64,000 bases of DNA from Desulforhabdus amnigena (lineage in GTDB: Bacteria > Desulfobacterota > Syntrophobacteria > Syntrophobacterales > Syntrophobacteraceae), in the NCBI RefSeq assembly GCF_027925305.1, contig NZ_BSDR01000001.1, positions 1,267,001 to 1,331,000 on the forward strand, given 5' to 3'. Both the position numbers and the translations under genes were made by a program. The notes beneath the pieces were generated by a model that was given only the letters and a program-made list of their open reading frames with translations, searched no databases and was not told the origin of the DNA. Positions 1-64,000 of the stretch are shown here, in pieces (the stretch's first letter is position 1; each line of letters begins with the position of its first letter).

Positions 1-96
1 AAGGAACGATTGACCTTATTTGAGGGAGATACCGGTGGCACTTGAATACAGCCTGCCGCCGGGTTCCCCCCAGAGCCTTTGTCCGGACATCCAATT

Positions 97-1368
97 CTAG
101 CAACCGCTTCCATCTCCCTGGCACCCCTGCCCCTTCGTGCACCCGCCGCTTCGCCTGACTTTGAATTCCGAAAGGTTCCGGCCGTTGAAAACCGCCTCCA
201 GTCCCATTTCAATGAAACCGCTCATTTCCACCGGGAGCACCCCCGTTTTCGTGAGTATCTTCCTCGGGTGTTCCCCTATTCCGCTCACGAGCACGGCGCG
301 GCAGTCCTGTAAGACTCTTGCCAGTTCCTCCCATCTCTTCGGGCCTCCCCCAGAGGGAGGGGCCTTCCGTTCTGCAACCTTTTCAAATCCTTCTTCACTC
401 TTTTTCCAGATCTGGAAACGGGCGGCTTCCCCCAAATGCTGATTGACCAGAAGTCCCTCGATCGTCGCTACGGCAACGTAGGGCCTCGCTTCAGAGGAAG
501 GCAGGGAAGTCGCGCATGCGGAAAGGCAGCCGCGAAACGCGTCGCTTTTGTCTTCACCGAGAAGTCCCACCGCATCCGCGCGGCACCGGGTACAGTGACG
601 CATCTGGGGCAGATATTCCTCGGCCTTTTTACGTATTTCAACCATTTGCTCCCGGCTCGGTTCGTGCACCGATTCAAAGACCGTATCCGCATTGGGATAG
701 AGGGGCATACAGTTGAGGACATCCACTTCGATCTCGGCCATCTTTTTCGCCACTTCTTCGATATGGTGATCGTTGATTCCAGGCATCACGATCGTGTTGA
801 CCTTGACCACCATGCCTTTGGCTTTTAGCGCTTTGATGGCTTCCAACTGACGTTCCAGCAGGAGTTCTGCAGCGCGAAGCCCCCGGTAAATCACTTTTCC
901 GTCCCGCACCCAGCTGTAAATTTTCTGACCGATTTCAGGATCCACGGCATTGACGGTGACCGTCACGTGGGAAACGCCGATCCTGGCCAGTTCATCCACA
1001 TAGGGAGCAAGGTTCAATCCATTAGTGGCCAAACAGAGAAGCATTTCAGGAAATTTCTCCCGGATCAAACGCATGGTTTCGACCGTCTCGAACGCATTGG
1101 CGAAAGGATCTCCCGGCCCGGCGATTCCGGCGACAGTGATACGGGGTTCTTTTTCAAGCACTTTTTCCATATATTCGACAGCCTGGACAGGAGAGAGAAC
1201 AGCACTGGTGACCCCTGGCCGGCTCTCGTTCACACAGTCATATTTGCGGTTACAGTAGTTGCATTTGATATTGCACTGCGGAGCTACGGGAAGGTGGACC
1301 CGGCCGCATTTTCCTTTGACCTCAACATTGAAACAGGGGTGTCGATCGAGATTCAGCGTAGTTGTCAT
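97..1368 (-). CDS. nifB: NifB, nitrogenase FeMo-cofactor core (NifB-co) radical SAM synthase
   Basis: This 423-aa protein makes the Fe-S-carbide core of the nitrogenase cofactor, which is passed to NifEN. Near the N terminus the radical-SAM cysteines are visible as CNIKCNYCNRKYDC (about residues 32-45), preceded by HPCFN, and the SAM-binding GIAGPGDPFAN follows. After about residue 300 a NifX/NifB-type C-terminal domain starts (PYVAVATIEGLLVNQHLGEA), so this is the two-domain form. The tail is rich in Cys and Gly (GGCTKGQGCQGDGSGC). It is the last gene of the minus-strand nif operon, 38 bases after nifN. Identity is secure from family motifs and context. Confidence 0.97.
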   Translation of the reverse strand: MTTTLNLDRHPCFNVEVKGKCGRVHLPVAPQCNIKCNYCNRKYDCVNESRPGVTSAVLSPVQAVEYMEKVLEKEPRITVAGIAGPGDPFANAFETVETMRLIREKFPEMLLCLATNGLNLAPYVDELARIGVSHVTVTVNAVDPEIGQKIYSWVRDGKVIYRGLRAAELLLERQLEAIKALKAKGMVVKVNTIVMPGINDHHIEEVAKKMAEIEVDVLNCMPLYPNADTVFESVHEPSREQMVEIRKKAEEYLPQMRHCTRCRADAVGLLGEDKSDAFRGCLSACATSLPSSEARPYVAVATIEGLLVNQHLGEAARFQIWKKSEEGFEKVAERKAPPSGGGPKRWEELARVLQDCRAVLVSGIGEHPRKILTKTGVLPVEMSGFIEMGLEAVFNGRNLSEFKVRRSGGCTKGQGCQGDGSGC

Positions 1369-1406
1369 GGTCCCTATCCTTTTCTATTTTTCAGCCACGA
1401 CTCTTT

Positions 1407-2777
1407 TTACATGTAGCCATAGCCCACAGACGAATCCATCTGTTTCTTTTCAATGAGAGCATTCACAATACGGTCGAGCAGGTTCTGCGCTCCCCGGTAA
1501 CCCAGGTGAAGGATTCTCTGTCCTCCGAAGCGGTCGTGAATGGGAAATCCCACCCGAACCAGGGGGATATTCCATTTCTTTGCCAGGTGATATCCTTTGC
1601 TGTGCCCTACGAGGAGCTCAGGCGAGAGGGCTTCCACTTCTTCGGCGATTTCGTAGAAGTCCACCCCTTCTTTCACAATGGGAGTTTCCGAAAGGATCTC
1701 TCCCGTAACCTGTTCGATGGCTTCCCGGAAGTGCCCGCTGCGCCCGCCCGACGCACAGAGAACCGGTTTGATGCCGATCTCGACGAGAAAGGAGGTCAAT
1801 CCGACCACGAGATCCTCTTCACCGTAAATGACCGCCCGTTTCTCGCTAAGGTACTTGTGGCCATCCACGTAAGCATCGATGAGCCGCCCCCGTTCCGAGG
1901 CGTGCTTTATGAGCGTGGGGGAACCTGAAATCTCTTCCAGTGCTTCAAAAAAGCGATCCGTTTCGCGCAACCCCATGGGCATACCCAGTCCGTGGAGCTT
2001 CACTCCAAAACGGTCCTCCAGGAGTCGCCCTGCCGTGGTTTCACGGGCGAGGGTTCTTCCGAATTCAATCGTGGCCCGGGAGCCTCCCATATTCTTGATG
2101 TGAGCAATGGGAGTCCCTCCCAAGGGAATCTTTTCATACTCTTCCGCAGCCGGGCCATCCAATGTTTCTGAAATATCGGGTAGAACAATCGGCGGAAGCC
2201 CGAAGTCCTCCATAATTTCCTTGAGATACCGGATGTCCGCCGGAGAGACAAAACCGGGCAAAACATTGACGGCGTCCGTCTTCTCCTCCAATCCGGCCAA
2301 CTGGTCCACCACGGATTTTACCGCCGCGTGAAAACCTTCCATGTGCGTCCCCGAATAGCTGGGTGTCGAGACGTTCACCAGGGACGGGAGATCATCGTTT
2401 TGATGCGTCTCGGCCATTTCCTTGCGAAAGGCCCGCACGATCATGGGCACATCGTCACCTATGGTTTCAGTAAGGCAGGTTGTGGCGATACCGATGAGAT
2501 CTGCTCCATATTTGGCCATTACATTCTGCAGCCCCTGCTTCAGGTTCGCTTCCCCGCCATAGACCGCATGTTTCTCCCCCAGAGACGAGGATGCAATGTC
2601 CATGGGTTCCCGGTAATGGCTGATGATGTAGCGCCTCATATAGGTTGCGCATCCCTGAGATCCATGCAGGAAGGGAACGGCTCCTTCGATTCCACGAAAG
2701 GCAAGACATGCCCCCATCGGCTTGCAAAGCTTGCAGGCGTTTGTGGTGGATACATAGGGCGAAGTGGATCGTTTCAT
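1407..2777 (-). CDS. nifN: NifN, nitrogenase cofactor scaffold subunit beta
   Basis: NifN pairs with NifE to form the scaffold on which NifB-co matures to FeMo-co. It is NifK-like, with CKLCKPMGACLAFRGIEGAV near the start, then HGSQGCATYMRRY and TTCLTETIGDD. I start it at the ATG at 2777 (456 aa), because an AGAGAGG Shine-Dalgarno lies upstream and family members begin at about this point; the frame stays open to 2888 but that would run into nifE. It follows nifE by 76 bases and precedes nifB. The short length without an extra N-terminal extension fits the anaerobe-type NifN. Confidence 0.95.
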   Translation of the reverse strand: MKRSTSPYVSTTNACKLCKPMGACLAFRGIEGAVPFLHGSQGCATYMRRYIISHYREPMDIASSSLGEKHAVYGGEANLKQGLQNVMAKYGADLIGIATTCLTETIGDDVPMIVRAFRKEMAETHQNDDLPSLVNVSTPSYSGTHMEGFHAAVKSVVDQLAGLEEKTDAVNVLPGFVSPADIRYLKEIMEDFGLPPIVLPDISETLDGPAAEEYEKIPLGGTPIAHIKNMGGSRATIEFGRTLARETTAGRLLEDRFGVKLHGLGMPMGLRETDRFFEALEEISGSPTLIKHASERGRLIDAYVDGHKYLSEKRAVIYGEEDLVVGLTSFLVEIGIKPVLCASGGRSGHFREAIEQVTGEILSETPIVKEGVDFYEIAEEVEALSPELLVGHSKGYHLAKKWNIPLVRVGFPIHDRFGGQRILHLGYRGAQNLLDRIVNALIEKKQMDSSVGYGYM

Positions 2778-2853
2778 CGCTTTGACCTCTCTTTCCGGAA
2801 GCGCCGGATGGCGGCATACAAGGGTTGCTTCGAATTTGAAGATGTTTTCCGTT

Positions 2854-4224
2854 TCAGTGGTATTTTCTTCCGGTCTTCCTGGGAACAAACCGCCACACGG
2901 GACTTACTGCGGAGATGTAAACCTCTTTGGCAAAATTGAGCATTCCAACGAAACCTTCCAGGGGTTCCTTGCGCTCATGGTTATGATCACAAAAGCCCAC
3001 GCCCAGCTTGTATGCGATAGGCCTTTCCTTCACTCCCCCCACGAAGACATCGACTTCTTTTTCCTTGAGGAACGAAGAGAGCTCCAGGGGGTTTGAATCG
3101 TCTACGATGATCGTTCCATCATCGGTGATCTCATGCAGTTCCTGGTAATCTTCTTCCGTGCCGGTCTGAGAACCCACCAGCACCACTTTCATGCCCAGGA
3201 TGCGAAACGCCTTGACCAGAGAAAAGGCCTTGAAGGCGCCCCCCACATAGATGGCGGCCTTTTTCCCCTCGAGGGCCTCTCGGTACTTCTGTAACTGGGG
3301 GTAGAGCACGGAGAGCTCTTCCTTGACGAGTTCCCGGGTCCTCCCCATGATTTCCGGGTCCTTTCCGCTGAAAAACCGGGCCACGGTATAGAGAGATTCG
3401 GCCATGTCTTCCACTCCGAAATAGGAAACCCTTTGAAAAGGAATGCCGTAAGCATCCTTCATCATTTTCGCCAGGTCCATGGTCGCACCCGAACACTGGA
3501 CCACGTTCAGAGCGGCCCCGTGAGCCCGGCGGATCTCCTCCACCCGTCCGTCCCCCGTGATGTTGGCAACCGTTTCAATGCCCATGCGCTTGAAATAATC
3601 GCGGATGATCCAGATTTCACCCGCCAGGTTGAAATCCCCCAGGATGTTCACGCTGAGAGGCGATATTCCCGTCGTATCGCCCGTTCCAATGAGTCGAAAC
3701 ATGGCGCTGCACGCGGCATGGTAGCCTTCACGCTTGTTGCCCTTGAACCCTTCCGACTGCACGGGAATGACGGGAATTCCTTTTTCCTGGCTCACCCGCT
3801 TGCATACGGACTCCAGATCGTCCCCGATGATTCCCACGATGCAGGTCGAGTACACAAAGGCCGCCTTGGGACTGTGACGGTCGATCAATTCCACGAGAGC
3901 CCTGTAGAGCTTGGCTTCACCACCGAAAATGACGTCCTTTTCCTGTAAGTCCGTGGAAAAACTCAGACGGTGAAGAGTCGGTCCCGAGGAGAGCGCTCCC
4001 CGAATGTCCCATGTGTAGGCAGCACAGCCGATGGGTCCGTGCACCAGATGCAGAGCGTCCGCTATGGGATAGAGCACCACCCGGGAACCGCAGAACACAC
4101 AAGCCCTCTGGCTGACAGCTCCTGCCAGGCTTTCTTTGTTGCAGGAAATCTCGAAGGGTTCTTTTCCCTTTCTGTGTATTTGGTCTTTTCGTTCCTTGAA
4201 GATGACAACATTTTCAGTACTCAT
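2854..4224 (-). CDS. nifE: NifE, nitrogenase cofactor scaffold subunit alpha
   Basis: NifE is the NifD-like subunit of the cofactor scaffold NifEN. Motifs are QRACVFCGSRVVLYPIADA, HGPIGCAAYTWDIRG, STDLQEKDVIFGGE and STCIVGIIGDD, all typical of the family. The ATG at 4224 (456 aa) is preferred: AGAGGAAAG precedes it, while the upstream extension to 4311 is Arg/Lys-rich and unlike NifE. It lies between the ferredoxin gene and nifN, on the same strand, as part of one operon. Confidence 0.95.
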   Translation of the reverse strand: MSTENVVIFKERKDQIHRKGKEPFEISCNKESLAGAVSQRACVFCGSRVVLYPIADALHLVHGPIGCAAYTWDIRGALSSGPTLHRLSFSTDLQEKDVIFGGEAKLYRALVELIDRHSPKAAFVYSTCIVGIIGDDLESVCKRVSQEKGIPVIPVQSEGFKGNKREGYHAACSAMFRLIGTGDTTGISPLSVNILGDFNLAGEIWIIRDYFKRMGIETVANITGDGRVEEIRRAHGAALNVVQCSGATMDLAKMMKDAYGIPFQRVSYFGVEDMAESLYTVARFFSGKDPEIMGRTRELVKEELSVLYPQLQKYREALEGKKAAIYVGGAFKAFSLVKAFRILGMKVVLVGSQTGTEEDYQELHEITDDGTIIVDDSNPLELSSFLKEKEVDVFVGGVKERPIAYKLGVGFCDHNHERKEPLEGFVGMLNFAKEVYISAVSPVWRFVPRKTGRKYH

Positions 4225-4391
4225 GACTTTCCTCTTTTCCCGCGGCTTTTTGACTTCTGCCCGTCGCTCGGTACATCGGTGAGTGCATTCGGGTCCCAAG
4301 GCTCTCTCCAACTTCAGGTGTCACGGGTTGTTCTTCGCCATGGAATCCGAACACTCCCGATTCGCTGCACTGTATCCTTTCATGGTCGAGG

Positions 4392-4694
4392 CTATGCGAG
4401 AAGATATTCGGTTGCCGGTTCGTCCTCCTCGAGAGCATCGAGAATGGCATCCACAGCATCTTCATCGACTACGCCCCTGTACCAGTATCCCTGGGGATAG
4501 ACGATGACAACGGGTCCTTCCTCGCACAGCTTCAAACATCCGGTGGTGGTGACCATCGCATTCATACCGCGATCTGCAAGTTCTTCTTCAAAGTATGGAA
4601 TCAGATTCATAGAATTCTTTTTGATACATTTTCCCTTGGCTTCGGTGCCCCTGAAGCTGGCACATACAAATATGTGGTAATCCGGTTTTTGCAT
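4392..4694 (-). CDS. thioredoxin-like [2Fe-2S] ferredoxin
   Basis: A 100-aa protein of the thioredoxin-like (2Fe-2S) ferredoxin family. It begins MQKPDYHIFVCASFRG, and the likely cluster cysteines are in HIFVCASF, GKCIKK and GCLKLCEEGP. The ATG at 4694 has AAGAGG upstream. The C-terminal tail is acidic (DALEEDEP). It sits between nifK and nifE, the place where such ferredoxins are found in nif clusters of sulfate reducers and other anaerobes. By context it is an electron carrier for nitrogenase or for cofactor assembly; the exact donor or acceptor cannot be told from sequence. Confidence 0.88.
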   Translation of the reverse strand: MQKPDYHIFVCASFRGTEAKGKCIKKNSMNLIPYFEEELADRGMNAMVTTTGCLKLCEEGPVVIVYPQGYWYRGVVDEDAVDAILDALEEDEPATEYLLA

Positions 4695-4818
4695 GTCATG
4701 TTTCCTCTTGAGGGGTTTCCTCTCCGCTTCGGCAGAGAATTCAATTGTTCCTTTTCGCAAAAGGCACTCTTATCGAACCTCTGCCCCTCACAGAACCCAT
4801 TGTTTCCAAAAGATTCAT

Positions 4819-6195
4819 CTACATCACCAGTTCAAAGCCCTCTTCCGATGAATCCCTGTCCTGACGATCCAGAAGGGCATCCAGAATCTTTTCGAGAAGG
4901 CGCAATCCGCCCCTGTAGCCGACCGTAGGGAAATAGCTGTGCCCGATGCGGTCGAGGATGGGGAAACCGAATCGAACGAAGGGTATGTCCTCGTCGCGTG
5001 AAATGTACTTCAGATAGGTGTTTCCTATCATGAGATCTACCGGTTCATTCTTGATCCACTGATGCAGTAGGAACATGTCGCCTTCGGCTCTCACCTTCAC
5101 TTCGTGAGGCACATCCTTCGTGATCTCATTGATCCTGGATTCGAACTTCTTGCCCGGAGTCCCCGTCACCACATAAATGGGCATCATGTCGATGGAGACC
5201 AGGAACTCTGTAAGAGAGATCAGCTGATCGGGGTCTCCCACCAGGGCCACCTTTTTCCCGTAGAAGTACTGGTGCATGTCGGCAATGACATCCAGAAGCT
5301 GTCCCCTTTCCAGGTTGATGGAATCCGGCACGTGTACTCCTGCAAGTTTTCTGAGAACATCCACGAACCGGTCCGTTGCACTGAGCCCTATGGGGAGGTC
5401 CAGGATTTCGCAGGGCACCTTGCACTTGGTGTCGAGGGCCCGGGCTGCAGGCCCCGAAGCCAGGTGCCCGAGAGCGATGGTAGCCTTGCTGTCTCCGGTC
5501 TTGACCAGCGATTCGACGGTAACTCCGCCCCTCGGGAACATTTCGAACTTTCCCGTCTGGGGACGGTTGAGAACATTGGATGTATCGGGGAAAAGGATGG
5601 TCCGCACCCCCAGTTCACCGGCGATTCGTTTGATTTCTTCCATATCCGCAGGTTCGACGTATCCCGGAACGATATTGATGCAGTCTTCTTTTTTCCCCGT
5701 AGATACCGCGAAGTAGTCCACCATGGCTTTCGTCATGTTGGAAAAACCGGTCACATGAGACCCCACATAGCTCGGTGTGTTGGCATGAATGACATACTTG
5801 CCTTTGGGAATCTTGCCGTCCGCTTCGGCCTTGCGGGTGATCTGAGGGATATCATCCCCGATGGTCTCGGAAAGGCACGTGGTGTGGACCGCAATCACTT
5901 CCGGTTCGTAAATGGTGAAAATGTTGTCAATGGCCTGCACCAGGTTGGCCTGCCCGCCGAAGACCGACGATCCTTCCGTGAATGAACTGGTAGCCGCCAT
6001 GACAGGCTCTTTGTAATGCCGGGTGAGGGTGCTGCGGTGGTAGGCGCAGCACCCCTGCGAACCGTGGCTGTGAGGAAGACAGCCGTGAATCCCCAGGGCC
6101 GCATACATGGCGCCGATGGGCTGACAGGTCTTGGCCGGATTGATGGTCAAGGCGCTGCGTTCTCTGATTTCTTTGGGTGTGTGTCTGAGCAACAT
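4819..6195 (-). CDS. nifK: NifK, nitrogenase MoFe protein beta chain
   Basis: The beta subunit of dinitrogenase, which carries half of the P-cluster ligands. P-cluster cysteines are seen in KTCQPIGAMYAALG, HGSQGCCAYHRS and HTTCLSETIGDD, and the conserved NTPSYVGSHVTG follows. At 458 aa it belongs to the short NifK forms, without the long N-terminal extension of Azotobacter NifK. The ATG at 6195 is chosen because GGAAGGA lies upstream and MLLRHTPKEI matches the family start; the frame is open to 6231. It follows nifD by 22 bases, as expected for 1:1 subunits. Confidence 0.97.
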   Translation of the reverse strand: MLLRHTPKEIRERSALTINPAKTCQPIGAMYAALGIHGCLPHSHGSQGCCAYHRSTLTRHYKEPVMAATSSFTEGSSVFGGQANLVQAIDNIFTIYEPEVIAVHTTCLSETIGDDIPQITRKAEADGKIPKGKYVIHANTPSYVGSHVTGFSNMTKAMVDYFAVSTGKKEDCINIVPGYVEPADMEEIKRIAGELGVRTILFPDTSNVLNRPQTGKFEMFPRGGVTVESLVKTGDSKATIALGHLASGPAARALDTKCKVPCEILDLPIGLSATDRFVDVLRKLAGVHVPDSINLERGQLLDVIADMHQYFYGKKVALVGDPDQLISLTEFLVSIDMMPIYVVTGTPGKKFESRINEITKDVPHEVKVRAEGDMFLLHQWIKNEPVDLMIGNTYLKYISRDEDIPFVRFGFPILDRIGHSYFPTVGYRGGLRLLEKILDALLDRQDRDSSEEGFELVM

Positions 6196-6217
6196 AAGCC
6201 TGATCCTTCCTCTTATT

Positions 6218-7879
6218 CTAATCGCACGCATATTTCGCGGAGAGTTCCGGACTCTTCTGCCACGGGGCCTTGAGGTAGCTCCAAACCTTGCTGTTCACCA
6301 TGCGATCGATTTCTCTGTAAAAGTTGATGGCACCCTTGAATCCCGCATAGGGCCCGCCGTAATCGTAGCTGTGAAGCTGCTTCAGCGGGATTCCATGTTT
6401 TTGTACGGCATATTTTTCCTTGATGCCCGCGCAAAAGATGGCAGGCTTGAACACTTCAATGAGCTTTTCCGTTTCGTACTGGCTGATGTCATCGATGACC
6501 AGGGTCTCACTGTCCATCTCCCGCATCATTCCATCATAATCCTTGAATTTAAACCCTTCCGCCTTGAGCCGCTCCAACTCTTCAGAGCTCTTTCGCGGGC
6601 GGTATCTATCGGGATCTTGTGTGATTTCAAGCTCCTCAATATTTCGGCTATCCGCATCGACCTTGATGGTTGGTATAACTTCTCGGCCTTCATAGTCATC
6701 CCTGTGTGCAAATTCATATCCGGCGGAAATGGTCTTCATCCCGATCTCTTTAAAGAGTTCCTGGTAATGATGGGCGCGGGACCCCCCTACAAAGAGCATG
6801 GCCGTCTTCCCTTCACACCGGGGTCGAACCTCCCCTCGAACCTTGAGGATTTCCGGCATCTCTTCGGCAATGACCTCTTCCACCCGGTCGATGAGTTCCT
6901 GGTCCTGGAAGTATTGGGCGATCTTCCTGAGGGATTTCGCCGTCGCTTCAGAACCGATGAAGTTGATTTTGATCCAGGGTATGCCAAATTTTTCCTCCAT
7001 CATTTCAGCAACATAATTGATTGAACGGTGACACATGATGGTATTGAGGTCCGCCGTGTGCGCATTGGCAAACTGGTCGTAACTCGAGTTTCCGCTGAAG
7101 GTGGAAATGAGGGTGATGCCGCATTTTTTCAGGATGCGATCGATTTCAAAAGCATCCCCACCGATGTTGTATTCCCCGAGGAGATTGATCTTGTACTTTC
7201 CCTCTTTTACCGTATCGTCGAGCCCGACAACGTGAGTAAAAATCCCGTTGTTGGCGATGTGGTGGCCCGCCGACTGGCTCACCCCCTTGTAGCCCTCACA
7301 GCTGAAGGCAAAAATGTTGATGCCCAGTTTTTCCTTCATATCGCGAGCCACCGAATGGACGTCATCGCCGATGAGGCCTACCGGACACGTGGAAAAGATG
7401 CTGATCGCCTTGGGTTTGAAGAGGTCGTAAGCCTCCTGAATGGCCGCTCTCAGCTTTTTTTCACCCCCGAAGACGATATCCTTGTCCTGCATGTCTGTTG
7501 AAAAGCAGTAGGTCATGAAGTTTTCATCGTTTTCCGTGGGAGGTTTGGTCTGGTTTCTACGGGTGAGCCAGCTGTAGAAACCGCAGCCGATGGGACCGTG
7601 AGTGATGTTCACGATGTCACGGGTCGGCCCCATGATAACCCCTTTGCACCCCGCGTAGGTGCAGCCGCGCTGAGTGATGATGCCCGGAATGGTTCTCACG
7701 TTGGCCCCGATTTCCTGGACCTCATTGCACGTCGCGATTCTATTGACTACGATTTGTTTGGCGCGTTTGCGAGCCACCTTGGTCGGATATTTCTCCAGAA
7801 TCTCCTTTTTGAGCTCTTCCGGATCAATGCGGTCACACACATCTTCAAAGTTTATTTTTTCATCGCATATCGAGGACAT
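6218..7879 (-). CDS. nifD: NifD, nitrogenase MoFe protein alpha chain
   Basis: The alpha subunit of dinitrogenase, 553 aa, binding FeMo-co and sharing the P-cluster. P-cluster cysteines are C73 (RGCTYAGCKG), C99 (HGPIGCGFYSW) and the Cys in STCPVGLIGDD. The cofactor ligands are the Cys in TIMCHRSINYV and the His in LKQLHSYDYGGPY. An insertion of roughly 50 residues (region after GYEFAHRDDYEGRE, through DPDRYRPRKSS, to FKDYDGMM) marks the clostridial/anaerobe NifD type. The ATG at 7879 follows GGGGAGAAG. VnfD/AnfD are less likely, because this insertion and the PII pair are characteristic of the Mo type. Confidence 0.97.
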   Translation of the reverse strand: MSSICDEKINFEDVCDRIDPEELKKEILEKYPTKVARKRAKQIVVNRIATCNEVQEIGANVRTIPGIITQRGCTYAGCKGVIMGPTRDIVNITHGPIGCGFYSWLTRRNQTKPPTENDENFMTYCFSTDMQDKDIVFGGEKKLRAAIQEAYDLFKPKAISIFSTCPVGLIGDDVHSVARDMKEKLGINIFAFSCEGYKGVSQSAGHHIANNGIFTHVVGLDDTVKEGKYKINLLGEYNIGGDAFEIDRILKKCGITLISTFSGNSSYDQFANAHTADLNTIMCHRSINYVAEMMEEKFGIPWIKINFIGSEATAKSLRKIAQYFQDQELIDRVEEVIAEEMPEILKVRGEVRPRCEGKTAMLFVGGSRAHHYQELFKEIGMKTISAGYEFAHRDDYEGREVIPTIKVDADSRNIEELEITQDPDRYRPRKSSEELERLKAEGFKFKDYDGMMREMDSETLVIDDISQYETEKLIEVFKPAIFCAGIKEKYAVQKHGIPLKQLHSYDYGGPYAGFKGAINFYREIDRMVNSKVWSYLKAPWQKSPELSAKYACD

Positions 7880-7910
7880 TGCGTCTTCTCCCCTATCAAA
7901 ATTGCCGGCT

Positions 7911-8291
7911 CTACACTTCATCCAGAACGCTGTCGCCGCTCTCACCGGTCCTTACGCTGAAAGAGTTCATCGCCGGCATGACAAAGATCTTTCCATCTCC
8001 GGACTTACCGGTCTTATTGACCTTGACGATGGTTTTGACCACCTTGGAAACCAGCTTATCGGGCACGACAACGAGAATGAGCCTTTTGGGTATGAGGCGC
8101 TGGCTCTGCCCGAGCTGTGCAACAGCTTCCTCGTACCCCTTTTCCGCGCCTTCCAGCAGCTTGTAATCCACCAGGCCCTTGCCCCGACCCAGGACTTCCT
8201 TGGCCGTCATGGAAGAGATGCCGGCTTCGGAAAGTGCCCGTTTGGTCTGGTTCATCATGTTCATACGAACGATCGCCATGACTTCTTTCAT
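7911..8291 (-). CDS. nifI2: NifI2, nitrogenase-specific PII-family regulator
   Basis: A 126-aa PII protein of the NifI2 class. It opens with MKEVMAIVRMNMMNQTKRAL and ends with the B-loop region GKSGDGKIFVMPA. The T-loop is longer than in GlnB and lacks the GlnB uridylylation context. In methanogens NifI1 and NifI2 form a complex that binds dinitrogenase and switches it off in response to 2-oxoglutarate and ATP; the same role is inferred here. Its ATG overlaps the nifI1 stop by four bases (ATGA), which suggests translational coupling. Confidence 0.94.
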   Translation of the reverse strand: MKEVMAIVRMNMMNQTKRALSEAGISSMTAKEVLGRGKGLVDYKLLEGAEKGYEEAVAQLGQSQRLIPKRLILVVVPDKLVSKVVKTIVKVNKTGKSGDGKIFVMPAMNSFSVRTGESGDSVLDEV

Positions 8292-8644
8292 ATCTTCACC
8301 TCTTCGGGTTCGCCAGAAGGCGTCTCTTTGATTCCGGAGCTGATGGTGTAGACTTCCTCGACGGGAGTGATGAATATCTTCCCGTCACCAAAAGCGCCCT
8401 TTTCTCCCGTTCTGGCCGCTTTCATCACCGTCTTGATGACGAAGTCCTTGTCCGAATCCTTCACGACGGTCAGCAACAGCTCTTTTGGAATTTCGTCGTA
8501 GGTGATCTCTCCGATTTTGATACCTCGTTGCTTGCCGCGTCCCACAACTGAAACCTTGGTTACCGCTGGAAATCCTGCCTCCATAAGAGCGGCAAGAACA
8601 TTATCTACCTTTTCAGGTCTTACGATGGATCTGATCATCAACAT
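8288..8644 (-). CDS. nifI1: NifI1, nitrogenase-specific PII-family regulator
   Basis: A 118-aa PII protein of the NifI1 class, beginning MLMIRSIVRPEKVDNVLAAL and carrying the family motif GFPAVTKVSVVGRGKQRG and the B-loop GAFGDGKIFITPVEE. It lies directly after nifH and is followed by nifI2 with a 4-base overlap. Placing the two PII genes between nifH and nifD is the hallmark of anaerobe-type nif operons, where the pair controls nitrogenase activity post-translationally. A strong AGGAG precedes the start at 8644. Confidence 0.95.
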   Translation of the reverse strand: MLMIRSIVRPEKVDNVLAALMEAGFPAVTKVSVVGRGKQRGIKIGEITYDEIPKELLLTVVKDSDKDFVIKTVMKAARTGEKGAFGDGKIFITPVEEVYTISSGIKETPSGEPEEVKI

Positions 8645-8685
8645 GGGAGTCTCCTATCTATTCTCTCGTTGGTCTCTTACTGTTC

Positions 8686-9528
<843 letters not shown>

Positions 9529-9552
9529 TCAAGTTGAGTTGACTGCCTATAG

Positions 9553-9568
9553 AGCAGCGAGTGTGCCA
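9553..9568 (-). promoter_or_regulatory. sigma-54 (RpoN) -24/-12 promoter of the nif operon
   Basis: On the minus strand the sequence reads TGGCAC-ACTCG-CTGCT, matching the consensus TGGCAC-N5-TTGCW with both invariant GG and GC dinucleotides at the right spacing. It lies 43-58 bases upstream of the nifH start codon and points into nifH. RpoN control, usually with an enhancer-binding activator such as NifA, is the normal mode for nif operons in proteobacteria. I saw no perfect TGT-N10-ACA NifA site upstream; the nearest is TGT-N10-GCA around 9602-9617. Confidence 0.8.
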
Positions 9569-9667
9569 TCATTCCCAATCGAGCATGAATAAGGATATAA
9601 GTGTATGAATTTATGCACTTTAACAAAAAGTACCCTTTGGGCAAAATCTGGAAATTCACTATAAAAT

Positions 9668-9691
9668 AGCTACAAAATTGTATACGTAGCT
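9668..9691. promoter_or_regulatory. inverted repeat upstream of the nif promoter, possible operator
   Basis: AGCTAC (9668-9673) is repeated as GTAGCT (9686-9691), separated by 12 AT-rich bases. It lies about 100-120 bases upstream of the sigma-54 promoter, a position suited to an enhancer-binding protein. The remainder of the 390-base gap between nifH and the next gene (9511-9900) is AT-rich and holds no gene I can support. The regulator is unknown and the repeat is short enough to be chance. Confidence 0.3.
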
Positions 9692-9900
9692 CTTACATAA
9701 TTGTGAGATTTTATAGATGGGTAACGGTTCAAGGATAAACGTCCACACCTTGACCCGTTGGGAAAGGGACTTCAGCGGTCTGAAAAATTGAAGTGAAAAA
9801 AACTCTTTGAGAACTTCTTGACTATCTTCAGAGGACCTGCTACTCGGAAACCTCCCAAAGAGCACTTTCCTATCACTTCACTCACGGGGTAGACAAACCA

Positions 9901-11031
9901 GTGAAAATCATGCTTTACAGCCAGCACGTTCTGGGAATCGGACATTTTTTCAGAAGCATGGAGGTCGCAAAGGCTTTGCATGAACATGAGGTTCTCTTCG
10001 TCGAGGGGGGAGATCCCTTGCCCGGCTTTGTTCCTCCTCGCCACGTAAAAAGGTTCATCCTTCCGCCCATCATGATGGACGCAGACTTCAAGACTCTTGA
10101 AATTCATGAAGGAACCCTTGAAGAAATCAAAACCGGGCGCAAGCAGATGCTCATGGATGCCTTCACAGAATTTTCCCCCGACGTGCTCGTTACCGAACTT
10201 TTCCCTTTTGGACGCAAACAGTTCCGATTTGAATTGATTCCGCTGCTGGATAAAATCCACGAACAGAGACCGTCCACAAGGGTTGTATGCAGTTTGCGTG
10301 ACATCCTGGTGGAAAAGAAAGATCAGGCGGCGTATGAAAAAGGGGTTCTCGATATCCTGAACCGCTACTTCGATCTGCTTTTGGTGCATTCCGATCCCGA
10401 ACTCATCCCCCTGGAAGAGAGTTTCGAACGCATCGGTGAAATTAAAATTCCAATCTTCTACACTGGATTCATCGTGAGGGATGCTCCTGTCCAGGTGGAA
10501 GCACACAGGGGAAAAATCATTGTGGTGAGCAGTGGGGGAGGAAGAGTGGGAATCGAACTTCTCAGTTCGGCCATAAAAGCGGTTCAAATGCTGGCCGATG
10601 AAGACCTTCACCTCAGAGTTTTTGTAGGGCCTTTCATGGAAGCCTCGGATCGAAAGAATTTGACCGATCTGGCGGCGGGCGATGCCGACATTCAATTGCT
10701 CCCTTTTTCTTTGGACTTCCTGTCGGAATTGGCCCATGCGGACCTTTCCATCAGCATGGCAGGCTACAACACCTGCATGGATATTCTCAGCACCGGAGTC
10801 CGGGCTCTGGTCTACCCCTTTCCGCAAAACCGTGAACAAGCCCTGCGCGCACAAAAACTGGAGAAGCTGGGGCAACTCAAAGTCATACCATCCTTGGCCG
10901 TGCAACCGCTCGCTCAATGTATCCTTTCAGAATTGCGGGCGAAGTATTCAACACGCAGAGGACGCCTGAACCTTTCCGGCAAAACGAACACGGCTGTATT
11001 CATCGATAGATATTGTCGAAACCAGAGTTAA
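9901..11031 (+). CDS. MurG-like predicted glycosyltransferase
   Basis: A 376-aa two-domain GT-B-type protein resembling the predicted glycosyltransferases of COG4671. The N-terminal domain starts KIMLYSQHVLGIGHFFRS, where GIGHFFRS corresponds to the Gly-rich acceptor loop. The C-terminal domain contains IIVVSSGGGRVG and SMAGYNTCMDIL followed by PFPQNREQALRAQKL, the usual nucleotide-sugar binding region of GT28/MurG relatives. The first possible start is GTG at 9901, with ATG at 9910 in frame; neither has a strong ribosome site. It stands alone, divergent from the nif operon. The sugar and acceptor are unknown. Confidence 0.75.
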   Translation: MKIMLYSQHVLGIGHFFRSMEVAKALHEHEVLFVEGGDPLPGFVPPRHVKRFILPPIMMDADFKTLEIHEGTLEEIKTGRKQMLMDAFTEFSPDVLVTELFPFGRKQFRFELIPLLDKIHEQRPSTRVVCSLRDILVEKKDQAAYEKGVLDILNRYFDLLLVHSDPELIPLEESFERIGEIKIPIFYTGFIVRDAPVQVEAHRGKIIVVSSGGGRVGIELLSSAIKAVQMLADEDLHLRVFVGPFMEASDRKNLTDLAAGDADIQLLPFSLDFLSELAHADLSISMAGYNTCMDILSTGVRALVYPFPQNREQALRAQKLEKLGQLKVIPSLAVQPLAQCILSELRAKYSTRRGRLNLSGKTNTAVFIDRYCRNQS

Positions 11032-11339
11032 AGTGAGGAGCCTTTTTTGCACTTATCCTGGAATACTCCGGTTTTCCTTAATCCGCCAGAGCAGCTGCCG
11101 AGATATAATCACTCGCATGCCACTCACCGCTTCCTGCTATCCTGTTACTTGCACCATCCGCCAGACAATGGTAATAGATTACAGGTGTGCGGAGGTAAAC
11201 AGGTTTTGTCTGCTTCATCATCGGATAATCTCAGAAATACCGATCGGGAACGTTTGGCTATTCCTCTTGGAGAAAACTCTCATTTTGCCTTCAATGGCAA
11301 GCTCTATATTTGAGCAAATCCCAAAGGGGTTCGGCTCTA

Positions 11340-11477
11340 AGAGGCTGTCTGAAAATTCTTCTGCTTGGGAGCCGAACCTGCTTCGATTCCCCCCTTTGAG
11401 GGGGGGGGTGTTTTTCTGGTTCGCGAAATCTTGACACCCCCTACCCCCCTCAAGGGGGAAATTTTCAGACATCCTCT
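11340..11477. repeat. MITE-like element with 18-bp terminal inverted repeats
   Basis: The left end AGAGGCTGTCTGAAAATT (11340-11357) matches the right end (11460-11477) in reverse complement with one mismatch. The interior contains opposed C-rich and G-rich tracts (CCCCCTTTGAGGGGGG), so the whole 138-base element can fold on itself. It has no coding potential. It lies in the 700-base gap (11032-11734) in front of the RAMP operon. The rest of that gap, apart from the gene fragment at 11509-11616, shows nothing I can support. Confidence 0.75.
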
Positions 11478-11508
11478 AACGCCTTGAATAGAGACGGTGA
11501 TTCAAGAC

Positions 11509-11616
11509 TCAGGACATCCTGAGCACGGGAGTATGATCGAATGGACAGGCGGCAGCTTCGACCCGGAAGCATTCAATCTGGATGCAGTCAATGAGGGGCT
11601 GAAAAGATTCAAATAG
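11509..11616 (+). pseudogene. C-terminal remnant of a pRiA4b ORF-3-like protein
   Basis: The frame ending at the stop at 11614-11616 encodes HPEHGSMIEWTGGSFDPEAF followed by NLDAVNEGLKRFK. I recognise this as the usual C terminus of pRiA4b ORF-3-like proteins (WxGGxFDPEAFDLDAVN). Only about 35 residues remain and an in-frame stop lies at 11485-11487, so the gene is a fragment. Such genes are commonly found with mobile elements, so it may mark an old insertion or deletion boundary next to the RAMP operon. Confidence 0.6.
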
Positions 11617-11734
11617 TGGTTTGCCTCCTATATGTCTTCAGCGACATCTTTTACGTGCTGCCAAATAACTTCCGACCTCATTATCCGAATCGGTACAGAA
11701 GCCATTCCAGCGCCCTGAACGAAAGGAGAAAAGC

Positions 11735-14700
11735 ATGATCCTGAAAGGAAAGCTTTTTGCCGAGTCCCCAATCTACAGAGGGAATGCGAGAAAAACTCTT
11801 TTTACACGAGATGGAGACGGGACCCAACGGCTGGTGTCTCTGGCCGGTGAGATAGAAGGAACCGCCGAAGCTCTCATGGATGCATTCATCGGCAGATCGC
11901 GCAGCGGGAAAAATACAGGGCTGCTCAATCAACTGTGGTTCAGGCTGTATGGCTCATCGATACCTGAAGGATTGATTACTAAAGTTCATTGTAGCCTTCA
12001 GGAGAAAAGCTACTCCAGAGATCACCTCTTCGACATACGCATGGGTATCAAGTTGAACGAGGATCGATGGGCGGCCGAAGCCAATGCGAACTACAAAATG
12101 GAAACTCTGTATAAAAACGCGGCTTTCGATTTCGCCATGACGGTGAACGATTCGGTTCTGAAACGGGATGAGAATAGGAGCAGGCTGTTCTTTGTGCTCC
12201 AGGAACTCAAGGAAGGGCGTTTCTGGTTCGGAGCAGGAAAGAGCAAAGGGCTGGGGCGTTGCCGGCTTGAAATGGAGCTGCCCTTCTCGCCTGGTGAATC
12301 CCCGCCCTCTGTTTCTCCCCAGGCAAACCACCTGACGATATCCCTTTCCTTTAAGTTGGAAACTCCAGTCCTGGTTGGATGGCCCTGGGGGAAGATCGAT
12401 CCCTCTAAACCCGCTTTTGCCGCCATTGACGGACGACAGCTCATAGAAGCGATGCGAGATATTCCCCAGCCGATCCGCAAGAGGCTGGAGACAACCATAG
12501 GCGGGCCTGTTCTCAGCCCGGAGAACTGGAAAAAGAAGTTCAGCGAGTTTTTTCCAAGAATCCTGGCTGTTTGGCTGATGGAGCAATCGAGCAGGGAAGA
12601 AGAAACCTGGTTTTTGCCCTCCGCAGCCGTGGAAAAATTGGGAAAAGGAAAATACGCCTTGTCCCAAAAGCTGATGGAGCGGATACTGCCTTTGGCGGAC
12701 CGCCATTTCCAGAGCAAGGAAGCAGTGGAGGCGGCCGTCAAGCAAGAGCTAGGAGCCAAGGCCAACATGGCCAAACGCGTACTCGATGTCCTTGCTCATG
12801 AGCGCAAAAAAGGCAAACGGTTCGATTCTGAAGCATGGTCCCAAATAGCTGAGGGACTGGGTTTTGACAGAGCATCAGGGGATCGTCTTGCAGGCGCTAT
12901 TCAGGATGAAACGGCTCTTGCATCCATTTTGTCCCAGGAGTGTGCCAAAATCCTTCCAGGGTTCTTCCAGCAGGTGGATCAACAGATACGGTTGATTCAA
13001 AGCGATAGCTGGATCGATGAAGAGATTGCCGTCCGGGAAGAGCACCTTCACATCAAGAACATGCTCAGAGAGGGAAAAATCGAGGAGTGGCAATGGCTAA
13101 GCCCGGACTATACCCCTCAAGGTATCCGCTCTTCGACGTGGAAGGAATTCCTCGAATCCCACCAGCGCGTGCAATTTCGCCATATGCTCAATTCCAAAAA
13201 TTTGAACAAGAGCATTATCAACGATAAGAACCTGATTGCACTCCTCGAAGGCTACCGCGATCATACCCGCCAGGAACTCTCTCAGCCCTACAACACCGAC
13301 TTCAGGTCCGGAGGAGTATCCAACCGTGAAATCTCCAGGAAATACGGTAAACCCTATGACACGGTTTTTATGAGGATGCTCTCCTGGGCTCCGTCCGCCC
13401 AGGAACAGAGTATGTGGGAGATCTACATTCCTGGGAGTACCGTCAAAGGCGCCTTCAGGAAACGTGCATCCCAACTGCTGAAGACCCTGCGGGGGGACTC
13501 GGCTGGAACGACATCCATTTTAAATCGGCTGTTTGGAGAGCAGGGGCAAAGAGGGTTGGTCTATTTTTCCGATGCGTATCTCACAGATGCACTCGTTCCT
13601 GGCCGTTCGTGGTGCTCCATGGATGGCGTGAAAATGGATCCCGCAACGGGCGGTCCTACCGAAGAAGCCAAAGCGGATTATCTTTTCGCCTTCGGAAAAG
13701 ACCTCTCGTTCAATCTTCGGTTGGATATTCAGAATCTGAGCGAGCAGGACATGGAGGCATTTTCCATCTTGACTCATTTGCTCGAGGACTTCCGGAAGGG
13801 CGATATCCCATTGGGCGGAGAAAAAACATGCGGCTTTGGCTGGGTCAAAGGCACAATCAGGAATATTCACTGGATTACAGGAGCACCGCCCCAGGAAGAC
13901 TCCGTAGGAAAAAAGTTATTCGGGAAGCAAACTCACGCTCGCGACGGAATATGGTACAGCCTCAATCTCAAGGATGAAGCCGCAAAAGAGGCATTGCACA
14001 TTGCCCCTCTCGCTCCGAAAGGGAAGAAGGACGTTCAGCCTCCCCCGAGATCGAAACAGGGCTTCATTTCTCATAGCGCATTCGGTGGTTATTGCGGTGT
14101 TCTTTCCATACAAGGGGAGGTCCTGACTCCTCTCAGCATCAAGGAAAGCGGAGAGCCGTCCTTTGTGCACGTTCCGGATGATCCCCTCGAGGGCGTCATC
14201 AATGGCTGGGAGCCTTTTTCCATGTCCCCCCCGGAAGCATCCCTCAGGGCCCCCTCCAGGCTCTACGCCCTGCCGAGCAAGAGCATCAGGGGAATGATTC
14301 GACACATCTACACCATTGCAAGCGATTCGAGCAAGGCCAGCCACGACATCAGTCGGCTCAATCCTACGGATAGCCTGTTTGGCTGGGTAGGAAGCGGCCC
14401 GAACCAGGCCATCATGGCAAGGCTCTCCTTCGATTTCGCTCTGTTCAAGAAAGCGGAAACCGCCTGGTTCAAGGTGCCGTACCCTTACGGAATGTGGCAT
14501 TATGTCGATGGCCAATGGAAAAAGATTCCCAAGCAGCAGGCATCGGTTCTGCATATCGCCGGAAGCTGGAGGATCTTTCCTCACGCGCCCCTCGCACCCT
14601 GTGTGATAAAACTGGATGATTTCAAGCCGGATACTCCAAGAGCCGACTACATCAAGGCCATTCTACCCGGTGGGCTGTGCCGCTTTACCCTCCGTTTCTG

Positions 14701-14980
14701 GAATCTGGAAAAAGAGGAGCTTCAAAGGCTGCTCTGGTGCATAGCATTGGAACAGGGCCTTGCCCACAAAATGGGAAAGGGCCGCTATCTCGGGTTTGGC
14801 AGTCTGCGCTTGAAGCTCCTGCCAGAGAGCTTTCTTACGGATTGGGCAGATCGGTATTCAGGAAAGGGAAAGAGGGATCAAGCCGGGCAGTTACCCATAA
14901 GCCTCGAAGAATGGATCAATCCTAAAGTGATTCACCATCACTCCGAACTGCGGAAGGCGTTAGATGCTCAACGGATTTGA
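11735..14980 (+). CDS. multi-RAMP fusion protein, type III CRISPR effector-like (Cas7-like x3 or more)
   Basis: A 1081-aa protein built from repeated RAMP/Cas7-type units. Unit 1 (about 1-185) ends in a Gly-rich loop FGAGKSKGLGRCRLEME (165-181). A long, mostly helical stretch (about 200-540) follows. Unit 2 has the Cas7 motif IPGSTVKGAFRKR (565-577) and ends LGGEKTCGFGWVKG (693-706). Unit 3 has LPSKSIRGMIRHIY (846-859) and ends KMGKGRYLGFGSLRLK (1012-1027). These are the PGSxxKG and C-terminal Gly-rich signatures of Csm/Cmr Cas7 subunits. A perfect AAAGGAG precedes the ATG. It overlaps the next gene by 17 bases and heads a three-gene operon with a Cas6-like gene. It is shorter than known Cas7-11/gRAMP effectors. 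Type III-like RNA binding or cleavage is inferred; the catalytic Asp residues cannot be assigned from sequence alone. Confidence 0.8.
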   Translation: MILKGKLFAESPIYRGNARKTLFTRDGDGTQRLVSLAGEIEGTAEALMDAFIGRSRSGKNTGLLNQLWFRLYGSSIPEGLITKVHCSLQEKSYSRDHLFDIRMGIKLNEDRWAAEANANYKMETLYKNAAFDFAMTVNDSVLKRDENRSRLFFVLQELKEGRFWFGAGKSKGLGRCRLEMELPFSPGESPPSVSPQANHLTISLSFKLETPVLVGWPWGKIDPSKPAFAAIDGRQLIEAMRDIPQPIRKRLETTIGGPVLSPENWKKKFSEFFPRILAVWLMEQSSREEETWFLPSAAVEKLGKGKYALSQKLMERILPLADRHFQSKEAVEAAVKQELGAKANMAKRVLDVLAHERKKGKRFDSEAWSQIAEGLGFDRASGDRLAGAIQDETALASILSQECAKILPGFFQQVDQQIRLIQSDSWIDEEIAVREEHLHIKNMLREGKIEEWQWLSPDYTPQGIRSSTWKEFLESHQRVQFRHMLNSKNLNKSIINDKNLIALLEGYRDHTRQELSQPYNTDFRSGGVSNREISRKYGKPYDTVFMRMLSWAPSAQEQSMWEIYIPGSTVKGAFRKRASQLLKTLRGDSAGTTSILNRLFGEQGQRGLVYFSDAYLTDALVPGRSWCSMDGVKMDPATGGPTEEAKADYLFAFGKDLSFNLRLDIQNLSEQDMEAFSILTHLLEDFRKGDIPLGGEKTCGFGWVKGTIRNIHWITGAPPQEDSVGKKLFGKQTHARDGIWYSLNLKDEAAKEALHIAPLAPKGKKDVQPPPRSKQGFISHSAFGGYCGVLSIQGEVLTPLSIKESGEPSFVHVPDDPLEGVINGWEPFSMSPPEASLRAPSRLYALPSKSIRGMIRHIYTIASDSSKASHDISRLNPTDSLFGWVGSGPNQAIMARLSFDFALFKKAETAWFKVPYPYGMWHYVDGQWKKIPKQQASVLHIAGSWRIFPHAPLAPCVIKLDDFKPDTPRADYIKAILPGGLCRFTLRFWNLEKEELQRLLWCIALEQGLAHKMGKGRYLGFGSLRLKLLPESFLTDWADRYSGKGKRDQAGQLPISLEEWINPKVIHHHSELRKALDAQRI

Positions 14981-15848
14981 CTGGTTGCGCCGCAGCAGGA
15001 CTGGTGCTGAACTTTTGGCCACCTTGAGATACCTTTCCGAAAATCCTGATTTTCCATTGACCCGCACGGAAATAGGGGCTCCTCACTCCGCAACGGAGGG
15101 ACCCTGCCAGCGGTGCTGGATCTATCCCCGCATAGATGCCGGGGAGCCTTATTGTAAGGATTGCAGCGAAATCCTTCAGCGAGTCCATGGCCTGTCCACA
15201 GCATCCCGTCATGCGGCAATTCTCTGGGGATTCTTCAATCAATTGCCCACAGAAATACTTCAATGGGAAGGTAAAAACCGAAACAAGCATCTGCTCGGCT
15301 CCTATATCCATGACGCCAACCATTTTCTTATTGTGATGGATCGCCGGGAATTGAGACCCTGGCTTCAGGATCTCACCATTTACTACGGATTCGATCTTCG
15401 TGGAATTTTACAGATATTTCCGACCACCGGAGCGGGAACGAGGACCTGTATGGGAGATATTCTGTGCAGGGCCGTCCACCGGGATCTTTACCTGCCCATG
15501 GGGCAGATGCACATTCGTTTTTACTCGGCTCCCTATCAACTGCTCAACCCTCGCCTGCGCGATCTGAAGGGAATGCTGACCTTTGATCTCTCGGATTTCT
15601 TGAAGCTGCTGGAAATGGCGGAAATATTCCGTGCCTTGCTCCGTCCGGAAGAACAACAGGAATTCCGTGACTTGCTGAGCATTCGAGATAAGCAAGAATC
15701 CCAGTTTTACTGGGGAAGATTTTTGGGAAGGTTGGAACAGCGAGCCAGGGACATGTTGACGGCATGGAAAATGAGACAATGGCCAAAGAACCGGATCAAA
15801 GTATTCTATGAGCTTCTCGACTACGTACAACTCATTCAAGCAGATTAA
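14964..15848 (+). CDS. zinc-ribbon protein of the RAMP operon, unknown function
   Basis: A 294-aa protein I do not recognise. Cysteines C48, C51, C64 and C67 (CQRCWIY then YCKDC) form a zinc ribbon close in style to the one inserted in the palm region of Cas10 proteins. A mixed alpha/beta part follows (about 95-190), then a helical C-terminal third with many Arg/Lys (RFLGRLEQRARDMLTAWKMR). There is no HD motif and no GGDD cyclase motif. It overlaps the RAMP fusion gene by 17 bases and the Cas6-like gene by 41 bases, so all three are probably translated together. It could be a stripped-down Cas10-like large subunit or a Cas11-like partner; both are guesses. Confidence 0.6.
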   Translation: MLNGFDWLRRSRTGAELLATLRYLSENPDFPLTRTEIGAPHSATEGPCQRCWIYPRIDAGEPYCKDCSEILQRVHGLSTASRHAAILWGFFNQLPTEILQWEGKNRNKHLLGSYIHDANHFLIVMDRRELRPWLQDLTIYYGFDLRGILQIFPTTGAGTRTCMGDILCRAVHRDLYLPMGQMHIRFYSAPYQLLNPRLRDLKGMLTFDLSDFLKLLEMAEIFRALLRPEEQQEFRDLLSIRDKQESQFYWGRFLGRLEQRARDMLTAWKMRQWPKNRIKVFYELLDYVQLIQAD

Positions 15849-16845
15849 ACTGATTCGTTATCTCGTAACATGGCGGGTCAACAGCTCTCTGGTAACGCTG
15901 CCGGAGTGCTTTGCCGTCGAGTTGTCTCATGTTATTGGTACGATCATCTCCAACCGCCTTCCCAGCCGGGAAGCTGCTCGATGGCAAAAGGCCTTATCCT
16001 CGTTGAATAAATATTTCGATGCACATCCCGTGAAAGGCGAAAAACCGCTCCAATCAACGGTTTTCCCTGATGTATCATGGCCCATTGATGCCGTGCTCTT
16101 TGAGTATCCCGGAAAAACGACTTATGGATTTGGAGAGCTGATTTTCTGGGAATTGAAACTTTTGGGGGATGCCGCGGATCACGGCTTTTTTTTGGAAACG
16201 ATCCTTCCGGCAATGGAAGAAGCTGGCTACACTTCGGATGAAAGGTGGAACCGACCAAACAGGATCTGGGGAAGATTCGACATTCATGCAGTCTACGCAG
16301 CTCGAGGATCATGCTGGGATCCCATAGTGAGTGACGGGCGACTGGACCTCCGACCCCAGCCAAGCGCGTCTCAATGGGCTGAAGGGTTGACGTTTGGCTC
16401 TCACGTTGAGAGTGCTTTCAGACAACTGATATGGCTCACACCCTTTGAACTCGAAGGCATTGCCAAGGAGAAGGAACCAGGCCATGCCGATGATCAGGGA
16501 GATATTCCAGAGGGCCGGAGCCCCGTCATGAAAGCTATTTTGGAAGCACTGGCATCACGTTTGAGTTCGTTGCTCCAGGGGAGACGCAAAACAGCCGGTT
16601 ATCCACAAGATATTCTCGATGATGAATGGAGGCTCATTCTACAAGAAGCCTTTGAACAGGTAATTCAAACGCCTTTGCTTTTCAAGGACCTAAAAAACGT
16701 CTCGAAGGGATGTCCAGGGCAGTGGACAGGAAAACATGTCTTTGGCCCTCTTCCAAAAGAGATCATCCCATGCCTTGAATTGGCATCCATACTTCATATC
16801 GGCAAATACACCCATTTCGGATGTGGGACATTCACATTGGCGTAA
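15808..16845 (+). CDS. Cas6-like RAMP endoribonuclease (crRNA-processing type)
   Basis: A 345-aa protein with the architecture of the Cas6 C-terminal family (PF10040). It ends in the diagnostic Gly-rich loop HIGKYTHFGCGTFTLA (330-345), compare the usual HiGKgtsFGlGrY ending. The middle shows the family pattern FGELIFWELKLLGDAADH followed by TILPAMEEAG, and WLTPFEL lies near residue 210. Cas6 cuts CRISPR transcripts into guide RNAs. The start at 15808 lies inside the preceding gene and has no clear ribosome site, so translation is probably coupled. It is the last gene of the operon; 58 bases separate it from a convergent regulator gene, with no array between. Cas6 identity is fairly sure, its RNA substrate is unknown. 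Confidence 0.8.
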   Translation: MSFSTTYNSFKQIKLIRYLVTWRVNSSLVTLPECFAVELSHVIGTIISNRLPSREAARWQKALSSLNKYFDAHPVKGEKPLQSTVFPDVSWPIDAVLFEYPGKTTYGFGELIFWELKLLGDAADHGFFLETILPAMEEAGYTSDERWNRPNRIWGRFDIHAVYAARGSCWDPIVSDGRLDLRPQPSASQWAEGLTFGSHVESAFRQLIWLTPFELEGIAKEKEPGHADDQGDIPEGRSPVMKAILEALASRLSSLLQGRRKTAGYPQDILDDEWRLILQEAFEQVIQTPLLFKDLKNVSKGCPGQWTGKHVFGPLPKEIIPCLELASILHIGKYTHFGCGTFTLA

Positions 16846-16903
16846 ACGGGCTTACATTCGGCATGGGGGAGGATGGACATGAAAAATACAGCAAACAAGC
16901 ACG

Positions 16904-19537
16904 TCAGCCCCTTTGCTCATTCATCCCGAGGTTGAGTGAGCGGTTCTCTTTTTTGCAGATCGATTCAATTTCATCCGCCGTCATTGGGAAGTTGTAAAGG
17001 AAGCCCTGCCCCAGCCTGCATCCCATTTCATTCAAAACCTGAGATTGTTCCTGAGTCTCCACTCCCTCAGCCAGGAGTTTCACCCCCAGATTGCTTGCCA
17101 GATTGACGAAAGCTTTGATGAGTGTTTTTGAACGTTCCGAATCACTTTTTCGATTTTCCAGATCTTGGATGAAGGATTGATCGATTTTCAAGCAATCCAC
17201 CGGAAGCCTCTGCAGGTAAGACATGGACGAGTAACCATTCCCGAAATCATCGATGGCTATGGTCACTCCTAAGTTACGAAGCTCCGTCAGCTGCATCCCC
17301 ACCCTCTTGTGGTCCTTCATGAAAATGCTCTCCGTCAGCTCCAGTTCGAGCCAGCGGGGTTCAAGTCCCGTCTCTTCGAGGATCAGAGACACCTGCTGAA
17401 CAAAATCGGATTCCATGAACTGCACCACCGACACATTGACGGCAACCCTGAAGGGGTCAAAGCCCTGCCTCTGCCAATCCGCATTGGTCCTACACGCTTC
17501 CCGCAACACCCAGTTGCCGATGGGAACGATCAGTCCGGTTTCTTCAGCGATATGAATGAACCTCTCGGGAGGAAGGCGGCCGATTTCCGGATGATTCCAG
17601 CGAATGAGGGCTTCGACGCCGATCATTTTCCTTTCCGGCAGTTCGTACTGCGGCTGATAATGAAGTTCAAATTCGTTGCGTTCTATGGCCTTTCGCAATT
17701 CGTTTTCGATCTCCAGTCGCTCGATAACCACGGCATTCATATCTTCAGTAAAATACCGGTAGCGGTTTCCTCCGTGATTCTTGGCATGGTACATGGCGAT
17801 ATCGGCACTTCTTTGGAGAGTCGTCGCATCCTGTCCGTCATCGGGCGAAATGCTGATGCCGATGCTTGCCCCAATGTGAAGTTTGCGGCCCTGCAGAATG
17901 AACGGTTTCTCCATGGTGTCCAGAATTCTTTGTGCCGTTCTCGCAGCATCCCCCCTCTCACGGATATCGGCCAGAACCACCATGAACTCATCTCCCCCCA
18001 TGCGCGCCAGGGTATCGCTTTTTCTCGTGCAATTCTCCAGTCGCTCAGCCACCTCTTTCAGCAGTTGGTCCCCTATATGATGCCCCAGGGAATCGTTGAT
18101 ATGTTTGAAACGGTCCAGATCGATGTAGAGCAGACCGATTTTGCCGCCGTAGCGCATGGTCCGGTTGAGAGCATGTTCCAGACGGTCGGCAATCAAGACC
18201 CGGTTGGGGAGCCCTGTGAGAGCATCGTGATGCGCCTGATGCGCCAGCCGCTCGGCCAACTGCCTTTGTTCCAGGGCGATGGCCGCCAGTTTGCTCGCCA
18301 TCTCCAGGAGTCTGAAATCCGAATCCGCCGGACGATGCGGTCTATGGTAATAGAGGGCGACCGTGCCAAAGGTCTGACCCTTTCCTGAAAGGATCGGCAC
18401 GGAGAGACAGGATCTGAGTCCATGCGCTACGGCCAAGTGTTGATATTTTTCCCATAGAGGACTTTTTTCAATATCCGCAGCCACTGCGGGCTGGCCGAAA
18501 TAGGCCGCTGACCCGCAGCATCCCGTCCTGGGGCCAATTTCCAGTCCGTCCATGTTCTTGACAAAATCCTCGCAAAATCCCCGGGCAGATCCTATAAAGA
18601 GCTGTTTTCCGCGCAAAAGGGAAACTGAACAGAGGGCGTCGTTTCTCTGGCTCTCCACCATTTCAACAAGTTGCGCAAGGATATCCTTGAGGGAGTGGCT
18701 GCCGATGACCATCTCGAGCACTCTGTTTCGTGCGGCTTCCAGAAGCTCCGCCTGTTTGCGCTCGGTGATATCCTGTATGGTTCCCGTAACTTCCACAGCG
18801 GTTCCGCCTTCATTGGAAACTACGGCCACATTCTGAAAAACGATGCGTTCCCTTCCATCGGGTAGAAGGATGCGATGATCGAAATTGGCGGACTTCCCAT
18901 GGTACAAGGCGGAATTGAAAAATTTGCAGACGGCGTCCCTGTCATCGGGGTGCACCCGGCTCAGGAAATCCTCATAGCGAAGAACAAGCTCGCCCTCCGG
19001 CAGGCAGCAGATCCTGCCCGTTTCATTCGAACAGTGGAACTCGTTCCTCCTTGCATCGAGCTTCCAGCTCCCCAGGCGGGCGATGCGCTGGGCCTCGGCC
19101 AGGCTCGCCTCACTTCTGCGGAGCTGTTCAACGGCCTGGCTCGCCCGCAGCATGTAGCGCACCCGTTCACTCAATATGATCCAGTTGATGGGTTTCGTGA
19201 CAAAGTCCGTGGCGCCGGCTTCGTAGGCACGATTGATGGATTCAATATCATCCATCCCGGTCACCATGAGGATGGGGACATGTTCCCCGGCAGGCATCTT
19301 TCGAATGGCCGCACATGCTTCGAATCCATCCATTACAGGCATCATGACATCCAGCAGCACGATCATCGGCTTCGAAGATTTGAACCGGGCAAGGGCCTCC
19401 TGCCCATTGGCGGCTTCCTCCACAGAAAAGCCGCCCTGCTGAAGAGCCTCCCGCAGCAAAAAACGCATGGTCAGCTCATCATCTACCACCAGAACCGAGG
19501 CTTTTTCCATGTCCGGGGAGAGATCATTCATGGGCAT
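16904..19537 (-). CDS. response regulator with PAS, GAF, GGDEF and EAL domains
   Basis: An 877-aa signalling protein. Order: receiver domain (VLVVDDELTMRF, phospho-acceptor in VLLDVMMPVMDG, KPIN), a PAS domain (about 150-270, ending TGTIQDITERKQ), a GAF domain (about 280-430), GGDEF with intact RMGGDEF, then EAL with intact GVEALIRWNHP and IDDFGNGYSS. Both c-di-GMP synthesis and breakdown motifs are complete, so the net activity cannot be predicted. Its start overlaps the stop of the hybrid kinase gene by 14 bases, which makes that kinase the likely phospho-donor. It is cytoplasmic, with no membrane segment. Confidence 0.93.
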   Translation of the reverse strand: MPMNDLSPDMEKASVLVVDDELTMRFLLREALQQGGFSVEEAANGQEALARFKSSKPMIVLLDVMMPVMDGFEACAAIRKMPAGEHVPILMVTGMDDIESINRAYEAGATDFVTKPINWIILSERVRYMLRASQAVEQLRRSEASLAEAQRIARLGSWKLDARRNEFHCSNETGRICCLPEGELVLRYEDFLSRVHPDDRDAVCKFFNSALYHGKSANFDHRILLPDGRERIVFQNVAVVSNEGGTAVEVTGTIQDITERKQAELLEAARNRVLEMVIGSHSLKDILAQLVEMVESQRNDALCSVSLLRGKQLFIGSARGFCEDFVKNMDGLEIGPRTGCCGSAAYFGQPAVAADIEKSPLWEKYQHLAVAHGLRSCLSVPILSGKGQTFGTVALYYHRPHRPADSDFRLLEMASKLAAIALEQRQLAERLAHQAHHDALTGLPNRVLIADRLEHALNRTMRYGGKIGLLYIDLDRFKHINDSLGHHIGDQLLKEVAERLENCTRKSDTLARMGGDEFMVVLADIRERGDAARTAQRILDTMEKPFILQGRKLHIGASIGISISPDDGQDATTLQRSADIAMYHAKNHGGNRYRYFTEDMNAVVIERLEIENELRKAIERNEFELHYQPQYELPERKMIGVEALIRWNHPEIGRLPPERFIHIAEETGLIVPIGNWVLREACRTNADWQRQGFDPFRVAVNVSVVQFMESDFVQQVSLILEETGLEPRWLELELTESIFMKDHKRVGMQLTELRNLGVTIAIDDFGNGYSSMSYLQRLPVDCLKIDQSFIQDLENRKSDSERSKTLIKAFVNLASNLGVKLLAEGVETQEQSQVLNEMGCRLGQGFLYNFPMTADEIESICKKENRSLNLGMNEQRG

Positions 19538-22500
19538 CCCTCGTCATTTCATTTTCCAGGGCCAACTTTGCCTTCTTGAATTCTTTCTTGATAATGTCCA
19601 CCAGAGGGACCGCCCCTTCCACCTCGCCATTGCGTGCCATGGCCTCGAGTTCCTTGCACTTTTCGGCAAGAGCGGTCGCTCCCAGATTGGCGCTTGAAGA
19701 TTTCAGGCTGTGAGCGATGTTTCGAATTTCCGCCGCACTTTCTCGGGAAGCGGCTTCTTCCAGAAGATCGAGCTGGGCCGGAGTACTGGAAAGGTACACG
19801 TCGATGATTTTTTTCAAAATGCCGGGCGTACCCCCCTGTTCGAGGGCGCGGATGTTGTCAAGCATTCTCTGGTTCAAAAGTCCAGAGAGGGATTCCGCAT
19901 CTACGGGAGGAGCATCCGAGGATGAAACGTCCCCCAACGGAGCTGCTTTCTCAGGAGAAGAATCCTCACTTACCGGCCTCGGCAGCCACTTCTCCATTAC
20001 CCCTCGCAACTGTTGCATCGTGAAGGGTTTGCTCAAATAGTCATCCATCCCTGCGGAAAGGCAATGGTCTTTTTCCCCGTCCATGGCGTGAGCCGTCAAA
20101 GCGACAATGGGGAGGGGGCGAAACTTTCCGTTTCCCGACTGTTTCAGGGCTTCATTTTCCCTGATCCTGCGAGTCGCCTCATACCCATCCATTTCGGGCA
20201 TCTGGCAATCCATAAAGAGAAGATCATAAGAGTGTGCTTCCAACGCCCGAAGGGCCTCCAACCCATTTTCGACAACATGCACCCGACATCCCAGGCGCTC
20301 GATCATTCCCCTGCTGACTTCCTGGTTGACCAGGTTGTCCTCGGCAAGAAGAACGAGCCCCTCAAGTGCACATTCACTCGCCGGTTGGCAGCTGCTCCCT
20401 TCTCCATCCGCTGAAGGCTCCGCCCCGTCACTATTCATTACAGCAGCAAGACAGGTATAGAGCTGAGACTGGCGGACGGGCTTGGTCAGATAGGCTTCGA
20501 TACCCGTTTGAAGGAATTTCTCCGAATCACCCTCGGAGCCGCCGGAGGCGAGCATGATGAGCCTCAGTCCCGACAGGGAGGGATCGGCCTTGATGGATTG
20601 CGCCAGCTCCAGGCCATTCATGCCGGGCATCATCATATCGAGCAGCACCACGTCACAGAGAGCGCCCCGCTCGGCGGCGTTACGCAGGAATTTGAGTGCC
20701 TCGGGTCCGCTCTTCACCTCATCATTCCTGATTCCTGCCTGGTCCAGTTGATGTTTCAGAATGCTGCGGTTGGTAGCGTTGTCATCGACAATCAACACAT
20801 GCAACTCCGAAAACTCCGGAGCGCACTGGAACACGGACGCATCCTCGAGGGAGGAACTCTCAAGGCAGGCCGTAAACCAGAAGGTAGATCCCCGACCGGG
20901 TTCGCTGCTGACTCCCGCGCCCCCTCCCATCATCGTACTGAGCTGCTTTACAATGGCGAGCCCGAGGCCCGATCCTCCGTACCTTCTTGTGGTAGACCCA
21001 TCAGCCTGGGAAAAGGTTTCAAAGATGTGCTCCTGAGCTTCCCTCGGTATGCCGATTCCTGTATCGCTCACCTCAAAGCGGAGGAAAACCTTCCCGTCGG
21101 TTTCCTCCTCTTTTTCCACCCGAATGACGACTTCCCCCCTATCCGTAAATTTAATGGCGTTGCCCAGCAGGTTGGTGAGGATCTGTCTCAACCGGTGAGG
21201 GTCACCCCTCAGATAAATTGGGATATCGGAAGATATGTAACATGCCAGTTCGATCTGCTTTTTATGTGCCGATTCCGCCAGGAGGTCCGTGATATCGTAC
21301 ACGGTTTCGTGCAGGTTGAAATCCGTTTGATCCAATTCCAGTTTGCCCACCTCTATTTTCGAAAGATCCAGGATGTCATTGAGGAGGGCAAGGAGGGTTT
21401 CTCCAGAAAAACGGACGGTATTGACAAAACGGCGCTGCTCCTTGCTGAGGCTAGTCGAGAGCAGCAGATCTGCCATGCCGAGCACGCCGTTCATGGGGGT
21501 GCGGATTTCATGGCTCATGCGCGCCAGGAAGTCCGATTTGGCACGGTTGGCGGCCTCGGCTTCCTCCTTGGCTTTCAAGAGTTCCTCTTCCGCCCGCTTT
21601 CGCTCGGTGATGTCCCTACCCACCGACTGGAATTCTTTGAAATGGCCTTCTTCATCGAGAATCATCCGGATGGTCCACTGGTGCCATCTTGTTCCACCCT
21701 CCAAGCTCAAAGCACGATATTCACAAGTCCCGGAAGGATTCGCAGGGCCAAAGGAATTCAAATGACTTTCCACGATCTCCCGATCCTGTTCGTCAACAAA
21801 AGAGGTAAAATTTTTCCCCACCAGTTGTTCCGGGCTCCTGCCGAAACAGCGGCAATAGGCTTCGTTGACAAAAGTGAGCGTCCCATCCTGGAGAAACCGG
21901 CAGATCATTTCCGTCTGGTCTTCCACGATGGCCCGGTAGCGCGCCTCGCTGGTGCGAAGTTGGCTCTGGGATTTTTCCAGGGATTCCAGCATATCGTTGA
22001 TCTTACCGCCAAGGCGGGAGAGCTCGTCTTTCCCCGAAAAGACCACCCGGTCCGAGAGTTCCCCCTTGGCTGCAATGGCATCCACATCGGTGCTGAGACG
22101 CCTCAAAGGCAGAAGAACCGTTTTTTCCAAGGCAAAGAAGACGACGGCACAAAAAACCAGCCCCGCTGCCAGAAGAAACAGGATGAAATAGTTCACGCTT
22201 GTACGGCCCTGCCTATAGATATCCCGGGGCATGCCCACCCGCACCGTCAGTGCGGGCTTCTGGTAGATATCTTTCAACAGCATGTATCCCGCGATGTCAT
22301 CCACCCCCGAAGTCACCACGAGGATGCCGTTATCTTCCCTCAAAAGCCTCTGCCATATGGAAGATGCATCATCGACCATCCGGCTATCATCGATCTGCAA
22401 TTCCAGGTGGGTTCGCTGCGCAATCCGTTTCAACTCGGCACCATCCAGATACCGTCCCATCATAAGGGTTCCGCGGATGGGGCCTTTACCAGCACTGTCG

Positions 22501-23009
22501 AGAATGGGGCGGGAGCTGATGAGGAGCGGCCCTTCGGGAAGAAGGAGAAGACCGTTGTGACTGCTTTTGGCATCAGTATGCTGCAAAAGAAGACCTCCGG
22601 AAAAAAAGTGTTCCGTAAGGCTCCCAGGAAAGGGAACCTCCTTTTCTTCCTCCAGGTCGAAAGCCTTCCCGAAAACCATGCGGCCCGAAGGATGGACGAA
22701 CGCGATGAGATTGACTTTGAGTTCCACGAAGGACTTGTCGGGCATATTGGTTTTGATGAATTCAGGGTCCTCACTTTCCATGAAATCATAGCTGTCGTCC
22801 CAGTTCGCCCAGTCGCCGGTCTTACTGTTCAGCGTGGCGACACTTTCAGAGATCTGCTCCTGAACCCGCTGCACATTCTGTTCGCTGTACCTTCTTTCCA
22901 GTATGGAAAATCCATGCAGGATAATGAACTGAGAAGCTGCGTAGAGAACCGCCACAAGAAGGCCGTTGGTAAACGCGACAGTGAGGAGCGTTTTTTTTCG
23001 AAGATTCAT
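19524..23009 (-). CDS. CHASE4 hybrid sensor histidine kinase with two receivers and HPt
   Basis: A BarA-like 1161-aa membrane kinase. An N-terminal membrane segment (about 8-30) is followed by a periplasmic CHASE4-type sensor (WANWDDSYDFM), a second membrane segment near 270-295, HAMP, PAS, HisKA (FLARMSHEIRTPMNGVLG), HATPase (NLLGNAIKFTD, GSGLGLAIVKQL), two receivers (VLIVDDNATNRS and VLLAEDNLVNQE, Asp in LLFMDCQMPEMDG) and a C-terminal HPt with AHSLKSSSANLGA. This complete internal phosphorelay probably ends on the receiver of the overlapping GGDEF-EAL gene. The signal is unknown. Confidence 0.93.
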   Translation of the reverse strand: MNLRKKTLLTVAFTNGLLVAVLYAASQFIILHGFSILERRYSEQNVQRVQEQISESVATLNSKTGDWANWDDSYDFMESEDPEFIKTNMPDKSFVELKVNLIAFVHPSGRMVFGKAFDLEEEKEVPFPGSLTEHFFSGGLLLQHTDAKSSHNGLLLLPEGPLLISSRPILDSAGKGPIRGTLMMGRYLDGAELKRIAQRTHLELQIDDSRMVDDASSIWQRLLREDNGILVVTSGVDDIAGYMLLKDIYQKPALTVRVGMPRDIYRQGRTSVNYFILFLLAAGLVFCAVVFFALEKTVLLPLRRLSTDVDAIAAKGELSDRVVFSGKDELSRLGGKINDMLESLEKSQSQLRTSEARYRAIVEDQTEMICRFLQDGTLTFVNEAYCRCFGRSPEQLVGKNFTSFVDEQDREIVESHLNSFGPANPSGTCEYRALSLEGGTRWHQWTIRMILDEEGHFKEFQSVGRDITERKRAEEELLKAKEEAEAANRAKSDFLARMSHEIRTPMNGVLGMADLLLSTSLSKEQRRFVNTVRFSGETLLALLNDILDLSKIEVGKLELDQTDFNLHETVYDITDLLAESAHKKQIELACYISSDIPIYLRGDPHRLRQILTNLLGNAIKFTDRGEVVIRVEKEEETDGKVFLRFEVSDTGIGIPREAQEHIFETFSQADGSTTRRYGGSGLGLAIVKQLSTMMGGGAGVSSEPGRGSTFWFTACLESSSLEDASVFQCAPEFSELHVLIVDDNATNRSILKHQLDQAGIRNDEVKSGPEALKFLRNAAERGALCDVVLLDMMMPGMNGLELAQSIKADPSLSGLRLIMLASGGSEGDSEKFLQTGIEAYLTKPVRQSQLYTCLAAVMNSDGAEPSADGEGSSCQPASECALEGLVLLAEDNLVNQEVSRGMIERLGCRVHVVENGLEALRALEAHSYDLLFMDCQMPEMDGYEATRRIRENEALKQSGNGKFRPLPIVALTAHAMDGEKDHCLSAGMDDYLSKPFTMQQLRGVMEKWLPRPVSEDSSPEKAAPLGDVSSSDAPPVDAESLSGLLNQRMLDNIRALEQGGTPGILKKIIDVYLSSTPAQLDLLEEAASRESAAEIRNIAHSLKSSSANLGATALAEKCKELEAMARNGEVEGAVPLVDIIKKEFKKAKLALENEMTRDAHE

Positions 23010-23387
23010 CTCTTGTTCCTGATCTCAAAGTTCATTGGAAGATATGCTCATTGTAAAAACATTCGTGGAGGGTTTACTCAACCGTTTTGAATATCGCGCT
23101 ATTCCTTTCCAAACTTGAATCTTTTTTGCGTTGCTCCATGAAAAAACCGTTTGGGTTGAAAAAATGAGAAACAGCCATTAATATTTAATTTGTTCTTCCC
23201 TGATTCAAAATATCCGATTTTGCATATTTCATTTCGGTCCGAATCCTGATGCGCATAGGGGATGACCGGCGCGAACAAAACATCATGCGGAACAAACCCA
23301 AACCGGGCGGGAAAGACCGCATTTTATCTTTTCTCGCCCCTATGACTTTACTGCAAGTGGTCGTTTTACTCGCAAGGGTGGATACCA
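23010..23387. other. intergenic region, divergent promoters expected
   Basis: A 378-base gap between the divergent hybrid kinase gene and the FtsX permease gene. The first half is AT-rich and should hold the promoters. I see no repeat, RNA gene or convincing coding frame in it. Confidence 0.6.
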
Positions 23388-24044
23388 GTGCCAAAGTCCG
23401 TACAAAGACAAGTCGTCCTGCCCTGGACTCAGGTGATAAAGATCTCTTTCAATTCCATACGGGTACGTTTCTTTCGAACCCTCATCACTACCCTCACCCT
23501 CACCCTTGCCGTTGCCTTTGTCACCTATATACGGTCGGGCTACGAGATTCTCAACTCTATTTGGCCCCATGCTGACGGCTCTCTTCAGGAAAGCATTCTT
23601 GCCAGTGGCTATGAACTCACGGGTGGTCGCTTCGGCACCAGCCCCAAAGACACATGGCTCGCCATTCTCTCACTCATGGTCTGCGTCGTGGGAATCGTCA
23701 ATGCGCAGCTCATGGCCGTTACCGAGCGGTTTCGAGAAATCGGCACATTCAAGTGCCTCGGTGCCCTGGACAGTTTCGTCGTCCGCATTTTTGTGTTCGA
23801 GGCGATTTACCAGGGCCTTCTTGGAGGTTTTTCCGGAAGCATACTGGGTATCATCGTAGCCACCGTGTCCATCTCGTTTAAGGCGGGATGGGCGGCCTTT
23901 CGCTGGTGGCCTTTTGGGGCAATGTTAAAAACTATCGGCTGGGGGGTGATTCTCGCAGATTTCCTCTCTTTACTTGGAGTCATCTATCCCGCTCTCGTGG
24001 CTGCAAGAATGCAACCCGCCGAGGCTTTGAGAACCGAGCAATAA
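23388..24044 (+). CDS. ABC transporter permease, FtsX/MacB type
   Basis: A compact 218-aa FtsX-family permease. One membrane segment lies near residues 28-46, and a cluster of three in the C-terminal half contains the FtsX motif VTERFREIGTFKCLGA, ending YPALVAARMQPAEALR. It lacks the large extracytoplasmic domain of MacB. The start is GTG at 23388 with AAGGG nine bases upstream. It precedes the ABC ATPase gene by about 300 bases, separated by a palindromic repeat. Together with the ATPase and the peptidase-permease fusion it would form an ABC export or mechanotransmission complex. Confidence 0.85.
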   Translation: MPKSVQRQVVLPWTQVIKISFNSIRVRFFRTLITTLTLTLAVAFVTYIRSGYEILNSIWPHADGSLQESILASGYELTGGRFGTSPKDTWLAILSLMVCVVGIVNAQLMAVTERFREIGTFKCLGALDSFVVRIFVFEAIYQGLLGGFSGSILGIIVATVSISFKAGWAAFRWWPFGAMLKTIGWGVILADFLSLLGVIYPALVAARMQPAEALRTEQ

Positions 24045-24200
24045 CTTCGGATATACTTCGCGGGGGTGAGATCCCGACTTTTTTAAGGTTTCAACCCGTT
24101 CACAGTATATCAACAGCATTACAGAATGTTTGGAGCCGCCTTTCTTCCTGCTGCACGACTTTTCTCTAATTCATGAAGCGTTATTAACTTGACATTATCA

Positions 24201-24284
24201 AATTTCATTTGAACCACGGAGACACAGAGGGCACAGGGAAAGACTTTCAAATGAAATCTTTGTGTTCTCCGTGTCTCCGTGGTT
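24201..24284. repeat. palindromic CACGGAGACAC repeat
   Basis: Two nested inverted repeats: ATTTCATTTGAA (24201-24212) with TTCAAATGAAAT, and AACCACGGAGACACAGAG with CTCCGTGTCTCCGTGGTT. The element is about 84 bases. It is non-coding, and a related copy lies at 50146-50217. Because it overlaps the first possible start of the ABC ATPase frame, it argues for the later start at 24339. Confidence 0.75.
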
Positions 24285-24338
24285 AATGTGACAATGCCGC
24301 ATGAAGCGTCATTCCTAAAGGTTCCCAGAGGTCAAAGT

Positions 24339-25073
24339 ATGGAAAGGGAAATTGTACATAATGTGGTTAGACTTTCCGATGTGACGAAGGTCTTCAGGAT
24401 GGGAAACATCCAGGTCGAGGCATTGAAAGGAATCAATTTTGCCATCAAGGCCGGTGAATACCTTTCCATCATGGGTCCTTCCGGCTCCGGGAAATCCACT
24501 CTTTTCAACATGATCGGAGCTCTCGACAAACCGACCACCGGCCGTGTCTTTATCGACGAGGTGGATGTGGCTCAACTGGACGCTTACGAACTGGCGTGGC
24601 TTCGGTGCCGGAAGATCGGATATATTTTTCAGACGTTCAATCTCATTCAGGTGATGACAGCTATCGAGAACGTAACATTGCCCATGATTTTTGCAGGCAT
24701 GAACCGGGACGAATACCTCGAAAAGGGAATGAATCTCCTGAAAATGGTGGGGCTCGCTGAACGCTACAATCACAAGCCGTCCGAACTTTCCGGGGGACAA
24801 CAGCAACGGGTGGCCGTAGCCCGGGCTCTAGCCAATGACCCCGCAATTATCCTGGCAGATGAACCCACCGGAAACCTCGATCTCACAACCGGCGAAGAAA
24901 TCATCACCCTCCTGAAACAGCTTTCGACCGAGCGAAACGTGACCATCATCTCCGCTACACATGATATCAAGATGTTGAATGTTTCCGATAGGGTCGTATG
25001 GATTCGTGACGGGCAGATCGACCGGGTCGAAGAACGTGAGAAATTGAAGATCTCCGTGGGGGAGGTGGCTTGA
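24339..25073 (+). CDS. ABC transporter ATP-binding protein, MacB/LolD type
   Basis: A 244-aa ATPase with all ABC motifs: Walker [11 protein letters not shown]-loop FQTFNLIQ, signature [15 protein letters not shown], Walker [12 protein letters not shown] and the switch His in SATHD. The start at 24339 has AGAGG six bases upstream; an earlier ATG at 24279 lies inside a repeat. It powers the FtsX-type permeases on either side: the downstream fusion gene starts within its last codons. Such ATPases usually drive lipoprotein export, peptide export or periplasmic enzyme control rather than import. Confidence 0.93.
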
Positions 25074-28000
25074 CAATCATGCACAGGAAATGGAAAAAAT
25101 TTCACAGCTCGCCCCTTGTGCTGGTTTACGCGCTTCTTTTTCTGACGATGGGAGCAGCATCGGACGCCCGCGCCCGGCAGGTTATGGATGATCTCTCTTT
25201 TTTCGCAAGCATCACCGACCGTTCGACGGGAAGTCCCGGCAGTGAGGAGGCTGCAGATTATATTTTGAAGTCTTTCGAAGAAGCCGGACTTTCGAATGTG
25301 GGAGTCCAGAAGTTTCTGACTCCCATTGCCGAAGTCGTTTCTGCATCCCTGGAAGTCTCGGGCGAAAAAGTGCAGGTCTATCCTTGGGGACCCAACATGG
25401 CCTACCTTCCCAGGACTCAGGAAGAGGGCCTGCGGGGCCCTCTCGTGTACGTTGGAGAAGGAAACCTCAACGATCTCAACGGAAAAGAAATTAAGGGCAG
25501 CATCGTGCTTATGGATATGGCTTCCTACGGCAACTGGATCAACGCCTCCATGCTCGGCGCTCACGCCCTCATCTATCTCGGTGAAGAAAATGCGAACGCC
25601 GGAGAGTATCGTGAGAAAAACACTCCCACTCCCATTGCATTTCCCCGGTATTGGGTTTCTCATGAAACAGCAGAAAAGCTCAAAGCCCTTGCCATAGAAA
25701 AGAAAGTTGAAGCCGTCGTCAAGTCCGAAGCCCGGTGGGAAAACAAGATGGTTCGCAATTGCTATGGCTTTGTTCCGGGAAAAGACCCCAAGCTCAGCAA
25801 AGAATTGATCGTTTTGGACGCTTTTTACGATGCATCCTCGCCGATCCTCGGCCTTGCGCCTGGAGCCGATGAAGCCACCTCCATCGCCGTCCTGCTGACT
25901 CTGGCGCAGCATCTGGCCCAAAATCCGCCCGATCGGACAGTTCTTTTCCTCGCCACTACCGGAAACGGGCAAAGTCTCGCCGGTATGAGGCAGTTCATCT
26001 GGTCCGTTACCACCCGAAAGAAACTTCTGAGAAAGGACAGCAAACAACTGCAGACAAAAAAGAAAGAAGTGGATCAGCAGTTGGACATTTTGCGAAGATC
26101 AGACCCTTTCTCCGTGCAGGAACTTCAGGAACAAGAACTTCTCTGGAATCTTACCCTTGAAAAGGCCAGGGACAAGGCGGATGCTCTCACCAGGGAGGTT
26201 CAATACCGCAAGATGCTTTCTCAGGAGGATGTTCAGGAAGACATAGAAGCGGCGAGAGCATACCGCCGTCTCTCCTGGCTTTCTGAAATGAGTGAAATGA
26301 CGTCGGACCAGCGCATCCTTGCCCTACAACTCGTAAAGGAAGCGGTCCCGGACCTCAAAAAATATCGGAAGGAATTGAAAAACAGACGTGATGTCCTCAA
26401 ATCCACCATCGCTCTCAGGAACATCATAGACGAATATAAGCCCGTTTTCTTTTTAAGCCTCTACCTCTCCTCCCACTCTTCCACCATCGGTCTGGTAGAA
26501 CTGGGGGACACTTACCCTGTTCGAGAAACCGTTCGGAGAATGATGAGGGCAGGCAGGCTCGTCAACCTGTTGAACCTGCTGGGTTCCAGAGTTGCTGAAA
26601 ACACAGGGCTTCCCAACATCATTAGAGATACGACTCGAGGGGGTTCGCCGGAGGGCGGCTTCGGCAAATCTTCTTCCATAAATCATCCCTGTTGCGATGT
26701 GGGAGCGTTGGCCGGTTTGCCCGCTGTTTCCCTCATGACCCTCGACGACTATCGCACATGCTGGACCACCCCTCAGGACACGCTGGACCGGGTCAACAAA
26801 AAAAATGTTGAAATCCTGTCACGTTTTCTGGCTCCCTTGTTCCAGGAACTTCTCTCTTATCCGGGTCTCCATACCATGTCGGAAGAGGGAGTCCGCGGCT
26901 TAGCCAGCCTGGAAGGGCAGGCCAAGTTTATTCGGCAGGGAGAGCTCTTTCCCGACCAGCCCGCACCGGACACCATCATCTCTGTTTTGCAGGGGGATTC
27001 CATTTTCAGGGCCATGGTGTTTCAGGATGGCACTTTCTTTATCCCGGGACTGGCCAACAAACGGGTGTCGCTGGAAAAACTCATTCTCGAACCCTACGGT
27101 CTGGATCCCAAGACGGGTCGGGTCGCCTGGACTGCGGACAAGGCACAGACCGGAAAGATCAATTACCGGATCAAAGTGAAGAGCGACCTGGCGAGCACAT
27201 CTCTGGTCATGTTCCACTGTCTGCAGACGGACGTGGTAGGGGTATTCAATCCCAGAAACCTGGGTTATCTCACCAAAGTTCAGCTCCTGGACGCAGCCAC
27301 TGAGGCCACTCCCCTTCGCTACTGGTATTCCAGAATAGACGGGCGGGACACCAAGGCCATCTCCCTTTTCCTCGAAAAAGGAACACGATTCAAACTCATT
27401 CTGTCCGAATCCCTGCTCAGCAAGGACTTTTTTCTCCTCAACAGCACGGAGGAAAACCCGACGGGAAAGGGTTTCCTCATAGGAAGTCCTCCCATCCTGT
27501 TTTTTCCGCCCTACCAGGTGGCAAGAGATCTGAAACTTCTTTTGGGAGAGCGGCTTGAAAACCTTTTCAAGCACGGAATCACCAATCGATATCTTCAGAC
27601 GCTCTATTCCACATCAGTTCAGCAGTTGGAAGAATCCAAGGCGGATCTTCAGAATACTTCATACGGGCCCCTCTGGCAAAAAGTGCACTCCGCCTGGGCC
27701 AAACTCGATGTCGTCTATGGAGAAATCGAAAGCACCCAAAGGGATGTTCTGACGGGCGTCATGTTTTTCATCGCCCTCTTTGTACCCTTTGCCTATTGCA
27801 TGGAGCGGTATCTTTTTTGCTTCCGCAGCATCTATCAACAAATCATAGCTTTTTTTCTGATTCTCGTAATGACGATCTTCATCATCAGGGCCTTGCATCC
27901 CGCTTTTTATCTTACCTACAGCCCCATGGTGGTCATCATCGCCTTTTTCATCGTGGGTCTTTCCATTTTGGTTTCATGGATCATTTTCATGAGGTTCGAA

Positions 28001-29812
28001 CAGGAAATGGCAAACCAGCATTCTCTCATGGGAGGATCGCACCCTGCGACCCCTCAGGTGAGCAAATGGCAGGCATTTGGAGCGGGGTTTTCCATTGGAG
28101 TCTCCAACCTCAACCGAAGAAAACTTCGAACGGGCCTGACGTGCATTACTCTGATCATCCTGACTTTTACGGTCATGTCCTTTACCAATGTGAAGAGCAT
28201 TCACACGACCACACGCACTCGTATTGCCCCCACAGACCCCTACCGGGGAGTTCTCATCCGCCATCAGTATCGACTCCCCCTCACGCTGCTCACCCTGCAG
28301 GATATGCAGACCAGTTTCGATACAGAGGCGGCGGTGTGGCCCAAAGGATGGATCGAACCTTCCAACAGCTCTGACCGAACCATCGCCCGAATTCAACATT
28401 TGGATGCAAATGCCACGGTCGAGGGAGTACTGGGAGTCGGGCACACTCCACCCAAACCGTTTCAGGATCTTGTGCTTTATGGCCGCTGGTTCATGCCCCG
28501 GGAAACACAGGCGCTTCTAATGTCTCTCACCATAGCCGAAAAGCTGAAGCTCGATCCTCAAAAAGACCTGGATATCGAAATCAGTCTTTTTGGAGATAGA
28601 TTCAGGGTTATTGGTTACTTTGACGGCAATCAACTGGAAGCGCTAAAAGACCTTGACCAAAATCCCATTACGCCGGCATACATGGAAAGGAGCCAGAGCG
28701 AAGAACTCTCCGAGGTGGAAATCGAAGCGATGCAATCGGGAGAAGAAATGCTGCCTCAATCGGAGCGATTCCGATTTGCCAACGCCGACACAACCATCAT
28801 CATCCCCTTTCAGGACTGTATCTATTACGGAGGAACGCTCAGGACCGTTACCATCCTTCCCCATTCCGAAACCAGTCCCACGGATATTGCCGACCAGCTT
28901 TCCTCCTGGCTGACCTTCCCGCTTTTTGTGGGCGACAACGGCGCCTGGTTTCAAAGTGCGAGCAACACTGTGAGATATCAGGGGGTAACCAACCTGTTCG
29001 TACCCATCCTGATTGTCATCTTCATCACCCTCAACACCATGATCGGCCACGTTCACGAGCGGCAGAGGGAAATTTCAACCTATACTTCCGTCGGACTGGC
29101 CCCCACTCATGTGGGATTTCTCTTCATCGTGGAAGCGCTTTCCCTCGCGGTTCTCTCAACCGTAATCGGCTACATCCTCGCGCAGATGAGCGCCAAGTAC
29201 CTCGGCAATACCGCTTTGTTTTCCGCCCTGACCTTCAATTATTCTTCACTTGCAAGCGTGGCATGCATGTTTCTGGTGTTTTCCGTGGTTTTCCTGGCCG
29301 CTCTCTACCCGGCACGAATGGCTGCAGAAATCGCCATGCCCGATGTGGAGCGTTCCTGGTCACTTCCGGAACCCGATGGGGACACCATTGTCATGAATCT
29401 TCCTTTCCTGTTGAAGCATGAGGAAGAAAAAGGGATCATAGGATTTCTCCACGCTTTCTATATCGCCCACGAAGACATCACTCATGGGGTTTTTGCCGTG
29501 GACGAGGTCAGCCTGGACGAAGACGCACCCGTGGTAAGGCCAGGCGAATTGCCGCTCCCGGTTTGCACGATGATTCGAACCAACGTATGGCTGGCTCCTT
29601 TTGATTTCGGCATCAAACAGAGAATTCAGCTCCATTGCTGCCCATCGACGGAAAACCCGGGTTATTTGGAAATTTCCATTCGAATGATTCGCCTTTCGGG
29701 TGAACAATCTGCATGGATGAGGGCCAACAAGAATTTCATCAAGGCCCTTCGAAAACAAATGCTCCTATGGCGTCTCATGGATCAGGAAGCCAAATCGGCC
29801 TTCAGTGCTTAG
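25070..29812 (+). CDS. degenerate M28-type peptidase fused to FtsX-type ABC permease
   Basis: A very large (1580-aa) membrane protein. A signal/anchor segment (about 13-33) leads to an extracytoplasmic M28-like domain with a PA-type insert. The metal-site region reads [11 protein letters not shown] and [16 protein letters not shown], where active M28 enzymes have a His-x-Asp and GAxDDxSG, and the expected Glu-Glu pair is replaced in [14 protein letters not shown], so it is probably not an active peptidase. A coiled-coil insert covers about 325-450. Three or so membrane segments (about 893-980) and a full FtsX module (1025-1430, with [18 protein letters not shown]) follow, then a soluble C-terminal domain. 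TTG at 25070 or ATG at 25079 could start it, overlapping the ATPase gene. Confidence 0.8.
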
Positions 29813-29866
29813 AGGCCATAGGAATCGATGTCCATTCAGCACACTGCACTCTGAGGAATATCCTGT

Positions 29867-31846
29867 ATGCGAGAGTCTCCCGTACGTTTGCCCGCCCTCA
29901 TGGTCGGCCTCGTTCTTGTGTCGCTGGTTTGTGCATTCACGCCCTATAATAACGTCAAGCTTTTGAACAGTCCGCTGGCTGGAGGCCATTTCCCTCTAGC
30001 TTCTTTTGCCTGCATGATCTTGCTTCTGCTGGCCATCAATCCGCTCCTGGGGGTTGTAAAAAAGAGCTGGTCCTTCCATTTTCAAGAACTGCTTCTCATC
30101 TGGTGCATGATCACCACGGCTTCCGGTATTGCCTATACGGGACTCATGCGGACTTTTATCATCAATATCACCACTCCCAAATGGTTCACGACGACATCGG
30201 GCAACGTGGGGGACATTCTCACCCCTCTGGCACCTCCTTCGCTTTTTCCCGCCGATTCAAAGCTGATCGCTACGCTTTACAGCGGAATGGATGGAGCGCT
30301 GGATATGAGTTGGTGGGAAATCCTCTCCCGCATCCCCTGGAATGCATGGGCTCTCCCCATGCTCTGGTGGGGGCTTTTTGTCCTCCTCCTGTATGCCTCC
30401 TTCATTGGAATGGTGGGGCTCTTCTCACACCAATGGATCGAAAACGAAAAAATGAACTTCCCGCTCCTTCGAGTCCTGGAAATGATGGGCGAAACGGTGG
30501 AACGGGGAAGTCTGTGGAAATTTTTTTCCCAGAAACACTTCATCGTTGGATTCAGCATTCCCGTCATCCTGCATCTCTTCAACGGCTTACATACCTATTA
30601 CCCGGAGGTCCCTCAAATACCGACTCTCATACTCGCTCAGCCCTACATCCCCAAGGAAGGGCTCCTTTCAGGATTTTATAAGGCCAAGATTTATATCTAT
30701 CCGGCATTCATCGGTTTTGCCTTCCTCGCCTCCAAGCAGGTCTCCTTCAGTTTCTGGGCATTCTTCATCATGGGGGGATTCTTACCGGGCCTGCTGCAGT
30801 TTATTGGCTGGCGGCTTCCTGCCGCAGCCCTCGGCACCACTTTCGGCCCGGTGCTTTCCCGCGTTGAGGAAATGCAAATGATGGGAGCTTTTGCCGTCTT
30901 CTTTTTCTTCATTGTCTGGCTTGCCAGGGACCATCTTCGAATGGTTTTGCGAGGCATCTTTCAAAAGAGCGATGTTGCCGAAGGGTTTCATGGTTTTCTC
31001 GGCCCACGCCCAGCTTTTTTTCTTTTTATGGGAGGCATCATCGGCCTCATTGCCTGGATGAATTTCTTCGGGATGGACCTTCTGCCTACCATTTTGTTTC
31101 TGGCGGTTTGCTTCATGATCCAGTTGGTGGTCGCAAGACTTGTTTGCCAGGGCGGCCTTCCCTACTTCACTCTGGCTCTGGCTCCCTCCGATGGATTTCT
31201 TGCCTTTTTGAACACCCGTATTCTTTCGCCCCTCACTCTCTACCTCTCCCTCGTGGTCCAAAAGGTCGCCTTTCTGGACATGAGGGAATCCCTTATGCCG
31301 TCTCTTTTCCATTCCTCCAAACTCTCCAATGGAAGCAGCCCCAAAAAACGATTCCTCTGGGGGATTATCTGGTCTATTCTCCTCGGACTCATTATCTCCT
31401 TTGCGGCCATGCTCAGTCTCTACTACAAGTACGGTATCAACACCCTGCCCGACGACTGGGCAGTCGAGACGGCCCGAAGGATCCATGAAAACGCCGCACA
31501 GCTTCTGACTCACCCGGAGGAATACAAGAACTGGAGCATGGTTTTTTGCACGATCGGTGCCGTGGTCATGGCGCTGTTGGTATTTGGATATCATCACTTC
31601 ATATGGTGGCCTCTACACCCCATCGGATATCTCACAACATACAGTTCGGCTATGCAGATTCTCTGGTTTGGTTTTTTCATCGGATGGCTCTGCAACACCC
31701 TGGTTTTGAGATATGGAGGAGTGAGGCATTTCAAAGAAGTGAGAGGTCTTTTTTTCGGGTTGATCGTAGGTGACATGGTTATGGCCGTCATCTGGTTGGT
31801 GGTTGGGTTTTTTGCCTCCATCAGCTATCACGTCCTGCCATTGTAG
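29867..31846 (+). CDS. large polytopic membrane protein, DUF6785/OPT-like
   Basis: A 659-aa protein with about 14 predicted membrane segments. It begins inside with MRESPVRLPALMVGLVLVSL, contains the amphipathic stretch HQWIENEKMNFPLLRVLEMM, and ends SISYHVLPL. I assign it with moderate confidence to the DUF6785/DUF6784 group, which is distantly related to oligopeptide transporters (OPT). GAGGA lies ahead of the ATG. It follows the peptidase-permease gene by 54 bases and precedes a second OPT-like gene, which suggests the two act as a pair. The substrate is unknown. Confidence 0.7.
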   Translation: MRESPVRLPALMVGLVLVSLVCAFTPYNNVKLLNSPLAGGHFPLASFACMILLLLAINPLLGVVKKSWSFHFQELLLIWCMITTASGIAYTGLMRTFIINITTPKWFTTTSGNVGDILTPLAPPSLFPADSKLIATLYSGMDGALDMSWWEILSRIPWNAWALPMLWWGLFVLLLYASFIGMVGLFSHQWIENEKMNFPLLRVLEMMGETVERGSLWKFFSQKHFIVGFSIPVILHLFNGLHTYYPEVPQIPTLILAQPYIPKEGLLSGFYKAKIYIYPAFIGFAFLASKQVSFSFWAFFIMGGFLPGLLQFIGWRLPAAALGTTFGPVLSRVEEMQMMGAFAVFFFFIVWLARDHLRMVLRGIFQKSDVAEGFHGFLGPRPAFFLFMGGIIGLIAWMNFFGMDLLPTILFLAVCFMIQLVVARLVCQGGLPYFTLALAPSDGFLAFLNTRILSPLTLYLSLVVQKVAFLDMRESLMPSLFHSSKLSNGSSPKKRFLWGIIWSILLGLIISFAAMLSLYYKYGINTLPDDWAVETARRIHENAAQLLTHPEEYKNWSMVFCTIGAVVMALLVFGYHHFIWWPLHPIGYLTTYSSAMQILWFGFFIGWLCNTLVLRYGGVRHFKEVRGLFFGLIVGDMVMAVIWLVVGFFASISYHVLPL

Positions 31847-32140
31847 TGGTTCATAGCTGATGGCTCATAGCTGATGGTTGATGGGCACTCAGTCACATTT
31901 TTCCAGCATTCACGCCCGTCACTCCCGCGAAGGTATAGTGGCGTCAGGCTAAGAAAGCGGCATGGAGTAAGGCTCTCAGATGATGAACAGGAGATCAAAC
32001 CTCCATTCCCTGCAAGTTATCGCTCGGGATGGGATAAACACAACAAATCCTTAACCTGGCACCAATGCGCTTTCACGGAAAAGACGAAAAGGGCGCAAGT
32101 ACGCACTCGCTTTATTCCATCAACCATCAGCCATGAACCA
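31847..32140. repeat. inverted GCTCATAGCTGATGG repeat pair
   Basis: The left end (31847-31884) has tandem copies of TGGTTCATAGCTGATGG-type sequence. The right end (32118-32140) is a close reverse complement (CATCAACCATCAGCCATGAA). The 230 bases between show no gene. A solitary relative lies at 35459-35492. The 312-base gap 31847-32158 is therefore mostly this element. Confidence 0.65.
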
Positions 32141-32158
32141 TTCGGGAAAGGTCTGAGG

Positions 32159-34123
32159 ATGTACGAAGATAAAGAACTCAAGGAATATCGAGATCTTTTA
32201 AAATCCCCTGAAAAGTTTGAAGAGGGCTTCGGCTGGAAATCCATCATTGGGGCTCTTTTCATCGGATTTCTGATGATGCCCGGTTCCATGTATCTCGGAC
32301 TGGTGATCGGTACGGGAGTGGGCCCTGCTGCCCGATGGGTCACGATCATTATTTTTGCCGAAATTGCTAAGCGTTCGTACACCCGATTGCGACAGCAGGA
32401 AATATTCGTACTCTATTACATGGCAGGCGCAGCCATGGCTTCACCCTTTTCAGGCCTTCTCTGGAATCAATATCTTGTTCAATCCGAAGCGGCGAGAATG
32501 TTGGGGCTCACCCAGTTCATCCCCACGTGGATCGCTCCTCCTCCCGGCTCCGAAGCCCTTTTGGATCGGACGTTTTTCCACAAAGACTGGATGGTCCCCA
32601 TTCTTCTGATGATAGGATTCGAAATCATCTCGGCTGTGGATCACTTCGGTCTGGGCTATGCGCTTTACAGGCTCACTTCGGATGTGGAAAAACTCCCCTT
32701 TCCCATGGCCCCAGTGGGCGCACTCGGGAACATGGCACTTGCCGAATCGGCGGATCGAGCCGAAACAAGCTGGAAATGGCGTGTTTTTTCCATCGGAGCC
32801 ATGATAGGCCTTGCCTTTGGAACCCTCTATGTGCTTCTTCCCGCAGCATCGGGCGTCATCCTATCGGAACCCATTCATCTTTTTCCCATTCCCTGGATCG
32901 AACTCACTCACGTGACCGAAGGTTTCCTTCCTGCAGTGGCCACTGGAATCCAACTGGACCTTGGCCTTCTTTTCATCGGCATGGTCCTCCCCTTCTGGGC
33001 GGTCATTGGAGGAGGGATCGGGTTTCTTATCACGCTTATAGCCAATCCCATTCTCTATGAGCACGGCATTCTGCACCGCTGGCACAAGGGCATGGGAACC
33101 GTGGATACGGTTTTTGCCAACAACTTCGATTTTTATATGAGTTTTGGCATAGGCCTGGGTCTGGCCATAGCTGCAATCGGTATCTTTCACGTTTTTTTCA
33201 GCTTTCGCCAGAAGCTCCAGGGAACCCTTAAAGAACGTTTCAAAGTGCTCTTTACCCCTCCTCCGGGCCGGGGAGACTTCAGTATCTGGATTGCCATCGG
33301 CATTTATATAGCCTCCACAACAGCCTACATCATTTTCTCCTCATGGCTGGTGCCGGGATTTCCATGGATTTTTCTCGTGGCGTATGGATTCATCTATACT
33401 CCCATCATTTCCTATGTCTCCGCGCGAATGGAAGGCATTGCGGGTCAGTTTGTAAGCCTTCCCATGGTGAGGGAAGCAAGTTTCATCGCAGCTTCAAAAT
33501 TCTTTGGATACACCGGAATAGGAATATGGTATGCCCCGATCCCTTTCCACAATTATGGAAAAGCCACCCAGCGATGGCGAGAAATCGAACTGACCGGCAC
33601 CAGCTTCAGGAGCATCATCAAGGCTGAAATTCTGGTTATCCCGGTAGTGCTCATCGCCAGCCTCCTCTTTTCCCAGTATATCTGGCGCCTGGCCCCCATA
33701 CCTTCCAACCAGTATCCCTATGCGCAGGAACTCTGGCATTTGCAGGCCTTGAATACTTTACTCCTTCAGAGCGCCACCCTGGAGGGAGATTCACCTTTCT
33801 TCCATGCACTCAATATCGACTATGTCGCCCTGGGCATGGGGCTTGGAATCCTCACTTATTGGGCACTGGCAAGCCTGAAGCTTCCCGTCATGCTCATCTA
33901 CGGCGTTACCCGGGGGCTCGGTCAATCCACACCCCACGGCATTTTCCTTGAAATCATCGGGGCATTGCTGGGCCGCTACTATTTCATGAAAAAATATGGA
34001 GTTGCCTGGCGACAATATGCACCGGTCCTCCTGGCCGGCTTTTCATGTGGAATGGGACTCATGGGCATGCTCGCCATGGGGTTCACTCTCATCATGCGTT
34101 CCCTGGGAAGCCTGGCGTATTGA
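32159..34123 (+). CDS. OPT/DUF6785-like polytopic membrane transporter
   Basis: A 654-aa membrane protein with about 14 segments, beginning MYEDKELKEYRDLLKSPEKF. It contains GFEIISAVDHFGLGYALYRL and KLPFPMAPVGALGNMALAES, a short loop pattern resembling the paired protein just upstream (NEKMNFPLLRVLEMMGE), so the two are probably ancient paralogues. The start at 32159 is chosen because the open frame upstream runs through a repeat element and reads as low-complexity sequence. It ends the 10.7-kb plus-strand block that begins with the FtsX permease. Confidence 0.75.
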   Translation: MYEDKELKEYRDLLKSPEKFEEGFGWKSIIGALFIGFLMMPGSMYLGLVIGTGVGPAARWVTIIIFAEIAKRSYTRLRQQEIFVLYYMAGAAMASPFSGLLWNQYLVQSEAARMLGLTQFIPTWIAPPPGSEALLDRTFFHKDWMVPILLMIGFEIISAVDHFGLGYALYRLTSDVEKLPFPMAPVGALGNMALAESADRAETSWKWRVFSIGAMIGLAFGTLYVLLPAASGVILSEPIHLFPIPWIELTHVTEGFLPAVATGIQLDLGLLFIGMVLPFWAVIGGGIGFLITLIANPILYEHGILHRWHKGMGTVDTVFANNFDFYMSFGIGLGLAIAAIGIFHVFFSFRQKLQGTLKERFKVLFTPPPGRGDFSIWIAIGIYIASTTAYIIFSSWLVPGFPWIFLVAYGFIYTPIISYVSARMEGIAGQFVSLPMVREASFIAASKFFGYTGIGIWYAPIPFHNYGKATQRWREIELTGTSFRSIIKAEILVIPVVLIASLLFSQYIWRLAPIPSNQYPYAQELWHLQALNTLLLQSATLEGDSPFFHALNIDYVALGMGLGILTYWALASLKLPVMLIYGVTRGLGQSTPHGIFLEIIGALLGRYYFMKKYGVAWRQYAPVLLAGFSCGMGLMGMLAMGFTLIMRSLGSLAY

Positions 34124-34172
34124 GGAATGCGACCGTTATATTAAAAGTGTACAGCCCCGCTTGACATCGTTT

Positions 34173-34532
34173 TCAATAAAGCCGGCGGAAGTTGTGTTTT
34201 CTTTTGTAGATCATATCGCTGTTCTCTCTGAGCATTCTTTCAAGTTTGCGTTCTTCCGCCGGGGTGAGCAAGCCATCCGATCTCATTCGAGCATATCGGT
34301 TCCGTATCCAGTTCAGGTTATCTTGAACTACATTCGCTTCGGATGGAGTCAAGCTGCCTGAAGCAATGCCCTCGTCGATTCTCCTCTGCTGATTATCGAT
34401 CTGAACCTGAATATTCGAAACATAAGCGGGCGCCGGCCTCTCACGAACTACCGGACCTCTTTCAACCACGGTACATGCCGTAAGACTGAAGAGGGCCAAA
34501 GCCAGTACCGTCACGAATATCTTCAGCGCCAT
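34173..34532 (-). CDS. small lipoprotein with one QQRRID/EKHN repeat module
   Basis: A 119-aa protein with a signal peptide and lipobox LTAC (Cys20). The mature part carries one copy of a roughly 65-residue helical module: DNQQRRIDEGIASGSLTPSE, then a VQDNLNWIR helix, then DMIYKRKHNFRRLY. The neighbouring upstream gene carries two copies of the same module. It is presumably anchored in the outer membrane or inner-membrane surface. The function is unknown. Confidence 0.8.
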   Translation of the reverse strand: MALKIFVTVLALALFSLTACTVVERGPVVRERPAPAYVSNIQVQIDNQQRRIDEGIASGSLTPSEANVVQDNLNWIRNRYARMRSDGLLTPAEERKLERMLRENSDMIYKRKHNFRRLY

Positions 34533-34741
34533 AGGCGTTACTCCTTATGTTCTCATAAGTCATAAAAAAAAGCCTAACCCTGCGATACACCATTTCAAAC
34601 GGATATCAATGATGGACTTATAAAAAGTCGTCACCTCGGTGAAAACCGGGGGGCAAGAGTTTTGTAAGTCACTAAAAACATTGGATTCCAGCTTTCGCCG
34701 GAATGATGAGATAACGCCTTTAGGGGCTTCTTGCGAGACCA

Positions 34742-35314
34742 TCAATAAATGCGCCTGGGAAGATTGTGTTTGTTCTTATAGATCATAGCGTTGTTTTGGT
34801 CGAGCATCCTGTCGAGCCGCTCTCTTTCCTGGAAATTAAGCATTCCGTCACTTCTCAATTTGGAAAACCTCATCTTGATCCAGTTGAGATTATCCTGCAA
34901 CGTGTCGGCCTCACTGCGAGTGAGGCTCCCGGACATAATCCCCTGATCGATCTTCCGTTGCTGATCCTCTATTCTCTTTTGAAATTCGGAATCGTAAAAA
35001 CCGGATATATCGTGTTTCTCCTTATAGATCATCGCACTATTTCGGTCGAGCAAACTATCAAGCTCCGTCCTTTCCCTCGCCCCCAAACGCCCATCAGCTT
35101 TATAACGGGACAATTTCATTTTTATGACATTCAGGTTATCCTGCAGAAGATTTGCCTCTCCGCGAGTCAAACGTCCCGATGCTATTCCCTGATCGATCCT
35201 GCGCTGTTGATCCATAATTTTTTTCTGATAATCATTGTATTGAGCCAATGCGATTCCGCTTCCCAGCAAACAGAAAGCCCCAAAAAACAAAGCTAACAAC
35301 CAGATTCTTCTCAT
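34742..35314 (-). CDS. secreted protein with two QQRRID/EKHN repeat modules
   Basis: A 190-aa protein with a cleavable signal peptide (about 1-25, ending GIALAQ). It contains two tandem modules of about 70 residues. Each starts QQRRIDQGIASGRLTRGEAN or a variant, continues with LQDNLNxIKM and ends with an AMIYKxKH motif. The lipoprotein gene 209 bases downstream has one module, so the pair arose by duplication. No catalytic motif is visible. A structural or calcium/peptidoglycan-binding role is possible, but nothing in the sequence proves it. Confidence 0.8.
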   Translation of the reverse strand: MRRIWLLALFFGAFCLLGSGIALAQYNDYQKKIMDQQRRIDQGIASGRLTRGEANLLQDNLNVIKMKLSRYKADGRLGARERTELDSLLDRNSAMIYKEKHDISGFYDSEFQKRIEDQQRKIDQGIMSGSLTRSEADTLQDNLNWIKMRFSKLRSDGMLNFQERERLDRMLDQNNAMIYKNKHNLPRRIY

Positions 35315-35667
35315 TTTTCCTCCTTCAAGTCATCGATGATTCAAACTATACTCTGCTCGGATAAAATTGCGACTTTTGATCATCGTGCAATGCTCACTCA
35401 TTGTGAGCATACTTCCCAACAAGGCGAAACGAAATGACTCCTTTTTATATGAAAAAAGGCTCATGGTTCATAGCTCATGGCTCATGGCTCATGATAACAT
35501 CGCTTTTCAAGAGCGTTTCCCGCTTCCCATATTGGCTTGCATCTCTTTGCCTTTTTCATTTTTCGTTGTGACCGTTCCGCTCATGAGAGTTAATACGTTA
35601 TTTCAGTTTAGCAAATAAAGTGCCTGAAACAGGCATGGTCCCTCATTAAAGACAATGAAATTCCTGC
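35315..35667. other. intergenic region with short repeat and weak terminator hairpin
   Basis: A 353-base gap. At 35459-35492 are tandem copies of the GCTCATGG motif related to the 31.8-32.1 kb element. At 35621-35635 TGCCTG and CAGGCA form a six-base hairpin followed on the minus strand by CTTTATTT, a possible terminator for the regulator gene that ends at 35668. No gene is seen. Confidence 0.5.
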
Positions 35668-35952
35668 TCATGTGATCCTGTACCGGGGATCCTGCAAGTG
35701 TTCCCCTTTGCATCGAGGACAGCGGCTGGGTTTGGAAAAACGCCTTCTGTTTTCAAATGAGAACCCGCACTCCAGGCAAGTCGCTGGAACAACAATCAAT
35801 TTCTTTTTATGTGCTGAAACGGTTCTGCTGATATGTTCCAGATGATCAGCAACTTCCTTTTCCCGAATTTTGAGGAGTTGAGACAGTTCCCTTTGCGTGT
35901 ATTCTCCAAGGGACAACAGATCTATCATCAGTTGTCGAATGGTCTCTTCCAT
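35668..35952 (-). CDS. predicted HTH/Zn-ribbon transcriptional regulator
   Basis: A 94-aa protein of the type grouped as predicted regulators with a winged helix fused to a zinc ribbon (COG3357-like). The HTH covers about 5-60 (LGEYTQRELSQLLKIREKEV). The C-terminal ribbon has CLECGF and CPRCKG. The ATG at 35952 is preceded by AAGGAG; a TTG seven codons upstream is also possible. It is transcribed away from the phasin-like gene. The targets are unknown; archaeal-like regulators of this kind are common in anaerobic Desulfobacterota. Confidence 0.8.
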   Translation of the reverse strand: MEETIRQLMIDLLSLGEYTQRELSQLLKIREKEVADHLEHISRTVSAHKKKLIVVPATCLECGFSFENRRRFSKPSRCPRCKGEHLQDPRYRIT

Positions 35953-36231
35953 AGGAATCCGATTCTCCTTCAATGGTCTATGCTCGTTGCATTTTCTTCC
36001 ATATCAAGTACACACATAAAGGGCTCATGTAAGCGGCCCTCACAAACAAAATGTCAATACCATCTTCACGGCGGCGTTTTTTAGGGTTACTTGCTTTGCT
36101 GCGCCTTCGTGACTAGATTCGGATTTGTGCAAAGTACATTTTCATCAGCCTTATCACATGGCCATTCTATTTTCTATGTACAAAAACATAATCAGGGCTG
36201 ACCCACTTATTTTATGAGGAGGTAATACCGC

Positions 36232-36555
36232 ATGTTGGAATTAATCAAGAAAGGCTTCCTGGCTGGAATCGGAGCAGTTGTACTGACCAAGGAAAAAATC
36301 GAAGAGATCACTCATCGACTGGTAGAAGAAGGGAAAATCTCAACAGAGGAATCCCAGAAACTGGCGGATGAAATGGTTAAGACCGGCGAGAAACAGTGGG
36401 AAGAATTCAATGTCAAAACCACCGATACAATGAAAAAATGGGTAGAAAACCTCGAATTTGCAAGAAAAAAGGATCTGGAAGACCTCAAAAGGCAGGTGGA
36501 AATCCTGGAACAGCGGCTCTCAGCGGTTGAAGAACTTCAGATCAGAGAAAAGTAA
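36232..36555 (+). CDS. phasin-like / PhaF-type coiled-coil protein
   Basis: A 107-aa protein, almost wholly helical. A short hydrophobic N terminus (LIKKGFLAGIGAVVLTKEKI) is followed by a charged coiled coil ending RQVEILEQRLSAVEELQIRE. This is the pattern of the PHA-granule-associated phasin/PhaF-like family (COG3937). A strong GAGGAGG precedes the ATG. No PHA synthase gene is in the window, so a role in storage granules is only inferred from the family. Confidence 0.75.
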   Translation: MLELIKKGFLAGIGAVVLTKEKIEEITHRLVEEGKISTEESQKLADEMVKTGEKQWEEFNVKTTDTMKKWVENLEFARKKDLEDLKRQVEILEQRLSAVEELQIREK

Positions 36556-36627
36556 ATCGGTGAGGATTGATCCGGCAGTACAAGCCGGGTTTTACACCTG
36601 GAACGACATGAATAATCTTTAATGATT

Positions 36628-36669
36628 CAGGATGGTAGCGCCGCCATGGAAGGCGGCGCTACCATCCTG
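36628..36669. terminator. perfect 18-bp palindrome between convergent genes
   Basis: CAGGATGGTAGCGCCGCC (36628-36645) is exactly repeated in reverse complement at 36652-36669, with loop ATGGAA. It lies between the convergent phasin-like and MFS genes. The stem is strong enough to end transcription from both sides, but there is no long U tract, so a repeat of the REP type is the alternative. Confidence 0.55.
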
Positions 36670-36727
36670 TTTGAGCGCACTCCTCTCACCATTCCAAAAA
36701 AGAGCTGTACCTTTTTCATTATTGGCT

Positions 36728-37906
36728 CTATTTCTCTTTTTTCAGAGAAATCATTTCATATCGATTGGTCAACACTTCCAGTTCGAATATTCCAAAAGCC
36801 AACAAAAGGGCAAATCCGGCCGCCATGAACAGGCTGGGAAATCCAATCCATTGGCCAATACAGCCCAGCACGATCGATCCCCCGAATACGCCGGCGTCGA
36901 TGCTTCCGGTGAAGACCCCCGTTATTTTCCCTTTGATATGGGGCGGTTCTCCTCGAATGGCAAGCACGTTCAAAGAAGGGTAGAGAAAACCGTGTCCGCA
37001 TCCAGCCATAAACCCGGAAACCAGCAGCATCAGATCCCCCTGCAGAAAGATCAGGGAAAAAAGCCCGGCTCCCATGATGAGCAGCGCATAGGGGATAATG
37101 CGCTTTTCCCCCAATCGATCCCCCAACCTCCCGCCGAACAACCTTGTTAGAATAGCTGCCGAAGAGTAGGCGACATAAAAAAGGGAAATGAAACGCAATC
37201 CCTTTTCATGGGCAAATGGTGAAATGAAGTTGTTTGAAGCAGCCAGACCAAAACCGAATAGAAGGGAGAGGATAGCGACAAAAAATATGCGTCTCATCTT
37301 CAAGACGGAAAAAAAGGAACCCGATCGAATCTTCGAAACGTGCACATAGGTTTCAGAAAGGGGAAAATGGATGAGGAACCCAACGGTGGACATGCCGGCC
37401 GCCACAAGAAACAGGGTCTGAAAGTCTGCGTAGCGTAAAGTGGCCTCGGCTATGATGGGACCTACCGCCGTCCCCAAAAGTCCTGAAACTCCAAAGATGC
37501 CGATCCCCTCGTTGAGACGTCTCGGAGGAATGAGGTCCGCCACATAGGTGAATGCGGCGGTCAGACAAATGGCGAAACCCACTCCGTGAATGAGACGGAT
37601 CAGTAGAAGAGGAACGTAGAAAGACGGCAAGTCTCCTCGAAAAAAAACATAAACCAGAGGGCAGACACTCATGCACACCGAACCGATGGAAAAACTCCTT
37701 TTCCGTCCTATCCGGTCAATCATCTCGGAAATCGAGGGACGGCAAAACACTGATGAAAGAGCAAAGGCCCCCATGACGACACCGATATCGGCCTGATCCC
37801 CACCGTGATTCGATATGAACAGTGGAAAAAGAAAAAAAGTCCCAAAACTGGCCAGATTGCACAAGTTGGCAATGGCCATGGCAAAAAACGCAGGCGTATA
37901 CAACAT
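36728..37906 (-). CDS. MFS transporter
   Basis: A 392-aa major facilitator superfamily protein with 12 predicted membrane segments. The MFS signature is in the cytoplasmic loop 2-3 (RPSISEMIDRIGRKRSF), with a related one in the second half (GGRLGDRLGEKRI). It resembles the sugar-efflux/drug-efflux type of proton antiporter. It is alone on its strand, convergent with the phasin-like gene. The substrate cannot be told. Confidence 0.88.
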   Translation of the reverse strand: MLYTPAFFAMAIANLCNLASFGTFFLFPLFISNHGGDQADIGVVMGAFALSSVFCRPSISEMIDRIGRKRSFSIGSVCMSVCPLVYVFFRGDLPSFYVPLLLIRLIHGVGFAICLTAAFTYVADLIPPRRLNEGIGIFGVSGLLGTAVGPIIAEATLRYADFQTLFLVAAGMSTVGFLIHFPLSETYVHVSKIRSGSFFSVLKMRRIFFVAILSLLFGFGLAASNNFISPFAHEKGLRFISLFYVAYSSAAILTRLFGGRLGDRLGEKRIIPYALLIMGAGLFSLIFLQGDLMLLVSGFMAGCGHGFLYPSLNVLAIRGEPPHIKGKITGVFTGSIDAGVFGGSIVLGCIGQWIGFPSLFMAAGFALLLAFGIFELEVLTNRYEMISLKKEK

Positions 37907-38416
37907 ATCAATTCTTGATGCAGTTCTCTCTCAAAACCAGGGCCATCAGTATGAGTGCTTGACCGCCAATTTATTGAAATTCTTATCTGATCGTCCTCAA
38001 ACGGGCGAAAAAACCGGAAGGTTCCCTTATTAAGCGTTCCCGCCCCTCACTCCCAAGAGACTATCTCAAAACGGTCTGAATACCCCTGATCGTCATTCCG
38101 GTGAAAACTGGAATCTAGGCATTCCCGATAGAGCTGGACCCTGACTTCCGCCAGGGTGACGGTATGAACGAATTTTGAGACAATTTCTGCGATTCAGAGG
38201 AACACATAACACAGGCACTTCCCATACGGAAACTCTAAGTTGCTGCAAAAAGCTTTGCGCAGGATCTTTTTCTGCTGTATTGATTAAACGCTTGTGTAGC
38301 TTTTTAGTGTAGCATTTTGCCCTATTTTGATCGAGATGCAGAAGGCTTACACTCATCACCTGATTTTTCCATTGGGAAAAACATCCTTTTTTCTTCCAGA
38401 TTTTGACGGGCGCGGT
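37907..38416. repeat. intergenic region holding a MITE-like element (38062-38182)
   Basis: The element has imperfect terminal inverted repeats: TATCTCAAAAC at 38062-38072 against GTCTCAAAAT read from 38182 backwards. Inside, 38093-38116 reads TCATTCCGGTGAAAACTGGA and on; a near-identical 24-base core occurs inverted at 34683-34707. The rest of the 510-base gap between the MFS gene and the kinase gene shows no gene; the kinase promoter should lie in 38190-38400. Confidence 0.6.
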
Positions 38417-41020
38417 ATGCGTGATGAATTCAAGACAAAAAAGCAGCTCATCAGCGAATTGGTCGAGCTGCGGCGTAAAGTGGCTGCAACGGAAACATCC
38501 GTTTGCGAAAATACCGGTATCCCCCCAAACAAGCCCCATAAAGGAGCTACGGCCGGGGGAGAAACCAAGGCAGGCATTTCACCGGACGTACTGGAAGCTT
38601 CAAAAAACGATGGGGACTTCTTCACCGGGGAATATTCGGGAGAGTTCCAGGTCTCCGAACACGAGCACGCCATAAAGACTTCGTCAGAGATCGCCAGGAT
38701 GCCCCATCTGCTCCTGGAGAGCCTGCCTCATCCCGCCATGCTCATTCGCAAAGATCTCACGATTCTGGCTGCCAACCAACTCGCTCTTCGGATGGGCGCA
38801 AAGATTGAGGGGCTCTGTTGGCGAGAATTCGCGAAGGGCAAATATATCCCTCAGGTCGACAAGGAATACATCGAAAAGAATATGGGGCAGCTCCCTCCCG
38901 GCGGAACCAGATGTTCGTTTTGTCTGGCAGCCAAAGCTCTGGACAAGAAGAAAGCTTTTCATCTGGCAAATATCAGTTTGTTCGGATGCATCTGGCAGGT
39001 ATGGTGGATTCCCATCGATACGAATACTTTTCTTCACTACGCCATCGACACCACCGAATCCAGGTTATCCGAGGAAAAGCTCAAAGCGAGCGAAGCCAGA
39101 TTCCGGGAGTTTTTCAATCATATGAGTAGTGGTGCGGTTGTGTTCGATTTCCTGGAAGGGAAGAACCATTTCATATTTCGAGATATAAACCGTGCAGGTG
39201 AAAAGATCGTACAAGTAAAGAGAGAAGATTTAGTCGGTAAAAGTCCGCTGGAAGTTTTTCCCAGGATAAAGGAAATGGGAATCCCCGAGGTGTTCAAAAG
39301 AGTCTGGGAAAGCGGAACCCCGGAGCATCATCCCGTTTCTTTCCACGATACAAAAGGTATGAACCGATGGGTCGAAACCTATGTCTTCAAGCTTCCATCG
39401 GGGGAGATTGTTGCTGTTTTCGATGATGTCAGCGACCGGAAACAAGCTGAAGAGGCGGTACGCTACAGTCAGGCACGCTATCGTGCCGTTGTGGAAGATC
39501 AGACGGAACTGATTTCACGTTTTTCACAGGATGGAACCCTGACTTTTGTCAATGAGGCATATTGCCGTTATTTTCGGGAATCCCGAGAAGAGCTGATCGG
39601 AAGCAAGTTTTGGCATCACCTGCCCGAGGCGGATCACTCGAAATTGAAAAAACATATTTCCTGTTTGACCCCGGAAAAACCGGTTGCGGTCATAGAACAC
39701 CGGATTGTTGCTCCAGATGGGGAAATACACTGGGTGAGATGGACAGATCGAGCCATCTTTGACGATCAATCCAATCTGGTGGAATACCAGGCCGTGGGTT
39801 TGGATATCACGAAGGGAAAGCGCGCCGAGCTGCTGTCCAAGGCGCGGGCGAAAAGGATTCATCTTCTCAACCGGATCATCGGTTGGGGAAATAAATCTCC
39901 TGACCTCAAATGCCTTCTGGAGAAGTTTCTGGATTCTACGATTCATTTGATGCATTTCGATGGAGGGGGAATTTATCTTCCCAATGAAGCAGGAAAGTTC
40001 ACAGAGTTGCATCATCAAAAAGGGCTGTCCGAGGAGTTCCTGGCTCAACTGAATCGTCCCAAATGCAGGACGCGAATAGGTGATCTGCACAATAGAAGAA
40101 AAAAGCCCCTTTTCCTGGACAGTCTTTCGGACATCCTGCCGGATAGCTCAGACCAAAAGGGATTCAAATGCTTTGTTTTGATTCCCCTTTTTGCAAGTAC
40201 TCGCTGTATCGGAGCGGTTCATCTGTTTGGAAAGAATAAACGCAGTTTCACGCCGGAGGAAAAAAGGACTTTTCAGACCATCGGTCGCGAAATGGGCACG
40301 GTCATTGCCAAAATGCAGGCGGAAGAGGCTTTGAGGGAATCCGAGAACAAACTGCGTTCTCTCTCCATGCAGCTTCTTTCAGCACAGGAAAAAGAACGCA
40401 GGCGCATCTCCAAAGAATTGCACGATGAACTGGGTCAGGCCCTCATGGTACTCAAACTCAGAGTGCGGCTGATAGAAAGACAGTTGAAGGAGGGGCAGGA
40501 AGACCTGCGGAACGACTGCGAAGAAACTCTTCAGTACGTGGATGAAATCATTGAAAATGTACGCCGGCTTTCTCGCGACTTGAGTCCCTCCATCCTGGAA
40601 GACCTGGGGCTTTCTGCGGCTCTTCGATGGCTCTTCGAGGACTTCAGGAGACACCACAAGATCAAATGCATCTTTGACATTTCGGGGCTAAAAGAGCCTT
40701 TTTCAAAAGAGATGGAGATTGCAATCTATCGAATTTTCCAGGAATCCCTTACGAACATCGTCAAACATGCCGAAGCCACTTCTGTCATCATTGTGGCAAA
40801 GAAAATAAATGGCGTCATTCTATCCACCATCGAAGACAATGGAAAAGGTTTTTGCCTGCAGGAACACTCCGGTAAGAAAGCCATAGAGAAGGGCATGGGC
40901 CTTCCCGCCATGGATGAACGCGTTCGCATGCTGGGAGGCTCATTGGATATCTGGAGCAGGAAAGGGGAAGGAACCCGTATAACTTTCACCATCCCCATAG
41001 AACAAAAAGGAAATGAATAA
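38417..41020 (+). CDS. NarX/UhpB-type histidine kinase with PAS and GAF domains
   Basis: An 867-aa cytoplasmic kinase. A short coiled coil (KTKKQLISELVELRRKV) leads to three PAS-like domains, one ending FDDVSDRKQAEE and the next ending GLDITKGKRAEL, then a GAF domain, then HisKA_3 with the phospho-His in KERRRISKELHDELGQAL, and HATPase (ESLTNIVKHAEA, GMGLPAMDERV). I start it at ATG 38417, where family members begin; the frame is open to 38327. Its stop overlaps the start of the response regulator by one base. It senses an internal signal, perhaps redox, through its PAS domains. Confidence 0.92.
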   Translation: MRDEFKTKKQLISELVELRRKVAATETSVCENTGIPPNKPHKGATAGGETKAGISPDVLEASKNDGDFFTGEYSGEFQVSEHEHAIKTSSEIARMPHLLLESLPHPAMLIRKDLTILAANQLALRMGAKIEGLCWREFAKGKYIPQVDKEYIEKNMGQLPPGGTRCSFCLAAKALDKKKAFHLANISLFGCIWQVWWIPIDTNTFLHYAIDTTESRLSEEKLKASEARFREFFNHMSSGAVVFDFLEGKNHFIFRDINRAGEKIVQVKREDLVGKSPLEVFPRIKEMGIPEVFKRVWESGTPEHHPVSFHDTKGMNRWVETYVFKLPSGEIVAVFDDVSDRKQAEEAVRYSQARYRAVVEDQTELISRFSQDGTLTFVNEAYCRYFRESREELIGSKFWHHLPEADHSKLKKHISCLTPEKPVAVIEHRIVAPDGEIHWVRWTDRAIFDDQSNLVEYQAVGLDITKGKRAELLSKARAKRIHLLNRIIGWGNKSPDLKCLLEKFLDSTIHLMHFDGGGIYLPNEAGKFTELHHQKGLSEEFLAQLNRPKCRTRIGDLHNRRKKPLFLDSLSDILPDSSDQKGFKCFVLIPLFASTRCIGAVHLFGKNKRSFTPEEKRTFQTIGREMGTVIAKMQAEEALRESENKLRSLSMQLLSAQEKERRRISKELHDELGQALMVLKLRVRLIERQLKEGQEDLRNDCEETLQYVDEIIENVRRLSRDLSPSILEDLGLSAALRWLFEDFRRHHKIKCIFDISGLKEPFSKEMEIAIYRIFQESLTNIVKHAEATSVIIVAKKINGVILSTIEDNGKGFCLQEHSGKKAIEKGMGLPAMDERVRMLGGSLDIWSRKGEGTRITFTIPIEQKGNE

Positions 41021-41679
41021 TGCGCCCTTACCTCGTTATCCTGGCTGACGATCACATGATGTTTCGAGATGGAGTCAGGAGGATTATCGAAGAGACTTCC
41101 GACATTAAGGTGATAGGAGAAGTCAAGGATGGCTTCGAACTTTTGAAATTTTTGAAAAAATCCCCGCCCGACATGATCATCCTGGACATTTCCATGCCCA
41201 ATCTGCGGGGGATAGAAGCGACCCGGGAAATCAAAAAAAACCACCCCCTCGTCAAGGTATTGATTTTAACGATGCATAAGGACAAGGAATATCTGTATTA
41301 TGCCCTCGCGGAGGGCGCTGACGGATACATATTGAAAGAAGATACGGACACCGAGCTGCTCGCCGCCATCAAAAGTATTCGAAATGGGAATGTTTATATT
41401 TCCCCCCTTCTTTCCAGCCAAATGTCTCAGCTGATCACCCAGTCTTCGCGGGGCTCGGAGCCCGAACCCCTTACGGAATCCCTGACAACGAGAGAAAGGG
41501 AGGTTTTGAAACTCATAGCCGAGGCGAAATCAAGCAAGGAAATTGCCGATCTCTTATGTGTGAGCGTGCGAACGGTTCAACATCACCGCTCCAACATAAT
41601 GAAAAAATTGAATGTAAAAAAAAGCACCGATCTTGTGAAGTACGCTATTCGCAAGGGATATACATTGCTCGGCATCTGA
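41020..41679 (+). CDS. NarL/FixJ-family response regulator
   Basis: A 219-aa DNA-binding response regulator: receiver with acidic pocket ILADDHMMFRDG, phospho-Asp in MIILDISMPNLRG and the conserved Lys in GYILKED, then a LuxR-type HTH (LTTREREVLKLIAE to RSNIMKKLNV). It overlaps the preceding HisKA_3 kinase gene by one base and is its partner. Just downstream, 41693-41707 is a perfect palindrome, TGACACC-A-GGTGTCA, which could be a transcription terminator stem or an operator. The target genes are unknown. Confidence 0.95.
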   Translation: MRPYLVILADDHMMFRDGVRRIIEETSDIKVIGEVKDGFELLKFLKKSPPDMIILDISMPNLRGIEATREIKKNHPLVKVLILTMHKDKEYLYYALAEGADGYILKEDTDTELLAAIKSIRNGNVYISPLLSSQMSQLITQSSRGSEPEPLTESLTTREREVLKLIAEAKSSKEIADLLCVSVRTVQHHRSNIMKKLNVKKSTDLVKYAIRKGYTLLGI

Positions 41680-42442
41680 TGATCAATCTCCATGACACCA
41701 GGTGTCACAACGAGGTATGAAAAATAGGCGAACGGGTCAGCCTATTCACCGATTCACCGTTTTTTTCATATAAATTGTCATTCCGGGGGGGCACTCTCAA
41801 ACGATGAAAACGGCACATCGGTGAACGATTTTGCCGATTCACCTGTTTTCTAACTAGACGAATCTGCAAGGTCGAAAATTGTTATCGCTGAAAAGACATT
41901 TCCGAAGATCCATCGCAATCGGGAAAACTTCCATTTTTTCAGCCGTATAGCATCAAGAAAAGGGGAAACTTTGTGAAAAATAGGTGTTTTTACCTATATT
42001 AAATTAGGCATACTCGGCCATTTTTCTTTTTAATGGAATTTATTAAGTTCAAACCAGATTCCACGCCTTATATTTCCCAGAGAGCAGAGGGTCCGGTCTC
42101 CCGCCAAGAAAAATCGGACCCCTCTGTCCCTCCTCAACTACCAGACCTATTGATTCCAATGCATGTCCCCGCCAAATTCAACCTCGATGCCAGGCATGAC
42201 TCTTTCCATCCTCCCCTCGACATAAAGCTTCTGAACACCACAGGGATTTTTCATGGCGGGCTCTTTCCGTCGGGAAAAAAATATCAGCAGCGATTCTCAT
42301 TTTGAAAAACCTGCCCCCTACCCTCGTCGAGGGGAGAATTTTTAGGATAAAGTTCCCCTTTGAAGGGGGATCGAGAGGGATCGAAGATGCCGATATCACG
42401 AGAGATACCCAAAATGAGAATTGCTGGATATCCACAGACTCC
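41680..42442. other. 763-base intergenic region with repeats, no firm gene
   Basis: Besides the palindrome at 41693-41707, it holds an inverted repeat ATAGGT-N6-ACCTAT near 41980, and a C-rich/G-rich palindromic piece at about 42305-42380 resembling the interior of the other MITE-like elements. A 90-codon frame at 42033-42305 (MEFIKFKPDSTPYISQ) has no ribosome site and no recognisable domain; I do not call it. A terminator for the N-ATPase operon was not found. Confidence 0.5.
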
Positions 42443-43333
42443 CTATCCCCTCCCGTGGGTGAGCGCTTCAAATCCCGAAACAATGTCCAGCAGTTCCTCC
42501 GTAATGGATTCCTGCCTCAACCGGTGGAACTGCTGTACGAGTTCGTTCAGACGTTCTTTGATGTTTTTTTCAGCACCCTGCATGGATGCAAGCCGGCTTG
42601 CATTTTCACTTGCAAGAGACTGAGCGAACGCACTGTAAAGGGAAACAAAAAAATACTGCCGCACCAGAGATGAAAAGAGGGGATCCCATTCCATGGTGAA
42701 AGTTGGCAGAATGCGGGTCGGCCATGGCTTTTCTTTTAGCTTGCGAAGCCATTTTTCATCTAGAGGAAGAAGGTGCACCGTCTGAGGCCGGTAGGACGCG
42801 CCCGAAAGTGGCTTGCTGAAAAAGAGAAGAATTCGATCCAATTCAACTTCCAGGTACCACTCTTCAATCTTGATCAGCATCTCCTGAACCATAGCAGTGA
42901 TGCCGGCAGGGGATCCCGGGACGGGAAAGGTTTCCTGCACCTCAAGGCCCAAATCCTCCAACCGGACCCTCGTCCGCTCTCCCACTGCCAGGAGAAATCG
43001 ACCATCCCTGGACAGATTCATATTGTCCAGTGTGGCAAAGGTATGAGAGACAATCTGATCGTTGAGCTGACCGCACATTCCCTGGTCCGATCCGAAGACA
43101 ACGGCACCTATGCGGGATGAGGCATGGGGAGCTGAACGCCCTTTCTTTTTAACCCGCTTTTGAAGAACCGCCTGAAGCCCCAGTTCGATGGTGCGCATGT
43201 ATTCCGCGAGCGCCTCCACAGCCCTTTCATACTGCCGGATGTTGACAGCGGCCAGCGCCTTCATGGTGTGTACAATGGATTCCAGATCTTCGGCGCTTTC
43301 GATCTGTTTTTTTAGAGATTCAATAGTTTGCAC
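42443..43333 (-). CDS. atpG: N-ATPase gamma subunit
   Basis: A 296-aa gamma subunit, the rotor shaft. It begins [20 protein letters not shown], has the conserved [13 protein letters not shown] in the middle, and a C-terminal coiled coil. A GTG start at 43333 is chosen: GAGG lies nine bases upstream, and the residues before it are not gamma-like. It overlaps the end of atpA by 14 bases. It is the last gene of the operon, as in other N-ATPase clusters. Confidence 0.9.
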
Positions 43334-44927
43334 CTTGCACGACCTCACTTGCCGGGGAAAGCGCCTCCCGCGCCGCACGAATCAACACCTCCCGGTCGCC
43401 ATGCGTCAACTCCCTCCCCGCAAGGATCTCCACCCAAAGCTCTGGCAGGGCATCCCTCACCCGCCTCCTAATCTTCCTCTCTTCCCTGTCGATTTCATCC
43501 AAGGCAGTCTCATCCAGAAGCCCCTCGTTTACAGCCAGGAAAAGAGCGATCTGCTCCGGAACGGCCATGGGGTCGTACTGGGCTTGCTTCAGGATTTCCC
43601 GGACACGCCGCCCACGATCGATACGTTTTCTTGTCTCTTCATCGAGGCGCGTGCCGAAACGTGCAAAAGCCTCCAGTTCTTCGAACTGTGCATAGGAAAG
43701 CCGTAAATCCCCGGCAACGGCCCGATAAGCGGGAAGCTGCGTCTTTCCCCCAACCCTCGAAACGGATTTACCCACATCCACGGCGGGCAAAATCCCCTTT
43801 TGAAAAAGATCGGGAGAAAGATAGATCTGCCCATCCGTGATGGAGATGATATTGGTGGGAATATACGCGGAAATGTTCTGAGCCTCCGTTTCGACGATGG
43901 GAAGGGCGGTCAGGGAACCTCCGCCCAATTCTCTCCGCAAATGAGTCGAACGCTCCAGAAGGCGGGAGTGTATATAGAAAATGTCTCCCGGGAATGCCTC
44001 CCTGCCGGGAGGGCGACGTAGCAGCAGAGAAAGTTCACGGTACGCCCGGGCGTGCCGGGTCAGATCGTCGTAGACGATGAGCACATCCCGTCCTCCCTCC
44101 AAAAAATACTCGGCCATGGTCGTCGCCGCGTAGGGGGTCGTGAACTGAAGCCCCGGTGGATCATCCTCCGTGGCCACAACAACAATGGAATATTCCATGG
44201 CTCCATGTTCTTTGAGATCGGCGATAACCTTGGCCACCGCGGAATTCCGTTTCCCGATGGCACAGTAGACGCAAATGACTCCGCTCTCTTTTTGATTGAT
44301 AATGGTATCCACCGCAATGGCCGTCTTGCCCGTTTGACGATCTCCCAAAATGAGTTCGCGCTGTCCGCGCCCGATGGGAATGAGTGCATCCACCACTTTG
44401 ATTCCCGTTTGCAGGGGAACGGTCACGGGATCCCGGTCCATTATGGCGGGAACTTCCCGTTCAACAGGTCTTCGCATGGAAAGTCGAAGAGTGCCCCGGT
44501 TGTCGAGCGCCCGCCCCGCGGCGTCGACTACGCGTCCCAACAACGCCGGTCCCACGGGAACATCCAGGACCCGTCCCGTCCTGTGGACTTCAAATCCCGC
44601 TTTGAGCCGATCGCTTTCGTCCAGCAAAATGACCCCGATTTCTCCAGGATCAATATTGAACACCATTCCCAGAATATCTCCAGGAAAACGCACCAGTTCC
44701 TCCGACTTCACACTGGGCAATCCTTCCACCAGTGCAATGCCTTGTCCCACATACCTGACGACACCGATTTCCTGAAGGTTGAAATCCCGTGGAGTCTCGG
44801 CCACGACACGGTTAAAGGCATCGAATGTTTCGTCCAGCGCGCGGACCAGTTCCGATCGATCTCTATCCATCCCGGATATCCCGCTTTTCGGCGTAGCGTC
44901 AACAAACGAAGCAAGCACAAGGGCCAC
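43320..44927 (-). CDS. atpA: N-ATPase alpha subunit
   Basis: A 535-aa F1 alpha subunit. The P-loop is [11 protein letters not shown], followed by [20 protein letters not shown] and the family block [21 protein letters not shown]. The first start is GTG at 44927; ATG at 44870 ([16 protein letters not shown]) is a possible alternative, since alpha subunits usually begin near there. It follows the b-subunit gene by about 75 bases. The alpha sequence diverges from the standard F-type (RRPPGREA where most have [12 protein letters not shown]), as expected of this subfamily. Confidence 0.93.
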
Positions 44928-45001
44928 AGGACCCTCGAGTTTTTGTCTTCTCTTTCACGGCTCCCTCAACCATTCCAGCCGAACCACCAGCATGATCTTC
45001 A

Positions 45002-45766
45002 TCAGCCGGCACCTTCCTCTATGACTCTCAGAATATCCTCCTCGAGAGTTTTGAGATAATTTTCCATATTCCAGCCAATCTTATGCGCGTTTGCCCTCAG
45101 TTCGATTCCGCAAATCAGATCCGCCGACACTTCAAACTCAAAGTCCAGCTCCTCACCTATACGATCTCTCAGAGCTTCCATCATTCTTGCCCGCGATTCC
45201 TCAGGAATCTCAAACGAGCTTCGCATCAGGACCCTTCCCCCGGATTGCCCGAAAGATTCTCTGAGTACCCTCAGTTCTTCTTCATTATGGGAAAGAAGGC
45301 GCTCCAGGAAGACCTCCATGATCTGCTTTTCCAGCTGCTTATTGGCCAAGTTCGACAGCACGTGCCGCGCCATAAGGCACACTTCCACACTGACTCGCCT
45401 TTTCAAATCCAGAAGGAACGCATCCTTTTCCTGGCGTATGTTTTCATGCCATTTTCGCTGGAATTCATTCACTTCCGCACGCGCCTCATGGAGGAGTCTC
45501 TTCCTCTCCCCCTCGACTTCCTCCTTGACCATCAGAAGCAACTCTTCGCGCCTTTCCTCCAGCTCCTTCGCCTTTCTGCGATAGTCCTCAGCTTCACGCA
45601 GCGCTTCCCTTCGCTCATCCTCCGCATCTTGCAAACGGGAAGCGATTTTCTCTTCGCGCACTTCCATTGCACGGATGATGCGTCCATAGAGAAAATGCTT
45701 GAGAAGAGCCACGAGGACCAGGAAATTGACAATCTGGGCGACCACCGTGAACCAGTCGATGAGCAC
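45002..45766 (-). CDS. atpF: N-ATPase b subunit with delta-like C-terminal region
   Basis: A 254-aa stator subunit. One membrane segment (WFTVVAQIVNFLVLVALL) is followed by a long charged coiled coil (about 30-140). The last 100 residues, ending ELRANAHKIGWNMENYLK, resemble the end of delta subunits, which would explain why no atpH gene exists in the operon. The start is GTG at 45766 with GGAGG seven bases upstream, overlapping the end of atpE. Normal b subunits are about 160 aa, so this one is extended. Confidence 0.88.
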   Translation of the reverse strand: MLIDWFTVVAQIVNFLVLVALLKHFLYGRIIRAMEVREEKIASRLQDAEDERREALREAEDYRRKAKELEERREELLLMVKEEVEGERKRLLHEARAEVNEFQRKWHENIRQEKDAFLLDLKRRVSVEVCLMARHVLSNLANKQLEKQIMEVFLERLLSHNEEELRVLRESFGQSGGRVLMRSSFEIPEESRARMMEALRDRIGEELDFEFEVSADLICGIELRANAHKIGWNMENYLKTLEEDILRVIEEGAG

Positions 45767-45769
45767 GGA

Positions 45770-46045
45770 TCATCCTCCCGCCCTGGTGACGTAATTCCAG
45801 AAAGGATTGGCGAAGATTAAAATCATTGACACCACAAAGCAGTAGATGCCCGTCGATTCCACCATGGCAATCCCCACGAAAAGGGTGCGCGTGATGGTGG
45901 TGGCTTCGTCCGGCTGCTGGGCAATGGCATTCAAAGCCTGCGACAGCGCTCTTGCCTCCCCCAGCGCCGGCCCAATGGAACCGATGGCCATGGTGATGCC
46001 TGCCGTGAAAATGGATACCATCGCTATGATACTCACATTATCCAT
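45770..46045 (-). CDS. atpE: N-ATPase c subunit, sodium-site type
   Basis: A 91-aa proteolipid forming the rotor ring. Helix 1 contains GSIGPALGEARA with Glu30, and helix 2 contains MVESTGIY: Glu63, Ser64, Thr65 and Tyr68 match the sodium-binding set (E65, S66, T67, Y70) of the Ilyobacter c ring. An extra acidic residue in helix 1 is typical of N-ATPases. The start at 46045 is preceded by GGGAGAAAAAGG; the frame is open to 46090. Sodium specificity is inferred from these residues. Confidence 0.93.
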   Translation of the reverse strand: MDNVSIIAMVSIFTAGITMAIGSIGPALGEARALSQALNAIAQQPDEATTITRTLFVGIAMVESTGIYCFVVSMILIFANPFWNYVTRAGG

Positions 46046-46104
46046 AACCTTTTTCTCCCTTGCGACAAGTGACGACGTGCACCGGGTCATATTCCCGGGC
46101 CGGA

Positions 46105-46800
46105 TCAGTTCTCTTCGCGTCTCGACTCCAGTTCCTCGTGAGCTCGGGTTCCCGAAGCGATATAGACCATGGCCAGAATAGAAAATATATAAGCCTGGAT
46201 CAATCCGGTCAGGAGCCCCAGCAGTTGCATCAAAATGGGAAAAAAGAGCGGGGCGAGGGCAAGCAGGATGGCGGAGAGCATGCTTCCGCTCATGATATTT
46301 CCAAAAAGACGGACAGCCAGGGCGATAGTCCGGGACAACTCGCCCATGACATTGAAAGGAAGCATGAAGACGCTCGGACGAATATAATTCTTCAAATAGG
46401 CCTTGAAGCCGCTATCGGCAATTCCATATAGAGGGACAGCAATAAAAACGCAGATGGCCAGAGCCGTTGTCGTCGAAAGGGATCCCGTGGGTGGTCGGAA
46501 GCCGGGAACGATGGACAAGAGATTCGAAGTCGCGACAAACAAAAAGAGCGTTCCGATAAAAGGCAGATATTGCCTGGCCTTCTGTTGACCGACATCTCGA
46601 ATCTGGTCCCGTATCGCGGTCACGAGAACTTCCAGAAAGTTTTGCCAACGGGACATTTGGGGCCCTGTGGATAGACTTCGAGTCACCAGCCAGGAGATCA
46701 GGGTCAAAAGCGCCATCACGATCCAGGTGTAAACGATGGTGGCATTCAAAGAAGCCATACCGCTTTGCCAGTAGACAATACTGTCAGGAGTAATGTGCAT
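46105..46800 (-). CDS. atpB: N-ATPase a subunit
   Basis: A 231-aa membrane subunit that forms the ion half-channels with the c ring. Five or six membrane segments are predicted. The conserved Arg is in ELSRTIALAVRLFGNIMSG, and the C-terminal helix has LIQAYIFSILAMVYIASG. The ATG at 46800 has GGAGAGG upstream; a TTG nine codons earlier is less likely. It lies between atpR and atpE. Confidence 0.94.
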   Translation of the reverse strand: MHITPDSIVYWQSGMASLNATIVYTWIVMALLTLISWLVTRSLSTGPQMSRWQNFLEVLVTAIRDQIRDVGQQKARQYLPFIGTLFLFVATSNLLSIVPGFRPPTGSLSTTTALAICVFIAVPLYGIADSGFKAYLKNYIRPSVFMLPFNVMGELSRTIALAVRLFGNIMSGSMLSAILLALAPLFFPILMQLLGLLTGLIQAYIFSILAMVYIASGTRAHEELESRREEN

Positions 46801-46846
46801 GTATTGAAACCTCTCCGGGAGGGACAAGGAAACACCGGCCCGTTCC

Positions 46847-47122
46847 TTATGCGGGACGCAAACGCCTTATCATGATCCATCGCGCGAGCAGGAATCCCGC
46901 CAGGCAGACCAAAAGATTCACCCAGTTGCGATCCATAATGAGATAAAACCCCCATAAACTCAATACAGTGCGTCCCCAAAAACTGACCAGGGACAAAACC
47001 GCCGGATGGCGCACCGAACGAATCCTGCTCACGGTCATCCAGAGTCCGCCGAAGTAGAAAAGGCCGATTCCCATCCCCGCAAAAAAACAGGAAAATATCC
47101 AGTCCAATCGAGAGACATTCAC
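46847..47122 (-). CDS. atpR: AtpR, N-ATPase membrane accessory subunit
   Basis: A 91-aa protein with three membrane segments (DWIFSCFFAGMGIGLFYFGG, a second near 42-62, a third near 66-84). The Gly-rich first segment followed by a basic, Arg-containing second helix fits AtpR of N-ATPase operons, thought to help assemble or charge-balance the c ring. The start is GTG at 47122, with AGGAAGAAGGA just upstream. It lies between atpQ and atpB, the usual order. Confidence 0.82.
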   Translation of the reverse strand: MNVSRLDWIFSCFFAGMGIGLFYFGGLWMTVSRIRSVRHPAVLSLVSFWGRTVLSLWGFYLIMDRNWVNLLVCLAGFLLARWIMIRRLRPA

Positions 47123-47174
47123 TCCTTCTTCCTATAGAAGTCATAGCAATTCGGGTTTCCAAACCCGGCAGATA

Positions 47175-47492
47175 TCAGTCCTTCTCACTTTCCCGCTTGA
47201 CCCAAAGCCATGCATTCAAACAGCCCAGTACGACTCCGACAAAAAGCAGCATGAGGGTCCAGGAAAAGCGGCTCGGCCAGGTCACATCGATCCAGACCCC
47301 CAAGGCTATGCCGGCAAGAGTCGGTATGGCCACCGACCACCCCACAAGGCCGAACATTCCCAAGCCAAACCAGACACTCCGCCGCTTTTCTCTTCTTGCT
47401 TTCAACTTGCGGGATTCCTCCCGCCCCACCCTGCGCCCCAGTTCCGCATGGATTTCTTCTCGCCCTGGATGTTTGGAAGGCCTGGTCTTCAT
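47175..47492 (-). CDS. atpQ: AtpQ (AtpZ/AtpI-like) membrane protein of the N-ATPase
   Basis: A 105-aa protein. A highly charged N-terminal third (REESRKLKARREKRRS) is followed by two membrane segments (LGMFGLVGWSVAIPTLAGIA and WTLMLLFVGVVLGCLNAWLW). This is the pattern of the AtpZ/AtpI-related AtpQ subunit. AtpI-type proteins assist c-ring assembly and magnesium or calcium uptake in other bacteria; the role here is inferred. It begins one base after the atpC stop. Confidence 0.82.
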   Translation of the reverse strand: MKTRPSKHPGREEIHAELGRRVGREESRKLKARREKRRSVWFGLGMFGLVGWSVAIPTLAGIALGVWIDVTWPSRFSWTLMLLFVGVVLGCLNAWLWVKRESEKD

Positions 47493-47493
47493 G

Positions 47494-49274
<1,781 letters not shown>

Positions 49275-49433
49275 TTACACCAGTCTCGTGAAGTTTTAAG
49301 ATTCCCACTTTTTTGCCGCCCCCATGGAATAATTTTAAAAAGAACCCGTGCGGAGCATAAAAAAAGAGTCTCCAAGTTTGCAGAATCACATCAGGCGGGC
49401 CTGGATCAGGCAAACTTCCCATCCGTATCCTTG

Positions 49434-50066
49434 TCAGAACTCCCCGAGAGCCAATCCCGTAGCTCCCATGTGATATTTTTTAAGATGAGAAATACGCACG
49501 CCCTCCCCCTTCAAGAGGCCAATCAGCCCTCCGTTTCTCATGAAGTTCCTGAAGTTCTTATAATGTTCAGCGCCTCCCATCCATTCCACCCAATGGACAA
49601 AAGCATTGCTCACCATCGAGAGCAAATCATCGGGACAAACAAAATCTACGATCAAGAGCTTCCCGTGGGGCATTAATACTCGCCCCGCCTCCTTCATAAT
49701 CTGCCTGCGGGAAAGCGGATCCTTTTCATGGAAAGCCAGAGTGGACATGACACAGTCAAAAGTCTGGTCAGGGAAATGCAACTGCCGGGCATCTTCATGA
49801 TGGTACACAATGGTGTCGGGACTCTTGCTTTTGGCAATACGGATCATTGCGGGAGACGAATCCACCCCTGTGACATGCAACCCCCATTGATCCAGCAGAA
49901 TGCATTGCTCGCCTGTTCCGCTGCAAAGGTCTAAAATATTGAGAAAGCCAAGACGTCGCGATATGCGGCAAACTTCATGTCTGATGGGGAGCATGAATGG
50001 GCTGATCAACGGATCATAAATGGGAGCCACCCATTTGTAGTCGTCCTCTGATTCGAGAAATCGCAT
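49434..50066 (-). CDS. class I SAM-dependent methyltransferase
   Basis: A 210-aa methyltransferase of the UbiE/Methyltransf_11 kind. The SAM-binding loop is ILDLCSGTGEQCILL, the acidic residue at the end of strand 2 lies in VTGVDSSPAMIRIAK, and FDCVMSTLAFHE follows. It is upstream of, and on the same strand as, the N-ATPase operon. The substrate is unknown; a lipid, quinone or small molecule is usual for this group. Confidence 0.85.
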   Translation of the reverse strand: MRFLESEDDYKWVAPIYDPLISPFMLPIRHEVCRISRRLGFLNILDLCSGTGEQCILLDQWGLHVTGVDSSPAMIRIAKSKSPDTIVYHHEDARQLHFPDQTFDCVMSTLAFHEKDPLSRRQIMKEAGRVLMPHGKLLIVDFVCPDDLLSMVSNAFVHWVEWMGGAEHYKNFRNFMRNGGLIGLLKGEGVRISHLKKYHMGATGLALGEF

Positions 50067-50145
50067 CCCGTCAGTTCCTTACAAATTCTCGAAGCATTTT
50101 CAGTTTTTCATAATAAGGAAGCTGGCGGATTCCGATATCTCGTTA

Positions 50146-50217
50146 TTCACTACGGAGGCACGGAGATCACAGAGAAATTCCAAAATCTTATCTGTGCTCT
50201 CCGTACCTCCGTGGTAA
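50146..50217. repeat. palindromic TACGGAGGCACGGAG repeat
   Basis: CACTACGGAGGCACGGAGA (50148-50166) is matched in reverse complement, with differences, by TCTCCGTACCTCCGTGGTA (50198-50216). It belongs to the same loose family as the element at 24201-24284. It lies between two methyltransferase genes and has no coding capacity. Confidence 0.7.
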
Positions 50218-50258
50218 AGGGAGATTTCAAGAGCGACTCACTCCCTGAAGATGGAATT

Positions 50259-50822
50259 CTATTTAATCGCCTCGTAAAGACGCAAAGGAGGAATGTTCCT
50301 GATTTCGTATTTGGTTTCTACGGAAGAAAAGAAACGGTCGAGGTAGATTTTGAGATGATGGTCGGCCTGGAAACAGGTTTGGTAGACGAGAAACTTGCCA
50401 CCCTTTTTCAATGCCCGGTGAGTGTTGTAGAGGATCCTGTTTTTCATGTCCTCCTTGATCATGATGAAGGGAATGCCCGAAATGATATAATCCGCCTGGG
50501 ATTCTTTGTAGGATCGCAATGTTTCCAATACATTTTCGGCACTGTCATTCACGACGACCACGCGGGGGTCTTGAATGGTTCTTTTCAGTATGGAGCCAAA
50601 GTTTTTATTGCGTTCGATGAGAATCAGCCGAGAATCGTCTCTCATGTTTTTTAGAAGATAATTGGAGAAAACCCCCGTTCCCGGCCCGTATTCAACGATC
50701 AGATCCGTGTTCTCGAAATTGATCTTACTGCAAACTTTTCTCACCCCAACGTTGGACGTAGGTGTTATGGAAGCAATATTCTTATCCTTAATGAAATTTT
50801 TCAGATAGGTAATCGTGTCCAT
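50259..50822 (-). CDS. phospholipid N-methyltransferase-like SAM methyltransferase
   Basis: A 187-aa methyltransferase resembling the phospholipid N-methyltransferase/rRNA adenine dimethylase group (COG3963-like). It begins MDTITYLKNFIKDKNIASIT, has the SAM loop LIVEYGPGTGVFSNYLL, and the motif YIISGIPFIMI in the position of the NPPF-type catalytic motif. The IGP-F variant instead of NPPF is as in PmtA-like enzymes. Membrane lipid modification is inferred. It stands alone, upstream of the other methyltransferase gene. Confidence 0.75.
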   Translation of the reverse strand: MDTITYLKNFIKDKNIASITPTSNVGVRKVCSKINFENTDLIVEYGPGTGVFSNYLLKNMRDDSRLILIERNKNFGSILKRTIQDPRVVVVNDSAENVLETLRSYKESQADYIISGIPFIMIKEDMKNRILYNTHRALKKGGKFLVYQTCFQADHHLKIYLDRFFSSVETKYEIRNIPPLRLYEAIK

Positions 50823-51724
50823 TTGAACAGCTCCTTTTGAACAGCTCCTAATGGTAAATGACTTTCTTTGGGATATAACGGGGTAAACCTCTTACAATCT
50901 GTATCAACCGGCCGGACAAAGGTCTTCAAAAGCCTCTTCGCACATGGCCACTCATTCCAAATCTGTTCCCATCCAGCAAAAGACGAGCGATCGTGGAGTC
51001 ATCTCCCCCTGCTTGCCCTTTTATCACCCCTCCAACATAATCGTGGAGAACCCAACCAAACGATCGTCACCCTCCTCACGTTTATTGAATAATATTTTCC
51101 TCTAAATTTTGATCGTCTTTGTTGAATAAAGCGCTCTCTATTTCCCGGATCTCCTGCATCTTCCGACTAAGAACCTATCCAGAAACCACCTGTGGACTTT
51201 GCGACACCCCCTTTAATTCCCCCCTCGAGGGGGGAATTAAAGGGGGTGTCCGCTGCCGAGGTAGGTTTTCGGATAGGCTCTAAGCCTTTAATATATATCT
51301 CGCTTACTTGTATTCTCAATTTATTCTCATAATAATCTTCCGGCTCAAAAAGTGCAAAACTTTTGGCAAAGCCAAAAACGTTCCACTAATTGTTTAGAAA
51401 AATATTTGAATGATATAGAAATTGCATTCTCATTATTTGAAAACAAATGCACAGGAAAACCGGCGAGGCAGTTGCCATCAAATTGCGGATCTTATAGCAG
51501 ATTTTTCTTGAGAAGTGTATTCTTATCATGCCGTTATCCATTCCATTCAGATCTGCAGCCACCCCTTCGAGAACGCAAGCCGGGAAATATCTTCACGGTC
51601 CTGCTTGCCCCTCATTCGGATATTTGATACAGAATCCCCGGCTCTCGAAACGATGTCGCACCAATTATCGGCAACCGCTTACGGCAGGTCGACCGGGCGG
51701 ACTGAAAGTTCAAAGGAAATACGG
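50823..51724. other. 900-base intergenic region, mostly repeat and AT-rich sequence
   Basis: It separates the divergent methyltransferase and recJ genes. A 117-base palindromic element lies at 51168-51284 and is described separately. Short open frames on both strands (for example 50868-51092 and 51352-51627) have no ribosome site and no recognisable sequence. I see no RNA gene. Confidence 0.55.
51168..51284. repeat. MITE-like palindromic element, family A copy 1
   Basis: The ends TAAGAACCTATCCAGAAACC and, inverted, TTAGAGCCTATCCGAAAACC bracket a near-perfect central palindrome (CCCCCTTTAATTCCCCCC and its complement). The copy at 60870-60984 shares the same outer 40 bases on each side almost exactly. 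There is no coding frame. Non-autonomous mobile element or a palindromic repetitive unit are both possible. Confidence 0.85.
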
Positions 51725-53398
51725 ATGATACGGCCCCATTGGCAGATTGTGGAAAGGACAAAACCGTCCAATGTTCAAGAAGTGCTGGAAATTCTCCTCA
51801 GGAACAGAAAAGCCACGAGTTCTTTTTTGAACGGCACACTCAAGGACCTCGAACCTTACCTCACAGTCTGTGGAATGAACCGGGGCGCTCAACTCATGGG
51901 ACGGCACCTTTCGGCAGGAAATAAGATTGTCCTGATCGGTGACTATGATTGCGACGGGATCACCTCTCTGGCGCAAATGGCTCTCTTTCTGAATGACATA
52001 GGCTATCGGAACTATGAGGTGGCCATACCAAAACGTTCAGAAGGCTACGGCATCCCCAAAGGGATTGCGAAGGCTCACCCGGACGCCAGGCTCTTTGTAG
52101 CCATGGATTGCGGCACACTGGATGCGAAACCCGTAACGGACATTAGGTCGATGGGAGCCGATTGTATTGTCATCGATCACCACGAGGTCCCTGAAAAAGG
52201 GCTTGCGCCCGCATCTGTTCTCATCAACCCCAAGCAACCCACCTGCCACTCTACCTTCAAAGAATTCTGTTCCTCCGGCCTCACTTTGCTCTTCTTGACC
52301 AGGCTTCGCAGAGCCCTCTCCCATCCCTTCAGGTCTCCTTCGCTGGGAGGCAAATACCTGGCCCTCGCCGCTATCGGGACTGTGGCGGACATGGTTCCAT
52401 TGGTGGAAGGCAATCGCATCCTTGCCCGCAGCGGTCTTTCCTCCATCAATGCGAAGAGCTATTTGCCAATACAAAAAATTGCCGATACCGCAGGGCTTGC
52501 CAGCAAAAAAAGTCTCTCGGCGGGACATGTCGGTTATTACCTTGGGCCAAGAATAAACGCAGCCGGGCGCATGGCGGACGCACGCATCGCCTTCGATCTG
52601 CTGGTTTCACAACACCCTGGAGAAATACTCCGCCTTGCCCAGGAATTGAATCATCTCAATGCGCAGAGGCAAAACGCCGAAGATCTTATCTTAAGGAGCA
52701 TCAGAGAACGCTTGGCAAAAATTTCCACTCCCCGACGAACCATGGTAATGGCCGATGCCGGCTGGGCCCCCGGAGTTATCGGAATCGTCGCATCGAGGAT
52801 CCAGCAGGAATTTCACTACGGCCCCACGATTGTATTCTCTGTGGACGAAAAGGAAGGCATCGCCCGTGGTTCGGCTCGAAGCATTCCGGGTTTTGATATT
52901 CATGCCGCCCTGAAGGATTGCGATGAATTCCTGATAAAATGGGGCGGACATAAAATGGCTGCTGGAATGACCGTTTCCATGGAACAGATGGAAAGATTTG
53001 CAAGGCGTTTTGAGGCAGTCGCTCAGGAGCATTCCCCGGATATTTTCGTCCCCAAAGCCAGGGTGGATCTGGAACTCAATCTCGATCTCGTTTCCAGGGA
53101 ACTCCTGGATGCATTGGCCCTGCTGGAACCTCACGGCCTGGGGAACCCTACCCCCACTTTTGCGGCACGCCGTGTCCGGTTGAGTGTCAAGAAGGTCTTT
53201 GGAAGGGAACAAAACCACTTGCGCCTTCTTTTAAACAATTGCATCGAAGGTACTTTTTGGAGAGGCGCCCAAGAGTATGCCCAAGGGAATTGGCGGGAAG
53301 ACACACCCTTGGACCTGGTATTTCAGGCAGAATGGGACGACTATTCGAATAAACCCGTTTTGAATGTGAAGGCCGTGGGACATTTTCTTCCAGACTAA
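51725..53398 (+). CDS. recJ: RecJ-like single-stranded-DNA-specific exonuclease
   Basis: A 557-aa DHH/DHHA1 phosphoesterase. Motif I is GDYDCDGITS, II is VAMDCGT, III is VIDHHEVPEKG, and IV is GTVADMVPL; DHHA1 follows with GRMADARIAF and ends GGHKMAAGMTV, with the OB domain behind. RecJ degrades 5' single-stranded ends in recombination and repair. The ATG at 51725 is chosen because AAAGGAA lies upstream; the frame is open to 51515 but the extension is not RecJ-like. It is slightly shorter than E. coli RecJ (577 aa). Confidence 0.93.
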   Translation: MIRPHWQIVERTKPSNVQEVLEILLRNRKATSSFLNGTLKDLEPYLTVCGMNRGAQLMGRHLSAGNKIVLIGDYDCDGITSLAQMALFLNDIGYRNYEVAIPKRSEGYGIPKGIAKAHPDARLFVAMDCGTLDAKPVTDIRSMGADCIVIDHHEVPEKGLAPASVLINPKQPTCHSTFKEFCSSGLTLLFLTRLRRALSHPFRSPSLGGKYLALAAIGTVADMVPLVEGNRILARSGLSSINAKSYLPIQKIADTAGLASKKSLSAGHVGYYLGPRINAAGRMADARIAFDLLVSQHPGEILRLAQELNHLNAQRQNAEDLILRSIRERLAKISTPRRTMVMADAGWAPGVIGIVASRIQQEFHYGPTIVFSVDEKEGIARGSARSIPGFDIHAALKDCDEFLIKWGGHKMAAGMTVSMEQMERFARRFEAVAQEHSPDIFVPKARVDLELNLDLVSRELLDALALLEPHGLGNPTPTFAARRVRLSVKKVFGREQNHLRLLLNNCIEGTFWRGAQEYAQGNWREDTPLDLVFQAEWDDYSNKPVLNVKAVGHFLPD

Positions 53399-53461
53399 AA
53401 GATGATGACCGCCGCAGGCCTCCCTTTCTTCAATTCATATGCAAAAACCGGAGGTTTTTCC

Positions 53462-53490
53462 GCCGGACGGAGGCATCCGGCCGCTTTTTC
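53462..53490 (+). terminator. rho-independent terminator after recJ
   Basis: GCCGGA (53462-53467) and TCCGGC (53476-53481) form a stem with an eight-base loop, followed by CGCTTTTTC. It lies 64 bases after the recJ stop and before the convergent CBS-domain gene. Confidence 0.6.
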
Positions 53491-53568
53491 TACAGGCCAA
53501 AGCCCCTCCTTCATCCTCATAGGCACAGACACACAGATGGAGCCGAAAACCACTTTCCATTCCACATT

Positions 53569-54042
53569 TCAGTCGTTTTTTGCACCATGCGGAGAACCCA
53601 AAATAGTTCGCAAAACATCTTCCTTCCCGATCACTCCCACAAGCTTGCCCTCCTCCAGAACAGGAAGAGTGTGATATTTTTTCTCCACCATCAATGTGGC
53701 AATATCTTCCAGCGTCGTCTCCGAAGTCACTGTAACGGGATCGGGAACCATGGCTTGTGCTACTGTGGTGGCCGTAATTTTTCGGATTTCCTGTTCAAAG
53801 TTCTTGGGTGCGCTCAGGGGAATCAGTCCATCCAACAACGTGAATAGAGAGGGCAAAGCCACCTTTTTCTGTTGAGCCACGAGATCGCTTTGGCAAATCA
53901 ATCCCACCAGGTTCCCCTCTTCATCCACCACTGGAAGACCGTTGATCCTTTTTTCCAAAAGTATCTTCGTCGCTTGAACAATTTCCGTTTCGGGCGATAC
54001 GGTGATCAGCTCGGTCGTCATGATATCCTTGGCTGTGAGCAT
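53569..54042 (-). CDS. CBS-domain pair protein
   Basis: A 157-aa protein made of two CBS domains: the first MLTAKDIMTTELITVSPETE, the second VAQAMVPDPVTVTSETTLED ending LVGVIGKEDVLRTIL. About 45 residues lie between them. CBS pairs bind adenosine nucleotides and act as energy or redox sensors. The ATG at 54042 follows ACAGGAG. It is convergent with recJ and alone. The partner is unknown. Confidence 0.88.
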   Translation of the reverse strand: MLTAKDIMTTELITVSPETEIVQATKILLEKRINGLPVVDEEGNLVGLICQSDLVAQQKKVALPSLFTLLDGLIPLSAPKNFEQEIRKITATTVAQAMVPDPVTVTSETTLEDIATLMVEKKYHTLPVLEEGKLVGVIGKEDVLRTILGSPHGAKND

Positions 54043-54478
54043 GGTCCTGTTCTCCTGTGAATCCATCAGATGGTAAACGTCGGACAAAATCAATGAACGC
54101 CATGGCGCCAAAGCTCCTGAGACGTCCTTTTCCTTTTATTGGCTCCTGTTGCCGCCACAAAATACTCGAAAAGAGGACAATGGGAAACATCTATGTAAAG
54201 AACCATTCCTCTTTCGTCACTTTAAGACGACACAGGTGAGGCTGCCATTCGAAACAGGGAAATCCCATCGTCCCCCTCGAAACAGATTACAGAATCTCAA
54301 GAAAGCAATTTTCCATTCAGACGGAAAGGACCTTACAACCGTTTGAATGAACTTCATGAATGGCAAGCCCATTGATTGAACGACTGGCGTGATCTCGCAA
54401 TCAAAGGAACCCTGAGCGAGCTTCCTGGTGCATTATGGAAATCGTTCGGGCGGCATCTGACGGCAAAAGCCAATTGAT
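54043..54478. other. 436-base intergenic region
   Basis: It separates two minus-strand genes. I see no repeat, RNA gene or convincing coding frame. The promoter of the CBS-domain gene is expected at its left end. Confidence 0.5.
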
Positions 54479-55057
54479 TCAAGAGGAAGAGGATAGAGGA
54501 TGGTCCAGAAGGGATAACCGAATCTCATGTATTTGCTTCATTCTTTTTCTGATTTTCTCTGAAATCTGTTCTTCGATCTTAACTGCACGCTCTCCCATGG
54601 CCTGCCCGAGCAAAACTGCAGAGATCATAATATCTTTGGGATTGCCACTTTTTGCCATCTCTTGCGCAAGAATGCTCGCAAATTTGAATTCTTCAATCAC
54701 CCTGTATTCAGGCTCAGGGAGAAAAGATTCCAATTGCAGGCAGGCAACTTCAAGACCAGCCCGGCTTTCTGCATCGGGACTTTCGGCCAATTCTTCGAAA
54801 ATTGCCTGTCTGATAATTTTCTTGGAAAACGGCAAGCAGGTTTCAGGCTCCACGGGGGAAGAACATTTTTCCAACATGTCAAGATATGCAGAAATAATTT
54901 CTTTGCGATATTCGGCACCCAAGCTTTTGCCATACAAAGGCAATTCCAACACACCTCTTTCCACACCAGCCTTTGATTGGGAAAAGGCATTATCCATGCC
55001 TTGGTTTTTCTTGCGAAGAAAATCCTTAACCGACCTCTTTCTTCTCTGGGGAACCAT
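54479..55057 (-). CDS. hypothetical helical protein
   Basis: A 192-aa protein I do not recognise. It has no signal peptide or membrane segment, and is mostly helical. The N terminus is very basic (MVPQRRKRSVKDFLRKKN), and the C-terminal part has long charged helices (EEQISEKIRKRMKQIHEIRL). The ATG at 55057 is preceded by AAGGAG nine bases upstream. It lies between murJ and the CBS-domain gene. A nucleic-acid-binding role is possible because of the basic N terminus, but there is no proof. Confidence 0.6.
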   Translation of the reverse strand: MVPQRRKRSVKDFLRKKNQGMDNAFSQSKAGVERGVLELPLYGKSLGAEYRKEIISAYLDMLEKCSSPVEPETCLPFSKKIIRQAIFEELAESPDAESRAGLEVACLQLESFLPEPEYRVIEEFKFASILAQEMAKSGNPKDIMISAVLLGQAMGERAVKIEEQISEKIRKRMKQIHEIRLSLLDHPLSSSS

Positions 55058-55337
55058 TTGAAATTTCTCCTTAATCGTGAATGTATAAAAACTCATTCCA
55101 ACATAGGTACTCTCGGAGGTTCAGCAGTAGAAAGAGTCACTGTGAGATGCAGAGGAAGATGATATTGAACGTATATTCGAAAAACATAGTACAGCCCCCC
55201 CGCAATTTCAAGGGGTGAGGCATCGCAATTTACTATACTTGAGTTCGTTTTCGAGAATTGACAGGATCACATAATGATAGAACTTGAGCCTTGGAGGCGA
55301 TGGCAAAGCTTCGTCATGCCGGCGGTTCGTAAGCGAA

Positions 55338-56906
55338 TCAGCGTATAAGCCAGGCCCCGAGACGACCGGTCCGGAGCAAAAAGGGCTTTACAAGAGAAGG
55401 GGCAAAGTAACCGGAAAGCAGTCCAAACAAGCAAGCAAAGCACAAACCGCTGACCGAGATTTCGAAGAGGGATGCCCAATAGGGGTAGATCACGCCGTCG
55501 ATAAGTTCGTAGTTTACAATGATGGCCGAGGGCACTGCCGCAATAAGTGAAAAACCGAGGACCTTGAATTGATCTTTTCCCAGCCCGGAAAAGGTTTCAC
55601 CACCGAAGCGATGCCACCACCAAAAAGACAACAGGGCGGTATAAAAAACCATAGACGATACACTCGCCAGTGCAACTCCTGTAGCATCCAGAGTTCGTGC
55701 CAGATAATAGAAGATAGGAATGGAAACCAGAGTCGCCAGCGTTCCGAGAACGGCAGGAGTCAGGGTGTCCTGGCATGCATAAAAGGCACGCCCCAGGATC
55801 TGCTGAATTCCCCAGCAAAAAACGGCCAAGAGAGAGATTTGAAGCAACCGGGCCGTGTGCAGAGTATCCGATGCGCTGAAATGTCCCTGCTGAAAAATGA
55901 GCCGGATGGTCGGTTCGGCAACCACTATCATCCAAATGGAAAGGGGAATGAGCAGAGTCATGACGCTCTGGAGCGCTGTCCTCAGGGTCTGATAAAATCG
56001 TGAATGTTCATCTTTTGCCACCAGTTCGGCCAGGAAGGGATAGGATGCCACACCCGCAGCCTGGGCCACCACTCCCACGGGAACGAGCATGATACGCCGT
56101 GCGTAATTGAGCCAACTGATAGCCCCTGTTCCCACCAGTGACCCGAAAATACGCACCAGCTGCTCATCCAAAACGACGATGGATTGCCCCAGCATGAGAG
56201 GTAAGGCAAGGATAAAAAATTTCTTGAGCCCTTCGTGGCGCAAGGAAAAATAGAGGTGGAGTCCATCACCCCATTTTACCGCCAGGTACGGGAGCAGCAG
56301 ATTTCCAAGGAAAGCACCCGCCAATACCCCCCAGCAAAAGCCCTCCATGCCTCTTTTTCGAAGCAAAATCCCCCCCAGAATGATCAAAAAATTGTAGACC
56401 AGAGGAGTCAGCGCTGGAACGAAGAATTGTTTCCGAAGATAGAGAATGGCCGTCAAACAGGACCCCAATAGAAAACAGATTTGCGCCGGTATGATGATAC
56501 GCAGGAAATAGACGAGGCGCAGCATTGATTCCCCCCGAAGACCGGGCGCCGCTATATGGGCCAAATGGGGCGCCAGGAGGATCGCCAGGACCGTAAGGGG
56601 GGTAATCACCAGAGCAATCCACGTAAAAACCGTCGAAAAAAAACGCCAGCCATCTTCTTCACTCTCATCGAAATAAGCGGCAAGAAGTGGAATGAGCGTT
56701 ATGGAAAAATAAGCTCCAGCCAAAAGATAGTTGATAAAATCCGGAATGACGAAAGCCGCAAAATAAATATCCGATTCACTGGTGGCTCCGAAAAGGAAGG
56801 AAATGACCTTGTCGCGAAACAAACCCATGAATCGCGAAAGCAAGACACTCATACCCATGATCAGGGCGGCCCATCCCATTTGCTGACGGCAACTCAAAAA
56901 AGACAT
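55338..56906 (-). CDS. murJ: MurJ-type lipid II flippase
   Basis: A 522-aa MOP-superfamily membrane protein with 14 predicted segments. The N terminus SVLLSRFMGLFRDKVISFLF contains the RxxGxxRD motif of MurJ/MviN, followed by SESDIYFAAFVIPDFI. LNYARRIMLVPVGV, and FYACQDTLTPAVLG are also typical. It moves lipid II across the inner membrane for peptidoglycan synthesis. It is alone, transcribed away from the tRNA. Confidence 0.93.
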   Translation of the reverse strand: MSFLSCRQQMGWAALIMGMSVLLSRFMGLFRDKVISFLFGATSESDIYFAAFVIPDFINYLLAGAYFSITLIPLLAAYFDESEEDGWRFFSTVFTWIALVITPLTVLAILLAPHLAHIAAPGLRGESMLRLVYFLRIIIPAQICFLLGSCLTAILYLRKQFFVPALTPLVYNFLIILGGILLRKRGMEGFCWGVLAGAFLGNLLLPYLAVKWGDGLHLYFSLRHEGLKKFFILALPLMLGQSIVVLDEQLVRIFGSLVGTGAISWLNYARRIMLVPVGVVAQAAGVASYPFLAELVAKDEHSRFYQTLRTALQSVMTLLIPLSIWMIVVAEPTIRLIFQQGHFSASDTLHTARLLQISLLAVFCWGIQQILGRAFYACQDTLTPAVLGTLATLVSIPIFYYLARTLDATGVALASVSSMVFYTALLSFWWWHRFGGETFSGLGKDQFKVLGFSLIAAVPSAIIVNYELIDGVIYPYWASLFEISVSGLCFACLFGLLSGYFAPSLVKPFLLRTGRLGAWLIR

Positions 56907-57142
56907 ATCGACTCATATTTCCTGTAATCGATTGGTGGTCCAAGTTGACTGGGGAATCGAATTCAAACCATTTTCCCCGAAAACCTCAAGCATAAAATCC
57001 TCCCACATCTTCACCTCTGCGGTGTGTTTTTCAACTCTTTTTTTGAAAGCAGAAAGACTTATTCACCAAAATCAAGAGATCTTCAAGTTTTTCTTCTTGC
57101 CACCGGAAGGAAACTTTGCTACATAAAGCCGCATCAGTTGAT

Positions 57143-57219
57143 GCGCCCATAGCTCAGCTGGATAGAGTGCCGGACTACGAATCCGTAGGTCGGAGGTTCG
57201 AATCCTCCTGGGCGCGCCA
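57143..57219 (+). tRNA. tRNA-Arg (anticodon ACG)
   Basis: A full cloverleaf: acceptor GCGCCCA pairs with TGGGCGC, D arm AGCTCAGCTGGATAGAG, anticodon stem CCGGA/TCCGT-like with loop CTACGAA giving anticodon ACG, T loop GGTTCGAATCC, discriminator G and encoded CCA (57217-57219). It is followed at once by a terminator. It reads CGU/CGC/CGA after A-to-I editing. Confidence 0.97.
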
Positions 57220-57227
57220 GAAAATTC

Positions 57228-57262
57228 AAGGGGTTACAGGTTATGCCTGTTTCCCCTTTTTT
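57228..57262 (+). terminator. rho-independent terminator of tRNA-Arg
   Basis: AAGGGG pairs with CCCCTT, with an inner CAGG/CCTG stem and loop TTATG, followed directly by a T tract (TTTTTT). It starts nine bases after the CCA end. Confidence 0.8.
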
Positions 57263-57428
57263 CGTTGTGTACATCCATTATAGTTTATCTCATCTTTGCG
57301 CACATCCGTTCCCGCCAAGAGGTGATTTTTCGCTTTCTTACCGTGAAAGTACTATGAGCTCTCGGGAACAGCTCACCATCTCCGCTTTTGGGCGGATTGA
57401 AAAAAACCTGAGTTGTGGTAAGGTCTGT

Positions 57429-58353
57429 TCAGATCGCAGTGGGCAGCATGTGGTACTGGCGCAAAGCAGCGATCCATCGAGGAGCATTGCGCTGAACCAT
57501 CAGCTCTTTGTAATCCACCTGTGAATCTCGATAAGGTACCCTGCGACTGAGCAGAATGAAAACGATTTTCAGAATCTTATGAGCCAAAGCAATAATGGCG
57601 CGCTTGTGTCCCCGGCGTATGACAAGCCCCGAATACTTGCTTTGGAACATGCTTTTGGTACGACGTACGGCATTAGCCATTTCGCACAACAGTCGTCGTA
57701 CATATGGATTGCCCTTGCGAATGCGACCGCTTTTCGCTTTCCGGCGGATTCGTTATTGCCAGGGCAGACCCCGGCCCACGAGGCCAGACGCTGTGGGGAG
57801 CCGAAGGCCTCCATGTCCAGTCCGATCTCGACGATCAACATAGCCGCACCCACGGCATCGATTCCAGGTATGGTCTGGAGAAGGTCCAGAGCCCAGCGGT
57901 GAGACTCCAGTTCAGCCAGCAATTGGGTGTCGAATCGAGCGATACGGGCCTCGAGCTCACGGATGTGCTGGAGGATTTCGCGCAGGACGAATCGATGGGC
58001 GGGAGTCAAATCACCATCGAGTGCGTCGAGCAACTCCTCGGGAGTGGCTTTGAGCCTGGAGTTGGCAAACTCCAGCGCCTGCAGGGGTGTTCCGCCCTCG
58101 ATCAAACGATCATATGCCGGGCGGCTTGACCGTGAATATCACTGACCACCACGGAAAGACGTATTCCGCCATCCGTAAGGACTTCATGGAGCCTGTTCTT
58201 TTCACTGGCAAGCATCCCAACCAGCTTCTGTCTCTCACGGGAAATCAGACGGAGGTTTCCCAGTTCTTCTGGAGGAATGAAACTCCCGCGAAGCAGGCCG
58301 CAACGGGCCAGCATGGCCAGCCAGCGACTGTCGGCCACATCCGTTTTGCGACC
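57429..58353 (-). pseudogene. decayed IS110-family transposase
   Basis: Pieces of one transposase lie in successive frames. GRKTDVADSRWLAMLARCGL and LRLISRERQKLVGMLASEKN come first (from 58353), then after a frameshift near 58100 TIPGIDAVGAAMLIVEIGLD and SWAGVCPGNNESAGKRKAV, then after a second shift near 57690 the C-terminal GHKRAIIALAHKILKI. The first roughly 110 residues, with the RuvC-like DEDD catalytic part, are missing. The stretch 58354-58721 upstream has no gene I can identify; it could include the left end of the element. It is inactive. Confidence 0.88.
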
Positions 58354-58721
58354 GGTTCCATGTCCTCGACTCCTCCTGTAAAATGTATGTTGAGATGGCG
58401 AGGACATGTTTCGAATCAACCTGCGGGTGCCCGGCACCCGTGGCCCTATTACCGTGCGCTCTCTATAGAAGCAATCCGGGGTGCGATGCGAAACAAGGGG
58501 TCTCGTTAGCTGACTGGGTCCAAGCCACGTATTCACTTGCGCGACCTCGCCCTCGCCAGCTCCCTTTATACCACCTTTCATCATCAGGGGTGCCGCGAAC
58601 ATCTCGGCATGAACGTTGGACGAGGTCACGGGCACGCCGAAGACCGGCACCCCGGTAAAGCGGATCGAGGTGCCGGAACTCGGGAGCTTTCGGCCGTTCT
58701 GAGGGTAGGCCACGACGAACT

Positions 58722-59618
58722 CTACTCACTCGCCGTGGCGGTTTTCACCGTCGGGATGCGTGCCAGCTTTGCCAGTTGCCGCTCAGTATAGGAGGGGATA
58801 GAATCTTTCCACTTGGTGTTCATGAGATAAATGATCTTGTTGGCTATGATTGCATTGCTTACGGCTGTGGGGTGGATCCGGTCGGCAAAGAGGCTGTCGT
58901 AATCCCCATAACTTGGTGGAGGTATGAGCTGGTATCCGAAGTATATGGGGGGATCAGCGATGAGCTGCCGCATTATCTTGTAAAGATCAAGCACAACAAC
59001 GGACGGATTGCTGCTCAGGCTGCGTATGTATTTATTTGCACGCTGGATATGGGCACGAACGTTTGCAGCTTCGACCTCCGAGAGCTTTCCCCACTGGCTT
59101 GGTGTCAGGGTGATATCGGGGAGAGTCCATATGACGAACCGGGCATGAGGGTGTGATGCCCTGAGCACACGCCAGCTACTGCGGATGTTTGAAATAATGC
59201 TGCTCACAACCCTGTCGACCGAGCTCCTTGCGCCCGGAGGGTAAATGGAAAGTCGACCAATGTTGTTCCGTATGTCGTTTCCTCCTATTTCGATGCTGAA
59301 GAGCGTAGCTTTGTCTTGAATCCCCAATAACACTCCAGTTTCATATGTATCTACCTGAACTTCGAGGTCATCCGATTCAGAACCGGCAACGGCGTATTTC
59401 CGCAGTTCGCTCCCCGATCTGGAGGCCTTATGAAAAACGGCATGCATGGGATCTCTTCCGTACATATTCTGTGGACTGTCGGAATAAAACCTGAGGAGAT
59501 CGTTGTCGGTGAGACTGTCGCCGAATGTGACGACATCCCTGAGATTGACCGCTCCAGATGCCACAGGCACCCAAAGAAGTAGACAGAAGCAGATGACCAA
59601 AAAAGAAATTCTCCGCAT
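58722..59618 (-). CDS. secreted SGNH/GDSL-family lipase or esterase
   Basis: A 298-aa protein with a signal peptide (MRRISFLVICFCLLLWVPVA, cleavage after ASG). GDSL motif VTFGDSLTDND holds the catalytic Ser, block III is SIEIGGNDIRNNIG, and block V is FADRIHPTAVS with the catalytic Asp and His. The ATG at 59618 has AAGGAG upstream; 13 further codons of open frame are not needed. It resembles secreted thermolabile hemolysin/phospholipase relatives. It is alone, between the IS110 remnant and a small lipoprotein gene. Confidence 0.9.
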   Translation of the reverse strand: MRRISFLVICFCLLLWVPVASGAVNLRDVVTFGDSLTDNDLLRFYSDSPQNMYGRDPMHAVFHKASRSGSELRKYAVAGSESDDLEVQVDTYETGVLLGIQDKATLFSIEIGGNDIRNNIGRLSIYPPGARSSVDRVVSSIISNIRSSWRVLRASHPHARFVIWTLPDITLTPSQWGKLSEVEAANVRAHIQRANKYIRSLSSNPSVVVLDLYKIMRQLIADPPIYFGYQLIPPPSYGDYDSLFADRIHPTAVSNAIIANKIIYLMNTKWKDSIPSYTERQLAKLARIPTVKTATASE

Positions 59619-60156
59619 GGTGATTCTCCTTTTTTCGGCCCATATGGAACGAGCCACTGAAGCGCCATTTAAAATTGCTTTTACAGCTGACCAACCATGA
59701 CCAGAAGTTGCATGACTACGATAGCAATTATCTGCATTCTGGCAATTCTTTCCCTCGGTGGGCCGGGGCGCACACTCTATCCAGAAGGACAGTTTGTCGT
59801 TTTAAAAAGGGCCAGCCACAGAAAAAACAAAGTAGTTTCAAATCCTTGTATCTCAACCCACCAAGAGAGCAAAGCCAAATTTATTCACCTCCTCCCTGCT
59901 GCCCTCGTCTCAAAAGATCCGCATCCCTATCGAGGAACTATGATTTTTGAAACCATGAAAGAACTGTTCGAAAAGCTGCCGGCTCCGGAATCCAGGCTCT
60001 TTCAAATCCTTGGATTCCGGGGTATAAATAATAAATAAAATACAGGAGAATGTGCTTCCAACTTGCCCAAATCTTCCCAACAAAGCTGGAAAAGTCAATA
60101 AAATAGTTAATAAAATTAAGGGAAATAACAAACCGGATGTTTGAAGGGGAAATAAT
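59619..60156. other. 538-base intergenic region, one doubtful small frame
   Basis: A 113-codon frame at 59697-60038 starts MTRSCMTTIAIICILAILSL, which looks like a signal peptide, but there is no ribosome site and the remainder matches nothing I know. It may be a decayed secreted-protein gene. The right end (60040-60156) is AT-rich and should carry the promoter of the lipoprotein gene. Confidence 0.4.
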
Positions 60157-60480
60157 ATGAAAAAACTTCTTTTTATTCTTATTTTCGCATCGTTTATATG
60201 TGTGTCTTGCGCTGCGTTCGTGACACCCTATGGTACAAGTATAGGCATAGCGCCGCCCCTCCCGTTTGCTGTGGAATTAGAGGGCCCGTACTATGCCTAC
60301 CATGGCTACCACTATTATTACGATCATGACCGGTGGTATTACTCACGGTCAAGGCGCGGACCCTGGAGAGATCTTCCCAGGGATCGTTACCCAAAAGAAA
60401 TCCGGTATAAAGATAAGCGATACGATAGTGACTGGAGATACAGACGAGGCTGGGGAGACGACAGGGACTCGAGGCATTAA
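60157..60480 (+). CDS. small Tyr-rich lipoprotein
   Basis: A 107-aa protein with signal peptide and lipobox VSCA (Cys18). The mature part is rich in Tyr, Arg, Asp and His (AYHGYHYYYDHDRWYYSRSR) and ends in a charged tail. Similar short proteins with YY-rich segments are common outer-membrane-associated lipoproteins of unknown function. GAAGGGG lies upstream of the ATG. Confidence 0.8.
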   Translation: MKKLLFILIFASFICVSCAAFVTPYGTSIGIAPPLPFAVELEGPYYAYHGYHYYYDHDRWYYSRSRRGPWRDLPRDRYPKEIRYKDKRYDSDWRYRRGWGDDRDSRH

Positions 60481-61029
60481 CGGGATATGCAGACAGTTAA
60501 AGCGTCAGCCAATCTTCTCTTCGCGACGTATTTCAAGGGCTATCTCACTGAAAAGTAGATCCGGGCTAAAGGTGAAAAACTTTGTTCCGACCGCGACCAA
60601 TCAGTGGTTTGTTGGAACCGGGAAGGCATGCTGATAGGCTTTACTCATCCCGGAATTGCCGGGATGCCAGGTTACTACCCGTAGGCGGACCTCCGTGTGG
60701 CCTTTACCTCCAGGTTTCAACAAAGTACCTATAGATCTTACACCATAAAGAGGCTTTCAATTCCCAAGCAAAATCACCTGATTTTTTGGCAACCGTAATA
60801 TGGAATTTCATCCAAAATCAGGAATCTCCTGATTGACGGTACTCTCTCCGCCCTATACAAATGCGGTATTAAGAACCTATCCAGAAACCACCTGTGGACT
60901 TTGCGACCCCCCCCTTGGTCCCCCCTTGAGGGGGGACCAAGGGGGGGGTCCGCTGCCGAGGTAGGTTTTTGGATAGGCTCTAAGTCTCTAAACTTCTTGC
61001 CCGGTCCTTTCCTCTACTTGGAGTCTCTT
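60481..61029. other. intergenic region containing family A repeat
   Basis: Apart from the repeat at 60870-60984 there is no gene, RNA or terminator I can support. The part 60640-60720 contains two short C/G-rich hairpins of no clear role. Confidence 0.5.
60870..60984. repeat. MITE-like palindromic element, family A copy 2
   Basis: It has the same outer sequence as the element at 51168-51284: AAGAACCTATCCAGAAACCA at the left and GGTAGGTTTTTGGATAGGCT at the right, with CTGTGGACTTTGCGAC and GTCCGCTGCCGAG inside. The very centre differs (CTTGGTCCCCCC instead of TTTAATTCCCCCC) but stays palindromic, so compensating changes kept the fold. Confidence 0.85.
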
Positions 61030-61549
61030 ATGGGAAAACAATGCCAGGTGACAAGGATTCTTCTCATCGCAGAAAATGAAGACGACTTTCCTCGCACCCT
61101 GGAATTACCGTCGGATGCGTTGCCCCAGAGATTCGAATTGGAGTGGGTGGGTAACTACCGTACTGGACTAGAATTGTTGATGCATGGCGATTTTGATATT
61201 TGCATCCTTGACTGTGCTGCCGGAAAAAAGAAAGGAGATGAGTTTTTAAAGGGGATGGAGACGAATGGCTGCAAGGTTCCAATTGTACTTTTCAAAGGAC
61301 GCCATGACGACCCGCTTGTCGTGAAAAGTCAGGTATATCCTTCAAATAGGACAGACTACGATAAGGAACCTCTTGCATTCGTGAGAAACATTACGGATCG
61401 CAAAAAATAAGCCTCGCAATCATTCGATTATCAAGAATCATGGTGGAGTTATCGGAATAGAATCCGAGGTGGGAATAGGGACAACGTTTCTTATATATCT
61501 TCCCGTTTCCGTAAAGAAAAGCATGGAACCAAGACATCCGCGAGAGTAG
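61030..61549 (+). pseudogene. relic of a hybrid sensor kinase (REC start joined to HATPase end)
   Basis: The first part (61030-61410, 126 codons) is a receiver-like domain, MGKQCQVTRILLIAENEDDF, with CILDCAAGKKKGDEF, ending FVRNITDRKK, the usual end of a PAS domain. After the stop, another frame reads SIIKNHGGVIGIESEVGIGT then TFLIYLPVS, the end of a histidine kinase ATPase domain, stopping at 61547-61549. The HisKA and most of the HATPase are missing, so a large internal deletion and frameshift made this relic. Confidence 0.8.
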
Positions 61550-61664
61550 AATATTTGAAATGCCCCTGTAAGCGACTGGTTGAAATTTTCATCCTGAGTG
61601 CTCGTAGATCCAATCAATCTGCAGCCGCAGCTCTTGTCCTGCGGATAGAGGAGGAAGCGAAAAA

Positions 61665-62396
61665 ATGGGAATCGAAAGGTTCATAGGTATCGGAACGGCA
61701 AGAGGACAAGATGTTTTTGACTATGTTCTGCAAGTCCTGGAGTCAGAAAAACCCTCCGTCATTGCCTTGGATGAAAACCCCATAAGTATGAGCACACTGA
61801 TTCAAATGCGGTGCTCGAAAGAGCTTTTTACCGAAGCATTTGTAATGAAGCAAAAACAATTTCTCCTCAAAAGGGATCTGGAGGTAGGAAATTGCGCCGG
61901 TATTCTTTACGCAATACGCTACAAAAACATCCCTCTCCATTTTGTCGATGGTTCCTTCCGGGAACCTCTGTCCGAAACGGGTGAGGAGATCGGAATTTAC
62001 CCGTATACTTCAAATATGGATTTCGCTGCCACAGTGGACCTCATGCGCATCCCCATCAAACTCATAAAGGGAAGATATCCGACCTACCCCGGCTGGGACT
62101 TCGATTATGAACTCATCCACGCCTATCAAACGGACGAACATTTCCATCAGATGGATCGAGCCATCTGGCAAAGAAATCAGTTCACCGGGCGGGTGCTCGA
62201 ACGAATGATAGAAAGCGCTGATAAAGGCATTCTCGCTTTCATCGGAAACAGGAAGCGTTTCAGCTTGGATCTTTACAAGGATACGGAAGGCATCACCGAC
62301 GAGGAACTGGCTGGATACAAACCTCTGGGAGACTATATCCCGATAAAAGATAAAGTCTATTACGATGCCATAACAAGAATAAGAAATGAAATTTAG
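61665..62396 (+). CDS. hypothetical protein, possibly TraB/PrgY-like
   Basis: A 243-aa protein without signal peptide. The N-terminal VIALDENPISMSTLIQMRCS, and a later region with RVLERMIESADKGILAFIGN, have a weak likeness to TraB/ChaN-type proteins, where a conserved acidic residue follows a strand; I am not sure. The C-terminal half is acidic and charged (HAYQTDEHFHQMDRAIWQRN). A perfect GGAGGAAG lies upstream. It is alone on its strand. Confidence 0.6.
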   Translation: MGIERFIGIGTARGQDVFDYVLQVLESEKPSVIALDENPISMSTLIQMRCSKELFTEAFVMKQKQFLLKRDLEVGNCAGILYAIRYKNIPLHFVDGSFREPLSETGEEIGIYPYTSNMDFAATVDLMRIPIKLIKGRYPTYPGWDFDYELIHAYQTDEHFHQMDRAIWQRNQFTGRVLERMIESADKGILAFIGNRKRFSLDLYKDTEGITDEELAGYKPLGDYIPIKDKVYYDAITRIRNEI

Positions 62397-62583
62397 AGAC
62401 CAAACGATATGGAATGGGATCATCCGTAGATAAGTAATGAGCCCCGCCCATAGAGATATGCTTATCGATAGAAACCAATTCTTCTTCACTCAATTGTCGG
62501 GAACCGGTTTTCTCGGATCAGGGAGTATCGTTATGATTTCCGCCCGGTTTTTCTATCTCACATACAGGAAACGACCGTCTGTC

Positions 62584-62793
62584 TTAGATCCAATCAGTAG
62601 TTGCCTTTTCTTCATAACCCGCGAGCAACAATTTCAAATCCTCCAAACTCAGGTTACGGACCTCATCCGGACGCCAGCTGTATTTATCAATCAAATAGCG
62701 GTAAACAGCATCTAATCCCTTGAGCTCTACATAACCTTGAGATTGACCGATATGGTCTCCAATTTTTTCCAGCATGCTTTTTAAATCTGCCAT
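62584..62793 (-). CDS. small hypothetical protein
   Basis: A 69-aa protein, MADLKSMLEKIGDHIGQSQG at its start, mostly helical and acidic, with no signal peptide. The ATG at 62793 has AAAGGAG at ideal spacing. It contains VYRYLIDKYSWRPDEVRNLS, which looks like a small helical bundle. No family recognised. Confidence 0.65.
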   Translation of the reverse strand: MADLKSMLEKIGDHIGQSQGYVELKGLDAVYRYLIDKYSWRPDEVRNLSLEDLKLLLAGYEEKATTDWI

Positions 62794-63173
62794 AATCGTC
62801 TCCTTTCTTCTGTCCAAGTTCTTCACAGTAACGCAACAAAATCCCGGCTTCCAACCCGACACCTGGATAGATGCCCGTTTATTGAGCATCTATCCATTTT
62901 ATTATACCTATAAAAACTAATTCTATTTCTGTCTCCGTCAATGTACACCAGATAAAAATAGAGAAGATATTTTGCCCGGGCAGTTGAATCGATCTGCATA
63001 ATTTGGAGCGATCACAAAGTCCCCACACAGACTGAAATATTGTTTGGGGTAGGATAAATTGAAAGAAGGATTATAGGAGACGACCATTTTCTGTCACTCT
63101 ATCCTTTATCGTCTTCCAGAATTATTTTATCCTGAAAAGGTACTGTTTTCGTCGATCCTCTCGAGGAAACGTT
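62794..63173. other. 380-base intergenic region
   Basis: AT-rich, between divergent genes. It should hold the promoters of both. I see no repeat, RNA or further gene. Confidence 0.5.
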
Positions 63174-64000
63174 ATGCTTGCATGGCGCAAGGAATATATC
63201 CACGCAAACGGTATTCGACTTTGGACCGAGCAACAGGGCGAATATGTTCCCCTCGTTTTGTGTCACGGGGGACCGGGTGCCTGTGACAACCTGGCTCCAG
63301 TGGCTGAAATGATCGAAGATATTGCCCGTGTGTACCGTTACGACCAACGCGGCTGTGGAAAATCCGACGCAACGCCGCCTTATGATTTGAACACTTACCT
63401 GGCTGACCTAGATGCCCTTCGCATCGCATGGAACCATGAGCGTTGGATTGTTGCCGGCCATTCGTGGGGTGCATCCCTTGCACTGGCATACGCTCTGCGT
63501 CATACCGGCAGGGTCGCAGGATTGATCCTCATCTCCACCAACGGCCTTGAAATTCAAAATGTCGAATATGAGCGCAACTGCGAAGCGAAATTGTCATTTA
63601 CCGACTTTGAAAAACTGCAGAAACTGCGATGCCTGTACAGGAACAGCTCAAGCTCCACCCGTGAGTCGATTCAAGAAGAGATCCTCCAGCTCAAGCTGAA
63701 GGCAGACCTTGCAGATCCGGCTACAGCCATCGGATTTCCTCACTTTCCCTGCCGTATGAACTATTCGGTCAACAGGCTGCTCACAGAAGATTGGGAAAAA
63801 TTTCTTCAGCAGGAAAACATCGAGAAAAGGATTAAAAATCTAACCATGCCGACCCTGATCGTCCATGGCACAGGCGACCCCAGACCCCCAAGAGGTGCGC
63901 TCCGCCTCGCAAATTTGCTGCCCCTTGGTGAATTTGTCTCCCTGCCCAATGTCGGCCATTATCCGTGGCTGGAACGCCCTACCCTTCTAAAAAATGCCCT
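63174..64000 (+). CDS. alpha/beta hydrolase, proline iminopeptidase-like (partial, cut by window end)
   Basis: At least 275 codons open to the window end. It has the oxyanion motif HGGPGACDN, YDQRGCGKSD, the nucleophile elbow AGHSWGASLAL, the Asp region HGTGDPRPP and the catalytic His in VGHYPWLERP, so nearly the whole domain is present and only the last residues are outside. This is the prolyl-aminopeptidase/S33 type of alpha/beta hydrolase. GAGGAAACG lies upstream of the ATG. The true substrate may be a peptide or small ester. Confidence 0.88.
   Translation, partial: MLAWRKEYIHANGIRLWTEQQGEYVPLVLCHGGPGACDNLAPVAEMIEDIARVYRYDQRGCGKSDATPPYDLNTYLADLDALRIAWNHERWIVAGHSWGASLALAYALRHTGRVAGLILISTNGLEIQNVEYERNCEAKLSFTDFEKLQKLRCLYRNSSSSTRESIQEEILQLKLKADLADPATAIGFPHFPCRMNYSVNRLLTEDWEKFLQQENIEKRIKNLTMPTLIVHGTGDPRPPRGALRLANLLPLGEFVSLPNVGHYPWLERPTLLKNA

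Follow-up and report, generated by a model that had tools for sequence, protein, structure and literature searches.

The window analysed here, a stretch of 64,000 nucleotides of Desulforhabdus amnigena DNA, encodes a 1580-aa protein (P) that, judged from its sequence, is a large inner-membrane protein in which a peptidase-shaped pseudoenzyme domain is joined to an ABC-type permease. With its neighbours, P may form a Type VII ABC machine of asymmetric build that has not been described before, in which the pseudo-peptidase, on the periplasmic side, would be the receptor or gate for a substrate linked to a glycan, a tentative reading to which we give just short of an even chance.

Domain layout and predicted structure of the pseudo-M28-FtsX protein

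The gene for P (positions 25070 to 29812, forward strand), present in the open reading frame (ORF) list, begins with a TTG codon, with an ATG three codons downstream, and overlaps the stop of the upstream ATPase gene by 4 nt. Pfam placed Peptidase_M28 at residues 235 to 311 (1.8e-8; 34.8 bits against a cut-off of 21.3) and FtsX at residues 1311 to 1419 (3.7e-12; 46.8 bits against a cut-off of 25.5). Strong matches to P were found in 34 of 59 genomes, counting the window's own genome and including some matches split over contigs. The M28-FtsX fusion proposed in the initial annotation is confirmed. Relatives of P were collected from 195 candidate stretches in genome contigs, the best 80 of which were used and correspond to 79 loci; genera represented among these loci include Desulfogranum, Desulfatibacillum, and Solidesulfovibrio. 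A pattern scan of viral contigs returned 13 stretches, none of them a relative of P, and a viral fold library gave only weak and partial matches to P; on these grounds, a viral origin or spread of P was rejected.

Residues 1 to 36 of P were judged by eye to be a likely signal peptide. They are followed by the M28 fold (residues 38 to 605, from the model and fold matches), which is interrupted by a PA insert at about residues 86 to 225 and, in the ectodomain model, by a helical, coiled-coil-like insert at about residues 317 to 453. A beta domain (residues 610 to 812) and a set of helices (residues 813 to 890) lead into the membrane half, where topology assigned by eye places three extra transmembrane (TM) segments at residues 893 to 972, the first FtsX helix (TM1) at residues 1023 to 1041, TM2 to TM4 within residues 1301 to 1404, and a cytosolic C-terminal domain at about residues 1430 to 1580. 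Between TM1 and TM2, the model and its fold match indicate a MacB-like periplasmic domain at about residues 1052 to 1293. The C-terminal domain had no Pfam match. Assignments of this domain as KA1, Bet v 1-like, or METTL16 were rejected as ties near background (4yom, Z 8.7; Ara h 8, Z 8.7; METTL16, Z 8.5), as were PYL or PRELID-type assignments, for which Foldseek matches were weak (E of 6e-3 and above).

The ectodomain model, which used the window and 73 of 75 eligible loci (L097 and L101 were removed as incomplete; L027 and L028 failed the length/ambiguity filter), had a pLDDT of 92.3. It matched the Aeromonas aminopeptidase 1amp with a Z of 24.3 (2.4 A over 251 residues) and transferrin receptor 1 with a Z of 23.8 (6.6 A over 385 residues). 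The model and these matches support the M28 fold, and the model shows the coiled-coil-like insert described in the initial annotation. The membrane-half model, built from the window and 73 of 76 eligible loci (L052, L068, and L092 were left out), was of moderate quality (pLDDT 75.8, pTM 0.43). Its fold matches were HrtBA, MacB, and LolE (Z 14 to 15, with a large global rmsd), the YbbAP chains (Z 12.6 and 11.4), and FtsEX chains with or without EnvC (Z 11.5 to 12.8); the MacB periplasmic domain 3ftj matched with a Z of 14.7 (3.0 A over 175 residues). The four-TM core of FtsX, with a periplasmic domain between TM1 and TM2, is thus present in the predicted structure of P.

The former M28 active site

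Residue tables covered the window and 77 of the 79 loci (L072 and L096 are absent), giving 77 or 78 scorable rows per position; site positions are named by the Aeromonas aminopeptidase numbering. Only one of the six canonical M28 metal and catalytic residues is kept in 74 of 77 rows, with none kept in two rows and two in the remaining row, and no homologue among these rows keeps more than two of the six. In the alignment, P of the window has no equivalents of His-97, Glu-151, Glu-152, Asp-179, and His-256. The initial annotation had reported the loss of both the His-x-Asp and the Glu-Glu residues, which is correct for His-97, Glu-151, and Glu-152 but not for the Asp of His-x-Asp, which is retained as D254 in 77 of 77 scorable rows. 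D267, found in 74 of 77 scorable rows, is probably the bridging Asp, at a point where the alignment is in doubt. Two other assignments were discarded after comparison with 2ek8, 6hc6, and L103, in which position 566 fitted His-256 better than W565 did, and position 267 fitted Asp-117 better than E268 did. On sequence grounds P is a pseudoenzyme, since it does not have the complete complement of metal-binding residues plus catalytic Glu, and the designation in the initial annotation holds for a domain carried by a Type VII/FtsX-type permease beside an ATPase with intact motifs.

Beside the site lies a W-x-T-P-x-D motif, of which W565, P568, and D570 occur in 78 of 78 rows and T567 in 77 of 78. 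Because the two site Asp residues and this motif are nearly invariant, the old M28 pocket may be reused in P. These near-invariant parts of the site would be compatible with the sensing or substrate-gripping role that was initially proposed. Conservation across the site is uneven: the five substituted positions were not significantly above the domain as a whole (3.04 versus 2.37 bits, P = 0.07), the site was significantly conserved only when both retained Asp residues were included (P = 0.005), and positions 299 and 300 were average (57th and 52nd percentiles). The TM parts of P are more conserved than the ectodomain.

Partner genes and synteny

An ABC ATPase gene (A; positions 24279 to 25073, forward strand) lies directly upstream of P, as the initial annotation had it, with Walker A, signature, Walker B, and H-loop motifs intact; homologue lengths suggest that translation may start at the ATG at 24339. 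Also on the forward strand are a gene for a minimal FtsX permease of 218 aa with a short extracytoplasmic loop (f; positions 23388 to 24044), a gene for a 659-aa polytopic membrane protein assigned by Pfam to DUF6785/DUF6784 (D; positions 29867 to 31846), and a gene for a weakly OPT-like polytopic membrane protein of 654 aa (O; positions 32159 to 34123), for which the listed ORF starts at 31874 and homologue lengths favour 32159. The FtsX domain of f scored 46.9 bits against a Pfam cut-off of 25.5, and a hydropathy scan of f gave five peaks, two of them abutting. It is likely that f supplies the second half of a permease dimer with P.

Among loci with enough flank to be counted, A adjoined P in 64 of 66, f was beside P in 65 of 66, and D was beside P in 51 of 54; all four partners accompanied P in 44 of the 47 loci with both flanks when tblastn was used. 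An ORF-based count came out lower (33 of 46), since ORFs that were antisense or in the wrong frame had taken the place of genuine genes. In some genomes the set of five is broken up, with D about 12 kb from P in G031 and O on another contig in G029. Family alignments of the partners comprised the window and chosen subsets of the listed loci (24 of 47, 21 of 49, and 21 of 51), and O proved very conserved, with 70-90% identity to 24 aligned relatives.

Sequence searches of O and of D against solved structures each gave no relatives at E up to 1. Pfam OPT had no match in O of the window at E up to 1, matched one of 25 members of the O family at 0.0035, and matched O of G029 at 7.9e-4 with 18.7 bits, below the cut-off of 25.8. 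Profile comparison of O with OPT covered 320 columns at an E of 9e-4 with a probability of 23%. The treatment of O and D as one family was rejected, as their profile comparison was not significant, and D was likewise not accepted as OPT-like (E 0.11 against the same OPT set, not significant).

Co-inheritance with a glycosyltransferase

A GT28-type glycosyltransferase of 376 aa (positions 9901 to 11031, forward strand) is co-inherited with the P module; in the window, CRISPR-like genes and genes for signalling lie between the two. The same 27 of 395 Desulfobacterota genomes carried P, D, O, and GT28; these 27 fall in 12 families and are related rather than independent samples. In 19 of them GT28 and P were no more than 20 kb apart, in 3 they shared a contig but at a distance of more than 300 kb, and in 5 they were on different contigs. 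Upstream of P in 44 loci, glycan genes were of GT28 type in 30, GT4 type in 23, phosphatase-like in 19, and deacetylase-like in 19, and 12 of the 44 loci had none of these four clusters. This link, made of co-inheritance and proximity, suggests a connection to GT28 without pointing to one substrate.

Proposed mechanism and alternatives

In our preferred reading, P and f would pair into an asymmetric permease dimer, powered by two A subunits and working by Type VII mechanotransmission. The pseudo-M28 domain would act as the periplasmic receptor or gate, binding substrate without cutting it, and ATP binding and hydrolysis would move this domain through a relay made up of the helical stalk, the three additional TM segments, and the MacB-like periplasmic domain; ATP-driven movement of P is plausible. 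The multi-TM partners D and O, in a putative complex, might then receive the substrate or deliver it. The substrate is probably a glycan-bearing envelope molecule (a glycolipid, lipid-linked glycan, or glycopeptide), because GT28 matches the species distribution of P even where it is encoded at a distance from the module. A bolder version, in which P, f, D, and O constitute a new Type VII class that moves or assembles an undescribed glycoconjugate of a dedicated glycosyltransferase, patchily distributed in Desulfobacterota, is possible but somewhat doubtful.

M28 enzymes act on peptide N-termini, and the pseudo-M28 pocket might instead bind a peptide or a peptide-like ligand such as a metallophore, with O, perhaps together with D, as the transporter, A, f, and P supplying the force, and only an indirect link to GT28. 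The OPT resemblance of O would fit peptides equally well; however, OPT scores for O stay under the curated cut-off, D shows no significant similarity to the OPT set, and the co-inheritance of GT28 is left unexplained, making a peptide substrate rather unlikely. An FtsEX-like control of a cell-wall hydrolase, the analogy favoured in the initial annotation, draws on the membership of FtsEX among Type VII machines, on FtsEX chains among the fold matches, and on deacetylase-like genes near the module in some relatives. It is nevertheless very unlikely: the curated FtsX_Gneg model scored 14.6 bits for P and 25.6 for f against a cut-off of 255, FtsE scored 205.3 for A against 264.85, and the flanking genes scanned, those of representative loci, yielded no recognisable peptidoglycan hydrolase family. 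Division genes are widespread, whereas the P module is confined to 27 of the 395 genomes, and its partners are a minimal FtsX, a DUF6785/DUF6784 protein, an OPT-like protein, and GT28. This specific analogy is not supported.

Two further alternatives concern the M28 domain itself. It could still be a metalloenzyme in most relatives, with a rebuilt site (D254, D267, His299, and His465) lost secondarily in the window's clade. The near invariance of the two Asp residues, the presence of His at both 299 and 465 in 46 of 77 scorable rows, and the Aeromonas Glu151-to-His mutant structure 2anp, functional according to its title, are consistent with this, and the His pair is a hint of the alternative metal ligands that the initial annotation had named as contrary evidence. 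P of the window, however, has Asn299 and Tyr465, and the pair is missing in 31 of 77 rows, so that we give a rebuilt enzyme little credence. It is also improbable that the domain is a periplasmic structural spacer or scaffold without a ligand; the ordinary conservation of the five substituted positions and of positions 299 and 300, together with an ectodomain less conserved than the TM parts, would agree with a spacer, whereas D254, W565, T567, P568, and D570, all (near-)invariant and located at the former site or next to it, argue against it, though these could be structural.

As a candidate receptor-bearing ABC machine, the P module offers a testable system with named partners that brings together DUF6785, DUF6784, and the 654-aa O family, and P adds an M28 pseudoenzyme that is part of the ABC permease chain itself. 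Were the substrate a glycoconjugate, the module would mark an envelope pathway common to scattered Desulfobacterota.

Comparison with known systems

A literature search with little subscription content returned nothing on FtsX-M28 peptidase fusions or on DUF6785/DUF6784, and the main text of a review of pseudopeptidases, as far as it was available, has no mention of M28, transferrin, ABC transporters, or FtsX (PMC11266112). None of the listed NCBIfam models reached its cut-off, a statement that for A covers the best 25 of 194 matches. The module shares an FtsX core, a MacB-like periplasmic domain, and a LolD/MacB-like ATPase with MacB, LolCDE, and FtsEX but adds the pseudo-M28 ectodomain, three TM segments, and the cytosolic C-terminal domain. 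Scores for LolCDE proper were well short of the cut-offs (lolCE, 45.4 for f against 362.45; LolD, 230.4 for A against 307.75; LolC, 12.3 for P against 473).

Escherichia coli YbbAP-TesA likewise combines an FtsX-type permease carrying extra TM helices with a periplasmic enzyme-fold domain. In this Type VII system, YbbP has 10 TM helices and the complex recruits a separate hydrolase, TesA, an active esterase (PMC12646458). In P, by contrast, the enzyme-fold domain is fused to the permease and predicted to be inactive, with a minimal FtsX and two polytopic proteins encoded nearby. The M28 aminopeptidases (1amp, Bacillus YwaD/BSAP 6hc6, and 2ek8) share the fold of P, including a PA-type insert in 6hc6 and 2ek8, but in P of the window the catalytic Glu is missing, and so are four of the five residues that bind metal in these enzymes. 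Transferrin receptor 1, a catalytically inactive, eukaryotic single-pass receptor without an ATPase or permease, uses the M28 and PA fold as a receptor, a role that the same fold may have in P.

A degenerate M28 peptidase fused to an FtsX permease

The gene at 25070-29812, whose open reading frame begins inside the stop of the ABC ATPase gene in this 4.54-Mb, single-contig genome, encodes a 1,580-aa protein with Pfam domains Peptidase_M28 (residues 235-311) and FtsX (residues 1311-1419). Its modeled ectodomain (851 residues, pLDDT 92.3) resembles the M28 aminopeptidase 1amp (Z 24.3, 2.4 Å over 251 residues) and transferrin receptor 1 (7zqs; Z 23.8, 6.6 Å over 385), with 2ek8 and BSAP as the top Foldseek ranks. 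The initial annotation correctly described a degenerate M28-type peptidase fused to an FtsX permease beside an ABC ATPase, and the insert that it placed in the peptidase part is present in the model as helices (model residues 280-416, about 317-453 of the protein). The M28 fold is followed in the model by a beta domain and then a helical stalk. Besides a signal-like stretch, hydropathy analysis found three segments at 893-972 and the four of the FtsX core. Conservation of the three extra segments (3.49 bits) is on a par with that of the core (3.48 and 3.60 bits). The membrane half, modeled at pLDDT 75.8 and pTM 0.43, matched HrtBA, MacB, LolE, and YbbAP; within it, the periplasmic domain resembles that of MacB (3ftj; Z 14.7, 3.0 Å over 175 residues). 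The cytosolic C-terminal domain (residues 1430-1580, window ~29357-29809) had no match in a Pfam search, and its fold matches were tied among KA1, Bet v 1-like, and METTL16 domains (Z 8.5 to 8.7).

Profile alignments to 2ek8, BSAP, and an ordinary M28 protein (L103) placed the canonical M28 residues at positions 252, 254, 267, 299, 300, 463, and 566. Six residues were counted (His-97, Asp-117, Glu-151, Glu-152, Asp-179, and His-256, Aeromonas aminopeptidase numbering), of which the window protein keeps one, D267; across the 77 scorable rows (window protein and relatives), one is kept in 74, none in 2, and two in 1. Phe occupies position 252 in 66/78 rows, Ser position 463 in 71/78, and Gly position 566 in 66/78; none of the rows carries His at 252 or 566, or Glu at either 299 or 300. 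D254 is retained in every one of the 77 scorable rows, D267 in 74 of them. Position 267 corresponds to the bridging Asp in the 2ek8, BSAP, and L103 alignments and falls in a gap in those with 2anp, L104, and L105, so D267 may be the neighbor of the bridging Asp instead; on that reading, almost no row keeps any of the six. The seven site positions, including the retained Asp residues, are more conserved than the M28 core (3.33 versus 2.37 bits; resampling P value, 0.005), whereas the five substituted positions alone (3.04 bits; P value, 0.07) are not significantly above it. Adjacent to the former site, all 78 rows share W565, P568, and D570, and 77 have T567. This conservation allows for a reused pocket without proving one. 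A rebuilt metal site is also possible in relatives: 46/77 scorable rows have His at both 299 and 465, a pair absent from the window protein.

A conserved five-gene module

Among loci with sufficiently long flanks, tblastn placed a minimal FtsX permease beside the fusion protein in 65/66 loci, the ABC ATPase in 64/66, a DUF6785/DUF6784 membrane protein in 51/54, and a weakly OPT-like polytopic protein in 51/54; all four partners were present in 44/47. The misses were L047, L031, and L041 (for the DUF6785 and OPT-like genes), L052 (for the permease and ATPase), and L065 (for the ATPase). Gene order is broken in G031, where the DUF6785 gene lies ~12 kb from the fusion gene; the OPT-like and fusion genes are on different contigs in G029, and in G300 and G339 the DUF6785 and OPT-like genes are on contigs other than that of the fusion gene. 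The minimal permease combines an N-terminal hydrophobic segment with a short loop and the conserved C-terminal FtsX region. Its hydropathy scan shows five peaks, of which two abut, against an expected four transmembrane helices. The OPT-like protein (32159-34123) is the best-conserved polytopic member, with 24 relatives 70 to 90% identical to it and a mean column identity of 82% over the 25 rows, its own included; it had no Pfam match below an E value of 0.3.

Downstream of the module, relatives carry a conserved ~300-aa protein (26/49 loci; no Pfam match in L083), a small protein (19/49; PqqD-like in L069), and a secreted-looking ~200-aa protein (17/49; no Pfam match in L069), the downstream stretches being 18911-20192 in L083, 19240-21181 in L088, and 21922-23786 in L069. 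In the window, 34173-35314 (minus strand) encodes two small secreted-looking proteins that by eye are built from a similar ~70- to 80-residue stretch, present once in one and twice in the other.

Distribution and a co-inherited glycosyltransferase

Strong matches to the fusion protein occurred in 34 of 59 genomes, its own included, some split over contigs. Among the 79 loci obtained from the best 80 of 195 related stretches in a scan of genome contigs, 78 were titled as deltaproteobacterial or Desulfobacterota-type organisms and one only as Proteobacteria; the closest named relative within that set was Desulforhabdus sp. TSK (77% identity). Across one sample of 395 genomes of the phylum, own included, the fusion protein (E ≤ 1e-50), a GT28-type glycosyltransferase (≤1e-45), the OPT-like protein (≤1e-45), and DUF6785 (≤1e-10) were each found in the same 27 genomes, which are related and thus not independent events. 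These represent 12 families, two of which (f1 and f20) also include genomes with none; DUF6785 was found in 0/14 control genomes. The GT28 gene lies <20 kb from the fusion gene in 19 of the 27. In 3 (G031, G321, and G429) the two share a contig but are >300 kb apart, and in 5, all drafts in which linkage is still possible, they are on different contigs. Because co-inheritance persists without linkage, it argues for shared function.

In the 59-genome sample, the fusion protein, DUF6785 (over the cutoff), and the OPT-like protein occurred in the same 34 genomes, 32 of which had a close GT28 (E ≤ 1e-60); the other two are drafts, G047 (distant match only) and G049. Close GT28 matches were also found in two genomes without fusion protein matches. 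In G009, GT28, minimal FtsX, and ATPase genes stand at a contig end whose last ~40 codons resemble by eye the start of the fusion protein (not scored by tblastn); G053 is 75% complete, with GT28 on a 3.2-kb contig.

Upstream of the module, L083, a representative relative, has two glycosyltransferases of GT28 type and two of GT4 type, along with a histidine-phosphatase-family protein and a DUF2334/deacetylase-like protein. Of 44 loci with >6.5 kb of upstream sequence, 30 carry GT28-type genes (one or other paralogue), 23 GT4-type genes, 19 the phosphatase cluster, and 19 the deacetylase cluster; all four occur in 15 and none in 12. Where GT28 is far from the fusion gene in G429 and G321, GT4-type genes lie <10 kb from it (L114 and L115). 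GT28 (9901-11031) is the sole one of these glycan genes found in the window, where RAMP/Cas6 genes and two signaling genes separate it from the module. The former comprise, at 11735-16845, a 1,081-aa fusion in which two or more regions are RAMP/Cas7-like (PADLOC: Cas7_IIId, 1.8e-29; Csm3, 2.2e-26; gRAMP, 1.7e-22), possibly a fused type III effector, then a 294-aa protein without a family and a Cas6-like protein. On the other side of GT28, 1407-9528 (minus strand) holds a nitrogenase-type cluster of four Oxidored_nitro proteins and a NifH-family protein.

Proposed mechanism

In the established mechanism of Type VII systems (PMC12646458), ATP binding is coupled to movement in the periplasm, which extracts membrane molecules or activates partners there. 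By analogy, the ATPase would drive a dimer of the minimal permease and the fusion protein, whose pseudo-M28 domain, tethered via the stalk and three transmembrane segments, may bind a substrate and hand it to, or receive it from, the DUF6785 and OPT-like proteins. The presence of the glycosyltransferase suggests that this substrate carries sugar. The main rival is a peptide substrate handled via the OPT-like protein, although the OPT likeness of that protein is weak. FtsEX-like control of a hydrolase, as proposed in the initial annotation, found no specific support.

The system exceeds that first description, being a conserved five-gene machine with a co-inherited glycosyltransferase. It is a Type VII ABC system in a new form, with a fused pseudo-peptidase, of which the literature searched gave no description.
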